NCBI RefSeq assembly: GCF_964355755.1
Contig: NC_092677.1
Span: 17,082,101-17,146,100 of the forward strand
Direction: 5' to 3'
DNA: 64,000 bases
Source: Antedon mediterranea
Lineage: Eukaryota; Echinodermata; Crinoidea; Comatulida; Antedonidae
A model generated the notes under the pieces. It made no database searches and was not told where the DNA came from. It saw only the letters and a program-made list of their open reading frames with translations. Every line of letters starts with the position of its first letter. The first letter of the stretch is position 1. The translations under genes and the position numbers were made by a program. Below, piece after piece: positions 1-64,000 of this stretch.

Positions 1-2028
1 TAGTGTACTGCCCTCACTGGCCAAATCCAGTACCATGCAGTTGTGGCCAGTAGGCATCTCTTGTAAAGCGACATTGGTTCCTCGTGATGGAATGGAGAAT
101 ATTAGAATTATCCCGGATGATGCACCTAAATGTAATAAATATTCATCAGCTCTGAATAGTGCTATTATCTATTTAATCTTGGGACGACAGGAACTTTTCC
201 TCTTTTGTTGAACCTCCCTGCATTGAAGAATGTTCATTCTTCCTATCTAATCAGTGCATTCGGTATTTCCCTGTATTAAAGCAGACACTTTTTTGGAGGC
301 AAAATGCTGAGATTTTTCCAGTCTTTTGTGTTACCACCAAGCATAGTTTATGCAAACCAAACATTTTATATCTTATTTATAGGATATAATTTTATTAATG
401 CATTTTTTTCATATTATTCATATATCATATATTTAACACAGGATGCTAAATCATTGTCTTACCAACAGCAATGTAATTTTCATGTATAGCAGCAATTCCC
501 CTTGTGAATATTATTCCTGCAAAAGTAAAAAATAATTGTTAATTTTAACAACTATTGTAAAGTCCTGACTAGGGTCACAGAGTGCATATGAGCCTCCGTT
601 CATTTCGACTGCCATTCTTTTATATTTATGAATTGAGGAGTTGATAAACAAGACCAAAATGATCAGACTAGGACCCCTTCCCTTTGAACATTGTAAAGTT
701 TTGGTGGTTATTGTTCTGCATACTATTAATATAATAATCAATTATGAATGTCATTCTTTCTTTATTTCCATTCATCATACACATTCATAAGCATACATAA
801 ATAAGCATAGTACAAAAGACAAAAAAAGAATGGAAAGGAGGAAATCTCGGAAGCATAACTTTAAGTAGAAACCCCCTGTCCTGTTACAAAATATATATAA
901 ATGGAAATTAAAATTAATAAATGAAATGTACAATGAAAAAGCTACCATTTTTACTATCACTACCAGCTAGTGCATGCCAAAACACCATTGCTGAGCCATC
1001 TGGTTCAAACATCTGAAATTATTCAAATAAATTTAAATTTGAATGTGTATGGTGGGAATTGACATTAAACATGAGTGACACATTTTTTCTTTATAATATA
1101 TAACTTTATTCAAAACTGAAAAATTAACTCTCAATTTCTGGTAAGTCTAAATGTATTTATTTATTTAGTAAACCAACAAACAATACAAACTAAAAAATAA
1201 ATTAACATAAGAATCTTTCACATCTAAATTGTTGACATTGTTCTTCAATGGATAAAATAGTATCTGCTGGTTATTAAATGATATAATAACAATTTACTTT
1301 GAAAAAAAAGGTTTTGGAATTGATCTGTGATCCTCTTACCTGTAAACCTTTCTGTGAACATATTACAAGAAGCGTTCTGGATGATAATTCACAAAATTTA
1401 GCCTAAAATATATAAGGAAATAAAAAGAAATAACAATTTAAAGCTACATGCTGTACGTACACATTTAACTTGAAATGAAAAGAGAATCATATTTAATTTT
1501 ATAAATGTTTAAAATGTAAATTTAACTTCTGTAGTTACACTAGAAACTCTTGACTCAATGCACTATGTAATGTTATAGGCCTACCTAGTATAGATTGACC
1601 CATTATTATACAAAACATTATGCATTGTTACCATGGAAATTGTACACATTATCATAATTTAATTAGATTCGTGTGAATACAATTTATAGAAACATTGATT
1701 TTCACAAATAAGTCTATTGCCTATCAACAAGATACAGCAAACAATAAAAAATAAATCAACGTTTCATCATAATGGCATCTATGGACACACTCAAACGAAA
1801 ACTTACTTGCAAAATGAGAGAATTCGATGAATTTGAGGCTTCTTTACAGTGAACTTCCCGATGGTGAATGTTTGCTGTATCGCTTGACGAAGTCGCAATG
1901 TTTACAGCCGATTTGTGAACAACAGCATAGCTTACTATGTTCTTTTGAGGAACTGAGTAGATGCTTAAATTATTATAAAGCAAAGACGCACTTGTTTTTA
2001 GCTGAATAGATTTCTCGCGTTTATACAT
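1..2028 (-). CDS. WDR54: WDR54 (WD repeat-containing protein 54), 5' part only
   Basis: Minus-strand exons resembling vertebrate WDR54, a WD40 beta-propeller protein of poorly known function. Exon 1 is 2028-1807: ATG at 2028, protein start MYKREKSIQLKTSASLLYNN, donor GTAAGT at 1806-1801. Exon 2 is 1402-1340 (63 nt, phase 0, includes LLVICSQKGLQ). Exon 3 starts at 1012 (MFEPDGSAMVFWHALAGSDS) and ends near 955, where the donor is uncertain. A later exon is 125-1 (SGIILIFSIPSRGTNVAL) and leaves the window. The order and wording follow the human N-terminus (NNLS, VVH, RGIQMYE, VYWHAL, VFDIP). The linking exon between 955 and 125, expected to hold a short FARGI-like segment, was not found. ATG 2028 was chosen over the in-frame upstream ATG at 2124 because its residues match the family start. 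The gene is head-to-head with RAB5IF. Confidence 0.82.
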
Positions 2029-2255
2029 TTTAGACAATTTTGATAAGCATAAATTTTTCTTAAAACAACAGTTGTTATTGCAAGAAATTGTGAGTACGCC
2101 CTCTATTATTGTAAATGTAAACATGAAAATATTAATGGAACAAAACGATCATATCGTGAGTGTTCCCATAACAAATACATTTTACAATCGACATTATTTC
2201 TTAAAAACACGTTTCACGTTTTTTATCGTTTCTATTTAATTTTCATTTGCTAAAA
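2029..2255. promoter_or_regulatory. Bidirectional promoter / 5' UTR interval, WDR54-RAB5IF
   Basis: Only 227 bp separate the two divergent start codons, so this interval must hold both 5' UTRs and probably a shared promoter. The sequence is AT-rich with no obvious TATA box or CpG island. The role is inferred from gene geometry alone. Confidence 0.5.
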
Positions 2256-3777
2256 ATGGCAACTCAGAGAAGAAAACCAGAATCAAAAAGTAGTAAAACC
2301 GAACCAGAACTGCCATCAGTACCATCTGTATGGAAAAGGGCATTCACAAGTGGGTCAGAATGGCCAGATAAGGTATTTTTACACTTGTTTTTCTAGCTAG
2401 CCGCACCGCCGCACGATGCTTGCTGTGAAACGCCCAACGTAGTGGGCATTTTACCATGTCGACTTACATAGTGTAGGCCTAGCCACAACTTACCAGCAAA
2501 TGTTTTAATTTGTTATATATTTCACGGGTTACTGATTAATTATTATAGGTAGTTTTGATTGAGTTAAAAAAAATCGTGCCATGATATGTTAAGCATACAC
2601 AAACTGGTACATACAGCACCTACTGTCGTGTTATGTGCATAATAAGCGCTCACACACTAATTCCTTTCAGTTCAGTTTGCTTGAAAAGACGACAACTAGT
2701 TCCAACCTTTAGTTCCAGGTCTACCTACCTACATTCAATCTTCAAACATTTTATTTTGTACCTTACAGAGCTCATTATTAAATAACATAACCTTTTTTTT
2801 GCAGGACGAGTTACTGGATGTAATTTATTGGGGACGACAAATTGTAGGAATCATATTTGGTTTAATATGGGGTGCAGTACAAATGAAAGGAATAGTTGGT
2901 CTAGCATTGTAAGTTTTTAATTACCGTACTAAATTTGGCTTTTTCTTAAATTATGGGCAATACAGATTATCAATGTAATAAAAACAACTACAAACGGCTA
3001 TGTAGCACAATACACTGTTTAAAAAAAAACCTAGACATCTAGTCTAATTCTAGTCTGAATTTTTGATTTACAAATTGCTTGTTGTAACATCAATGACATT
3101 ATCATTGTAAAATAATAAACCACTACTATAAAATGATTATTAGCCCATGGCTAACAAAAAAAATGCCAATGAAAAAGGGCAAATGAGTCTCATTTTGATT
3201 TGACTGGTGAAAGTGAATTGTTTGATAAACACACAATTTAGAATTATTTTATGTGTAACTACTATGTGTAAACAGAATACGGTTTAGAAAAAAATAATAT
3301 ATAATCAATAAATACAAATAGTACTTGCTATGTTTTATAGGTTTTGTGCAATAAATGCTGGAATTTTATACGTTTACTTCATGGGATTTCAAAAGATTGA
3401 TGATGAAGAATTTGGAGGGGTATGGGAACTTACTAAAGAAGGATTTATGACGTCATTTGCATTATTTTTAGTAAGTATTTTGCTACCTAATTCCAGTGTA
3501 CTGTATGTGGACAATCATCACCCATTACAACTAATACCCCTTTGACAAATACCTCATATGACTTGGGGTTAGAGTTAGGTTTATGTTGAAGCTAAAAGTA
3601 CAATCTAATTGTACTATTATCTTATCGCATCATTGACAGATCAACATTTTTTTTTAATTAATGAACTAAGGACTAAGGAGTGTAAACTCCCTAAGTGACT
3701 AATTTGTTAATACAATATTTTTCCTTGGTTTACAGATTGTATGGATTATAGTGTACTCTGCTATTTATTTTGAATAA
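2256..3777 (+). CDS. RAB5IF: RAB5IF (C20orf24, Rab5-interacting factor) complete gene
   Basis: Four exons encode 130 aa: 2256-2372, 2805-2908, 3341-3470 and 3736-3777 (TAA). All introns are GT-AG and phases close (393 nt). The product is a small ER membrane protein of the RAB5IF/C20orf24 family, known in vertebrates as a subunit of ER membrane-protein insertion machinery. The family-diagnostic stretches are DELLDVIYWGRQIVGIIFG, FCAINAGILYVYF, and EEFGGVWELTKEGFMTSFAL followed by a short tail ending IVWIIVYSAIYFE. The N-terminal ~25 residues are polar and Lys/Ser-rich. Three hydrophobic stretches follow, in the family's order. Length matches the human protein (about 130 aa). The ATG follows a short AT-rich leader and is the only start in frame with the conserved tryptophan segment. 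Confidence 0.93.
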
Positions 3778-5181
3778 CACCACATAGTTGAATCAGGAAT
3801 GGAATCGAACCAAATTTTGTACAAACTGTAAAGCCCTGACTACACTATCAAACTAGTTTGACAATAAAAGGTTGATGCGGCCAAATATGATAGTGATATA
3901 CCCAAATATGATAGTGATATGATATCATAATGTTCATATATGGGCACATGACATTTTTTTGTCACATAAAGTTTGATAGTGTAGACAGAGCTTTAGACTA
4001 CTAGAACAAACAATAACCAGTTTTGTACCAAAAATACTATGTGTAGAAAAGAGTGGAACAGACTAAACTATTGAGAGAACTTGCTGTCTCCATTAAACAG
4101 TATGTTGAAGTGTAAAATGTTTTTAAAATATAACAGTACTGTATGTTATCTGGTATGCTATTCAATTGTGATTCACACTAGATATGTTTTTCAAGCTATC
4201 TGTAATTAAGTTAACATCGATCTTTCTCAAGATTAGAAAAAAATCGAATTTATGGATGTATGTTGCATCACAGGTTCCAGGAATAGTGAAGTGCTAACAT
4301 TGCATTAGTCTGTAAAAAATAGGTATGAAAAAGTGTTTTGGCACTCCCCAAGCGCTACCCTCGGCAAGATGTGGTCACATGTATGGTGGTACAGTAACTC
4401 ATTTGTAAAAGAAATAAATCCAGGACCAAAATAAGGAATTTGGTCTGAAATGAGACATTTACATACCTGAGGTAATTTTTGTAAATGTTTTATAAATGTG
4501 TATGGGTGACACAAGTCAAGTCTGTAAATAAAATGTAACAAACACAGTCAGTCTCCTCATTAAATCATTGTCTTGTCAATTTGGTTTTAGCATTATAATA
4601 TTTATGTATTTGTACTGTAATCGAGAAAAGTATGATGTCTTTCTGTCCGTCTCTTACAAAATGATACACCAATAAGATTATATTTATGAAATTATATATT
4701 TATACAAAATTCACATATTAAATACATAATAATTATATTAATTAAAAGCAGTTTAAAATTATTTATGGTTTATTTATTCAACATATTGAATTTAAAATGT
4801 GTTTATGCAATGCAGTAATATTATAAAATTTATTTTGTTGCATCAGGTGCTTTATGTAAAATCAACTAGTGTTTGTGCATAATTATAAAATATCCATTGT
4901 ACTTAATACTTTTGCAAGATTGCTTCAATTAAAAAAAAAAATCTTCAATAAATCTGTAAAGAGTTACCGTTGCATTTCCAATTTCCAAATTTTATTGTTA
5001 AGTTGAATTCAGATTTTTATATTTAAACTTGTAAATTTGAACATTATTTTTTTCAACTTGCTTATTGGACATTGTGCGCCATATAAAGGACCTCTTCAGT
5101 TCATATGCCAGCTATTCGGCACACATAATTTTTTAAAATTGCACAAGCTAAATTATCCTATCTTGAAAAATCATTTATGTC
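3778..5181 (+). other. RAB5IF 3' UTR and convergent spacer
   Basis: No coding region is recognised here. AATAAA at about 4527-4532 is a plausible RAB5IF poly(A) signal, and TTTATT near 4991 is a plausible minus-strand signal for the convergent ABHD gene. One MITE (3829-3995) lies in this interval. Confidence 0.45.
3829..3995. mobile_element. MITE-like element, family M1 copy 1
   Basis: A 167-bp AT-rich element with terminal inverted repeats: TAAAGCCCTGACTACACTAT at the left, and the complement of GATAGTGTAGACAGAGCTTT at the right. It shares its ends and the internal ATATGGGCACAT word with a copy at 48376-48513, and its right half with 52860-52966. It encodes no protein. Confidence 0.75.
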
Positions 5182-8100
5182 TTAATCTGGTATTTCTCTG
5201 CATATATCTTGAACAATTTTGTTGAAACTTTCTGGTTTGTCTGCATAAACATGGTGACCTGCTCCTTGTACAATCTGTAAGAAAAATGTGTATATCTTAA
5301 GTGACAAGGGTCACAAATAAACAAAACATTGTTAATTTATTTATTCTTTCTTTATTCTTCAGGCACTTTCAGTACTAGTGCACTGATTTTCAAAGTGGTA
5401 CAGTAAAGCTTGGTTCCCACTATAACGTAACGCAAGGACGTAAACGCAACGCAAGTGTTTTAACCAATGGCAAGCGAAGTTATAGACAGTTAGCAATCAC
5501 AAGCGAATAAGCCATCGCATGTGATTGGTCAATTCACTTGCGTTGCTTTACGGCCTTGTGTTGCGTCGCTAGTGGGAACCACGCTTAATTGGAAATATCA
5601 TTAACATAATAAAGTAAAGCCAAAGAGTAATCAAAATAATAGAGAAAATATATAAAAAATAAAAAAAATTTGAAAAAAAAACAAATTTAGTTTAACTGTT
5701 GCATCAGTAAATTTCAAAAGTGGTTTTCAATATATTTGTTTGATGATAATTATTATTTAATTCAAAAACTGGATTAAACCTTTTATGGATAAACGATAGC
5801 CACAGTACAATAGCTAGGTGGACAGGGTTTGAGATTAAGGATGTACTGTACTGGGTTCTTTAAAGTAAGTTGTACAAGATGCAGATATGTGCACTGGCCC
5901 TTCAGCTTATCTGAGAAGACTTGTTTTACCATGAAAACTATGGTCAATAGAGCCTTGAACTGATGCCGATTCTATGGCTACAGCACAATGCTGTACACTC
6001 ACCTTAACATTCAAAAGACTACCAAGACCCATCATTTTTTACATATAAGAAATCATACTACACTACCTCTACTGTAACTTTTGATTCTTTGCGGAGGTAC
6101 TTAATGGAATGACCGATCTTCGTGTCCATCCACGATTTTGAGCCATACAGCACAGTTAGTGGAATCGTTTCATTGAGTTGCATAACACGATTGATCATTG
6201 GATTCACTGCCCATGCCAGGCCATCTTGCAGAGACTTAAAAGCCACCTCACCACTGCAAACAAAATTGTAGTAATTTTATAATGTAGATATAAAAATAAT
6301 AAAATGATGATTACACATGACTTACAGTAGAATGTTGTAAGGGCGTGTGGTGCAGTGTGGTGGATGCTGGATTACCCATCGTGAGGTCGTGGTGTGCCGC
6401 ATTGCTTGTATCCTTAGGTAAGGCACTTTACTTACATTTGCCTCTCCCCACCCAGGTGTATAAAATGGGTACCCAGTTAGATCAAGACACATAGCAGTGA
6501 GGACTAGTTGCATTACCCGGTGAAGTTCTTTTAAAACCAAATTACAGTACTAAATTATCTTAAATAAAATTATTATAAAATTATGGGAGTATGTTTCCAT
6601 ACGTGTTTGATGACTGGGGTAATAATGCTTGTAGAGTGCCTTTGAGCATGATTACTTATGAAAAGGGTGCTATACAAATGTGGTATTATTTTTATTATTA
6701 TTATAATGTTGATGGCCATCTGACTACTTGCTTTGCTTGTACTGGTCATCTAATTTCAAATCCATGAAAAAGTGGACCACTAAAAATTTCCTGAATCTTT
6801 GAATCTAATTTTAATCACAAAGCCCGCCGAAGAATATATTCTTAAACACAACTCTTCAAAGTTTAACTGTGTGACATGCCCTAGAATCATAACTTGTAAC
6901 TACCTTAAAATACTGACCTTGGGTCCTGTACATTGCAGTGGTAAATGTATTTGCTGATCATATTCTCATTGTCAACAGATGCAAATTTCCTACCAATGTC
7001 AGGTCTAAGACGGTGTATGAGGTACTGCCCTGAAAATGAGGTAGCAAGGTTCAGTGGCATGTGAACAGCTCAATATTCTTAAAAGATGATCTATATTTGA
7101 GCCGTGGCACAGTGGCTCAACCAGTTTATATCCCAATAATTAATACTGCTGTTGTTTTTTAATATAGATTGTATACCTTTAAGTTATTAAGAATCACTGT
7201 ATAATAGCCTTGTTTTTTCAGCAGGTAAAAAAAAATAAAAAAGATATTTTATCATATGCTTATATATCCCAACCAGCCTAATTTAAACAAATCAAGTAAT
7301 GGAGCTGTAGCTTGGGTACTGGATCTGTTAGGTTGGGTAGTAAAACTGTAGCTATGGAACAGTAGTGGAGCTGTAGCTTGGTGGTTAACATGCCTTCCTT
7401 CCAATCCCAGGGTTCAATCCTACCGTAACTCACAACTCTTTCAACTCCACTCCCTAAGCCTCAAATGAGAATGCATTTATAAGCATGATAAATAATAAAA
7501 AATAGTTTATCCATCCTGTAATTGCTGATTTACTCGCTGTTGGATGCATATGAAATAAAATCTTTCTTACCAAATGGACCAGCTGCTCGTAAACCAGAAA
7601 GAGGGTTAAATGTTATCATTATCTGTCGCACAACTTTTAACCACAATGGAAAATCATGCTTCTCGTAAAAGTCTACGTCCCGCTCGGGGAATCCCCATGG
7701 ATCAACAAGAATTAAATGCTTGACACGTTCTGGGTAATGTATACTGTACGAATACGACAAAAATCCCCCTAGGCTGTGACCGACCAGTATCATTTTATCA
7801 ACCCCGACTTCCTCTCGCCATTCCTCGATTGAATTCACAAATTCCTTTTCCGAATCATCAGCATTGGACGGAAATTTCCTACGTGTACTACGACCAAAAC
7901 CAATCAGATCAAATGCATATAGAGGCCGCACATTTGAAAGAGCATCTAGATTCTGCACCCACAATCCAATTCCACCGGCCATGCCATGAACAAGAACAAT
8001 AGGTGTTTTGTCGTCTGATTCTGAGTTGTTCATGAAGATGGTCCGGATTCTGTCACCACTTTTTGTTTTAACAAACCAACTTCTGTATGTATTTCTTACA

Positions 8101-9909
8101 TCTGTAATAAGAAATAAATATTTTAACACTATATTTGTATCAAGAAAAGAAGAGAATTATCCCTCTAGCCAAAAACAAATTGATTTACTATAATTCCAAC
8201 TAACAAATCCCAACCAGGAAAATTTCCATAACCTCCGGGCGTAAGCGCAACAAAAGTAATTTTAACATTATAAACGATAGATATTTAGAACTGTCGATTG
8301 TCAATGGTCAACTCGTTTATGTCGTTACGTTGATTGATTGAATTGATTGAAATATATATTTATACTGGGTAACCTCTTCAGTCAAAGCAGGGAGATGTAT
8401 CTCCCTGGTCAAAGACTGGTCTCCCAGAGGACCCAGTTGGTGATCAGTGGCTGTGATGTACTAATACACACTGGGTAATACACCCTACTCGTCTCGAAAG
8501 ATGTACTAGGTTCTTTAAAGTGCACACGAGCTAGATGTGTACACTGGACCTACGGTTTCTAGTCCTTATCTGAGAAGACTCGTTCTACCACCAGAACCAT
8601 GGAGTGAGTGAGCCTCGAACCCCTGCCGATGTTATGGCTACGTAATTACGGTTCCAGTCTTAACCGCTCGGCCACTCACTCACTCAGTTGCGTCCTAGTA
8701 TTGGCATTATACTTACTTTCCCATGTGATTTTTATTTTTTTTTAAATTTCTATATCTTGTTTGCAACAACTGCACACCAATACCCAATCCCATTGTATTT
8801 CCCCCTTTCCTGATATATTATAGGAATCAATTTTTTACTTACATCCTAATATCTTTTCTTCAGCAGCACGCAACATTTCGTTTGATGTTGGTACCCAGCG
8901 TAACCATCCACCAAACCAATAACTTTTATGTAAGAAAATACAAAATGTACGATGTACTGTACGACCATTCACTTTTTTTTTACATTGCATTTTTTAAACG
9001 TTATGACTAAAGATACAGTACCGTATCCATACTTTTAAAAACTAAAGGTACGGTAATTACAGCGGGTGCTATGTAAGATAATCATGATAATGTTAAATCA
9101 AATTATTGCAATGATCTTCAGCAAGCCAGCTGTATGGCTTAGTGGCCTTGTGATGAGGCTCTGGCAAGCAAGCTGTATGGCTTAGTGGCCTTGTGATGAG
9201 GCTCTGGCAAGCCAGCTGTATGGCTTAGTGGCCTTGTGATGAGGCTCTGGCTTAAGAGGTTGGAGGTTTGATTCTCTACTTGACGTCTTTTTTATTTACT
9301 TTTTTTAGTTTTTAATTTAGAGAGAGTATTTTAGAGGGTTAGGTTTTTTTAAATTTAGGAACGAGTTTTATATTTAAGTCAAGTTTTAGGAATGCAATTT
9401 ATAATTACCGTACCTTTAGTTTTTGAAGTATGGATACTTTAGCCTATGCGTTTTTTTAAATACAATTTTAAATTTAAATATTTTATTTTTTCTGGTAAGA
9501 AGTGTGCTCAAGTCGGCGCCCTCAAGTCTATACTTATGTTCACTTACTAACAGGTCTAACTCTAGGACATGCTAGGTGAAGCAACTAATGGTTTAACACT
9601 GCAGTCAGGGGTGTATCCTACCTGGCTAGAAGTTCACTGATCATATGATTATGACCCAAGGCCAGGGCAGGCCCAAAACTCTGAGACTCTAGCTACAGTC
9701 AGTAGCACACTTAGTTAGACTAGGCTAGTTAGGCCCAGGTTCATTTGTCTATTCCAGCTTCCAGAAACTGAAACAAAATGATACATCTTGAAGGTCACCA
9801 TTTACTTGAAATTATAGATCATAAATAGTTTATTTATAAGTACATACTTATCCCTTGAATCCAACTGCAATTCATTGCTTTCTGTACAGGATTGTGCTGC
9901 CGATGCCAT
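5182..9909 (-). CDS. ABHD4-like alpha/beta-hydrolase, copy A (complete)
   Basis: Six minus-strand exons: 9909-9848, 8922-8843, 8101-7571, 7029-6918, 6253-6067 and 5274-5182. Together they give 1065 nt and 354 aa with exact phases and GT-AG sites. The product belongs to the ABHD4/ABHD5 family of lipid-metabolising hydrolases, which in vertebrates act on N-acyl phospholipids or as lipolysis cofactors. Visible motifs are VLVHGMAGGIGLW (oxyanion region, ~83), FDLIGFGRSTR (~111), GHSLGG with nucleophile Ser157, VDPWGFPER, LSGLRAAGPFG, KYIYHCNVQ, and the C-terminal HHVYAD giving catalytic His331 and an H-x4-D motif. Vertebrate ABHD5 has Asn in place of this Ser, so the copy looks catalytically competent and ABHD4-like. 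An invertebrate ABHD4/5 pro-orthologue is equally possible. The start ATG at 9909 opens a short first exon with donor GTATGT, the same layout as copy B. It is divergent from VAP-1. Confidence 0.93.
5405..5588. mobile_element. MITE-like element with AAGC[TG]TGGTTCCCACT ends
   Basis: A 184-bp element in the last intron of ABHD copy A. The left end reads AAGCTTGGTTCCCACT. The right end is the complement of AAGCGTGGTTCCCACT, matching at 15 of 16 positions. CGTAACGCAA and CTTGCGTTGC words follow inside, and there is no coding. Fragments with similar words occur near 44995-45060 and 46620-46665. Confidence 0.75.
5800..5965 (-). mobile_element. Degenerate tRNA-derived SINE fragment
   Basis: The stretch reads GGGTTCTTTAAAGTA, then ATCTGAGAAGACTTGTT and GCCTTGAACTGATGCC. 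It aligns by eye with the better preserved copy at 8345-8682, but the tRNA-like head is decayed. It lies in the last intron of ABHD copy A. Confidence 0.55.
6339..6715 (+). mobile_element. SINE-like element with TTA-rich tail
   Basis: A tRNA-like head (GGGCGTGTGGTGCAG, then GAGGTCGTGGTGTGCC as a poor B box) is followed by CTTAGGTAAGGCACTTTAC, CTCTCCCCACCCAGGTGTAT, and GTGCTATACAAATGTGGTAT with a (TTA)n tail. This arrangement is common among tRNA-derived SINEs of marine invertebrates (recollection, not a search). It occupies the intron between the last two-but-one exons of ABHD copy A. Confidence 0.6.
7355..7450 (+). mobile_element. tRNA-like SINE head
   Basis: GGAGCTGTAGCTTGGTGGTT resembles an A box and GGGTTCAATCC a B box, about 45 bp apart. 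An imperfect duplicate of the head starts near 7301. It lacks a full cloverleaf, so it is called a SINE remnant and not a tRNA gene. Confidence 0.5.
8345..8682 (-). mobile_element. tRNA-derived SINE (minus strand), intron of ABHD copy A
   Basis: Reading the minus strand, GTGGCCGAGCGGTTAAGAC (A box, Leu/Ser-tRNA-like) is followed by GGGGTTCGAGGC (B box) about 55 bp later. The body then carries a GTGCAC...TTAAAGAACCTAGTAC word shared with 20450-20715 and 5800-5965. The 3' side ends in TTGATTGA-type simple sequence near 8320-8345. Two tRNA promoter boxes in the right order and spacing support a pol III SINE. Confidence 0.7.
9121..9290 (+). repeat. 43-bp x3 tandem repeat of a tRNA-like A-box unit, then one B box
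   Basis: Three direct copies of a 43-bp unit start at 9121, 9164 and 9207, and differ by one base. Each contains TGGCTTAGTGG, a good A-box match. After the third copy a single GGAGGTTTGATTC (B-box-like) follows near 9262. The block looks like a tRNA-derived SINE head whose 5' half was triplicated. It lies in intron 1 of ABHD copy A. Confidence 0.7.
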
Positions 9910-10507
9910 GTTGATTTAAGTTTTGACACTACTGGAATGTTCCATTTTTTAGTAGGTGACTCAGCAATTTCTGTAGTCATGTGGCGGTTATTGAAAACTC
10001 AAATAATATTCTTTGATATATTAGTCACTTCCTTTTACACCTAATTCGGATATTACGAGGGTTTATCTAAAACAGGCTTAATTTTGACCAAATTGGATCT
10101 GAAAATATTTTATTGAGATAATTAAATTATTTAACATTCAAAAAGAAAAAAAGAAAAGAGGTCAATGAGGTTTAGTTTAGTAACATTCGGAACTCACAAT
10201 CCTTATCTGTTAATGTTTTTGAGCAATAGTATACATTTTTTTAGATCTTTGATAAGACTCTGACAACTTCCAAAAGTTTCTTGCTCATCACCACAGCGCC
10301 TCGATTTCAACTTCGTTCGTGACTAACTTTTTGTGCTGCCACGTGCTGGGAAAGAAGGAAAACCCGCGCGATCGATCCACTGGTTTTGAAATCGAGGCTG
10401 GTTTTACATGCATGAGTACAGTTGAGCTAGGCCTATAGAATCTATTTTTATTTATATTATAGAAAAATCTATATTATAGTAAAAGTCAAACAGAACAGAT
10501 AGAGAAA
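9910..10507. promoter_or_regulatory. Bidirectional promoter region, ABHD copy A / VAP-1
   Basis: 598 bp separate divergent start codons of ABHD copy A and VAP-1. GCCTCGATTTCAAC at 10298-10311 recurs at 40782-40795 upstream of VAP-2, a conserved spot between the duplicated promoters. The segment 10005-10190 recurs at about 12895-13090, so part of it may be a dispersed repeat. Confidence 0.6.
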
Positions 10508-12149
10508 ATGTCCGATATTAAGCCTACAGCACCAGGGACATTGCTGATAATTGCTCCACCAACAGAATTAACTTTTAAAGGTAAGTAAAAAGCACTAAGG
10601 CTTTTTAGGGTGGTTAGTTTAGGCTAGGCCTACTCAATCAGTAGGGTAAGTACTAGTAGGCTTAAACCAGGCTTTATAGGCCTAAGCAATTTGACTACCC
10701 TTGTTAATGCAAAAGATTTTGCTTAAAAAGACTTCTTTTACAGGTCCATTTACTGATGTGGTAACATCAGAATTACATCTGAAGAATGCAACAAACAGTA
10801 ACATATGCTTCAATATCAAGACAACAGCTCCTAGGAGATACTGTGTTAGGCCTAACAAAGGTGTGTTGGAGGCTGAAGAGGATATAACGGTCAATGGTAA
10901 GCAACCCTGAAAAAAGACTAACTTTATCCGAACTGTCTTATTTTATCCATGGATTAATAATCATAACAGTGGTGTAACACATGACATAGGCCTGGCCCCT
11001 AGTGGCCCTACATCGCTAGCTGGAGGCATCAGGTGTTTTTAGCCTTTTTCGACATATTTTAAAGCTTAGCCTCTGGACCCTGCTTGGGGCACATCATGAT
11101 GCTCCCCTCTTTTGACAGACTATTACTATGTTAGCCTGTTACCCTGTAGGTACTATAGACAAAAGAGTGCTTAAACTATAGTTTGCCTAAAATTCAGTAT
11201 TATAAGAAAATAAATCTCTACAGTGATAGAAAATGTTCTGTTTATGAAATTTGTTCTTAGCAAATAAATATCAAAGTTCTTAAGAGCAAGAGTTTATTTA
11301 TAAGTCAATATACAGTCAATAGCTCTCCCTATACGCAATTTAAAATCTTCAGAAAATACCCACAACACAACTGAGCTATTTTCTAAGCCTTCCTCCTACT
11401 CACACATGAAGGTTTTTTATATAATAATAGTTGGGCCAGCCAAATATGTCTCGTTTTCTGGAAAGTCTTGTATTCAGAATGTGTATTTAATTGTAAAGAG
11501 GAATTTGGGATATTTTTGATTTTGGAGAAAAGTCAGGTTTTGAGAGAGTTTCTGGTTTTCAGAGAGTACAGTATTAGGAGAGTTGACTGTAATAATAACA
11601 ACTTTATTTCAAAACGGATGCAAAACTTTTATTTCAGTGATGTTACAACCATTTGAATATGATCCCCAAGAAAGACCACACAAGTTCATGGTACAAGCCA
11701 TGACAGCGCCCCCAGGAGAATTTGACCAAGAAACAGTTGTAAGTACTGTACGCACTGGGTTAGGCTATAACTTTAAAATATAGTGAGCATTGTTATATCA
11801 TAAAAGAAAAGGCAATTCATGTTGTTATGGTTACTTCTGCTAACTATTCAATCTTGGTAAGTAATTTTGCTTGTGGAATACTGTATCAGTAAAGTTATAA
11901 AAATGATTTTAAAAATATTCTGTTATTAAATGTTCTTTTTTCTAGTGGAAATATTCAGCAGCAGAATCATTTATTAACGGCCACAGCTACAAACTACTAA
12001 GTGTATTTGAGATGCCAATCTCAGCCACAACAGTTCCAGCCGCATCCTCACCAAAAGCAGCAGAAAGTGCTACGATCAAAGACACAAAGCAGCTTCAGGA
12101 GGAGATTTCACATTTAAAGCATAAAATTACAATGCTTGAAAAAGAAAAG
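10508..12149 (+). CDS. VAP-1: VAMP-associated protein copy lacking a clear membrane anchor
   Basis: Four exons: 10508-10580, 10744-10896, 11638-11738 and 11946-12149 (531 nt, 177 codons, in phase). VAP proteins anchor in the ER by a tail TM helix and recruit FFAT-motif lipid-transfer proteins through the MSP domain. Exons 1-3 give the MSP domain: [40 protein letters not shown], and [13 protein letters not shown] with the FFAT-contact Lys91/Met93 kept. Exon 4 (WKYSAAESF) ends in a coiled coil, [19 protein letters not shown]. It fuses what are exons 4 and 5 in VAP-2, with part missing. Reading through the donor gives Val-stop. The expected last exon (EDGLR plus TM) is not found; the best candidate is a poor one at 14788-14847. 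It is either a soluble VAP, a gene whose last exon was missed, or a decaying duplicate. The open MSP frame argues against an old pseudogene. Confidence 0.78.
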
Positions 12150-12719
12150 GTATAAAGAAACATAATTTGTGACACACTATGCAAACGAAATCAAATACAG
12201 TATAGTCGCATAGGTAGATTTGTAAAACAGCCAAAAACAATAAAAAGGCTGAAAAATTACACTTTTTTACAGAAAATAATAGAACAACATAAAACCTATC
12301 ATGTTATATGTTTAAATTGAAAGTGTTCCAATGGGTTGTTGTTAATAAAAGTTCTGCATAATAATAGAATAATATTTATGTAATGAAAGTGCGAATTTGT
12401 GTTCGTAATTGTCATTTCCTGTTATTTAACTTTACCAATTCTTAAATTATGTCTGATTTCGTTTGGATGTGCCACATTTGGAATCTGCTAATAATACGGC
12501 TTTGATAAACTACCTAATGGTGCGAATGAAACTTGTAGATTTATATAGAAAATGGAGAAGCATATAATTAGGGGTTTGTGGAAAAAATGATACTGTATGT
12601 TCTAGTATGATAGGTTCAGTACTACCATTTTAGCATTTTTAGGCCCTGCTCCTTCCCCTACTGATCCTCTTAAATAATCAATCACTGACACATGTTATTC
12701 AAGTATTAGGACTGGCTAT

Positions 12720-13445
12720 GCAGCCCGTTACAGTGGCATAACACAGGTGGAAAATGCCCCTGGTTTAGCACTCCAACGCTGGGTAGTTGCATTGGTGCCC
12801 CTTAAGCTCAGGGGCCCTGGGTTTAGCCAGTGAGTGCTCATAGACATTAGGCCACTACCCTGTCAACTAATAAATCAAGCCACTAATGTATGAATATATT
12901 CTTTGATATATATTAGTAGGCACTTAATTTTACACTTAATTTGGATATTAAAAAATCTATTACAGTTATCTAAAACAGGCTTCATTTTGACCAAATTGGA
13001 CTGAACAACATTTACTGAGATAATTAAATTTAAACATTCATTTAAAAAGAAAAGAATTAAATGGGAGGTTTGGTTGTCAGGTTACAAAGACATTTTTACC
13101 TACTAAAATCTGAGTTATGCAGAGAAATTATATAGTACACTTTTTTTAGTACACTTACACGATTTAAACATAGTCAATAGAAGTAAAATGACCAAAAAAT
13201 CTGCTATAATTGATAATTAATTGCACGATTTTTGAAGTGGGGCCTTTGTTTTTCAAGGGGGGTTCGCTGGTAAAAGGGGGGTTCGCGCAAAAAGGGGAAT
13301 TCGCCCGAACCCCAAAAACCCCCCTGGCTACGGGCCTGCTCAGCTCAGGGGCCCCTTAAGCTCAGGAGCCCTGGGTTAGCCAGTGAGTGCTCATAGCCAT
13401 TACGCCACTGCCCTGTCAACTAATAAATCAAGCCACTAATGCATG
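12720..13445. repeat. Repeat cluster downstream of VAP-1 exon 4
   Basis: A word set (GCTCAGGGGCCCTGGGTTT, GCCAGTGAGTGCTCATAG, CCTGTCAACTAATAAATCAA) occurs at about 12795-12890 and again at 13345-13440. Between them lie a copy of the VAP-1 promoter segment (12895-13090) and a G/C-biased stretch (13230-13345) with GGGGGGTTCGC and CCCCCTGGCTACGGGCCTG, which looks like a transposon end. The structure suggests one element inserted in another. No coding capacity is seen. Confidence 0.55.
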
Positions 13446-14787
13446 CGTGCCTCTACTATAGAGTGGTCATAATGATAGTTACATCATGACACGTGATTGG
13501 AAAAATTCTCTACAGAAAAGGGGACTGTCAGACACAATACACTCACTTGTGACAATCAGAGACACCAATAATATGAAGTGACTTCAGCACAAGGTTTCAT
13601 GTTTACATGCTTGAAAATGAAAAGGTAAATTATATAATCTAATTTATTATCATTTCAGTGAAAGTTTGCTGGGCATCTTTTCTAGTTCTATTTTCAAGAT
13701 GTATCTAGATTTCTCCAGTATCAAAACAATATTTGGTATCCAACATCACAAATGAGAAATGAGTTAATGTTAATATTCCTATCAGGTACTGGGCAGATAT
13801 CACTGAGAACCTACAATGCTTACATATAATATATGTTTCTGGGATCAGATTTATTAAACTTGCTTAGCAAAAAAATCATAACTTGTTTATATCATTTTTC
13901 AAAATAACCGAAGAAAAATATTTTCGATAAAAAAAAACTGGTTTAAAATGAGATTTTTAAACTTAAACACTACTTAACTATCCAAAGAAAAAAGATTGAT
14001 AAATGCCAGCCATAAAGCTATAACCATTGTCTCCCGACGGACCACCACTATAGTATGCATTGAAAAAGGATGTAAGGTATCCTAATGGTAAATTTGTATC
14101 GTTTTCTAATTTGAAGAAACCATTATTTTATAAGATTGTTTTTTCAATTTATGATGATGAACCACATGTTGTACACAGTTTTTTAGGTTATCTCTATTAA
14201 ATACTGTGTCCAGGAGTATTACATGGCACACTAACATACTGGGTATGGGTAAAACTGGCGTATCTGATTTTGTCAATTGTCAAAGCTGTGGGTGAGACTA
14301 AGAGCATCACTATTGTGGTATTTGTTTTGAGCTTTGATTTTATTAGTGTGTAGTCTTCTTATCTAATATTTTGGATAAAGAAAGTTGCTACTGCTTGGTA
14401 ATTGTTAAAGATGTATTGTCCCCCAAAAACATGAAAAATGAAGATTAATAAAAAGGTTAAATTCAACCAAAAACTTATTGGCTGCAGCCATTTTGACTAT
14501 TTTTTGCTTTAAATTTGTTTTCGATTCAGTTTTTTGGAAATGGCATATCAAAAACTAAATGTGAAAGAAAAAAAAATTGTTTTCAGGGGGACAATACAGC
14601 TGTTTTTGTTCTTTGTACTGTCACTCACTTGAGTGAGGACACAAGTGGAAAAGGATACCCACATATGAGGTGTGACGGGGAACCCACCTTTAAAGCCTTC
14701 CACATCCAGCTTAAAAATGATTTTGAGGCCTTTCTTCTACCAAACCTAATATCCCTGCTAGAGTGATATTTCAAATTTTTTTTGCAG

Positions 14788-14847
14788 AAGGATGGTATTA
14801 TATTATTAAAATGGCATCTTCTATTTCATTGGTGTAACGGCGTGTAA
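14788..14847 (+). pseudogene. Possible decayed last exon of VAP-1
   Basis: After a TTTTTTTTGCAG acceptor comes KDGIILLKWHLLFHWCNGV and TAA, in the phase needed after exon 4. The opening KDGI resembles EDGL at the same point in VAP-2 and in human VAPB. The rest is hydrophobic, but short and unlike a VAP anchor. The match is weak and may be chance. Confidence 0.25.
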
Positions 14848-15650
14848 TTTGGTACGCAGGAGACCCAAACCAATAACTTTATGTAAGAAGTTATCATCGT
14901 TTGTATTTTTTAAAAGTAAATATACATTAGAAATAAAGCATTTTACTTTTAATTTGAGTTTCTCTAACCTAACAGGTCCCACCCCAAGTAAATTAAAATT
15001 AAAATATTTACTTGGTAAAATATTATGTAGGCATTGATACTGTAGATATCCGGTGGTGTTTAGTAGAGTCTTAGTTGGAGCTTATCCTGCTTCACTGGCT
15101 AGAGAAGATGTTCATATCCAAGCCCTCGTTAAATGAAGGCTGGATGCTAGGCTCAGTCACACCAAATTTTTTCCTATTCCGAAACTAAAAAAAAAATATA
15201 ATTCATCTTGAATGTCTCAATTTACCTTAACTTTTACCAATACTAATTATACATTAGATCGTAAGTAGGCCTCAGAATAGTTAAGACTGCAAACCATAGA
15301 AATCGACACAGGTTGAAGAGACTCCTCGACATTGTTAGTTATGGTGGTAGAACAAGTTTTCTTAGATAAGATAAGGACTTTAAAGCTGGAGGTCCTGTGT
15401 AAACTGCCTTTTGTGCCCCCAGTGCATCTTAGTAGGGGATTACTCCAGTGTTCTGGGTCATTCCACCCCCTGTCCTTCATCACTAATACAGCCCTTGAAT
15501 CACTTATGGAAACCACAAGAGCAGCCTCTTAATACAGCACTACAAACTTATTGATTTCTGTACAAGATTAAACTGCCTTGAGGTTGGTTTTTGTACTGTA
15601 ATTCAGCAATTTCTGTGTTGGGCTGAGACATAATGTGGTGGTCATAATAT
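14846..15650 (-). pseudogene. Decayed 5' end of a third ABHD4-like copy
   Basis: CAAACCAATAACTTTATGTA at about 14867-14887 matches the exon 2 acceptor region of ABHD copy A (8911-8933). The block 15075-15600 follows copy A's 9600-9990 in order: CTGGCTAGA, CATCTTGAA, TTGATTTCTGTACAAGATTA (cf. exon 1), and CAGCAATTTCTGTGT. The coding sense is destroyed and no exons 3-6 follow. It reads as a relic of a duplicated ABHD 5' end and promoter. Confidence 0.6.
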
Positions 15651-17722
15651 GTGTGTAATATCGCAGTATACCTCATAGAATTTATTACTTCTTTTTTTTT
15701 TTTCAAATTTTTAAATTGTATATTTAGGCATAGTTTTTCATTGTTAAGATATTCACTATTTTCCTAACTACAGTATGATATATTGTAGTACTGTATTTAT
15801 TTTAAGTAAATATTTCCAAATATCGGGTACAGTACATAGGCTGAAAATGTTGATATGCAATGTATTTTTGTAAACTAAATTGCTTGATAAATAAACATCA
15901 ATAAATTCAATGTTATTCTGATTTTGTTTTGAAAGATGGTACCACAAAGTTATTCAGTCAACACATTTGCTGTAAGAATCAATAATTTATTCTAATAAAC
16001 CTTAATGTAAAATACAAAGGTTTCCCTTCCTTCATACCTGACCTGAGTGATCGGGTATGACATTATTTATTCAATTCACAACCAACAAATTATATTTTGT
16101 TAAATCTACTATCAGGGTGAAATAAAGCAAAACAAATATTTTCACATCAAACAAAAATGTTACAATTTTATAAATGAATGAACAGTATAACATATCATAG
16201 ATCTTGCAGGGGCAAGGTTTGCTCCATGTACAAAATACACTTCATGGCTCAATGCACTATATACACATATTTTGTTCAGCATTACTATACAACATATAAC
16301 TATAACATAGAATAGACACCGATTATAACCCGTAACCTCGTATAGTGGTTTTATTTGATCTTACCATGCACCTACAGTATAATAGGTCCATGATCTTACT
16401 ATATCAGCTCCCTAAACTACATTACATGTGTGTTCACTTTCACTTGTGTTTTTCTCCATCAGAGAGCAGTTTGGAATGTTACTTTAGCCGTCAACCCAGG
16501 CGCTATATCCTTCCCCCGATCCTCCCCTGTCCATGACCTCCATATGACCTATTCTACTATTTTAGAGGTACACTATTACAAACAATGCACCCATATAAAA
16601 GCTTTACATTGTTTTAGCTGTAGTGTAGTATTATAAATATATAAATTTTATTTATAAATATTAAATTATTTAAATTTGTAACATTATATTATAAATAATT
16701 GCACTTATTACTCCATTAAACTTTCTTAAATATTACCCCAGTAAAATACTACAGTAGTCAAGCTGTACTAAAAACAGAAAATCTTAAAACCAAAATTCTT
16801 TTCTATTATTTTTCTTTTTATATCTCTACGCATTTATACTATAATTTATTTAATTAATTAAAATAATTAATTATACATCTCATATTTTTTCCACTTTGAA
16901 TTGATTACATTTTGTTTGTCATTGAAAACATTATTTTGCTCTGTGTTTATAGAGCAACATTTAAAAAGACCCTAACTATTCAATCAAATTGAATACTTCA
17001 TTATATTTTTGAAAACATTTGTAAAGGCAGTAAATAAATAAATCAACAAAGTTGTACAAAAATATTTGAATGATATTTTTAGCATCAAGAATGAAATGAA
17101 CAAGGTTTTTTTAATTTTGAATATTGATTTAATACTTTACATTTATCCCCTCATAAATGTTGTATTTAAGAGGATAAAAACAGTGTATCCACTTTTAGTC
17201 CTAATTTTTCACATGCAAGCGAGTGAGAAATTAAATCTGCATGCAGAAAAGAGATTACCACTAACCCGGCTTCGTGATTAATCCTATCTATGCTAAACAG
17301 GTATGTAGGGACTGTCCGTCACATCCATCCACATGGCTGGTGGTAGTTGACTTGTACAGGTATATGAATGTTTCAAACTGGATGTTAATGTTAATACGCC
17401 AGTGAAAATATGACTCTTGTAAACTAGTGTGTATGGTGCTAATCTGCTGGGCTGCTTTTACGCATTTATAGGCATAGCGTTGGTAGATTCAGATCTAACC
17501 CAGTTTGTAAATTCCCTGCATGTAGGATCTAGGCCTTCATCTGTATTACGGTATTAAAATCTTACATGCTTAAATTATAAAATGACGTCATATGATACAA
17601 GTTGACATATTAGACATGTAAATCGAAGCAGCCTATAAAATATTCCCTCAATAAAACTACCAGCAGCCTATATTACAAATAAAAGATGTTGATGGTCATG
17701 ATCCCTTTCTTGTCTTATTATT
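15651..17722. other. Gene-free interval
   Basis: AT-rich DNA with no recognisable exon. The segment 17195-17262 (AGTCCTAATTTTTCACATGC, then CTGCATGCAG) recurs at 20147-20212 in the ABHD copy B intron, marking a small dispersed repeat. Confidence 0.4.
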
Positions 17723-20700
17723 TCAGTCTGGTATTTGTTTGCACACATTTTGCACTATTTTATTAAAGCTGTCTGGCTTATCAGCATACACATGATGACC
17801 AGCCCCCTGTACAATCTGCAAAAATAAAAAGTATTTGTTTTTTTTTTATTTTACTGAATGCCTATGAGTTGAAAGATTGGCTTGTTTATGTTGTATTCAA
17901 TGAGGCAAAGTGGAGAGATACAAAACATTCATCACAAAATTGTCTGCTTCAATTGGATGTCAAAGGCCATGTGCTCAGATATTGGCTATTGAGTAGAGCA
18001 GTAATACAGACGGCACTCTACAAGTTAGTATGCGGTCGTGCACTGAAAAAAAAACTGGCCGTGTAAAAGAATCATTGATTAGAACTTAGAACATTCAATT
18101 TAACCAAACGATGAGATACTAAATGAACCAATCAAATAGAGTTGGTGTCTTCACTACATATATACAGATATTTGTTGAAAGTTGAAGAAGTTGAAATGTA
18201 AGGACAATGTTGTACGTGGATGTAGTATATAATATAAGGGTTTAGAAAAGAATACTCAGCATAGTAGTACCCACCTTAATTGTGACCTGTGACTCGTTAC
18301 GTAGATTTTTAACAACTTGACCAATCTCGGAGTCCATCCAGGATTTCGAGCCATACAACATCGTTATTGGAACGCTTTTGTCGAGTTGTGTTATGCGTTG
18401 TATCATGGGATTCTGAGCAAAGGCGATTCGGCTCTGCAAAAACTTAAATGCTTCCTCTCCACTATATATATATATATAAAAAAAAATTTATTGAGCAGCT
18501 GCGTTGGGTGGGGAAGGAATTTATTACGTTTGGTGCTGCTATACACCTCAGTACTTTGAAGGGTGGTTATATTGTTTTCAAATGTTTAATTGATTTTCTA
18601 TGTTACTTCTATTCTAAATTAGTGTTATTTTTGCCAAGGTAGTTGGAGCAAGATGTAGCAGTGATGGAGGATTGGAGGAAAGTTATTACGTTTGGTGCTG
18701 CTATACACCTCAGTACTTTGAAGGGTGGTTATATTGTTTTCAAATGTTTAATTGATTTTCTATGTTACTTCTATTCTAAATTAGTGTTATTTTTGCCAAG
18801 GTAGTTGGAGCAAGATGTAGCAGTGATGGAGGATTGGAGGAAAGCCCTGGGGCAATTTAATACAAAGGGTGTATTTTAGTAAAAATTGTGTTTAAATGTA
18901 TTTTGGTATTTCTGAGTGCTAATGTGCTGCCTTGTAATCATCTTACTATAGAATATTAGGCAATGTATTCACCTTGGTCGTTGGGCATTGCAATGGTATA
19001 TGTACTTAGTTACTGTATTCTGACTGTCAACAGATGCAAACTTTCTATCAAGATCAGGTCTCATTCGGCTAACAAGGTATTGGCCTGCAAAGCAAATTGA
19101 AAATAATAGTATTATAACTATAGGTCCATGATGTATCTAATGTATTAAGTGTCAATTCAGTTTTGCACAGCATTTTTGAAATCTACTATTTTTCCTTCTA
19201 CCCATGTAATACCACTGATGATCAAAACAGCAGCAAATTGTTACAATCAACTAAATCCAGTACATGCACAGTGAACGAGCTGTTGAAGCCAGCTAAATGA
19301 ATGAATGTACCTTTAGGGCTTAGGCATACTTCATATGTAATGATTCCTAATTTGGAGGCCGTTATTAACTGTTGCTTGATGTATTAAACTATACACATTG
19401 CATGGCAACCTTTGAATTCCAAACTCTTACCAAATGGGCCAGCAGCACGCAATCCCGACAACGGGTTAAACGTCAATGCTAGTGTTCCAACTACTCGAAA
19501 CAACAACGAGTTTTGACGGGTATCCTCGTTCTCTTCATCTCGCTCTGGAAACCCCCATGGATCAACAGGCACCAAATGTTTTATGCGTTCTGGGTAGCGT
19601 ATCGCATATGCGTATGTAATGAATCCACCCAGACTGTGACCAATTAAAATCATTTTATCCAATCCGACCTCTTCTCTCCACTGCTCTATTGATCCCACAA
19701 ATTCTCTTTCCACATCTTCTGCATATGCTGGAAACTTTCGACGAGTGCTACGGCCAAAGCCTAACAGGTCAAATGCGTAAACCGGTCGCACATTTGAAAG
19801 AGCGTCTAGATTTTGCACCCACAATCCAATTGCACCAGCCATGCCATGGACAAGAACAATAGGTGTTAGGTCTTCTCTGCCGGTATTGTTCATATAAATT
19901 GTTCTAATTTTGTCACCATTTTTAGTTGTCACAAACCAAGTTTTGTATTTATTCTTCAAAACTGAAAGTAGGTAAATCAATCAAACAATTTAGATCAAAA
20001 GTATATGTAGTATTCTATGATTGCATGTTAAAATGTAATATACATATAAAGAAACATGTCTTTCTTGTTGGTTTTGCTGCTCCTTTTTACATAACTCTAT
20101 AACTATTTCGTTTTGTTTTTTTTATATATATCCCTACTTTTCAGACTGTTAGTCCTAATTTTTCACATGCAAGTGAGTGAGAAATTAAAATAATCTGCAT
20201 GCAGAAAATGTAATAAAAGCCAAATAAAAAGAAAATTTTAATTTTTCATTCACAATTTGAAATGTTGTTAATGAGGGTTTACTACTTGCTATAGCTCCAG
20301 GATTGTGATAAATCATAGTCTAAATGTCCAGTTGCTGTTTACGTATTATATATCTGAATGCTTGATGACTGCAATCATCCACGCAAAATGTACTTGCTTC
20401 TTCTAATTTTATTTATATATTTATATTTTTTATATTTTATATATATTTGTCCTCAAGCTTAACTGGAAACTGAGGAAATTCGGATTAGGCCCTCCACGGA
20501 CCCACGGCAGCCAGCAGTGCAGCGCCTACCATATCAGCACACCGGGAGACGATCCCCTACTCTTTTCGAATAGTGTACCAAGTTCTTTAACGTGCACTGT
20601 TAAGTACACGGGACCAACGGCTTTACATCCCATCCGAAGGATGAGGCAATGAGAGTAAAGCATCTTGCCTAAGGATGCAATTAGTATGGTACAGATAACC

Positions 20701-21814
20701 TCGAACCCATGTATTACTAAATACATAGCAAATAGTAAAAGTCATTTGGCTCCAGAATTTGATGAGGGTTGGGATTAAAACTTGTTTAATTTGGCCTGCA
20801 AGTATACTTACGTCTTAAGATCTGTTGCTCAGATTTATTTAACATTTCATTGGATGTACGAACCCAACATTTTAACCAACTGTAAAGAAATACAAAATCA
20901 CAATTGATTTATTTTTTGTTGTTGAAACGATGATATTAGAAGATAAAAAAAAATTAACTGTACAATATAAAAATGTATCTTACCTGTGTCTAACCTCGGT
21001 ATTTGATTCTTCAGGAGTATTTCTATAGAAAAAGGTTATTAATTAATGTACAGTAGTAAGTACAGTATACTGCATTTTAAAATAATAATAAATGTTATTT
21101 GTTATTACACCATAGCATCATCATCAATTAAATTTAATTAGGAGGATACTGTATGTCATTGGTAATAACTAATATTAAACATTGTTTTATAAAAAAAATA
21201 TATTAATAGTAATAATACCATTCTAATGTCAGACAGTAATAAAGAAAATTGAATCAGAAAAAAAAATATTTACCTATTAAAAAAATATTTTAAAATATCA
21301 ACAGTTAAATAGATCGAATTAAAAAGTCTAGTTTAATCTGTTATTTCTTGGAATCTCTGGTCCATATAATTAATAATACTGTAATACAGTATAATAATTA
21401 ATTATAAATCACATGCCAAAAGTTAAAAATTAATAAAAAAATATCCAAGCAAGGACCTTAATAATTGTTTCTAGGCTATGACTAGGTATTATTCATATAT
21501 CAAAATCAAATCAAATCAAAGTCTGATTTTTTTTATATTTCATATTTTGAGGGACAAATATTATATCTTTAAAATACTTGTAACGTTACAACTTCATTAT
21601 TTGCTAGGCCTAGCATTTTAGCTAGCAATTTTAACCCATGCTCATCCAGCAGGGAGATGTCCCTGGCTCTCGTGCCAGTTTCACTGTCACAAACGGTGTC
21701 AGGCAGCGAAAAAAAAAATATTTCAAAATTTTATTAAACATACTTATCACTTTCATTTGCTGGATTCTGCATAGTTTCTGTTGTTGGTGTACGTTCGTAA
21801 CTCACAGTTGCCAT
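17723..21814 (-). CDS. ABHD4-like alpha/beta-hydrolase, copy B (complete)
   Basis: Seven minus-strand exons: 21814-21744, 21022-20984, 20879-20812, 19961-19431, 19084-18973, 18461-18275 and 17815-17723. They give 1101 nt and 366 aa with all phases closing. The last four exons have exactly the lengths of copy A (531, 112, 187, 93), proving paralogy. Motifs are VLVHGMAGAIGLW, FDLLGFGRSTR, GHSLGG with Ser169, VDPWGFPER, IYHCNAQ, and HHVYAD with His343 and an H-x4-D pair. An extra 39-nt exon 2 (NTPEESNTEVRHS) and a 12-nt-shorter exon 3 distinguish it. An upstream in-frame ATG at 21955 exists, but 21814 was chosen by analogy with copy A (same first-exon donor, GATAA|GTATGT). Catalysis should be as in copy A. 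Its former divergent partner is VAP-2, now 19 kb away. Confidence 0.93.
18521..18844. repeat. 162-bp x2 direct tandem duplication
   Basis: Units start at 18521 and 18683 with TTATTACGTTTGGTGCTGCT and are almost identical to the base, so the duplication is recent. It lies in the intron before the 187-nt exon of ABHD copy B and alters no exon. Confidence 0.92.
20450..20715 (-). mobile_element. SINE-like element, intron of ABHD copy B
   Basis: GTACCAAGTTCTTTAACGTG, then AAGTACACGGGACCAACGGC and a terminal AACCTCGAACCC (B-box-like on the other strand). The central words match the SINE at 8345-8682, so these are diverged relatives. Confidence 0.6.
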
Positions 21815-21980
21815 AATTCCGTTTGATGATGATACTAGCTGAGCTGACAGTTTTAAGAATTTTCTTCCAGTAATTTCTTCTATTATATAACCATTGTGAC
21901 GTAATCCTGACCCAGCATTTTTCGTGTTTACATTTTTCGCACACGTGACATTCATTCAATTTTTGCAGGTATATAAAATA
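21815..21980. promoter_or_regulatory. Left half of the split ABHD-B/VAP-2 promoter
   Basis: 166 bp between the ABHD copy B start and the left end of the inserted element. It continues in sense across to 40507-40938. An in-frame minus-strand open frame runs through it and could extend the ABHD N-terminus. Confidence 0.5.
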
Positions 21981-22014
21981 TACCAAATTGGCTAGTTGAG
22001 AATTCTCAACTATT
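21981..22014 (+). repeat. Left terminal inverted repeat, outer element
   Basis: It begins TACCAAATTGGCTAGTTGAG and contains GTTGAGAATTCTCAAC, itself a 16-bp palindrome. It pairs with 40473-40506. The ACCAAATTGG core also resembles the A-satellite hairpin centre. Confidence 0.85.
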
Positions 22015-23164
22015 ACCGCAGTACGCCTGTAACGACGAAGCCTACCGGTATAATGGAATAGGCTGATTTCCTTGTTAACTTAAGGGGTCATTTAATTACT
22101 GAATTATGATTGGTAGTAAAGGAAATTTACTGGAATCCTATTGGATGGTAAGGTGGTAGTAGGACCATGTCCATCCCATTGCAGTAATAAAGTTGAGCCA
22201 CCTGCGACCATTACAATGTCCTACCATGCTAATGTAGGAGTGGGGAAATGTTATGCTTACTACTGTTTCTTTTAATAATTTAGTACAATTAATAAGAATA
22301 AAGAATACACTTAAAGGGGGGTTCCGGGTTTAAAATGAATAGTAAAAAATGTAAAATATATTTGTTTGTCTCTTGAACGGTAAAAGTTTCAATTTATATA
22401 AGCGCCCAGTGAAGCAGAACGAAGGCTGTGAAATGAGGCCAGATTACAAGTGCAGCTACGGCTAAATCACACTGTGGTTACAGAATAGGAAATTCGTGAA
22501 ATGGTCAATCTTCCGACGATTCGTTATCATTAACCATATCAATTACTTTTGTAAAATTATACTTATCTGATGTAATTTTAGTCGGTCTTCCCATTTATAA
22601 AGTCAATTTTCTATGAAAATCCATCAAAACAGTGAAAAATTAGATAAGTTTGCACTTTACGTTTGCCGATTTTCGCACTGACTTAGGGAAAGCCTTCAAA
22701 ATCAATGAAGCGTAAGGTATACATTCCTGCTGAGCGAGGAGAGCGAGACGACGATACACGTGCTCTCTCTGGAGCTATATATCCAATACCAAATTGGCGA
22801 GTAAATCATGTTTTACTTTAAATTAAATTTATACGCTCTTCCACAAGGTCAATTGTTAGTTATACATACAGACTATATTAAAACAATGATTTTGAACACG
22901 TAGGGCATTTCTTTGAATTCTTTCCTATTGTCGTTTTGTGGTAATTTACAGCTTTTTATATGTTTAACAAACGTACATAATCAATTGCGTCTGCATCATG
23001 CTAGACTACAACTTCCGGTAGTGACGTAATCAGTATATTTTTGGTAATACTGTAAAACGTTTTCACTAAGCTAGAGAATCTTCTGATATCAATATTCATT
23101 AGACCGTACTTTAGTTAGCCAATCAAAATAAACGTATAAACAATTTTGCGGCGATGTTGTTGAG

Positions 23165-25239
23165 GTAAAATATACTGTGTTTTACAATAACCAATTTGGT
23201 TATGGTAAAGCACAATGATATAGAATAGGAAACATTTAATAATATGATAAATGACATTTACATAGCAATTTAGCACTGTGTTTTACTATAACCAATTTGG
23301 TTAGAGTAAAACACAATGATATAGAATAGGCAACATTTAATAATATGATAAATGACATTTACATAGCAATTTAGCACTGTGTTTTACTATAAACAATTTG
23401 GTTAAAGTAAAGCAGAATGATAAAGAATAGGAATTTAATAATATGATATATGACATTTACATAGCAATTTAGCACTGTGTTTTACTATAACCAATTTGGT
23501 TAGAGTAAAACACAATGATAAAGAATAGGAAACATTTAATAATATGATAAATGACATTCACATAGCAATTTAGCACTGTGTTTTACTATAACCAATTTGG
23601 TTAGAGTAAAACACAATGATATAGAATAGGAAACATTTAATAATTTGATAAATGACATTTACATAGCAATTTAGTGTGTTTTACTATAACCAATTTGGTT
23701 AAAGTAAAACACAATGATAAAGAATAGGAAACATTTAATAACATGATAAATGACATTTACATAGCAATTTAGCACTGTGTTTTACTATAACCAATTTGGT
23801 TAAAGTAAAACACAATGATAAAGAATAGGAAACACTTAATAATATGATAAATGACATTTACATAGCAATTTAGCACTGTGTTTTACTATAACCAATTTGG
23901 TTAGAGTAAAACACAATGATATAGAATAGGAAACATTTAATAATTTGATAAATGACATTTACATAGCAATTTAGTGTGTTTTACTATAACCAATTTGGTT
24001 AAAGTAAAACACAATGATAAAGAATAGGAAACATTTAATAACATGATAAATGACATTTACATAGCAATTTAGCACTGTGTTTTACTATAACCAATTTGGT
24101 TAAAGTAAAACACAATGATAAAGAATAGGAAACACTTAATAATATGATAAATGACATTTACATAGCAATTTAGCACTGTGTTTTACTATAACCAATTTGG
24201 TTAGAGTAAAACACAATGATAAAGAATAGGAAATATTTAATAATAATGATTATTTACATAGCAATTTAGCACTGTGTTTTACTATAACCAATTTGGTTAT
24301 AGTAAAACACAATGATATAGAATAGGAAACATTTAATAATATGATAAATGACATTTACATAGCAATTTATCACTGTGTTTTACTATAACCAATTTGGTTA
24401 GAGTAAAACACAATGATAAAAAATAGGAAACATTTAATAATAATGATTATTTACATAGCAATTTAGCACTGTGTTTTACTATAACCAATTTGGTTATAAT
24501 AAAACACAATGATAAAGAATAGGAAACATTTAATAATATGATATATGACATTCACATAGCAATTTAGCACTGTGTTTTACTATAACCAATTTGGTTATGG
24601 TAAAGCACAATGATATAGAATAGGAAACATTTAATAATTTGATAAATGACATTTACATAGCAATTTAGCACTGTGTTTTACTATAACCAATTTGGTTAAA
24701 GTAAAACACAATGATAAAGAATAGGAAACACTTAATAATATGATAAATGACATTTACATAGCAATTTAGCACTGTGTTTTACTATAACCAATTTGGTTAA
24801 AGTAAAGCAGAATGATAAAGAATAGGAATTTAATAATATGATATATGACATTTACATAGCAATTTAGCACTGTGTTTTACTATAACCAATTTGGTTAGAG
24901 TAAAACACAATGATAAAGAATAGGAAATATTTAATAATAATGATTATTTACATAGCAATTTAGCACTGTGTTTTACTATAACCAATTTGGTTAAAGTAAA
25001 ACATAATGATAAAGAATAGGAAACATTTAATAATATGATAAATGACATTTACATAGCAATTTATCACTGTGTTTTACTATAACCAATTTGGTTATGGTAA
25101 AGCACAATGATATAGAATAGGAAACATTTAATAATATGATAAATGACATTTACATAGCAATTTAGCACTGTGTTTTACTATAACCAATTTGGTTAAAGTA
25201 AAACATAATGATAAAGAATAGGAAACATTTAATAATATG
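23165..25239 (+). repeat. A satellite array, ~101-bp hairpin unit, ~20 copies
   Basis: The unit is a hairpin, GTGTTTTACTATAACCAATT and its inverse TTGGTTAGAGTAAAACAC, followed by AATGATAAAGAATAGGAAAC and a ~45-bp AT-rich spacer ending CATAGCAATTTAGCA. The period is 98-102 bp. Point variants are shared between non-adjacent units, implying multi-unit duplication. There are no spacers, so it is not a CRISPR array. Confidence 0.95.
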
Positions 25240-26124
25240 TATATCAAAATCTATCAAATATCTAGGTATTGAGATTGACCAAAATGTATCAGGTGACGTC
25301 ATTGCCCGCTCTGTTATAAACAAAGCAAACGGCAGACTGAAATTTCTGTACCGACAATCATCATTTCTTAATTCGCATTGTCGCAAAATTCTTAGTTTTG
25401 CTTTAATCCAACCGATGTTCGATTATTCGGTTTGCTCATGGTCTTCTACGGTAAATAAAAATTTAAAATCAAAATTACAAACGACTCAAAACAAAATGGT
25501 TCGTTTTATAAAAAAGTTAGGTCCCCGATCTCATGTTGGTCAATCTCAGCTAAACGACGTTGGTATGTTAAAAGTCCAAGACCGTGTCGAATTTCTTAGA
25601 GTCTGTCATGTTTTTAAAATATATAATCATTGTTGTCCACCTTATTTATGCAATCGTTTTATTAGAATTTCAGACAGTCATAATTACAATACTAGGGGAT
25701 GCAATTTTAATTTTAGAATCCCAACTATCAAGCCAATGGCACATGTGACCTTTTTTTACAATGCTATTAAAGAATGGAATAATTTACCAATTAACATTAA
25801 GGAATCACAAACTGTTTGTTGTTTTAAAAGTAAAGTTAAAAAGTATCTACAGGAACGTTCACTAGCTCTAGAAACTATTTAATTAGCGCTTCTTCTTTTT
25901 TCGATTGTCCTTTTTGCTGTTTTTTGTCATTTTTATTATGTTGCTTTGTTTGTCTTTTTTGCTGTTCTTTCAAAGGACCTCATTGGAAACAAGTCCGTAG
26001 AGGACTTTTATGAGTTATCCTTGGCATCCTTGTTTTATATTGGTATTTTTATCTTTGTCAATTTTAATTGTATGTCTGTGATATTTTATGTACTGATGCC
26101 GAAATAAATCAAATCAAATCAAAT
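25240..26124 (+). mobile_element. 5'-truncated non-LTR retrotransposon (LINE) in the A array
   Basis: The frame up to 25882 encodes the C-terminal end of a LINE reverse-transcriptase polyprotein: KYLGIEIDQN, FDYSVCSWSS, LQTTQNKMVRF, then EWNNLPINIKES, and stop. This is the thumb/C-terminal layout of CR1/L2/Jockey-type elements. About 240 bp of 3' UTR follows, ending in an (AAATC)n-like tail at 26107-26124. The insertion replaces about 13 bp of one satellite unit. The catalytic YxDD region is missing, so it is dead. The open frame from 25208 starts in satellite DNA and is a chance fusion. Confidence 0.88.
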
Positions 26125-27000
26125 ACATAGCAATTTATCACTGTGTTTTACTATAACCAATTTGGTTATGGTAAAGCACAATGATATAGAATAGGAAACA
26201 TTTAATAATAATGATTATTTACATAGCAATTTAGCACCATGTTTTACTATAACCAATTTGGTTATGGTAAAGCACAATGATATAGAATAGGAAACATTTA
26301 ATAATAATGATAAATGTCATTACATAGCAATTTAGCACTGTGTTTTACTATAACCAATTTGGTTAGAGTAAAACACAATGACAAAGAATAGGAAACATTT
26401 AATAATAATGATTATTTACATAGCTAGCAATTTAGCACAATGTTTTACTATAACCAATTTGGTTATGGTAAAGCACAATGATATAGAATAGGAAACATTT
26501 AATAATATGATAAATGTCATTACATAGCAATTTAGCACTGTGTTTTACTATAACCAATTTGGTTAGAGTAAAACACAATGATAAAGAATAGGAAACATTT
26601 AATAACATGATAAATGACATTCACATAGAAATTTAGCACTGTGTTTTACTATAACCAATTTGATTAGAGTAAAGCACAATGATAAAGAATATGAAACATT
26701 TAATAATATGATAAATGACATTTACATAGTAATTTATCACTGTGTTTTACTATAACCAATTTGGTTAGAGTAAAACATTTTAACTATGATAAATGATATT
26801 TAGCACTGTGCTGGATACAGTAAAACACAAATTAAGAATAGGAAACATATAATAATATGATACATTTACATACAAATTTAGTATTGTGTTTTACTATAGC
26901 CAATTTGGTTACAGTAAAACACAATGATAATGAAACATTTATTATATGATATTATTTACATAGCAAAATATTATATTAAACATATCTTATTATCTAAACG
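26125..27000 (+). repeat. A satellite array, distal part, progressively degenerate
   Basis: The same ~101-bp unit resumes after the LINE. It stays good to about 26790 and then degrades (shortened units, lost hairpin arms) toward 27000. Confidence 0.9.
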
Positions 27001-27112
27001 TTATGAAAAGAATAGGATACATATAATGTAATAATATAATAAATACAAGTTACATAGTTTATCATCTTGTTTTACAGAACCAATTTGGTGACACAGTTAA
27101 ACACAGTGATAA

Positions 27113-28800
27113 AGAATAGATACTGTTTTAGGTTATATAACCCTAACCCTAGTTTGAAGCGACATAATAAATTCATCGCGAAAAAGTACGTATCGTATTT
27201 AGAAACTTTTGAAATTTGTTAGATATGTTTAATAGGTTCTTACGTCTATAAAACAAACAAAAAATATAAATTTCACAAAAAATTCGTGATTTTAATAATT
27301 TGCATTTCTAAAAATGTACACTTATGAAATACCATACATTTTCCAACACATTTTTACTTCATTGATGATTCCCAGAAATCAAAATAAAACAAATTATGAT
27401 ATTTCTTTTACATTATAGATGTAAGAACCTATATTGAACATGTACCAAATTTCAAACGTTTTTTAAGACGATACGTATTTTTATCGATGAATTAAGTATG
27501 TGATCGCTTCAAACTAGGGTTAGGGTTAAATAACCTAACAGTTCATTCTTTAACACTGTGTTTAACTTTTAACCAAATTGGTTTTAGTACAACACAATGA
27601 TAAACTATGTACATTTTATTTTTCATATTACATTATAGGATACATATAATGTAATAATAATAAATACAAGTTACATAGTTTATCATCTTGTTTTACAGAA
27701 CCAATTTGGTTACACAGTTAAACACAATGATAAAGAATAGACACTGTTTTAGGTTATATAACTCTAACCCTAGTTTGAAGCGATCACATACTTAATTCAT
27801 CGCGAAAAAATACGTATCGTATTCAGAAACATTTGAAATTTGGTAAATATGTTCAATAGGTTCTTACGTCTATAAAACAAACAAAAAATAAAAGTTTCAA
27901 GACAAATTCGTGATTTTAATAATTTGCATTTCTAAACATTTACACTTATGAAAGACAATACATTTCCAACACATTTTTACTTCATTGATGATTCTCAGAA
28001 ATCAAAATAAAACTATTAGGATATTTCTTTTGCATTATAGATGTAAGAACCTATATTGAACATATCTACCAAATATCAAACGTTTTTCAAGACGATACGT
28101 ATTTTTAGCGATGAATATTAAATATGTGATCGCTTCAAACTAGGGTTAGGGTTAAATAAACTAAAACAGTTCTATTCTTTATCACTCACTGTGTTTAACT
28201 TTTAACCAAAATGGTTATAGTAAAACACAATGATAAACTTATATGTCAATTTTATTTTTCATAACATAAAATGTTTGATATTCTTTATAATATTTAATAT
28301 TATATTTTAGGCCTACTATTAATGACGTATAAATGCACACTACATCTGAAATAACTTTCTACTTCATTGGCGATTCTTACCAAAAAAAAGAACTAATTTT
28401 GTTATGTATATAGAGCAACCTATTATAACATGTCTTGTATGATTTTTATCTCGTTTCAATGACATTTTATACTACAATTCAAATGAAAAAGCATCACAAA
28501 AAAATACGTCTGGTATTCAAAAAGTTTCTAAACTCGGTACACAGAAAAAAGGAAATGTTGAAAATGTATGGTCTTTCATAAGTGTGAATTTTTTGAAATG
28601 CAAATAATGGAAATCATCGATTTGTCTTGAAATTTATAATTTGTTTTGTCTTATTGAACATATCTATACAAAATGTCAAACGTTTCTGAATACGATAAGT
28701 TTTTTTTCTCGATGAATTTATAATGTCGCTTCAAACTAGAGGGTAGGGTAGTAACCTAACAAGTAGGCCTATCTATTCTTTATCACTATGTTTAACTGTG
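27113..28800. repeat. ~615-bp foldback repeats carrying telomere-like words (3 copies)
   Basis: Copy 1 has a left arm from about 27121 (TTTTAGGTTATATAACCCTA) and an inverted right arm to about 27545 (AGGGTTAGGGTTAAATAACC), with ~140-bp arms around a ~150-bp centre. Copy 2 repeats the plan from about 27735 to 28165, a period near 615 bp. Copy 3 (about 28490-28760) is diverged. CCCTAACCCT at the left and AGGGTTAGGG at the right sit at matching points of the arms. Copies are joined by the ACCAATTTGGT hairpin and the GATAAAGAATAG word of the A satellite. Confidence 0.85.
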
Positions 28801-29183
28801 TAACCATATTGGTTCTAATAAAAAACAATGATAAACTATGTAAATTGTATGTTTCATATATTACATTTTTGCCAAAAAAAATTATTGGGAATGTCAAATT
28901 TCTTTTTCATGACATATATATCTACAAATTTCAGAAGCTTTTGAGTACGAGTATTTTACGCGATGTTTTTTTATCCTCATTTTAATATTTTGGTAATGTA
29001 ATTCACATAAAGTTTTGTATCCAAAAATTGTTTATTCTTGGGTAGAAATGAGGAAATAAATAGTATTCCTGTATAATATAATAATCAATAATAAAGTATA
29101 AAAAAAAGTGTTGTGTAAACGAACGTTTTTTACGCTTCGAATTTTCTGTTACATTATGTTTGAATTGAAGCTACAGATATTGA

Positions 29184-29222
29184 ATCATGGACCTATAAAT
29201 TAGTAATTTATAGGTCCATGAT
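29184..29222. repeat. 39-bp perfect palindrome
   Basis: Two 19-bp arms with a single G between them; the left arm is ATCATGGACCTATAAATTA. The outer part, ATAGGTCCATGAT, also occurs at 16381-16393 and 19124-19136, so the arm end may be the terminus of a small element. Confidence 0.9.
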
Positions 29223-29499
29223 TGAACATATCGTCACTCACCACACATTTTTTGTTTTGTATTTCGAAAGTATTTATTCTAAAGAACAATTGATGCAAAC
29301 ATCAACTGCGTATCTTATTTCATTAATTAATTATATTAATTATAATTTGGCGATTATTCGTCACACGAAGAGTCGAATATCGATTCGTCTCGTCATGGGA
29401 AGAAAACGTGCATTGCGCACACTGTTTGCGCGCCTCAACAATAAACGGCGAATATGCGATTCGTCACTTATGGAACGCCGTTTTACACAAGTTTTTGGC

Positions 29500-29712
29500 G
29501 ATGATAAAAATTGCGTCGATGATGAAATTGCGTCGATGAAAATTGCATCGACGCAATGTAGATTGCGTCGATGCAATGTAGATTGCGTCGACGCAATTTA
29601 CATTGCGTCGATGAAAATTGCATCGATGAAAATTGCGTCGATGAAAATTGCGTCGATGAAAACTGCATCGATGAAAATTGCGTCGATGAAAACTGCATCG
29701 ATGAAAATTGAT
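29500..29712 (+). repeat. Short tandem repeat based on ATTGCGTCGATGAAA
   Basis: About 12-14 variants of a 15-bp unit (ATTGCGTCGATGAAA, with GCATCGACGCAATG variants), unusually rich in CpG and TCGA for this AT-rich region. It makes open frames in several phases (IASMKIASMK), which are by-products. Confidence 0.88.
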
Positions 29713-30126
29713 GTGATGAATTTAATTGATTATGAAAATTCCAAATGGTTTTAATTCAATCAATGATGAAAATGACTACTAGTAAAGTAAATGATGATGT
29801 TAATAATGATGTTAATAATGTTATTATGTTGCTAAAAATTGACGGTTTCTGAATATTTTGATATGATAAACATGTTTACCGCTTGCGCTAGCGCGCGTTA
29901 TAGACAAGCGCACAGTGATCGCGCACTAAAACAATGTTGAAATATATGCACTGATTAACATTTTAGTGATTTATTGTCAACACATTTTAGCAATGGATCC
30001 ATTATTGTCCTTTCGGACACATTATATCTTCTAGCTAATTGCTTCCGTTAATCCACCAGTTCAGTACATAAAATCCAGATGTCCAGCATCCATGACATCA
30101 TATTCAAATCATACCGGCAGGGAGAT

Positions 30127-30376
30127 CGCAATTTTCATCGATGAAAACTGCATCGATGAAAATTATTTTTTATTTCATCGATGCAGTTTTCATCGATGCA
30201 GTTTTCATCGACGCAATTTTCATCGACGCAATTTTCATCACATTAACGCAATTTTCATTACATCGACGCAATTTTCATCGACGCAATGTTCATCACATCA
30301 TTACATCAATACTATATTCATCGACGCAATTTTCATCACATCGACGCAATTTTCATTGCATCATCGACGCGATTTT
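30127..30376 (-). repeat. Inverted partner of the ATTGCGTCGATGAAA repeat
   Basis: Units read TTTTCATCGACGCAA and TTTTCATCGATGCAG on the plus strand, the complement of 29500-29712. The two blocks face each other across about 415 bp (29713-30126) at the core of the inner element. Confidence 0.88.
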
Positions 30377-30744
30377 ATCATCGCCTAAACTGGCATTCCA
30401 TACTAATTGCGTGTGTGATCTGATTGGTGTATTATAAATAAATTCATCGCGATGAATTTTTCAGTAGATGTAATGAGACAGTTCAGTAGATGTAATGACA
30501 GTTAATTTAATTGTTCTGTTCTTTTTGTACAAATCTATACTACTTTATATTATGGATTTTGTAGTACTGTTAAAATTATTAAATCTCTGGAAGTGTGTTT
30601 TACGAGTATGTCCGCAAATTTATGCGTTTACGGTTTTAAAATGTGAGTTTTAAATAGCGAACATGATCTTGTTAGGTGCACTACGCACGCAGTATTCCAA
30701 AATGTCTTACTAATTGGGAGAAAATCATATTGTATCATATCATA

Positions 30745-32145
30745 TTATATCCATTCTTTAAATTCATATTCTTTATCCAAAACTAAATTGGTATAGTAAT
30801 TGCTAGCAATTTATCATATTAAATGTTTCATATTCTTTATCATTGTGTTTTACTCTAATCAAATTGGTATAGTAAAACACAGTGCTAAATTGCTATGTGA
30901 ATGTCATTTATCATATTTTTAAATGTTTCCTATTCTTTATCATTGTGCTTTACCATAACCAAATTGGTTATAGTAAAACACAGTGCTAAATTGCTATGTA
31001 AATGTTATATATCATATTATTAAATTCCTATTCTTTATCATTGTGTTTTACTCTAACCAAATTGGTTATAGTAAAACACAGTGATAAATTGCTATGTAAA
31101 TGCAATTTATCATATTATTAAATGTTTCCTATTCTTTATCATTGTGTTTTACTCTAACCAAATTGGTTATAGTAAAACACAGTGATAAATTGCTATGTAA
31201 ATGTAATTTATCATGTTATTAAATGTTTCCTATTCTTTATCGTTGAGTTTTACTCTAATCAAATTGGTTATAGTAAAACACAGTGCTAAATTGCTATGTA
31301 AATGTTATATATCATATTATTAAATGTTTCCTATTCTTTATCATTGTGTTTTACTCTAATCTGATTGGTTATAGTAAAACACAGTGCTAAATTGCTATGT
31401 GAATGTCATTTATCATGTTATTAAATGTTTCCTATTCTTTATCATTGTGCTTTACTCTAACCAAATTGGTTATAGTAAAACACAGTGCTAAATTGCTATG
31501 TAAATGTCATTTATCATGTTATTAAATGTTTCTTATTCTTTATCATTGTGTTTTACTCTAACCAAATTGGTTATAGTAAAACACAGTGATAAATTGCTAT
31601 GTAAATGTAATTTATCATATTATTAAATGTTTCCTATTCTTTATCATTGTGTTTTACTCTAACCAAATTGGTTATAGTAAAACACAGTGCTAAATTGCTA
31701 TGTAAATGTTATATATCATATTATTAAATGTTTCCTATTCTTTATCATTGTGTTTTACTCTAATCTGATTGGTTATAGTAAAACACAGTGATAAATTGCT
31801 ATGTAAATGTCATTTATCATATTATTAAATGTTTCCTATTTTTTATCATTGTGTTTTATTCTAACCAAATTGGTTATAGTAAAACACAGTGCTAAATTGC
31901 TAAATGTCATTTATCATGTTATTAAATGTTTCTTATTCTTTATCATTGTGTTTTACTCTAACCAAATTGGTTATAGTAAAACACAGTGCTAAATTGCTAT
32001 GTAAATGTAATTTATCATATTATTAAATGTTTCCTATTCTTTATCATTTTGTTTTACTCTAAATTGGTTATAATTTATTTAATTTCATTTCAAAAGACAT
32101 TTACCTAAATTGCTATTTAATTATAGTAAAACACTGTGCTAAATT
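30745..32145 (-). repeat. A' satellite array (inverted A), ~13 copies
   Basis: Units are the reverse complement of array A: CCTATTCTTTATCATTGTGT, then the hairpin TTTTACTCTAACCAAATTGG and its inverse, then CTAAATTGCTATGTAAATG. Period ~101 bp. Arrays A and A' are the inverted arms of the inner element. Confidence 0.95.
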
Positions 32146-33538
32146 GCTATTGTATTAAGGACGAGTTCCGAGAAGATGTATTCAAAGCTACAACCAATCA
32201 GAACAGTGTTAATCAATATAGTCCATGGCTACAGCCAATCAGAAACGTCCAAATCGCAATAACCCCTAGGCTAATAGAAATTATTGGTCCGAGTAGCCTT
32301 TTCAACCAGACGTTGCGAGGTTTAAAAAGTAAAACATGATTTACTCGCCAGTTTGGTATAGTTTATATACCTGCTCTCTGCCCTGCCTGGCATCGTCACG
32401 TGATAAGCAGATACAGTATACAATATTAAACTGGTCGGGTCGAGTATACCCCGTCTATAATCACAACATGAACGATGTACAGTATTTGATTGAAGGTCGA
32501 CTCAACCTACCGGAATGGTATAGATAATATAGCTCGAATGAGAGAGTTGGAATATTTGTAAACATAAGTACAGTATTGCTAATTTTAACAAGTGTAGCCT
32601 AGCCTAAGTAAAAGGCCTGGTAGTATCAATTCGCATAGGGTCTACTACACTAGCTAGCTCAATTTTTAACTGGGCCGGATCGGCTAGGCTAGGCTAGGTC
32701 TCCTTCCTACTACCGGTGTACTTGCTTGATGCAGTATCCGCTTTTTTGGAGAGTAAACTAGGCCTACTTATTCGATCGGGACACCATACGGACCTTGTTT
32801 TGCCTCAATATTTACAGCCGATTTTTGTAGAACGTTTTAGGTTTAGATTGTTTAGGAGTTTGGTTGATAGGATGGGTGTGGAATCCACTGAGTTTTGTTA
32901 TTTATGGGCCAATCGTTTAGTAATAGGCTAGCTAGGCCCATGAATGATGGCCCCAATGTTTTAACGTAGCCATCGTGGCATGGAATCCCTAGTCAGAAAT
33001 GGCTCTCACCCCGGCATGAATAAAATGATTTAGGCTAGGCCTAGCCTAGTACGTGAAGCCGATATACGATCTGTACTACAGTATTATTATTAATTCGAGG
33101 TATAAAAATAGTATAATTTATGACTCCGTAATCTGTACTAAATTTTGTATTTCATTAAATGTCAAATAAATATATGCTACTACTGTTATTATTACACTTT
33201 AGGCCTAGCTTAGCAAATCTACAAAAAATGTATTTCACAATGATCGGGTGGTCGTCGTTTGACAGAGGAGAGAGAACACAACGTACAAGCTTGACGTCGC
33301 GAGTTTGGAATCCACTGACTGATGACGTGATTTTGTGAATATCTCATGAATATTAATGAGCTTCCCTAAGCTGCTGAAATACAGATTTTCCATGAATTTA
33401 CCCTAAAATGTATATGAAATTTAATTTTTTTAATTTCTCGTTATTACTTCTTCATTCTGACATGTCTATATTGTTATAATATTTTTTATTTAATAAATAA
33501 ACGATATTTAAAAGCAATTTTAAACCCAGAATCCCCCT
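32146..33538. other. Right end region of the inner element
   Basis: Unique AT-rich DNA rich in TAGGCCTAG words. It holds the inverted counterpart of the left end near 22800 (32327-32360) and the right terminal repeat. Small open frames here match no family I recognise. Confidence 0.5.
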
Positions 33539-33542
33539 TTAA

Positions 33543-35205
33543 CAATATACAACAAATAACATTAATGTACGATGTAGTTTAACACTGTTCTCAACTATAG
33601 TCATTTTGGTATACTACTTGAGCACATTGATAAAGAATAGGATAAACTTAACAATATAGGCTACAACAAATAACATTAATGTACGATCCCGTTTAACACT
33701 GTTCTCAACTATAGTCATTTTGGTATACTTGAGCACAGTGATAAAGAATAGGATAAACTTAACAATATACAACAACAATGTACGATCCCGTTTAACACTG
33801 TTCTCAACTATAGTCATTTTGGTATACTTGAGCACAGTGATAAAGAATAGGATAAACTTAACAATATACAACAAAAAACATTAATGTACGATCCAGTTTA
33901 ACACTGTTCTCAACTATACTCATTTTGGTATACTTGAGAACAGTTATAAAGAATAGGATAAACTTAACAATATACAACAAAAAACATTAATGTACGATCC
34001 AGTTTAACACTGTTCTCAACTAGAGTCATTTTGGTATACTTGAGAACAGTGATAAAGAATAGGATAAACTTAACAATATACAACAAAAAACATTAATGTA
34101 CGATCCCGTTTAACACTGTTCTCAACTATAGTCATTTTGGTATACTTGAGCACAGTGATAAAGAATAGGATAAACTTAATAATATACAACAAATAACATT
34201 AATGTACGATCCAGTTTACCACTGTTCTCAACTATAGTCATTTTGGTATACTTGAGCACAGTGATAAAGAATAGGATAAACTTAAAAATATACAACAAAA
34301 AACATTAATGTACGATCCAGTTTAACACTGTTCTCACTATAGTCATTTTGGTATACTTGAGCACAGTGATAAAGAATAGGATAAACTTAAAAATATACAA
34401 CAAAAAACATTAATGTACGATCCAGTTTAACACTGTTCTCAACTATAGTTATTTTGGTATACTTGAGAACAGTGATAAAGAATAGGATAAACTTAACAAT
34501 ATATACAACAAAAAACATTAATGTACGATCCAGTTTAACACTGTTCTCAACTATAGTCATTTTGGTATACTTGAGCACAGTGATAAAGAATATGATAAAC
34601 TTTAAAATATACAACAAAAAACATTAATGTACGATCCAGTTTAACACTGTTCTCAACTATAGTTATTTTGGTATACTTGAGAACAGTGATAAAGAATAGG
34701 ATAAACTTAACAATATACAACAAAAAACGTACATTAATGTACGATCCTGTTTAACACTGTTCTCGACTATAGTCATTTTGGTATACTTGAGCACAGTGAT
34801 AAAGAATAGGATAAACTTAACAATATACAACAAAAAACATTAATGTACGATCCCGTTTAACACTGTTCTCAACTATAGTCATTTTGGTATACTTGAGCAC
34901 AGTGATAAAGAATAGGATAAACTTAATAATATACAACAAATAACATTAATGTACGATCCAGTTTACCACTGTTCTCAACTATAGTCATTGTGGTATACTT
35001 GAGCACAGTGATAAAGAATAGGATAAACTGAACAATATACAACAAAAAACATTAATGTACGATCCCGTTTACCACTGTTCTCAACTATAGTCATTTTGGT
35101 ATACTTGAGCACAATATACAACAAATAACATTAATGTACACGATTCTGTTTAACACTGTTCTCAACTATAGTCATTTTCATATACTTGAGCACAGTGATA
35201 ATATG
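33543..35205 (+). repeat. B satellite array, ~106-bp hairpin unit, ~16 copies
   Basis: The unit is AGTGATAAAGAATAGGATAA, a spacer ACAATATACAACAAAAAACA, TTAATGTACGATCC, and the imperfect hairpin ACTGTTCTCAACTATAGTCA / TTTTGGTATACTTGAGCACA. Period is 99-111 bp, mostly 106. The first unit is the one interrupted at TTAA by the inner element. Confidence 0.95.
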
Positions 35206-35214
35206 AAAAACATA

Positions 35215-36120
35215 ATAACACTATAATATTTGTAGATGAATGACGCGGACACGTACATGTTCATAAGTAATTGATATAAATTGACTTTTAAAAGTGGAAT
35301 TAACACAAATGATTGTAGATAAATATGACGTGAATTGCACGTACATAATGTTGATGAGTAGTATATTTATATAAATCGACTTTGAAAAGTGAAATAACAC
35401 TAATATTTGTAGATGAATATGACGTGGACACGTACATATATTGATTAGTATATTGATATAAATCGACTTTTAAAAGTCAAATTAACACTAATATTTGTAG
35501 ATGAATATGACTTGGACACGATTTACATATGTTGATGAGTATATTGATATAAATCGACTTTTAAAAGTGAAATAACACTAATATTTGTAGATGAATATGA
35601 CGTGGACACGTACGGTACATAATGTTGATGAGTATATTGATATAAATCGACTTTTAAAAGTGAAATAACACTATTGATTGTAGATGAATATGACGTGGAC
35701 AAGTACATTTATTGATGAGTATATTGATATAAATCGACTTTTAAAATTGAAATAACCCTATTAGTTGTACACTATTAATCATATATGAATATGACGTGAA
35801 TTGCACGTACATATGTTGATGAGTAGGCCTATATTGATATAATTGACTTCGAAAAGTGAAATAACACTGATTTGTAAATGAATATGACGTGGACAAGTAC
35901 ATTTATTGATGAGTATATTGATAAATCGACTTTTAAAAGTGAAATAACACTAATATTTATAGATGAATATGACGTGGACACATACATATGTTGATGAGTA
36001 TATTGATATAAATCGACTTTTAAAAGAGGAATTAACACTATTGATTGTAGACGTGAATTGCACGTACATATGTTGATGAGTGTATTGATATAAATCGACT
36101 AAACGTTAAATAACACTATC
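35215..36120 (+). repeat. C satellite, ~90-bp unit, ~10 copies; degenerate to ~36560
   Basis: The unit contains TTTGTAGATGAATATGACGT, GGACACGTACATA, TTGATGAGTATATTGATATA and ATCGACTTTTAAAAGTGAAA. Period is 88-93 bp. It fills the centre between B and B'. More decayed units continue past a Penelope-like fragment to about 36560. Confidence 0.9.
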
Positions 36121-36300
36121 TTGTACAAGTACCCTCACTTGCACTGATGAAGGGCTAGTGTTGCCCGAAAACTCTGCTAACTTTTCTGGCTGTTTTACTT
36201 TATCGTTTTGATTTAGCTTTTCGCTTCTTTTTTTGTATCTCCATTGAGACCACAGCATTGTTATTATTTCAGTATTTTGCCTTTGGATTTACTAATATTA
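36120..36300 (+). mobile_element. Penelope-type 3' fragment with hammerhead-like core
   Basis: CTGATGA (36144-36150) is followed by AGGGC-TAGTGTT-GCCC, able to form a stem-loop, and GAAA (36167-36170). This is the order of hammerhead ribozyme core boxes (CUGAUGA, stem II, GAAA). Such motifs are known in Penelope-like retroelements. Stems I and III are not clear, and one extra A lies before stem II. The TTAGCTTTTCGCTTCTTTTT tail and interrupted C satellite suggest an inserted fragment. Confidence 0.45.
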
Positions 36301-36789
36301 AAAGTGAAATAACACTAATGACTGTAGATGATATGACATTTATGTTGATGTACGGTATATATTTTTGTATATAATATGCACACGTACATACGTTGATAGG
36401 TATTGATATAAATAGATTTTTAAAAGTACGGTAATAGACACTTTATTTGTAGATGAATACGACATGGACAAGTTGCAATAAATTCTATCGTTATATCGTA
36501 TGTTGATGAGTATTGATATAAATCGACTTTTTTAAAGTGGAATAACACTAAAATGTATAGATGGATATGGCCTCAACAAGTATTGTATTAAGCGGTACTG
36601 TATATTGATAGACTTCATACCTGTAATGTCAATGAAATCTGGCAACAAGAATTGTGTTTGATCCTCCTAATAGTATTCTAATAATCTTGGTTTGTAAAGG
36701 AGGCATGAAAAATCTAAACGCATAGCCAGGGGAGGGGTTGGAGTTTCGAACAAACTTCCCTGTGCCCGTCCTACGGTTTTTGTGAACTT

Positions 36790-36890
36790 TTTAGTAGCGT
36801 GCAAACGCGACTCTACAGCTCACTATGTCGATCGGTCGGTCGGTAAACACCAACTCAAATTTGAGCACGCGACTGCAGCCATGTATAGGC
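36790..36890 (-). repeat. Dispersed repeat, copy 1 (inverted partner at 43677-43770)
   Basis: Contains CAGCTCACTATGTCGATCGG and CTCAAATTTGAGCACGCGAC. The copy at 43677-43770 is its reverse complement with few differences. Confidence 0.75.
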
Positions 36891-36984
36891 CTATGGCCTG
36901 TTTATACTAGAAATCAGCAGTGAAAGTATATGTAAATAATATGTGTTAATATAGAATTAGTTTTTTTTATTTAATAAATAGTAT

Positions 36985-39900
36985 TAAAGTTGATCTTATT
37001 CTTTATCTGTGATTAATTATACTCAAATGACTATAGTTTAAAACAGTATTAAACGGCATCTTACATTAATGTTATTTGCTGTTTATTCGAAGTTTATCCT
37101 ATTCTTTATCACTGTGCTCAAATATACCAAAATGACTATAGTTGAGAACAGTGTTAAACTGGATCGTACATTAATGTTATTTGTTGTATATTATTAAGTT
37201 TATCCTATCCTTTATCACTGTGCTCAAGTATACCAAAATGACTATAGTCGAGAACAGTGTTAAACTGGATCGTACATTAATGTTATTTGTTGTATATTGT
37301 TAAGTTTATCCTATTCTTTATCACTGTGCTCAAGTATACCAAAATGACTATAGTTTAGAACAGGGTTAAACTGGATCGTACATTAATGTTATTTGTTGTA
37401 TATTGTTAAGTTTATCCTATTCTTTATCACTGTGCTCAAGTATACCAAAATGACTATAGTCGAGAACAGTGTTAAACGGGATCATACATTAATGTTATTT
37501 GTTGTATAATGTTAAGTTTATCCTATTCTTTATCACTGTTCTCAAGTATCCAAAATGACTATAGTTGAGAACAGTGTTAAACTGGATCGTACATTAATGC
37601 TATTTGTTGTATATTGTTAAGTTTATCCTATTCTTTATCACTGTGCTCAAGTATACCAAAATGACTATAGTCGAGAACAGTGTTAAACGGGATCGTACAT
37701 TAATGTTATTTGTTGTATATTGTTAAGTTTATCCTATTCTTTATCACTGTGCTCAAGTATACCAAAATGACTAGTCGAGAACAGTGTTAAACGGGATCGT
37801 ACATTAATGTACGTTTTTTGTTGTATATTGTTAAGTTTATCCTATTCTTTATCACTGTTCTCAAGTATACCAAAATGACTATAGTTGAGAACAGTGTTAA
37901 ACTGGATCGTACATTAATGTTTTTTGTTGTATATTGTTAAGTTTATCCTATTCTTTATCACTGTTCTCAAGTATACCAAAATGACTATAGTTGAGAACAG
38001 TGTTAAACTGGATCGTACATTAATGTTTTTTGTTGTATATTTTTAAGTTTATCCTATTCTTTATCACTGTGCTCAAGTATACCAAAATGACTATAGTTGA
38101 GAACAGTGTTAAACTGGATCGTACATTAATGTTTTTTGTTGTATATTGTTAAGTTTATCCTATTCTTTATCACTGTTCTCAAGTATACCAAAATGACTAT
38201 AGTTGAGAACAGTGTTAAACTGGATCGTACATTAATGCTATTTGTTGTATATTATTAAGTTTATCCTATTCTTTATCACTGTGCTTAAGTATACCAAAAT
38301 GACTATAGTTTAGAACAGTGTTAAACGGGATCGTACATTAATGTTTTTTGTTGTATATTATTAAGTTTATCCTATTCTTTATCACTGTGCTCAAGTATAC
38401 CAAAATGACTGTAGTCGAGAACAGTGTTAAACGGGATCATACCTTAATGCTATTTGTTGTATATTATTAAGTTTATCCTATTCTTTATCACTGTGCTTAA
38501 GTATACCAAAATGACTATAGTTGAGAACAGTGTTAATCTGGATCGTACATTAATGTTATTTGTTGTATATTATTAAGTTTATCCTATTCTTTATCACTGT
38601 GCTCAAGTATACCAAAATGACTATAGTTGAGAACAGTGGTAAACTGGATCGTACATTAATGCTATTTGTTGTATATTATTAAGTTTATCCTATTCTTTAT
38701 CACTGTGCTCAAGTATACCAAAATGACTATAGTCGAGAACAGTGTTAAACGGGATCGTACATTAATGTACGTTTTTTGTTGTATATTGTTAAGTTTATCC
38801 TATTCTTTATCACTGTTCTCAAGTATACCAAAATGACTATAGTTGAGAACAGTGTTAAACTGGATCGTACATTAATGTTTTTTGTTGTATATTGTTAAGT
38901 TTATCCTATTCTTTATCACTGTTCTCAAGTATACCAAAATGACTATAGTTGAGAACAGTGTTAAACTGGATCGTACATTAATGTTTTTTGTTGTATATTT
39001 TTAAGTTTATCCTATTCTTTATCACTGTGCTCAAGTATACCAAAATGAATATAGTTGAGAACAGTGTTAAACTGAATCGTACATTAATGTTTTTTGTTGT
39101 ATATTGTTAAGTTTATCCTATTCTTTATCACTGTTCTCAAGTATACCAAAATGACTATAGTTGAGAACAGTGTTAAACTGGATCGTACATTAATGCTATT
39201 TGTTGTATATTATTAAGTTTATCCTATTCTTTATCACTGTGCCTAAGTATACCAAAATGACTATAGTTGAGAACAGTGTTAAACGGGATCGTACATTAAT
39301 GTTTTTTGTTGTATATTATTAAGTTTATCCTATTCTTTATCACTGTGCTCAAGTATACCAAAATGACTATAGTCGAGAACAGTGTTAAACGGGATCATAC
39401 CTTAATGCTATTTGTTGTATATTATTAAGTTTATCCTATTCTTTATCACTGTGCTTAAGTATACCAAAATGACTATAGTTGAGAACAGTGTTAATCTGGA
39501 TCGTACATTAATGTTATTTGTTGTATATTATTAAGTTTATCCTATTCTTTATCACTGTGCTCAAGTATACCAAAATGACTATAGTTGAGAACAGTGGTAA
39601 ACTGGATCGTACATTAATGCTATTTGTTGTATATTATTAAGTTTATCCTATTCTTTATGACTGTGCTCAAGTATACCAAAATGACTATAGTTGAGAACAG
39701 TGTTAAACGGAATCGTACATTAATGTTATATGTTGTATATTGTTAAGTTTATCCTATTCTTTATCACTGTGCTCAAGTATACCAAAATGACTATAGTTGA
39801 GAACAGTGTTTAACTACATCGTACATTAATGTTATGTGTTGTATATTGTTAAGTTTATCCTATTCTTTATCACTGTGCTCAAGTATACCAAAATGACTAT

Positions 39901-40150
39901 AGTTGAGAACAGTGTTAAACGGGATCATACATTAATTTTATTTGTTGTATAATGTTAAGTTTATCCTATTCTTTATCACTGTTCTCAAGTATCCAAAATG
40001 ACTATAGTTGAGAACAGTGTTAAACTGGATCGTACATTAATGCTATTTGTTGTATATTGTTAAGTTTATCCTATTCTTTATCACTGTGCTCAAGTATACC
40101 AAAATGACTATAGTCGAGAACAGTGGTAAACTGGATCGTACATTAATTTT
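36985..40150 (-). repeat. B' satellite array (inverted B), ~30 copies
   Basis: Units read TATCCTATTCTTTATCACTG, TGCTCAAGTATACCAAAATG, ACTATAGTTGAGAACAGTG, TTAAACTGGATCGTACATTA. This is the reverse complement of B with the same ~106-bp period. Blocks of several units recur within it (37690-38640 resembles 38640-39660), indicating higher-order duplication of about 0.95 kb. Confidence 0.95.
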
Positions 40151-40472
40151 ATCCTTTGCTTTACTGTGCTTTGATTTGATAAGCAAGTTTGGTTGCCCCG
40201 CCTCCATATGCTGCCTACTAAATTAGGATTCCCTAGCTTTTCTATAAAAATTGAAGTACCCACAATGCACGTTATACGGAAGTCATAGTCTTGTAAAATA
40301 CAGACACAATAGTTTTTATCGTATTGTTTTCATTTAAATATCACTAAGATTGTCTTAAACTACAAACAACTAAAATTAGTGAAGGTATGCAAGTGTTTCT
40401 AAATATTTATTACTGGTAGTATTAATACAATTTGGATTATATCATTTTCCAGAAAGGTAGAAAAAAACATAA

Positions 40473-40506
40473 AATAGTTGAGAATTCTCAACTAGCCAGG
40501 ATGGTA
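40473..40506 (-). repeat. Right terminal inverted repeat, outer element
   Basis: Plus-strand AGAATTCTCAACTAGCCAGG then ATGGTA. It is the inverse of the left end, with three mismatches over about 31 bp. TTCTCAACTA followed by GGTATA parallels the B-satellite unit. Confidence 0.85.
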
Positions 40507-40938
40507 TAGGAAATATAGCTCATTTTTGATAACCTTTTTACGAAAGCCCATTAGTGACACCATGTGACATTGAATTGTGTTCCTCGATTGGGCACTTGGG
40601 AATTTTCACATAAATTAGTCTGTAAATCAAGTCATTTAGATTATTTATTTTATTTATTTCCCGATGTCTTATTATAACTGAAAAATGATATAATATTTTA
40701 TATTGGAAACTACGGTTTTAATATTATATTTTGTAGGAAAAGTTAAAATTTTGAGCAGCGCCCTCAATTTTCAAAACTAAAGCCTCGATTTCAACCGTGC
40801 TCTGGCGCTGATGTCCGCGACGACAACTCACTGACTGTGTGGTCAACCAAAATTTGTCACTAACATTTAAATTAATATTAATTTGTAAAAGTTTAATCAA
40901 TTGAATAAAAAAATCTATAGCACTGAGCAAATAAAGAA
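40507..40938. promoter_or_regulatory. Right half of the split ABHD-B/VAP-2 promoter; VAP-2 5' region
   Basis: 432 bp from the element's right end to the VAP-2 start. GCCTCGATTTCAAC at 40782-40795 is shared with the VAP-1 upstream region (10298-10311), and AGCGCCCTC nearby parallels CAGCGCCTC there. This marks the conserved proximal promoter or 5' UTR. Confidence 0.6.
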
Positions 40939-43900
40939 ATGTCTAAAGTACCAGAGACATTGCTGGTAATTTCTCCACCGACGGAATTAAGATTTAGAGG
41001 TAAGTTTTATTCACATGTTAGGCAGGCCTAGCTGCTAGCTAGGCCGGATCCTACCACCACGTCAGATAAATGGTTCTGCCCACCTAGCTAGCCACCTCAT
41101 TTACAGGCAAGCTAGCCCTCTGTCCTCAGGCCTAAGTAGTAATACACAGGGGAGGGGATCTGGTGTATTAAATTTACATGTGATATAATAATAAGAGATA
41201 AGCAGGTAGGCCTAGGGCCTATATATTATAGGCCTGCTAGACTTATTTATGATTGTTTATAGACCACTAATCTACATTCCTCCTATTTTAATAATATAGC
41301 CGAATAGGCCTAATAAAGTAATTGTAGTGTAGGCTAGTGGGGAACCCTCTGTTGTTGTTGTTGTTGTACTGGGATCCGTTGTACTGTACTACTAGGCTAT
41401 CATTTACTGTACAATAAATTGTCAATTTGAATTGTGAATTGGTTTAACCTATAGACCTACTACTACTAGGGGCCTAGTACTAACTAATTGCTACATACTA
41501 CTAGTACTACCTAGGCATACACCTCTTTAAATTTAATAAGAATAGTTTTTATTTTAATTTGTAGAAAGAAACATTTACAGTAATTTATTGAGCAAAATAC
41601 AAGACATTTTTTTTCAGGTCCATTCACAGATGTGGTAATATCGGAATTACATTTGAAGAACCCAACAGAAAATAAAATATGTTTTAAAATCAAGACAACT
41701 GCTCCTAGGAGGTACTGTGTTAGGCCTAACAGTGGTGTGTTGGGGGCTGGAGAGGATATAACGGTCAATGGTAAGAAGTGTTAAAATGCATTCAGTTTGA
41801 AAATGGAATCTTTCTGGTCATGTTATCTGTCTCGTGCTTGATCTCACAAACTTTTTCAATTCATTTTGAAATATTAAATTTATTTTCACATTCTACTAAC
41901 CTTGGTAACACAATATAATATTAATTATACAGTACTGTATAACAGATCTGTCAAAGGGGTGTGGTAGGGAGGGAGTGGGTGGGTGGGGGTGTTTCTTGAA
42001 ATCAGAGCTTGAGGTGAATGTGCCATGAAAATGAAACTACTGTAAGTTCAAACTGACCTTTATACTGTAGATGATGCAATTTTGTATCACAGAAATGTTT
42101 TCCTTGCATGCTTTAATATCAATTTGCATCCATTACTGTATGTTGTTTACTGTACAGTACATCCAATGTTGCATTCTAGTAAGATACTGTTATTACAGTT
42201 TAATTCAGCATTCTGGAAACTTTTATTTTGGTTTTTTTTTACAATTTCTCAAGCCACCCTGTGACCCAAAAAAAAAAGTTTTGCGGACCAAATTTAGGCT
42301 GCGGTCTAATATACCTTTCACATTGCCTTACAAACTCCAGAGTTTACACACACCAAATTAAACCATACAAACACTGGTGTTGACAACCCAATGTGTGTAA
42401 ACTCTGGTTTTGCTAGACATTTTAAGAGGGGTATAGTTATAGGCTGTGTCAGGTAACATGCAATGGTATTTTGTTAATCTGAAATTAAACTGTAATGCAT
42501 TTATGGTTTATTATCTGATATAAGCCAATTCATTTGGAGGGAAAACGTATTCGCTCAATTTAAACTCTCACGAAAAACTAAAAAAAGGAATGGCAATATT
42601 AGAATTTAGCTGTCAACACCAACAAACCCCAATAAAACAAAAATGAAGTGCTTTGCTTTGTACTATACATCCACAATGTATTTCTAGGCTGTGCCTCCAA
42701 AAAAACATGGCTACTGTATATTCTCTCAACATTTTATTATGGTATTATGGAGTGTTTGCATTCATTTTCACATATATTTATCATGATATCCAATATCTAA
42801 AGTAATCCATATTTATTGTACAATAATTTCCACAAGCATTGATCGAATATCAACATTGTCGCATTATAAACCATTGACTACTGTAACCTTAGTAAAGTTC
42901 TTTTTTGATCTTCTTAAGATGCATTCAAAATTCGATAAGCATTTGAAAATACTGTAATTAAAATCAGAGAACAGTATTGTGTACAGCATTTGTACTGTAC
43001 TAGTTAAACCCAGATTTCAGTTTTTCTAAGTTGGTTGTAATAAATTCTTTATTTCATTGTTTGTTTTTTTTACCTCTGTCTACAGTAGTATATATTTTAA
43101 CTTTAAAAAGATTTTTACTTTTGTATTCTTCCAAAAGTGAAAAATATCTTGTATGGTAGTCGTGTAATTGGGAAATTTAGAAAGGAAAACAACTCATCTT
43201 CTACCTCACAATTTTTATTCTGTAGAACCTATCCATTCACACTTGTTTGTTTCTTTTAAAAATGGAAATTTTTCTTATGATTTTTCATTATTTAACAAAA
43301 TGATGCCGTCTTTTGTGTAAATATAGCTTACAATTAGTGACTGATGGCTTAAGAGGACTTGAAGTACTTGTATTGTGTCATCATAATCATTTAGAAAATT
43401 GGCATCGTAATAATGTATGTCTTTGTGTAAGAAATTGTACAGTGATGCAATTGTTTCGTTATTTATTCCTCCTGTTGCCAAATAAAAAAAAAAATTATAT
43501 TTGTTTTTCAGTGATGTTACAACCATTTGAATATGATCCCCAAGAAAAGAACAAACACAAGTTTATGGTACAAGCCATGACAGCGCCCCCAGGAGAATTT
43601 GACCAAGAAGCAGTTGTAAGTATTAGGTTTATTTAAACTAAAAAATGAAGTGACCATTTTTTTAGAAACAAGGCCATATACATGGCTGCAGTTGCATGCT
43701 CAAATTTGAGTTAGTGTTGACCAACCGACATAGTGAGCTGTGAGTCGCATTTGCACGCGACTAAAATCCTTTTTTCAAAGTGTAATTGATTTGGCAAGTG
43801 TTTTGATCAGATAATCAGCAGATGTAACTCCTCAAACTCCTTTGCTGTTTATATGTGAGCAGTGGGAGTAGCTCACTGACAAGGTGTTTACTTGTGACCA

Positions 43901-46900
43901 TTTACTATACAGTATACACCTATTGTCTATGAAAAGTAGGCAATTATACTGTACAGGCTGGGAAGGAGAAGTGGCTTGAAGAGACCATCTACAGTATTTT
44001 GGTCGGACGACGAGGTTATTGAGAAATCACTAGTCAATTTCATGCATAGCTTAACAGGATAAACTGACAATGCCGTATAATCCTCTCAAATATCATTTAC
44101 TTGCCGCAAGTTAATGGTCCAGTCCAAGAAGCCTGCTAGTGCGTAGTAGTGGAAATGGTAAAGTTTTGAAATTTATTTTCAAAATTATAATATAATTAAT
44201 ATAAAAGTTGAGATTTATAATTGTATTCCTTAAACAAGGCTAATAAAATATACTGTATTTATTCAGACATTTGTGCAGTCTTTTAATAGAAATTCTAAAT
44301 GTTAAAGATCTTCTTTAATTAACAAATACACACACTGATATGATCGCTTTGATCTTTAGTTTGTTGTAATAGTGCTAAGTAAAATATGTGTAACATAATG
44401 ATACACCTTGTAATTTGTTGTGTGATCTTTCAATTAGAAAAATCTATTACTTGAAATGTAATAAAAAGTATATTAAAAACTATTTGAATACAAAAAGTAT
44501 ATTACATCACTATCTAACCCTTGATTTGTGTGTTTGTCATATTTTAGTATTCGTTTCATGGCCCTTTCAATTTAACAAATTTGATGTTGTATTTGTTTTT
44601 TATGCTTGTTGACAAACTAGCTTTTTAGATCATTGTGCTGTTACATAATCAGAAATATTGTAATCATTCAAATATCCCTGGAATTTCAAGTGATCTAAGT
44701 ATCTAAACAAGATCAAAATGTTTATACAGTTCTATTACTGTATAATTTAAAGACCACTTCTAGTGCCTGTCTGTAGTTTGTGGTGGGGGGGGGGGGGGAG
44801 TAAATTCTAATTTGAGACCAAGGCTACTAAGAGTACTAAAACCTGAGTCCCAAAAGCAAATTGTGTTAATTACCTTCTTTCTAGTTAAAAATAAAAAATA
44901 ACATTTACATTAAAGCTTAAGTTAAGTCTTTTATTTTTAGTTAAATGTCAACAAATATTTTTTTTTAAATCTGTTGGTAATATTTATTATAAGGCTTGGT
45001 TTCCACTTGGATACAATATGACGTAGGTGCAAGGCAAACTATTTGACCAATCATGTGTTTGTTTTTTTATTTATAACTGTTCATTTTATTATACACAAAC
45101 AGAACAAAACAATGTCATACCTTTTTAACTTAAAATTGTCACCCTTTTAAATGTAGTTGAAATTAATAATAACCTTATTTATACAGTAAATGCCCACTGT
45201 AACATTTTAACAGAATATTTTGTACCACTGGTGTGTTGTGAGGATTTCCTGTTATATAAATTAAATATTCCGCTGGATCTCTTACTTATGTATGAAGCAT
45301 GCATACATTGCCAACAGAGAAAACATTAAACTATTTATCTATTAACTGTACACAAAACACTATTAAATCAAATATTTCTTTTAGGTGTGCCAGTTTCTAA
45401 TAGAAATTTCACTATTTCATATTCAGGGATCATCTTAAAACTTAATTGTAAAATAATAGAAAAATGTAAGAACATGAGATGTTGATGGTTGTATGATCCC
45501 TTTGTAATCAATATTATAACACTGTGGACTAATTATAAATTGCAGATTATAGATTTTCTAAATTATTCTTTATTTACTAAGATGCCGGCAACACTTTCTA
45601 AAGTAGCTTTTGATTGAACAGCCTGAAAACAATTGCTAACCTTAAATTAAATTTTAAAGGATTTGGTTTAAGAAAAACGTTGTTTTTGGGATTTTTCAGT
45701 CGTCATACTGTTGTCGTAAGTGCTTGTTTAATAACTGAAAAAAAAAACAAATTAAATACCATGTTTTCTTGCTTTTAAGATGTGTCCTTAAAAGTACTTT
45801 TTCAGGGTACCCAGATATTTCTTAAGTGGGCCTGTGTTGAAATTATGCTACAATATATGTAATTAATAGGGTTTGGTGTTCTACCCACACCTGCCCAGCA
45901 ATTTTATCAAGTCCTGTTTTGAACAGTTCACTAATTTAACCTTCTACTGTTTTTACATATTTTAATATTGTATTGTTTTTTGTATGCATTTGCGTGTAAC
46001 TATTGTTTTTTTAACCTTGTAATACTGTACAAATTTCAATAACCATGTATTTGACAATAAATTTGAACTTGAACATTCTTAAATCTGGTTACTAAATTTT
46101 ACTATAAAAATGTTCTTTATTTTTAGTGGAAAGACAAGGCAGCAGGAGCATTGATGGAGAGCAAGCTAAAATGTGTGTTTGAGATGCCAGCCTCTGCTGC
46201 AGTTCCAGCCTCAGCCTCACCACCACAGGTAATTTAAGACATCTTTAATTCCTACAGACTTTACTTAAGTAATTAAACATGTGGTTCTCAACAGGTGCAA
46301 AGTACTGCATATACTGCTTGTACTACTACATTTTAATGTCCTACTACTCAAAACCTTAAATGAAGGTAAAGGGTCTTTTACACTTGTTCTTGCACTGTTC
46401 TGGTTTGGCATTGGCAAATAAAAACAAAGTTAATGTTTGGGTTTCACAACGCTCCATGCGGCTATGCCCCAATCGATATGTGCATAGCCACGTGAAAGCG
46501 AAACATTGATGTTTGATTTTATCTGCCGGACTGGAACCATGCTGGAACATGTATGAAAGACCCTTAAGTATGGGTGCCCCCACCTGTGACACTGCAGTAC
46601 AGTATTCAACTTGGTTCACACTTTCACACACAACGCAAGTGAGTTTACCAATCACAAGCGATAGTTTTGGATTATTCATCATATCATGATTCGTCATCAA
46701 GAATTGTCTTCTTTTTAACTAGCCGCAAGAACGAACTAGTGCCAAATTGAGTCCCAAACCAATGTCTCAAGCAAGTGCACCAAAACCAGCAGCAGCTGCT
46801 ACGAGCAGAGACACGGATGATGTGAAACGGCTTCAGCAAGAAGTGTCAAGTTTACAGCAGAAACTTACAGTGCTTGAAAAAGAAAAGGTAAATAGATTGC

Positions 46901-47935
46901 TAGTGGAGGTATGATAGTCCAAACCAACCAAACAATGATAGGTTAAATATCTATCATCAAAGTGTCTTGTTTGCTGTTAATTGCTTGTTATATCTATTCT
47001 TTCACTGATAGTCTGAGGAGTTTTTAGAATATTAAAATTGTGTCACTACACATCTGGGTTTTGAAATTCACACAAATGAACTGAAAGACAGACAATTTAA
47101 CCTGATTACATTTACCATCATTCAGGGAGCAAGATAACCATCCTGACATTTCCCTCTAAATAGGGTAATTTAAAGACGACTTGCTGGTCTGTAGTTAGAG
47201 ACCAAAGCTACTAAAGATCACTAAAACCTGGCTTAGCAAAAGTGGTCTTTACTGTAATAGGATGGAGACCTGTATTTTTTTTATAGAGAGGTTATTCAGT
47301 GTTTGACCATTTACAGTTAGGCAAATTGTTAAATTAGATGACTCAACTCAATATGTTGAATGTTTGCTTGGCCAGTGTGAGGAAACCATAAAATCTCAAA
47401 AAAGAAGCCCCTGGCCACCTTTTCAAAAAGAAGCCCTTCAGCTCTTTGCTCTGTAAAAGTAATCTAGAAAAGGAGCCCATCTTGAAATCAAGCCTACAGG
47501 GCTTCTTTTCAAGATAACATGGGCTTCTTCACCAAATTTATAGCATTCAATTTGAAAAGAAGCTCCCCTCTTAAAAAGAAGCCACCCAAGAGTACTAAAA
47601 AAAAGTCCATGGGCTTCTTTTCCGAGGTTTTAGGTATTTTCTACAAGGAAACTAAACTTCTCTCAGAATGTACATTTCTGTGCCATGGATTACAAAATGA
47701 GAACTATTCCATTTGTTTTTTAACTATATGCCGATATCTACTACAGTTTGAGTATTTTATTTTTGTTTTGCAGGAGGATGGTTTAAGAAGGCGCAACGTA
47801 GGGTCTGAAGGATTGCGGGCATCTAATCAACAGCCAGTTATCACGGAAACGAAAGTGGATTCATCAATGCCTATTGTTTATATGATTCTTGCTCTCGTCT
47901 TAGGTTTTATCTTAGGAAAATTCATACTACAATAG
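40939..47935 (+). CDS. VAP: VAP-2: VAMP-associated protein (VAPA/VAPB orthologue), complete
   Basis: Six exons: 40939-40999, 41618-41770, 43512-43615, 46127-46228, 46723-46887 and 47774-47935 (TAG). They give 747 nt and 248 aa, close to human VAPA/VAPB (about 245 aa). It is an ER tail-anchored receptor: the MSP domain (~6-105) binds FFAT motifs of lipid-transfer proteins at membrane contact sites. Visible are [29 protein letters not shown] (with the proline equivalent to human VAPB P56), [11 protein letters not shown] and [13 protein letters not shown] with FFAT-contact Lys88/Met90. A Ser/Ala/Pro-rich linker follows, then the coiled coil [20 protein letters not shown] (~176-195), EDGLRRRN, and a C-terminal anchor (~225-248) with a GFILG (GxxxG) dimerisation-type motif. 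AATAAA near 48058 is a plausible poly(A) signal. Human has two VAPs; here two tandem copies arose independently or by lineage-specific duplication. Confidence 0.95.
42337..42407. repeat. Foldback repeat in VAP-2 intron 2
   Basis: CCAGAGTTTACACACA (42337-42352) and its exact complement (42392-42407) flank a 39-bp loop. Probably a small foldback element. Confidence 0.8.
43677..43770 (+). repeat. Dispersed repeat, copy 2 (partner at 36790-36890)
   Basis: Contains TGCTCAAATTTGAGTTAGTG and GACATAGTGAGCTGTGAGTC, the reverse complement of the other copy. It lies in VAP-2 intron 3. Confidence 0.75.
45880..46077 (+). mobile_element. Probable LINE 3'-end fragment
   Basis: AT-rich sequence ending AATAAATTTGAACTTGAAC, a short tandem tail of the kind found at 3' ends of CR1/RTE-type elements. 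No coding part is present. Confidence 0.35.
47397..47632. repeat. GAAGCCC/GGGCTTC inverted-repeat block in VAP-2 intron 5
   Basis: AAAAAAGAAGCCCCTGG at the left and CCATGGGCTTCTTTTCC at the right are inverted. Several internal GAAGCC and GGCTTCTT words add to a self-complementary block ending about 140 bp before the last exon. It looks like a small foldback or MITE-like element. Confidence 0.6.
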
Positions 47936-48375
47936 ACAGACTCCTAGATTTTAATCTTAAAACACACACTAATGTCCTTCAGACACCTCCCTAAAATCGA
48001 AACATTGTAATTGTACCCTAAACACCACATATAACCTGTTGTTTGCCAATTAAGTAGAATAAAAATGTACATATACATATAGCTAAACACAAAAAAAAAT
48101 GAAAAGAACAAAATATATATAGGTTTCATTCATTTCATTTGCCAAACAAACAAAAATCAACCCAACAACCCTTGTAGTCCATTGGTACAGCTTACAAATT
48201 GATGTGTCTGGAGGTTAGAAAATTAACTAGAGTCTGAACTAGGCAAAATCAAAGTGATGCTGCTAACTAGGGATCCTCAAAATGGCTGTCTTTTATCTGT
48301 TAAGAAATATTATTTAGTATATAAAAATAATGACCTCAAATATTACAAAGAACCACATATATCAATATTTTTGTT

Positions 48376-48513
48376 TAAAGCTCTGTCTACACTATCAAAC
48401 TAGTTTAACAAGAAAAGTGTGATGGTGGTGATATGACATCATCGTGTCTATCCCATATATGGGCACATCACTTTTTTTTCACATAAAGTTTGATATCGTA
48501 GACAAAGCTTAAG
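48376..48513. mobile_element. MITE-like element, family M1 copy 2
   Basis: TTAAAGCTCTGTCTACACTA at the left and GATATCGTAGACAAAGCTTA at the right are inverted ends, with ATATGGGCACATCAC inside. It matches 3829-3995. It lies downstream of VAP-2. Confidence 0.75.
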
Positions 48514-51500
48514 AATATGTTCTTAGCTGCAGTAGTGATGCACGACTTCACTGATTAGGTAATTGGTGTATTCTTTTGTGAATTGCTTTTTTAGCTAATT
48601 CAGTTAATTTACAGTAACATCTAGTTAATTATATAACCTCTTTGTGTCACATTGGAGTTCATACTCTAGTTAATTATATAACCTCCTTGAGTGTGAGGTA
48701 TTCAGTTAAATATAGAGAGATTGGATATGTGCATCTGTTTAAAGTGCATAATGTTTTTGCACTGTTTTGCATGCACTTTCTCACTGTGAATGTGAATCTT
48801 ATCTAACAAAGAGAAGCTAGAGTTGTTCTAATGACTTGGTTTTTTCTATCTTGTGTTATTTGAACAATTATTCTGGAACAAACAAATGGCTAATATAGGG
48901 TAAAATGGTTTGACTTTTTCCAAGGACATAATGATTACCACGCCAAACATATTCAAATTGTATGATATACACACAAGTGACCATATGGAAATAATGCACA
49001 AGCATAATATGAATATATGGATATTTGGGCATGCAATGATGTTGCACCAAGGCTACAGGGTTGAATGTATGGAGACACATGCACATATTATGGATGTTAT
49101 GTATGACAGTATCTTAACTATATCAGCACATCACTTAAGACTTTAGGCACATTGACAGGAATGGGTATTAAATTAACCATATTTATAGTCAAATAAAATG
49201 TGATAGTTTAAACAAAGACAAATATTAGATCTTAAAGAAGGAATGTTCCATTTGTGTGAGGTGTAAGATTTTTCAAATGATGAATATGAGAAAAGTTGTG
49301 TTCTAAAAATGATAAATTTGTGTATGTATTTCGTTTATTCAAAATCTTGTATAGACATTATATAGTCTGGAAAAAAATTAACAAAAAGATTAATTTAGAA
49401 CAGATGTAGACTGTAAAAATACTTTTCACTTGAGGTTGAGTAAGGAAAATTTAGAGGAATATTAAAAGTGATTAATATGTACATTAATTAGCATATGCAT
49501 AATTAGCATATGTATATTAGCATATGCATATTAGCATATCAAACCAAATCTGCATATATAAATGCTATTCAAATTGTTGGGTTTTTATTTTTGTTCTTGT
49601 GAGCAGTGTGCTTTAATATGTAATATACAAGGTACCCATGCATGCTATGTAACTGTTCTGTATATATATAATGTGCAAATAGACTTATCAACATGAACAA
49701 TTTTGTTTAAATTAAGATTTTAATCATTTCACAATATTCTTGAAACTATATGTTTCACTGGTGATTAGATAATAGTAATTCAAAGTTTGAACATAACTTG
49801 AGTTTTTGCCTTAAAAAAGTTTTATATAAATCTGCACTAACACGGGCGATACAGAAATTTAATATGAGCCCAATTTTCTAATTTTGTTGATTTTAAACGA
49901 CTTCCAAATACCTACTATAAACAATGAACAATACACCATGTCAGGATTCAATATTTTGACACTAATTATGTAATGATAACGACATAGTGCATGTGACAAA
50001 TACTGAATTCTGAAACCTAATGATGGTTACCTCATTTTGTGAGTATTTATTGGTGATCTGATGTGCTGATTGTTGTTATTCTTTTAGTGGTAGTAGTCAA
50101 CATTTTAAGGGAAACTTTGCGCGCAACTGGGCCCCTTGAATTCGTCCCCCTTCACCCACCGCCACATAATGGCTATTACGAGACAATGAAGTATAAAGTA
50201 TGTCTCTTGAAACACAGATAATAAGAAATGATTGTTAATTGGAAACCATTCCGATTTTTGTTTTTTGTTTCTACTGTCTATTTGATGGAAAATAGCAGAA
50301 ATAACAATTAATTCAACTTATTACAACAGTATTAATATTTACATACATAGAAACTGTTGATATACTGACTTGCAAGTTTGAAGTGTAATTTACAGTTGGA
50401 AAGGAAGGACACTATTGGCCAGAATTCTCAAATTAAAGGGTTTACTAAACCATGTGAACATTAAACTTGCGCTTTCAACAGATATCCCACAGTGCAATGC
50501 AAAATTGAAGAATGAAGACACATAGATCGAGAATATGTTAATAAAAACTGATTTGTGATTTGAACGATGCTAGTTTTCTAATTAGCATAAGCATTACTAA
50601 TCGCACTGGTTCATTATTATTTGAAAATAGTACACACAGTATCAGAAACTGTTAAAAGTTTGTACAGAAAATGTTTTTTTCTTCATTTTATTCATTCATA
50701 TTCATTGTCTTTGTTGAAACCAGTAAAGATATAAAAAAAATGATTTTAAAATCTATCAATTTGTTCTCAAGATGCTAAAAGTTAAATGTTAACGAGTTAG
50801 AAAAGTCTATAAACATTTTAGTGCTTCATAAGTTCAGTTGGCTTGAGTGGCCAACAGTTAAGTCAGGGGCACCGCAAATCATAGTCATAGCTCATCTCCT
50901 TGACCATAGTTCTATTGGTAGGTACTTCTTACTGATAATCCAACAGTGGATTTGCATGTAGCTGACAGCGGATTTTCGTAGCCTTCATTGTATTTGAATC
51001 TATGCGAGCCTTGCAATCACAAAGGATAGATTTACCTGAATTGCTGGCAATTTATTTAAATATTTCATTAATACAGTATACTGTACATTTTTAGTATACA
51101 CAAATCACAGTTTATTCGCAACCTGATTTTGAAAAGCCTTGATCTCCCTTCTATGATTTGCCTGCTGAAATGTTTTACCATACTAATTACCTTATATGCC
51201 CTAATTTTGTATAAAAACCCAGTACAATTAATAATAACTAGAATGAGATAGGCTAAAGCAGTTTCTGACTACCTATGTTTATGTGTATTGTCCAAGAAGC
51301 CAGATTTATTGCAATCAACCAAAAGGTTGTGTTTATCTTGTCCCCTGAATTTATTTAAAACGTACATTACTATTTGTTTCTTGGAAAGTATCCCCTTACT
51401 TAATTAGGTTGTCCTCTAAATGGAGATGTTCTCAAACAGTGGTGGCTTTTTTTTTTTTTGGTGGTGGTGGTTTCAACCAAACCATTTTTTAACAGAGGCG

Positions 51501-51695
51501 TTTAACAACTCTGTGGCCCGCACAGAAATTGTTACCTTTTCTTATTCTTGCAACCACTGCACCACTTTATTTCTCATGGCTGCATTCTGAATCATTGAGA
51601 TGTGTTCAATTAGTGTCAAAGATCAAAATGGCAAAGAGCAAGTCCATACATTTTTAGTTAAAAAGTCTTTTCTTGTAATTTCGTTCAAAAAAGGA
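48514..51695. other. Intergenic, VAP-2 to WWOX (convergent 3' ends)
   Basis: No exon is recognised. A short array of TTAGCATATGCATAA-like words lies at 49485-49540 (octamer-like but probably simple-sequence). TTTATT near 51566 is a plausible minus-strand poly(A) signal for WWOX. Confidence 0.4.
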
Positions 51696-54600
51696 TCATT
51701 TTTTATCTAAATCCTGTTTTCTATAATAAGCTGTCCATTTATCTTGCCTATCATTTATCATCTTCTCACTTAGTTCCCACAAGGCAACTGCCTTATCTTT
51801 GTTATTGGCTTCTTTTGATGCTTCACACATGCAACAGTGATTGAAATATAGTCCTCCAGATCCCTCAATCTCACTGCTGACTGCACAGAACACACTCGTT
51901 GCGGCTCCTTGTTGCTGGAAATGGAAATTACAGTGGTATAAAATATTTTTTAATAATTTTTATTTTATTCCAATACATGGAACAAAATTGTCATGACTAG
52001 GCTAGTAATAAAGGTATTTATCATCACTTAATTGACTTTGGTGTAAAGTACACAACAGGAGGCAATTTCAGAAGAAAATATTACGACATTGGGGAGAAAA
52101 GTTTTACTCAGTATAGATATATGTATCAAGACGTTTGCAAAGCACGCTCGTTGAGTTGTGCACTTGTGTTCATAATCAGTGTGCCATGTCCCACATAACT
52201 GACTCAGCCTATATATTTCAAAACCCGGGCTTCCCTGACAAGATCGAAACAATACTGTCTGCAGATTGGATATATTATATATGCACCTACCAATGATTTG
52301 GTGAAGGGACGTGCAAAGGCCCAGAGGATCCTCCATAACCACGAATTCTTCTGAATATTTGTATACATTAGGTTACCAGGATGTAAGCTATTACACGTCA
52401 CTCCTTTGTCTTTGTACCTTCTATTATACTCATTGGCAAAAAGAATGTTACAGAGTTTAGCTCGTCCGTAAGCCAGGATTGGCCAATATTCCAGTCTGGA
52501 CATACAAACACTCTTTAAGTCCAGTTCATTAGCATGCACAGAGCGCCAATCTATAAATCTGTAAACACAAGAAAACAAGGGCAACCATAATGCAGAATGA
52601 ATATAAATAAAACATGTATCTATCCTGATACTGATCGCGTTTCCGCTCAACCGCCCACCCGTCATAACAAATAACAGAGATTCTATATTTTGTTTCCGCT
52701 TACCGTTACAGCTCGTCTGTAGATTGGCCTCTAAGGTTTTGCTGGTCCTGTAATAGCCAGTCAAGCAGCTAATGGTTAAGAAAGAGGCAGTCTAAACCAC
52801 ATCCATATTGGCACAGGTTCATAATTTTAATGGTAGAACAGGTCCCTCTGGTTGGTTTGTAAGCAACGGCTATGGTAGTGATATGATGACATCGTGTCCA
52901 TATATGGGAGGACATCAGATTTTTTGTAACATAAAGATTGGTATTGTAGACAGAGCTTTACACTGTAGTGCTTAGTAGTCTTCTCAAAGCTTTGATACGT
53001 CATTAGTACATTATGGTTTGGAATATAGAGGAATAGTATAATAAAATGTGATGTCAAAACATCTTCAAATACACTGTCAACTTACCGATGTGACTCTGAA
53101 GAAACCATGATCACTCTGGACGGTGCAGAGGAGATTAAAAGATCTGTCAACAGCTTTACCAGATGGAAATGTCCAAGGTGACATACCTGGAATGTAGTCT
53201 CTATGCCATCCTCTGTTTCCACCCATGGGATCCCAAATACAGCTGCATTGCAAATAAGAATATGTAGTGGCCTACACACGTCACAAACATAATAAATAAA
53301 ATAGATAATGCAACTATGTATAGAATACTACATCAATGTGTATAATAGTTAATACCTATTAACCTTTATTATACTGTAGAACCCTTGGGGACACCCCTAT
53401 TCAGGGGACACCCTTATTCAGGGGACACCCCTATTCAGGGGACACCCCTATTCAGGGGACACCCCTATTCAGGGGACACCCCTATTCAGGGGACACCCCT
53501 ATTCAGGGGACACTCCTATTCAGGGGACACTCCTATTCAGGGGACACCCCTATTCAGGGGACACCCCTATTCAGGGGACACCCCTATTCAGGGGACACTC
53601 CTATTCAGGGGAGCACCCCTATTCAGGGGACACCCCTATTCAGGGGATACCCCTATTCAGGGGACACCCCTATTCAGGGGACACTCCTATTCAGGGGACA
53701 CCCCTATTCAGGGGACACTCCTATTCAGGGGACACCCCTATTCAGGGGACACCCCTATTCAGGGGACACCCCTATTCAGGGGACACCCCTATTCAGGGGA
53801 CACCCCTATTCAGGGGACACTCCTATTCAGGGGACACTCCTATTCAGGGGACACCCCTATTCAGGGGACACCCCTGTTCAGGGGACACCCCTATTCAGGG
53901 GACACTCCTATTCAGGGGAGCACCCCTATTCAGGGGACACTCCTATTCAGGGGAGCACCCCTATTCAGGGGACACCCCTATTCAGGGGATACCCCTATTC
54001 AGGGGACACCCCTATTCAGGGAACACCCTATTAAGAGGATACTGAAACAAACAAGGGAAAATATATGTTTTCATACTACAATTTAGAAGTTGGAGGTAGA
54101 AGAGAAAGAGGACAGTCAAAGGTGGCACGGAAAGATATGGTAAGAAAGAAAGCAGGAAAGTTGTTTTGGAGGAACATGATGGCAAGAAAGGAAGAAGTGG
54201 AGAGATGATGTAGCATCCTAAAACGGATGACAGTCGGTAAGCTGACCCAAATTTAAATAGATTTTTTAAAGGGTTAAATTTTAGGTAAATGTCTACATGT
54301 GATAGACATGATAACCAATGGTGCGTGGTCTCAAATTCAGCTATCTCTGCCTAAAGTAAAATGTATCATATTCTGGCTATATCTATCATCACTTAGGCTT
54401 TCTTGGTATAAAAAAGCTTATTTTCAAAATAATTGTGCTCTCTCACCATTTCCTGCATTTATATCTTCTTGCAAACTCCCCCACACTACGAAGCGATGCA
54501 AGGTTACAATTGATGAAATCAACTTTGGCTTCAGGACGTTCCTTTTTAATCTTCATTATAGATTCCATTGCTGCGGCAATGTTTCTACATGCCATAGTCA

Positions 54601-56726
54601 CATTAGCACCATGGAAGGCCAATGACCTGGCTGTTTCAAAACCTGAACAACAAAGATTATATAATTATATAAAAAAGCTACAAATGCAGTTGTTGTGATG
54701 TCATTTTACAAACAGTTATTAATATTTGTAAAGTTACATATTTTAAAAAAATATGATCTGACATTATGAACCTCTTTCTACCAATCACTAAAATGCATCT
54801 GTTTGATCCATTGTACCAGTATTAAAAACCAGACCCTTTTAGGGACCATGGATAAGACTTGTGTGGTGTTGAATTCATTCCAGGTTTGATGTTGTTTGTA
54901 CTTTGTACTATTGGCCATCAGTTTAAAAACGATCGGGCACAAATGGTCAACTTTAAGTGCTAGGTATCAATTTAGGAATGATGAAGTAATTTCTATTGGG
55001 ACAAATAACCAGAAAGTCTATTATTCATTCTGTCAAGTGTGTCACCTGCCAAAGTAAATGGCAAGTAATGGTAACCAGATACCTTCAAATAACATATTCA
55101 TAATATGCATACCATGGTTACTATTTACCAGTAACATAACAGCTATGAGCTGCCCAAGGTCCCAGATCAGAGCATGAGCAGCCCAATGCAACTACCCAGC
55201 ATTGGAGGCCCCCTTAGGAGTAGTTTTCCCCTGTGTTACCCCACTGCTAGTATAGGAACTAAAAACAGCTCCTTACCAATTCCAGAATTAGCACCTGTAA
55301 TGATGACATATTTGCCTGTCAAATCTTTTGATTCAAGAACTTTCATTGCAGTACTATATGCATCAAAGCGTTGGTTAAACGTGCCTTTTTTTGGGTCGCT
55401 TTCTGTGGCAAACGCAAGACGAGGATCGGTATAGGTTGTTCTTTTGGAGATGTGGCTGAAAAAAGAAATCACAAGAAAATATTATGCATTATTAGATTTT
55501 AACAGAGTTCTGAACAGGATCTGACAGAAGAAAGTAGCTACGCCTTACTTTGAATAAAACATTAAAATTTAACAGTTGGACCAGATAAACACCACACAAC
55601 GCTACCAAAGTACCACACGCACCATGACTCTCACCTTTACACATGTGTTACTATTGCGTTGTGTGATATTTAGAATGACCAGTTGGGCCTATAATAGATA
55701 TTATAGAGACTAGGATGTGTAAAATCAAGGATGAGCTTATTTTATCCCTAAAGCAACAAATTACTCCATGTTATATCTCCACATGGGCTTTATATCGGTG
55801 TCGCTTAGAAATACTGGGGTGTAATAATATGTAGCTTACTCAACATAAATTATTCTTCCTTCATCGTCAACTTTTTGAGTCCAGCCATATGGAAGCTCTG
55901 AAAAAAAATGTTTAACATTAATGTTTTCTCTTTCTTCTAAATTTTGTATTTATTTACACTTGAAGGGTGGTTTTTAAGCGGAGACTTTTAAATTCATTCT
56001 TATCATGCCAATACTTTATGCCAACGTTTTTTGAAGGTTAATGAGAATTGGTGCGCTGACCACTGTAGTTGTTCTCTGATTTAGTTGGACATTTTCCAAG
56101 GGTAGCACCCTGGTTTGTACGTATCTTTAAATAATTTTTCTTAACCTTTGTTTTTAAAAACAACATACTTCCTGTAACTTGTTTTATTTTGCCAGTTCTT
56201 GGATGAGTCCATTGTGTCGACTGTTTTGTATGACTAGGTAGGAGAACAAAAGTTAACAACTACTTTAATTAATACATTTTTTATTATAAACTAATCATTT
56301 TGGATTCTTTATTTTTTCTATTTGCTTTAAGACTACCCTAGGCCTAATCTTTATTTTGGTGTGGGGCGAATCAGCTTTGTTTATTTTATACAATACTTTT
56401 TAATATTTATACTTTGATTAATATTTTGTAGAATATTCTAGTACACTAATTAATCACTTTACTAGTTTATATATAATTATTTTCTTATTTCAACCTTAAC
56501 CTAGTAAAATCATTAAAGGACGAAACGACCATTCGTGAGGTCTAACGTTCTGATAGGATATTTCTGAGTTCTGAACAGGATCTGATAGCTAGGCCTAGCC
56601 TACTAGGGCCTAGCCTAGGCCTTACTTTGCATAATATACAAAACCATCTTTATCCGTGCGTTCTTCCCATCCAGCTGGTAATTCGTCATCACTATCACTG
56701 TCTATATAACTTCCTCCTGTAGCCAT
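51696..56726 (-). CDS. WWOX: WWOX (WW domain-containing oxidoreductase), complete
   Basis: Eight minus-strand exons: 56726-56626, 56233-56169, 55897-55840, 55455-55277, 54642-54447, 53271-53086, 52558-52291 and 51914-51696. They give 1272 nt and 423 aa with exact phases; human WWOX is 414 aa. WW1 (~16-45, [17 protein letters not shown] and QWTHP) binds PPxY ligands. WW2 ([20 protein letters not shown]) has Tyr for the second Trp, as in vertebrates. The short-chain dehydrogenase domain shows TGANSGIG (128-135, cofactor loop), CNAA, VSSESH and the catalytic pair Tyr292/Lys296 (YGRAK), then [10 protein letters not shown] and [15 protein letters not shown]. The start ATG gives an acidic DSDSDDELP leader as in human. 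WWOX acts as a signalling adaptor and tumour suppressor in vertebrates. The gene is notably compact at 5 kb. Introns carry a MITE fragment and a 17-bp minisatellite. Confidence 0.95.
52860..52966. mobile_element. MITE-like element, family M1 copy 3 (right part)
   Basis: GATATGATGACATCGTGTCC, then CATATATGGGAGGACATC and a right end GTATTGTAGACAGAGCTTTA match the other M1 copies. The left terminus is missing. In a WWOX intron. Confidence 0.65.
53387..54033. repeat. 17-bp minisatellite, ~38 copies
   Basis: Unit GGGGACACCCCTATTCA with few variants (ACTCC for ACCCC; GAGCACC indels). Since 17 is not a multiple of 3 and the unit lacks stops, long open frames arise in all phases; these are not genes. 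It lies in the WWOX intron between the 186- and 196-nt exons. Confidence 0.97.
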
Positions 56727-59700
56727 TTTATAGGTTTAATTAACGCTAGTTTTTAGCGAATTTTTACAGGTATCATCCCACCACTGCACTATCATCATGT
56801 GTGAAATGTAAATAATGAATGCCGCCCCCTCTCATTCTTAAGCATCTAAAACTTTTTCTTGAATCTTGAATTGAATATAGTCACGTGTGATTTATGGTGG
56901 GAAAATGGTCATGGTTCTACTTTACCGGGTAGTAAGTTTAAACTCTCTGTTTCTAAATTAATTATTAACAGTTTATTAGTATAAATGAAGTCAATGAATT
57001 TATGATATGATTGAACATATAATACATCATAAATGATGTTAGACGTTAGTAATCTAGTAGGCTGGTGGTATGCATTAAGGAGTAGCCTAAGTTGATGCTA
57101 AGTAAGGCTAGACTACCAATACCATACCAAGAAGCCTACGCACCAGGCTGGCAATCTATCCTTTAGAATCTAGCCTTAGCTGACAGTGACAGCCGAAAAG
57201 CAAAGCCTACTAAAGACGTTTAGCCTACAGTAGCAGAATTTAAGAGTCTAGGCCTATTATTAAGAATATTAGTCCTGTACTAGTAGTAGGTCTGAATTAA
57301 AGCCAGTGTCGACATGGGATTCAAAACTAGATGGTGTTGAAGTTCTGAACGACAGGTAAGAAAATAGCTTAGTTTAGATCCCATGTTATTTTTGAAAATC
57401 CGCCAAGGAGGTATATGTAGTCGATCGCGTGTGTCTGTTTGTTTGTTAGCCGGAATACTCAAAAAGTTATTCCAAGATCTTTACCAAAATGAAAATACAG
57501 ATAGATATGGTCAAGAACCACTCCATTAACCCTTTCACTGCGGAGCATTATTCCCACCTCTTTGCGTAATATATATTTAAGAAAAACATGATATTTTAAT
57601 AAATTGCAAAGAAATACTAAGTGAGATAATTGTGTAATTATTTTTGTGGTGGATGATGCGCAAAGGGTTAGTCTACAGTTAGGTATAAAAAAAAGTAATT
57701 TGCATATTGATGACGTCGAATCAATGTTAAAAACTATATTTTCTATAAGAAATTCTTATGGAATACGTTTTTCCAACTGGATATTGATGAAGATACGTAT
57801 AACAAATAAAAATATTTAAAAAAATTGAATTATTTTTGTTGTTTTATAAAAATTATGCACAAATCACAGTTTTGGGGCAAAAATAAATTCTAAATTTTAG
57901 GGTGAAAATAATGACAGGTTCCAAAAATTCACTATAGTACAAAAAATAACTATTGTTTCAGAATTTTTTTTTTTTGCGTGTTATGATAAACACGATGTTA
58001 CTTTAAAAAAGGCCGCCATTACGCTACTCATAACAACTTTCCAAGGTAGAAATACTATTATATATACTATACTATATATAATTAATTAATTAATTAACTA
58101 TAGAGGGCGCATTATTTTCGAGACAATAATACAACTATAGAGGGCCGTTTTTTTTGCTGGAAACAGATTTTAATGACTTGCAAAAATATTCAAGTTCATC
58201 GAAAAAATATAGAGGTTGCTATATATTATAGGCAAATATGATTAAATCATGGTATGACCGTGTATACGTATTTCAACGACGTCTGTTTATACCCGGTAGT
58301 ACCGGGTATACGCAGAGAAGGAGTTAAATTTTGGAGACAATCCGCTCCACAATCCAACTTCTGGACCACCATATTATTATTTTCAGACCTGCTATTATTA
58401 AAAGATAGGACAGGATTTTTAAAAGCCGTTTAGTCGTTAACCTGTTTTGTGTTTTAGCTTTACATACTTCATTACATACCTCTCATTGTCAATCAATCGG
58501 CAATCTGACCTAATAAACTCTGGAAGTCTATATAATTACGTAATTATATATGCACCATAATCACAATTTAATTTGATTGATTGATTTATAGATTCAAATT
58601 GATTTGTTTCAGCTGACCCCTAATTTGCTTTGAAGAGATAAGAAATAAAGCTATGCTTCTAATTATCTGTATTTGTGTTTATTCAATTATTTTTCAGATA
58701 CCAATAAATGTCAAGTTTATGAATAGTGATAGAAATATGATGGGAAATCATAATCAAAAGTTAATTCACAAAATAATTTATTGTCGGATGGTTTCAGTGG
58801 AACCATAATCCAAGGGTTGAAAGCTCAACTTTTTAACTTCATTAAAACTGCAAAATGGCCTGAATTTTTCTTGTTTTGGAGAGGATAAGAAAAATGTTTG
58901 GAAAATAAGAATTGTGTGTCTACTGCCCTCTATGATTTTTATCGCATGCTTGGTAAATAAAAAAAGTTCTATAATAAGAGAAAGGACAGATTTATGTGGG
59001 ATCACAATGTAAGATGGAAAACTCATGGATCTCATCCAAAACCAGACTCACATCTTGTATTTTGTACATATTTTGCATAATAATAGAATTTTTTTTTAAA
59101 TGGGCTTTACTTAATATCTAATGTATGAAAGTAAAAAGGAGGGTTGTACTTAATGTGGTGCGCATTTCCCATTTGACAAATAAAATAAAGTTATGAACTA
59201 GTTTTTGACATTATTATTATGTTCCTGGCATCCACTCCTTATTGGGAAGGATATTTGATCTGAATGTTATTCATTGCTATATATAAGCTTTTGTTTTTGC
59301 TATAATGTATAAAAATAAGTGCTTTTTAATATAAGATTAGCTTTTTTGCATGTTAAATGGAGTGCTACCATACCTGACAGTTTTCTACATGACATAGCAA
59401 CTTCCTCCAGCAAACCATCCTGGCTACAGTAATTAATTAAATCCAAGTACTTTATATACTATCGCAACTTTATTTAATTTGACCTTAAATTGAGCCTACC
59501 TTAAAACGAATTACTTTCAGCATACATTACATGCCTACAGGGTCTTTTCTGCCATTGGACACAGTCAAGAAACGATGATGTTCACAAAATAGAACATTCA
59601 GTTTACATGTAACAAATTGTTACCTCTATTTGAATGTCAGAAATAATTTTAGCCATTTGAGTTTGTTTTATTTAATTATAAAATTTAAAATGGAATAGTT

Positions 59701-60639
59701 TTTTTATATTGGCAATATTTAAATTTATTTTTAGTGACTTTATTGGGAAAAACAACTTCCTACTTCTGTTTTTTTCCCCTACAACTAGCGTATTCCTATC
59801 TTAAAGATATTTCATGCACAGTTAGAATCCATATAAAGGGGACACGATGGATAAGTGTTCTCTTGAATAGTGGTGCCCTCTGAACAAGATTCACAATATT
59901 TACTGTAGTATAAAACATGATTGAAACAAAATATATCTTAGAGAAGACAGAGGGGTTAATCAGAGTGGAAGGAAGTATTAAGGACGTATTTTTCACAGTA
60001 AAAATCAACAATATTGTTAAATTTAGTTTAGTAGCTAAAAAATAATAATAAATAAAAAATGGTTATTGTAATTCTTTTAAATGTCAACCAATCCAAGTCT
60101 CTCCTTGTTTTTTTTTCTAAAGTGCAATTTCCAGGCACCTAGCGGTTTCATATTCCTAAATATTTCTCACCTCAGCCTCTACTATGGCAGCCTTTTTTTA
60201 TATTTATCAATTTTATCAAGAATACAATTTCTGCGGACATATTTCTAAAATGTTCTTACTTATATTAAGTGTAGTTTTATTTAACATTGGTCGCTATAAA
60301 AAATGTTTAATAAGAGTTCCTTGAGTATCAAGAGGTAGGTAATAATATTTAGGTCATCTGTCACCACCCAAGCAGATTTTTTTTAATATTAAATTTTATA
60401 GAGAATTATTATTACTACAGGTTGCCGCATCCCTGCTTCAACCACTTGATGCCAAATTATCTGAAATGTTCCTTTAGTCACACTGACTTTTCTCTGGTCA
60501 AATAAGTGGTGGTATAATGGTTTAAAAAATCAACAAGAAATATGATCCCATTAAAAAGATTCATTCGGTTAGTATTGCAAATAAAATATAATAGTTAATT
60601 ATATCTCAACTGTAATAGTAGTAGTAAACAAAAATTATT
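56727..60639. other. WWOX upstream and gene-free interval
   Basis: WWOX 5' flank, then AT-rich DNA with no recognised exon. One TTAA-flanked MITE (57526-58327) is the only structured item. Confidence 0.45.
57526..58327. mobile_element. TTAA-flanked MITE, piggyBac-like ends
   Basis: The left end is TTAACCCTTTCACTGCG and the right end is the complement of TTAACTCCTTCTCTGCG. The 802-bp span has TTAA at both ends. CCCTTT-type termini after TTAA are typical of piggyBac families. Inside the right end lies the palindrome TACCCGGTAGTACCGGGTA. No transposase. Confidence 0.7.
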
Positions 60640-62135
60640 TTATTTACCTGAGGTTTCGCCAACTATCAGTTGGCTTTCTCAAAGTGTAGCAGTGGCGTAT
60701 CCAGTGGGGGGGGGGGCGGGGACCCGGACCCCCGCTGATTTCGTGTCCGTCTGCACATCATCGTGTCCGTCGGCAAATAAAGGTGATGGGGAAAAAAATA
60801 AACTACTGTATTATTCTGACAATAATTGAACTGTAAACATAATTCTTTTGAGTGTTTGTTTATTTACATATCATATCATTGATCGCTTCAGATCAACTAT
60901 TTTTAATTTTCATTACATCTAACAAAACACGTAAAAAATTTGGTCAAAATATCGTACTACCTAGCACGTACGTACGGCCATACGCGGTAGATTGTTTACT
61001 CAAATTTCTTTGACCTTACCCTATTCAACCTTGTTTTTGCAGTTGAGCCTCTCATGACCTGGGATTTGTATGTCGTCCTACGCTAAGATTATATAGTTCC
61101 ACATGCCATGTCCTTTTTTGTCTAATATTTATTATAAGTGCCAAAAACCCGTTTTTTTTTCTCGATATGAGGCTTTTATTATTAAAAATTTTTAAAGAAA
61201 AAGCACACATACCATAAAAAATATCCATGTATTTCATTTTTGGAACAGAATATTCCGTGAGGCTCAACACCAAAACCTCCATTTTGTGAAATGATGTCAT
61301 CGTAAGCCAATCAAAGCTGAGCTTCTCGCGATTGGCATTGCTCACGGTTGAATGATTTTGGATTCTGGCTGATTTGATTGGTGGATGCGAATCACCCGCA
61401 GCGGAATGTTTTCTCTCACGCGTGTACCAACTACACAAAGTTAGAGCAATGAATTTGCCCGAATTCCGTTAAGTAAACAACTTTATATATTTTATAAACA
61501 TTTAATAACATGTTTATTGATATTTCCAATGGTGATATATAAAATAAATTACTAAAAAACGTAATTATATGTAATTATTTTAACCAAAAATGGCGTAGTT
61601 AATAGAATTGTCGACTGAGGCCGTAAATTGTTTTACTTCTTTCGTGGCTAAAAACGATCATTTTCGGAGATGTTTTAGACCCTATATTTCGAAAACTACA
61701 AATCAGATTTTCCTAATTCTTTCTTTATTGTAATATGAATACAACATACTAACAGATAATGTTGGTTTGGTTTTAATTTTGCATCGTTATCCCATATAAG
61801 ACAATATGTCTATGCAATCCTAACATGTATTGATCAGGTGTAGGCCTATGTACAGATAATGACACCAATTTTGTCGTCAAATTGGCAATTCCCGGCACCC
61901 CCCCCCCCCCCCAACTTAAAAATCCTGGATACGCCACTGAAGTGTAGTGACACGTATGTCACTGTTGACCTCTAGATGACGGGGTCAACACATTGGTACA
62001 CACTTGACTGAGTTTGTAACCGCCCTCATCTCTATTAAAATTGGGGGTCTTCCTGATCCAGATGGATTCATTAACCCAGCGTCTTAATCTGACCGATTCC
62101 TTGTCAACTACTTTCAAATTATCCCAATCATGGCG
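60640..62135 (-). mobile_element. Penelope-like element remnant, split by a hAT-type insertion
   Basis: On the minus strand, 62135-61959 encodes DWDNLKVVDKESVRLRRW, then NESIWIRKTPNFNRDEGG and a stop. This resembles the C-terminal end of the endonuclease region of Penelope-like retroelements. Its 3' UTR continues across the hAT-type insertion at 60689-60640 with AAGCCAACTGATAGTTGGCG then AAACCTCAGG. Upstream the frame is broken. It is an inactive fragment. Confidence 0.6.
60690..61939. mobile_element. hAT-type non-autonomous DNA transposon (1250 bp)
   Basis: The ends CAGTGGCGTATCCAG and CTGGATACGCCACTG are inverted, followed inward by G- and C-runs. The 8-bp direct repeat AAGTGTAG flanks both sides (60682-60689 and 61940-61947). 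An 8-bp duplication and a CAGTGGCG terminus fit the hAT superfamily. A 128-codon minus-strand frame (61438-61052) matches nothing I recognise, so it is treated as non-coding. Confidence 0.88.
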
Positions 62136-62374
62136 TTATTTGTCTGCGCAGCATGATTTGCGATTGTTTGCGTTGCGATCGTGTGTACGCTCAAATTTGT
62201 TAAAATACTTGAGCACAGTACACATTACAGTTTTTACTGCCTAAATCCAGAGGTCCCAGAGCTGGTGGCCCCAGAGCAGAAGCTTAGGCTAAACCAGGCC
62301 TTTTTCACGATGCGTTTATGCTTTTAATCCGATTGGGACAGGGCTGTTCTTTATGGTGATTCAACTGGTAGGGT

Positions 62375-62565
62375 TGTTAGGCCGCCCAGTGGCTGTGGTA
62401 GTATGCAATATCGATCTAGCGCCACCTAGCGGGGATCGAGAGAGGGTTTTAACATGGACGCGAGTCACGATAGTTGATATGTTGAATAAATGTTATTTGG
62501 ATTGTGTTTAACGGTAGTCCTATGTACGTCTGTTTGAGTACAGTGTAGCGACAACAAACAAAACA
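62375..62565 (+). repeat. Probable 5' LTR of a Ty3/gypsy-like element
   Basis: Begins TGTTAGGCCG and ends AAACA just before the primer-binding site. It includes AATAAATG as a possible poly(A) signal. About 191 bp; the second LTR is outside the window, so both edges are inferred. Confidence 0.55.
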
Positions 62566-62570
62566 TAATA

Positions 62571-62588
62571 TGGTGTCAGAAGTGTGTC
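62571..62588 (+). promoter_or_regulatory. Putative tRNA primer-binding site
   Basis: TGGTGTCAGAAGTG lies five bases after the presumed LTR end. TGG matches the complement of a tRNA CCA end, and TGGTGTCAGAAGT-type sites are common in animal Ty3/gypsy elements. Confidence 0.55.
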
Positions 62589-62829
62589 TGAATCGACTCA
62601 TCCAACGCTCAGAAAGGTCAGTAACGATCGATTTCCGAGATACCTACCCCAGCGGTAGCCTAGCCTAGCGAGAATAGCGAGAGCGGTTGAACGCTCACAC
62701 AACGACGCACGACAGCGGACGATTGTAAACAAGTTGCATAGCAACCACAACGCAGTAAACCGCACAGCCTAGCCTAGGAATTAAAGAGATTTGAACTCCG
62801 TAAGTTATTCAGTAATTATAAGAATAATT

Positions 62830-64000
62830 ATGGCAACGTTCATAAAGCCACCTGAAACATTAATTGTAGATGGCAGTAATCCATCACACGCATGGAACAA
62901 GTGGAAGAGGAAATTTGAGATTTACCTCAAAGCAACAGGGAACTCTAAGAAAGAAACCGAAATCAAAGTAGGTCTGTTGCTAAACTGTATAGGCGATAAC
63001 AGTATTGACATCTACACAAATTTTAAATTCAAGCCTGCAATGCAAAATCCAGAAAATGAAGAAGAAATCCCAGCTGAGGATCCGAACGACTACACAGTCA
63101 TAATGAACAAATTTGACGAACACTTTTCTCGGCGCGACCCACAACTAATGTTACGGCAACGGTTCTGGCATCACTTACAGCGAGAACCAGGCCAGTCATT
63201 TGATTCATGGGTCACGACGGTGAAAGAAAGGGCGGCAGAGTGTAAATTCCCAAAGGAATTTCAAGAAGAAGCAGTTAGAGACAAATTAACATTTTCTTGT
63301 ACTAACGACAGCTACAAGCTGAAATTATACGACGAGGGTGCAAAGTTATCCTTGACTAAAACTACTAGAATCCTTGCACTGAAAGAGGCAACTAGTCAAG
63401 AACTCCAGAAGTCTAAAACCGCAACCATTGACCAAGTCCGACCTAAAACAAAGCCGAGACCAGCAACGCAGGGGCAAACCAAGAAACAATACTCACACAA
63501 CAAGGCAGCCCGCCCACAAACGAATGAGGGGAAATGTCAGAAATGTGGATATTGTGGAAAGTCTCACCCATATGGAAAACAGAACTGTCCAGCAAAATCA
63601 GCAACTTGTAATGCATGCGGAAAAACTGGTCACTATAAGGTAGTGTGTAGATCAACTGCAAGCCGATCAAGCAGAGTCAACCAAGTCGATGACGAACACC
63701 CTTTCCTGATAAGTGGTGTTAGTGTCCAACAAGTTAACAGGTCACAGTTGAAAGACGCACACAAACAACCTGGATGGCACATCAAACTCAGAGCAGCCGA
63801 TCAAGAACTGTCATGGTGTATTGATACCGGTGCACAAGTTTCAGTGATGCCAAATATAGTGTATCAAAACCGATTCGGAGAAATGTTCCCAACCGACAAG
63901 ACGCTAGTGGGTACAGGCGATACACCACTGAAAACACGAGGATTTGTGGACATGAAGCTGAAACAACAACATGGAAACAACTCGGAGATAGAAGAAAGAG
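62830..64000 (+). CDS. Ty3/gypsy-like gag-pol, 5' part (open to window end)
   Basis: The frame opens at ATG 62830 and is uninterrupted for 390 codons to the right edge. Residues ~1-210 are a capsid-like gag region (HAWNKWKRKFEIYLKA near the start; FDSWVTTVKERAAECKF later). Two zinc knuckles follow: CGYCGKSHPYGKQNC (~238) and CNACGKTGHYKVVC (~260). A retropepsin active site, CIDTGAQVSVMP, has its aspartate at ~332. Gag and protease in a single frame suits a Ty3/gypsy retrotransposon. The absence of stops suggests a young copy. Reverse transcriptase, RNase H and integrase should lie beyond the window. Confidence 0.88.
   Translation, partial: MATFIKPPETLIVDGSNPSHAWNKWKRKFEIYLKATGNSKKETEIKVGLLLNCIGDNSIDIYTNFKFKPAMQNPENEEEIPAEDPNDYTVIMNKFDEHFSRRDPQLMLRQRFWHHLQREPGQSFDSWVTTVKERAAECKFPKEFQEEAVRDKLTFSCTNDSYKLKLYDEGAKLSLTKTTRILALKEATSQELQKSKTATIDQVRPKTKPRPATQGQTKKQYSHNKAARPQTNEGKCQKCGYCGKSHPYGKQNCPAKSATCNACGKTGHYKVVCRSTASRSSRVNQVDDEHPFLISGVSVQQVNRSQLKDAHKQPGWHIKLRAADQELSWCIDTGAQVSVMPNIVYQNRFGEMFPTDKTLVGTGDTPLKTRGFVDMKLKQQHGNNSEIEER

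Follow-up and report, generated by a model that had tools for sequence, protein, structure and literature searches.

Nested insertion of a foldback-like transposon between the genes of a duplicated divergent pair in Antedon mediterranea

Galileo is a transposon of the P superfamily in Drosophila which generates duplications of 7 bp, sometimes 8 bp, and is present as two subfamilies in one genome (PMC4168063). Its arms contain tandem arrays as well as insertions of foreign transposons, and the element is highly variable in length (PMC4168063). In addition, the arm repeats harbour extra binding sites for the transposase (PMC3688188). The targets of P, 1360 and Galileo are palindromic. A second foldback element, Tetris of Drosophila virilis, is non-autonomous; the tandem repeats of its arms share sequence with the arm ends, and no autonomous partner was found (PMC4079207). 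Tetris has duplications of 8-10 bp and 220-bp repeats, and its authors placed it in Mutator because of the duplication length (PMC4079207).

The DNA analysed here (the window) is a stretch of 64,000 bp, positions 17,082,101-17,146,100 of contig NC_092677.1, which was compared with a genome of 354 Mb in 18 contigs. The exon structure of the window is that of an animal-type genome. It contains a divergent gene pair duplicated in tandem, with an alpha/beta hydrolase gene (ABHD; PF00561) on the minus strand and, head to head with it, a VAP gene (MSP domain PF00635; VAPA and VAPB as best solved relatives) on the plus strand. The exons of pair 1 and pair 2 share about 70-95 % DNA identity, the introns do not align, and the first exons of the paralogs have a common length class and common splice donors. 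The paralogy of the pairs proposed in the original prediction is thus borne out by the matching exons and the head-to-head order of both pairs. The interval between the start codons measures 598 bp (9910-10507) in pair 1 as against about 19.1 kb in pair 2, in agreement with the 599 and 19,125 bp reported before.

VAP exon 2 (10728-10901 vs 41601-41775) and exon 3 (11632-11745 vs 43506-43622) are 87 and 95 % identical between the paralogs, and this similarity against a background of unalignable introns may reflect either strong constraint or gene conversion. Other features of the window are a perfect tandem duplication of 162 bp adjoining an ABHD-B exon (18521-18844) and a GC-rich array of 38 copies of the 17-bp unit GGGGACACCCCTATTCA (53387-54032). 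The latter is flanked by exon-like frames which by eye resemble short-chain dehydrogenases/reductases.

Table 1 Positions in the window of the start codons, the shared upstream word and the parts of the nested insertion
Feature	Position	Strand	Remarks
ABHD copy A start codon	9907-9909	-	exon 1 donor GATAA/GTATGT
GCCTCGATTTCAAC, pair-1 promoter	10298-10311	+	210 bp before VAP-1 ATG
GCCTCGATTTCAAC inverted copy, pair-1 promoter	10385-10398	-	one mismatch
VAP-1 start codon	10508-10510	+	exon 1 end ...TTTAAAG/GTAAGT; MSP domain PF00635, VAPA/VAPB matches
ABHD copy B start codon	21812-21814	-	
Left target duplication of A	21959-21965	+	ATTTTTG, 7 bp
Outer element, type A, with nested insertions	21966-40521	+	18,556 bp; ends common to dozens of copies
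Left terminal domain of A	21966-22314	+	about 350 bp, ending at TTAA
Left TTAA of middle element	22311-22314	+	single TTAA here in 12 other A copies
Middle TTAA-target element	22315-33538	.	AGGGGG(G)TTC... inverted ends; split by C; own sequence about 1.6 kb
Left target duplication of C	22765-22771	+	CTCTCTG, 7 bp
Inner element, type C	22772-32373	-	9,602 bp; inverted relative to A
101-bp tandem array, one arm of C	23174-25239	+	
101-bp tandem array, same arm of C	26124-26774	+	past ORF-bearing interruption
101-bp tandem array, opposite arm of C	30817-32062	-	inverted
Right target duplication of C	32374-32380	+	CTCTCTG, 7 bp
Right TTAA of middle element	33539-33542	+	
106-bp tandem array, left arm of A	33539-35113	+	
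Central domain of A	35224-36118	+	87-bp repeats
106-bp tandem array, right arm of A	36987-40152	-	inverted
Right terminal domain of A	40153-40521	+	
Right target duplication of A	40522-40528	+	ATTTTTG, 7 bp
GCCTCGATTTCAAC, pair-2 promoter	40782-40795	+	157 bp before VAP-2 ATG
VAP-2 start codon	40939-40941	+	VAP matches (VAPA/VAPB)

The large distance in pair 2 is caused by an insertion whose outer element, designated type A, extends from 21966 (CAGGTATATAAAATATACC) to 40521 (GGTATAGGAAATATAGCTC), as observed directly by comparison of copies throughout the genome. For each of its two ends about 40 genome matches were scored (97-100 % identity); they start at about 21966 and end at about 40521, which is 15 bp outside the inverted words TACCA and TGGTA (21981-40506) that had been proposed as the ends. 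The 15 bp beyond TACCA are common to at least 26 other copies and those beyond TGGTA to at least 28, and directly outside of them the 7-bp target duplication can be read on both sides. Positions 14-49 of the two ends form inverted terminal repeats with 33 of 36 identical bases, a value reached in 0 of 300 shuffles. Removal of A together with one duplication leaves 151 + 410 = 561 bp between the start codons of pair 2. The 37 bp missing from the 598 bp of pair 1 correspond to 15 + 15 + 7 bp, namely both element ends and one duplication, which were wrongly kept in the earlier sum. Restoration of 599 bp can no longer be maintained, and once the ends are corrected the spacing disagrees with that of pair 1 by 37 bp instead of lending the boundaries independent support.

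The interval consists of three levels: a 7.3-kb A element with inverted arms of 106-bp arrays, a TTAA-target element within it, and within the latter an inverted 9.6-kb element of type C with 101-bp arrays. Without the TTAA insert and one TTAA, A has a length of 7,328 bp. Its two 106-bp arrays are inverted and 94-97 % complementary, and a matching layout in sibling copies marks A as foldback-like. The siblings examined, mostly about 3-7 kb long, begin with a left domain of some 350 bp and end with a right domain of some 370 bp; in between, the 106-bp array and its inverted counterpart enclose a centre. A sibling structure of about 6 kb lacks the nest. Compared to them, the window copy possesses an additional 11.2 kb between two TTAA, and the uninterrupted site with a single TTAA was observed in 12 siblings. 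Forty of 423 candidate matches to the left end of the TTAA block were scored; this end occurs at dozens of sites with 94-100 % identity, and among those scored the junction between A and the block is spanned in the window only. Because this junction was seen in the window alone, the nest arose in the window copy or in a private lineage, and the order of A first and the nest later rests on the uniqueness of the nested junction to the window copy.

The middle element, with its TTAA duplication and inverted ends, resembles elements of the piggyBac or Kolobok type but differs in having about 1.6 kb of own sequence in which no coding sequence was recognised. The ends of type C (CAGGTATATAAACTATACCAAACTGGCGAGT) are related to those of type A, and about 30 copies share its core at 98-100 % identity. 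A 226-aa open frame (25202-25882), which by eye resembles the C-terminus of a line-element reverse transcriptase protein, interrupts the 101-bp array of C; neither Pfam nor NCBIfam gave a match to it, and no Pfam match was obtained for the ORF at 29164-29754. A sequence resembling a right end, TGGTATAGATAATATAGCTC, is located at 32516-32535 in the right part of the TTAA block and is perhaps an older related remnant.

The youth of the insertion is visible in its terminal sequences, where 1 + 1 substitutions in 340 + 360 bp separate the window copy of A from the majority of the 26-29 other copies. Since it deviates from the family majority at 2 of 700 bases, the insertion is considered young, and it may be polymorphic. 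It cannot be said to be tolerated, as had been proposed, because it is very young and known from a single assembly.

Left ends of types A and C were found 123 times genome-wide with at most two mismatches, and the reversed pattern used as control was not found at all. Nineteen copies including that in the window are bordered by 7-bp duplications which lie at unrelated sites, differ from site to site and are identical on both sides. These target sites show a weak symmetric Y-R preference 3 bp beyond the duplication, with a pyrimidine at -3 and a purine at +9 in 17 of 19 cases each. The dispersed copies, the inverted ends and the constant 7-bp duplications together demonstrate cut-and-paste integration. 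The motif TATACCAAA..TAGTTGAGAA of the left end is found again in the consensus 106-bp unit (score 32, 0 of 300 shuffles); the right end shows no significant similarity to this unit (47 of 300 shuffles). Furthermore, comparison in reverse orientation shows the 106-bp and 101-bp units to be related.

At five places (C1:15791968, C2:14556323, C2:40622803, C7:4710389 and C7:26553421), two of which have exactly one 7-bp spacer, right ends of the family face each other tail to tail at a distance of 7-21 bp. Among the paired family ends no left-left pairs were found, and a target preference beside the family's own right end is possible. The tail-to-tail pairs recall the head-to-head double insertions of P elements; the literature on double insertions and on promoter splitting yielded nothing specific. 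At C11:2788600 a right end is followed by a left end after the 7-bp spacer CTTTAGG, which represents tandem copies with one target duplication in common. The left flank of the copy at C10:15662640 reads CCACATT-CAGGCTC-CAGGTATA, with seven bases (CAGG+CTC) between duplication and element, possibly a remnant or the footprint of a near-complete deletion. The A copy at C7:7439694-7443230 has no matching 7-bp duplication and was possibly rearranged between copies.

None of the A copies read, including the four longest, contains a transposase. These four consist of arrays and further nested DNA, one of them with frames that appear line-element-like by eye. Since no copy read encodes a transposase, family A is taken as non-autonomous. 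Loci for P-type transposases above the Pfam cut-off are present in the genome of A. mediterranea; a search of these loci for A/C ends found none, and no P-type transposase (THAP, RNase H-like) was found between the family ends CAGGTATATA...ATATAGCTC. One P-type element of the genome generates 7- and 8-bp duplications, and its ends (CAAAGATCTTAT) are unlike those of family A.

The A/C family shares with Galileo the foldback-like long inverted arms with tandem repeats, the 7-bp duplications, variable lengths, nested transposons, the existence of two subfamilies and a terminal motif repeated within the arrays, here judged by the motif similarity of the left end. It differs in the length of the array units (101-106 bp), in that the A/C copies read carry arrays, whereas in D. 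willistoni they occur in one copy only, and in a weaker target motif; moreover, no transposase was found in or linked to the A/C family. Like Tetris, family A is non-autonomous, has arm repeats that share sequence with the ends and has no autonomous partner that was found, but 7-bp duplications and 101-106-bp units stand against the 8-10 bp and 220 bp of Tetris. By analogy, the family likely works like Galileo, and it is reasonable to regard the arrays as putative repeated binding sites of a transposase.

The upstream regions of both pairs have the word GCCTCGATTTCAAC in common. It is present at 10298 and 40782, far above chance and as originally noted, with just these two occurrences in the whole 354-Mb genome, one per promoter. 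Its 12-base core occurs 25 times genome-wide, three times in these two promoters, the third occurrence being the inverted near-copy of pair 1. The proposed alignment of 9910-10507 with the joined flanks of pair 2 revealed no homology above shuffles beyond GCCTCGATTTCAAC (local score 31, equalled or beaten by 10-12 of 300 shuffles), and overall promoter alignment was dropped as evidence since its score does not exceed shuffles. The missing alignment says little because the introns of the two pairs also fail to align. The interval of about 600 bp is plausible as a putative shared bidirectional promoter.

How the interval arose can be explained in several ways. The original prediction of a single 18.5-kb element bounded by TACCA...TGGTA, the excision of which gives exactly 599 bp, is favoured by the fact that these words lie within the real inverted ends and that with those coordinates the flanks do sum to 598 bp. 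It is very improbable: it is refuted by the dozens of copies that run 15 bp past both proposed ends and by the 7-bp duplications found at the outer ends, and in addition the corrected spacing is 561 bp and three nested elements occupy the interval. What survives of it is the mobile insertion of about 18.5 kb between the genes in the upstream region of pair 2; the single element has to be replaced by three. A satellite-like local expansion of the intergenic region without transposition, which the large 101-bp and 106-bp tandem arrays might suggest, has a negligible probability and is refuted by the dispersed copies and their duplications: the whole structure including its ends recurs at unrelated sites with 7-bp duplications, and the sibling arrays keep their arms and order. 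With more than 100 related ends at unrelated sites and 19 copies with 7-bp duplications, the interval is also a dispersed transposon and no ancestral syntenic segment, as had been anticipated.

Concerning the history of the promoters, the pattern of GCCTCGATTTCAAC speaks either for a common origin of both or for a binding site that they share. Two non-homologous promoters, with the 14-mer as a convergent binding site, would account for the lack of alignable homology apart from the word, and the inverted near-copy in pair 1 points to a motif with a function. However, we consider this unlikely, since the genes on both sides are paralogous in identical head-to-head order, GCCTCGATTTCAAC is unique to the two promoters and, with the insert removed, has similar distances to the ABHD start codons (388 bp in pair 1, 404 bp in pair 2), and a loss of alignment is expected where the introns cannot be aligned either. 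As to the mobilising enzyme, a transposase of the P superfamily (Galileo-like) is probable by analogy, with the family as a candidate member of that superfamily. That the family belongs instead to Mutator/foldback, to hAT or to an undescribed superfamily is less probable but quite possible, given that no coding partner was found and that the family ends are unlike those of the P-type element read. Against it stand the 7-bp duplications of the 19 readable copies, as in Galileo (PMC4168063), among which no Mutator-type duplication of 8-10 bp, as found in the Mutator-assigned Tetris, was observed, and the weak symmetric Y-R preference, which fits palindromic targets such as those of P, 1360 and Galileo.

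It is very probable that a non-autonomous foldback-like cut-and-paste transposon, A, recently inserted into the upstream region of ABHD-B and VAP-2 and was then nested by the TTAA element and C. A inserted at a distance of 151 bp from the start codon of ABHD-B and thereby duplicated ATTTTTG. It would have been moved by a transposase provided in trans, probably a Galileo-like one of the P superfamily, which may bind the terminal motifs recurring in the arrays. A TTAA-target transposon would have entered A, followed by C, which would have entered the TTAA element in inverted orientation, giving the 18.6 kb. At the insertion point GCCTCGATTTCAAC stays on the VAP-2 side and ABHD-B keeps 151 bp of native upstream sequence; ABHD-B would thereby be cut off from a promoter core on the VAP-2 side. 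In a wider interpretation, A and C would be the two young subfamilies of a foldback-like family of P-superfamily type outside Drosophila, which prefers to land tail to tail beside its own right end, and the window insertion would be a variant still segregating, by which a duplicated bidirectional promoter is uncoupled. This interpretation is tentative and rather unlikely to hold as a whole.

Insertion of a foldback-like transposon into a promoter is biology of a known kind, and the case of pair 2 illustrates that a convincing arithmetic match can arise from ends misplaced by 15 bp. For the A/C family, which is young and apparently undescribed, exact ends, the target duplication and a nest of known relative order are now available. 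Furthermore, the locus offers a natural test, in which two divergent genes have been pulled 19 kb apart and the compact paralogous pair next door serves as control.
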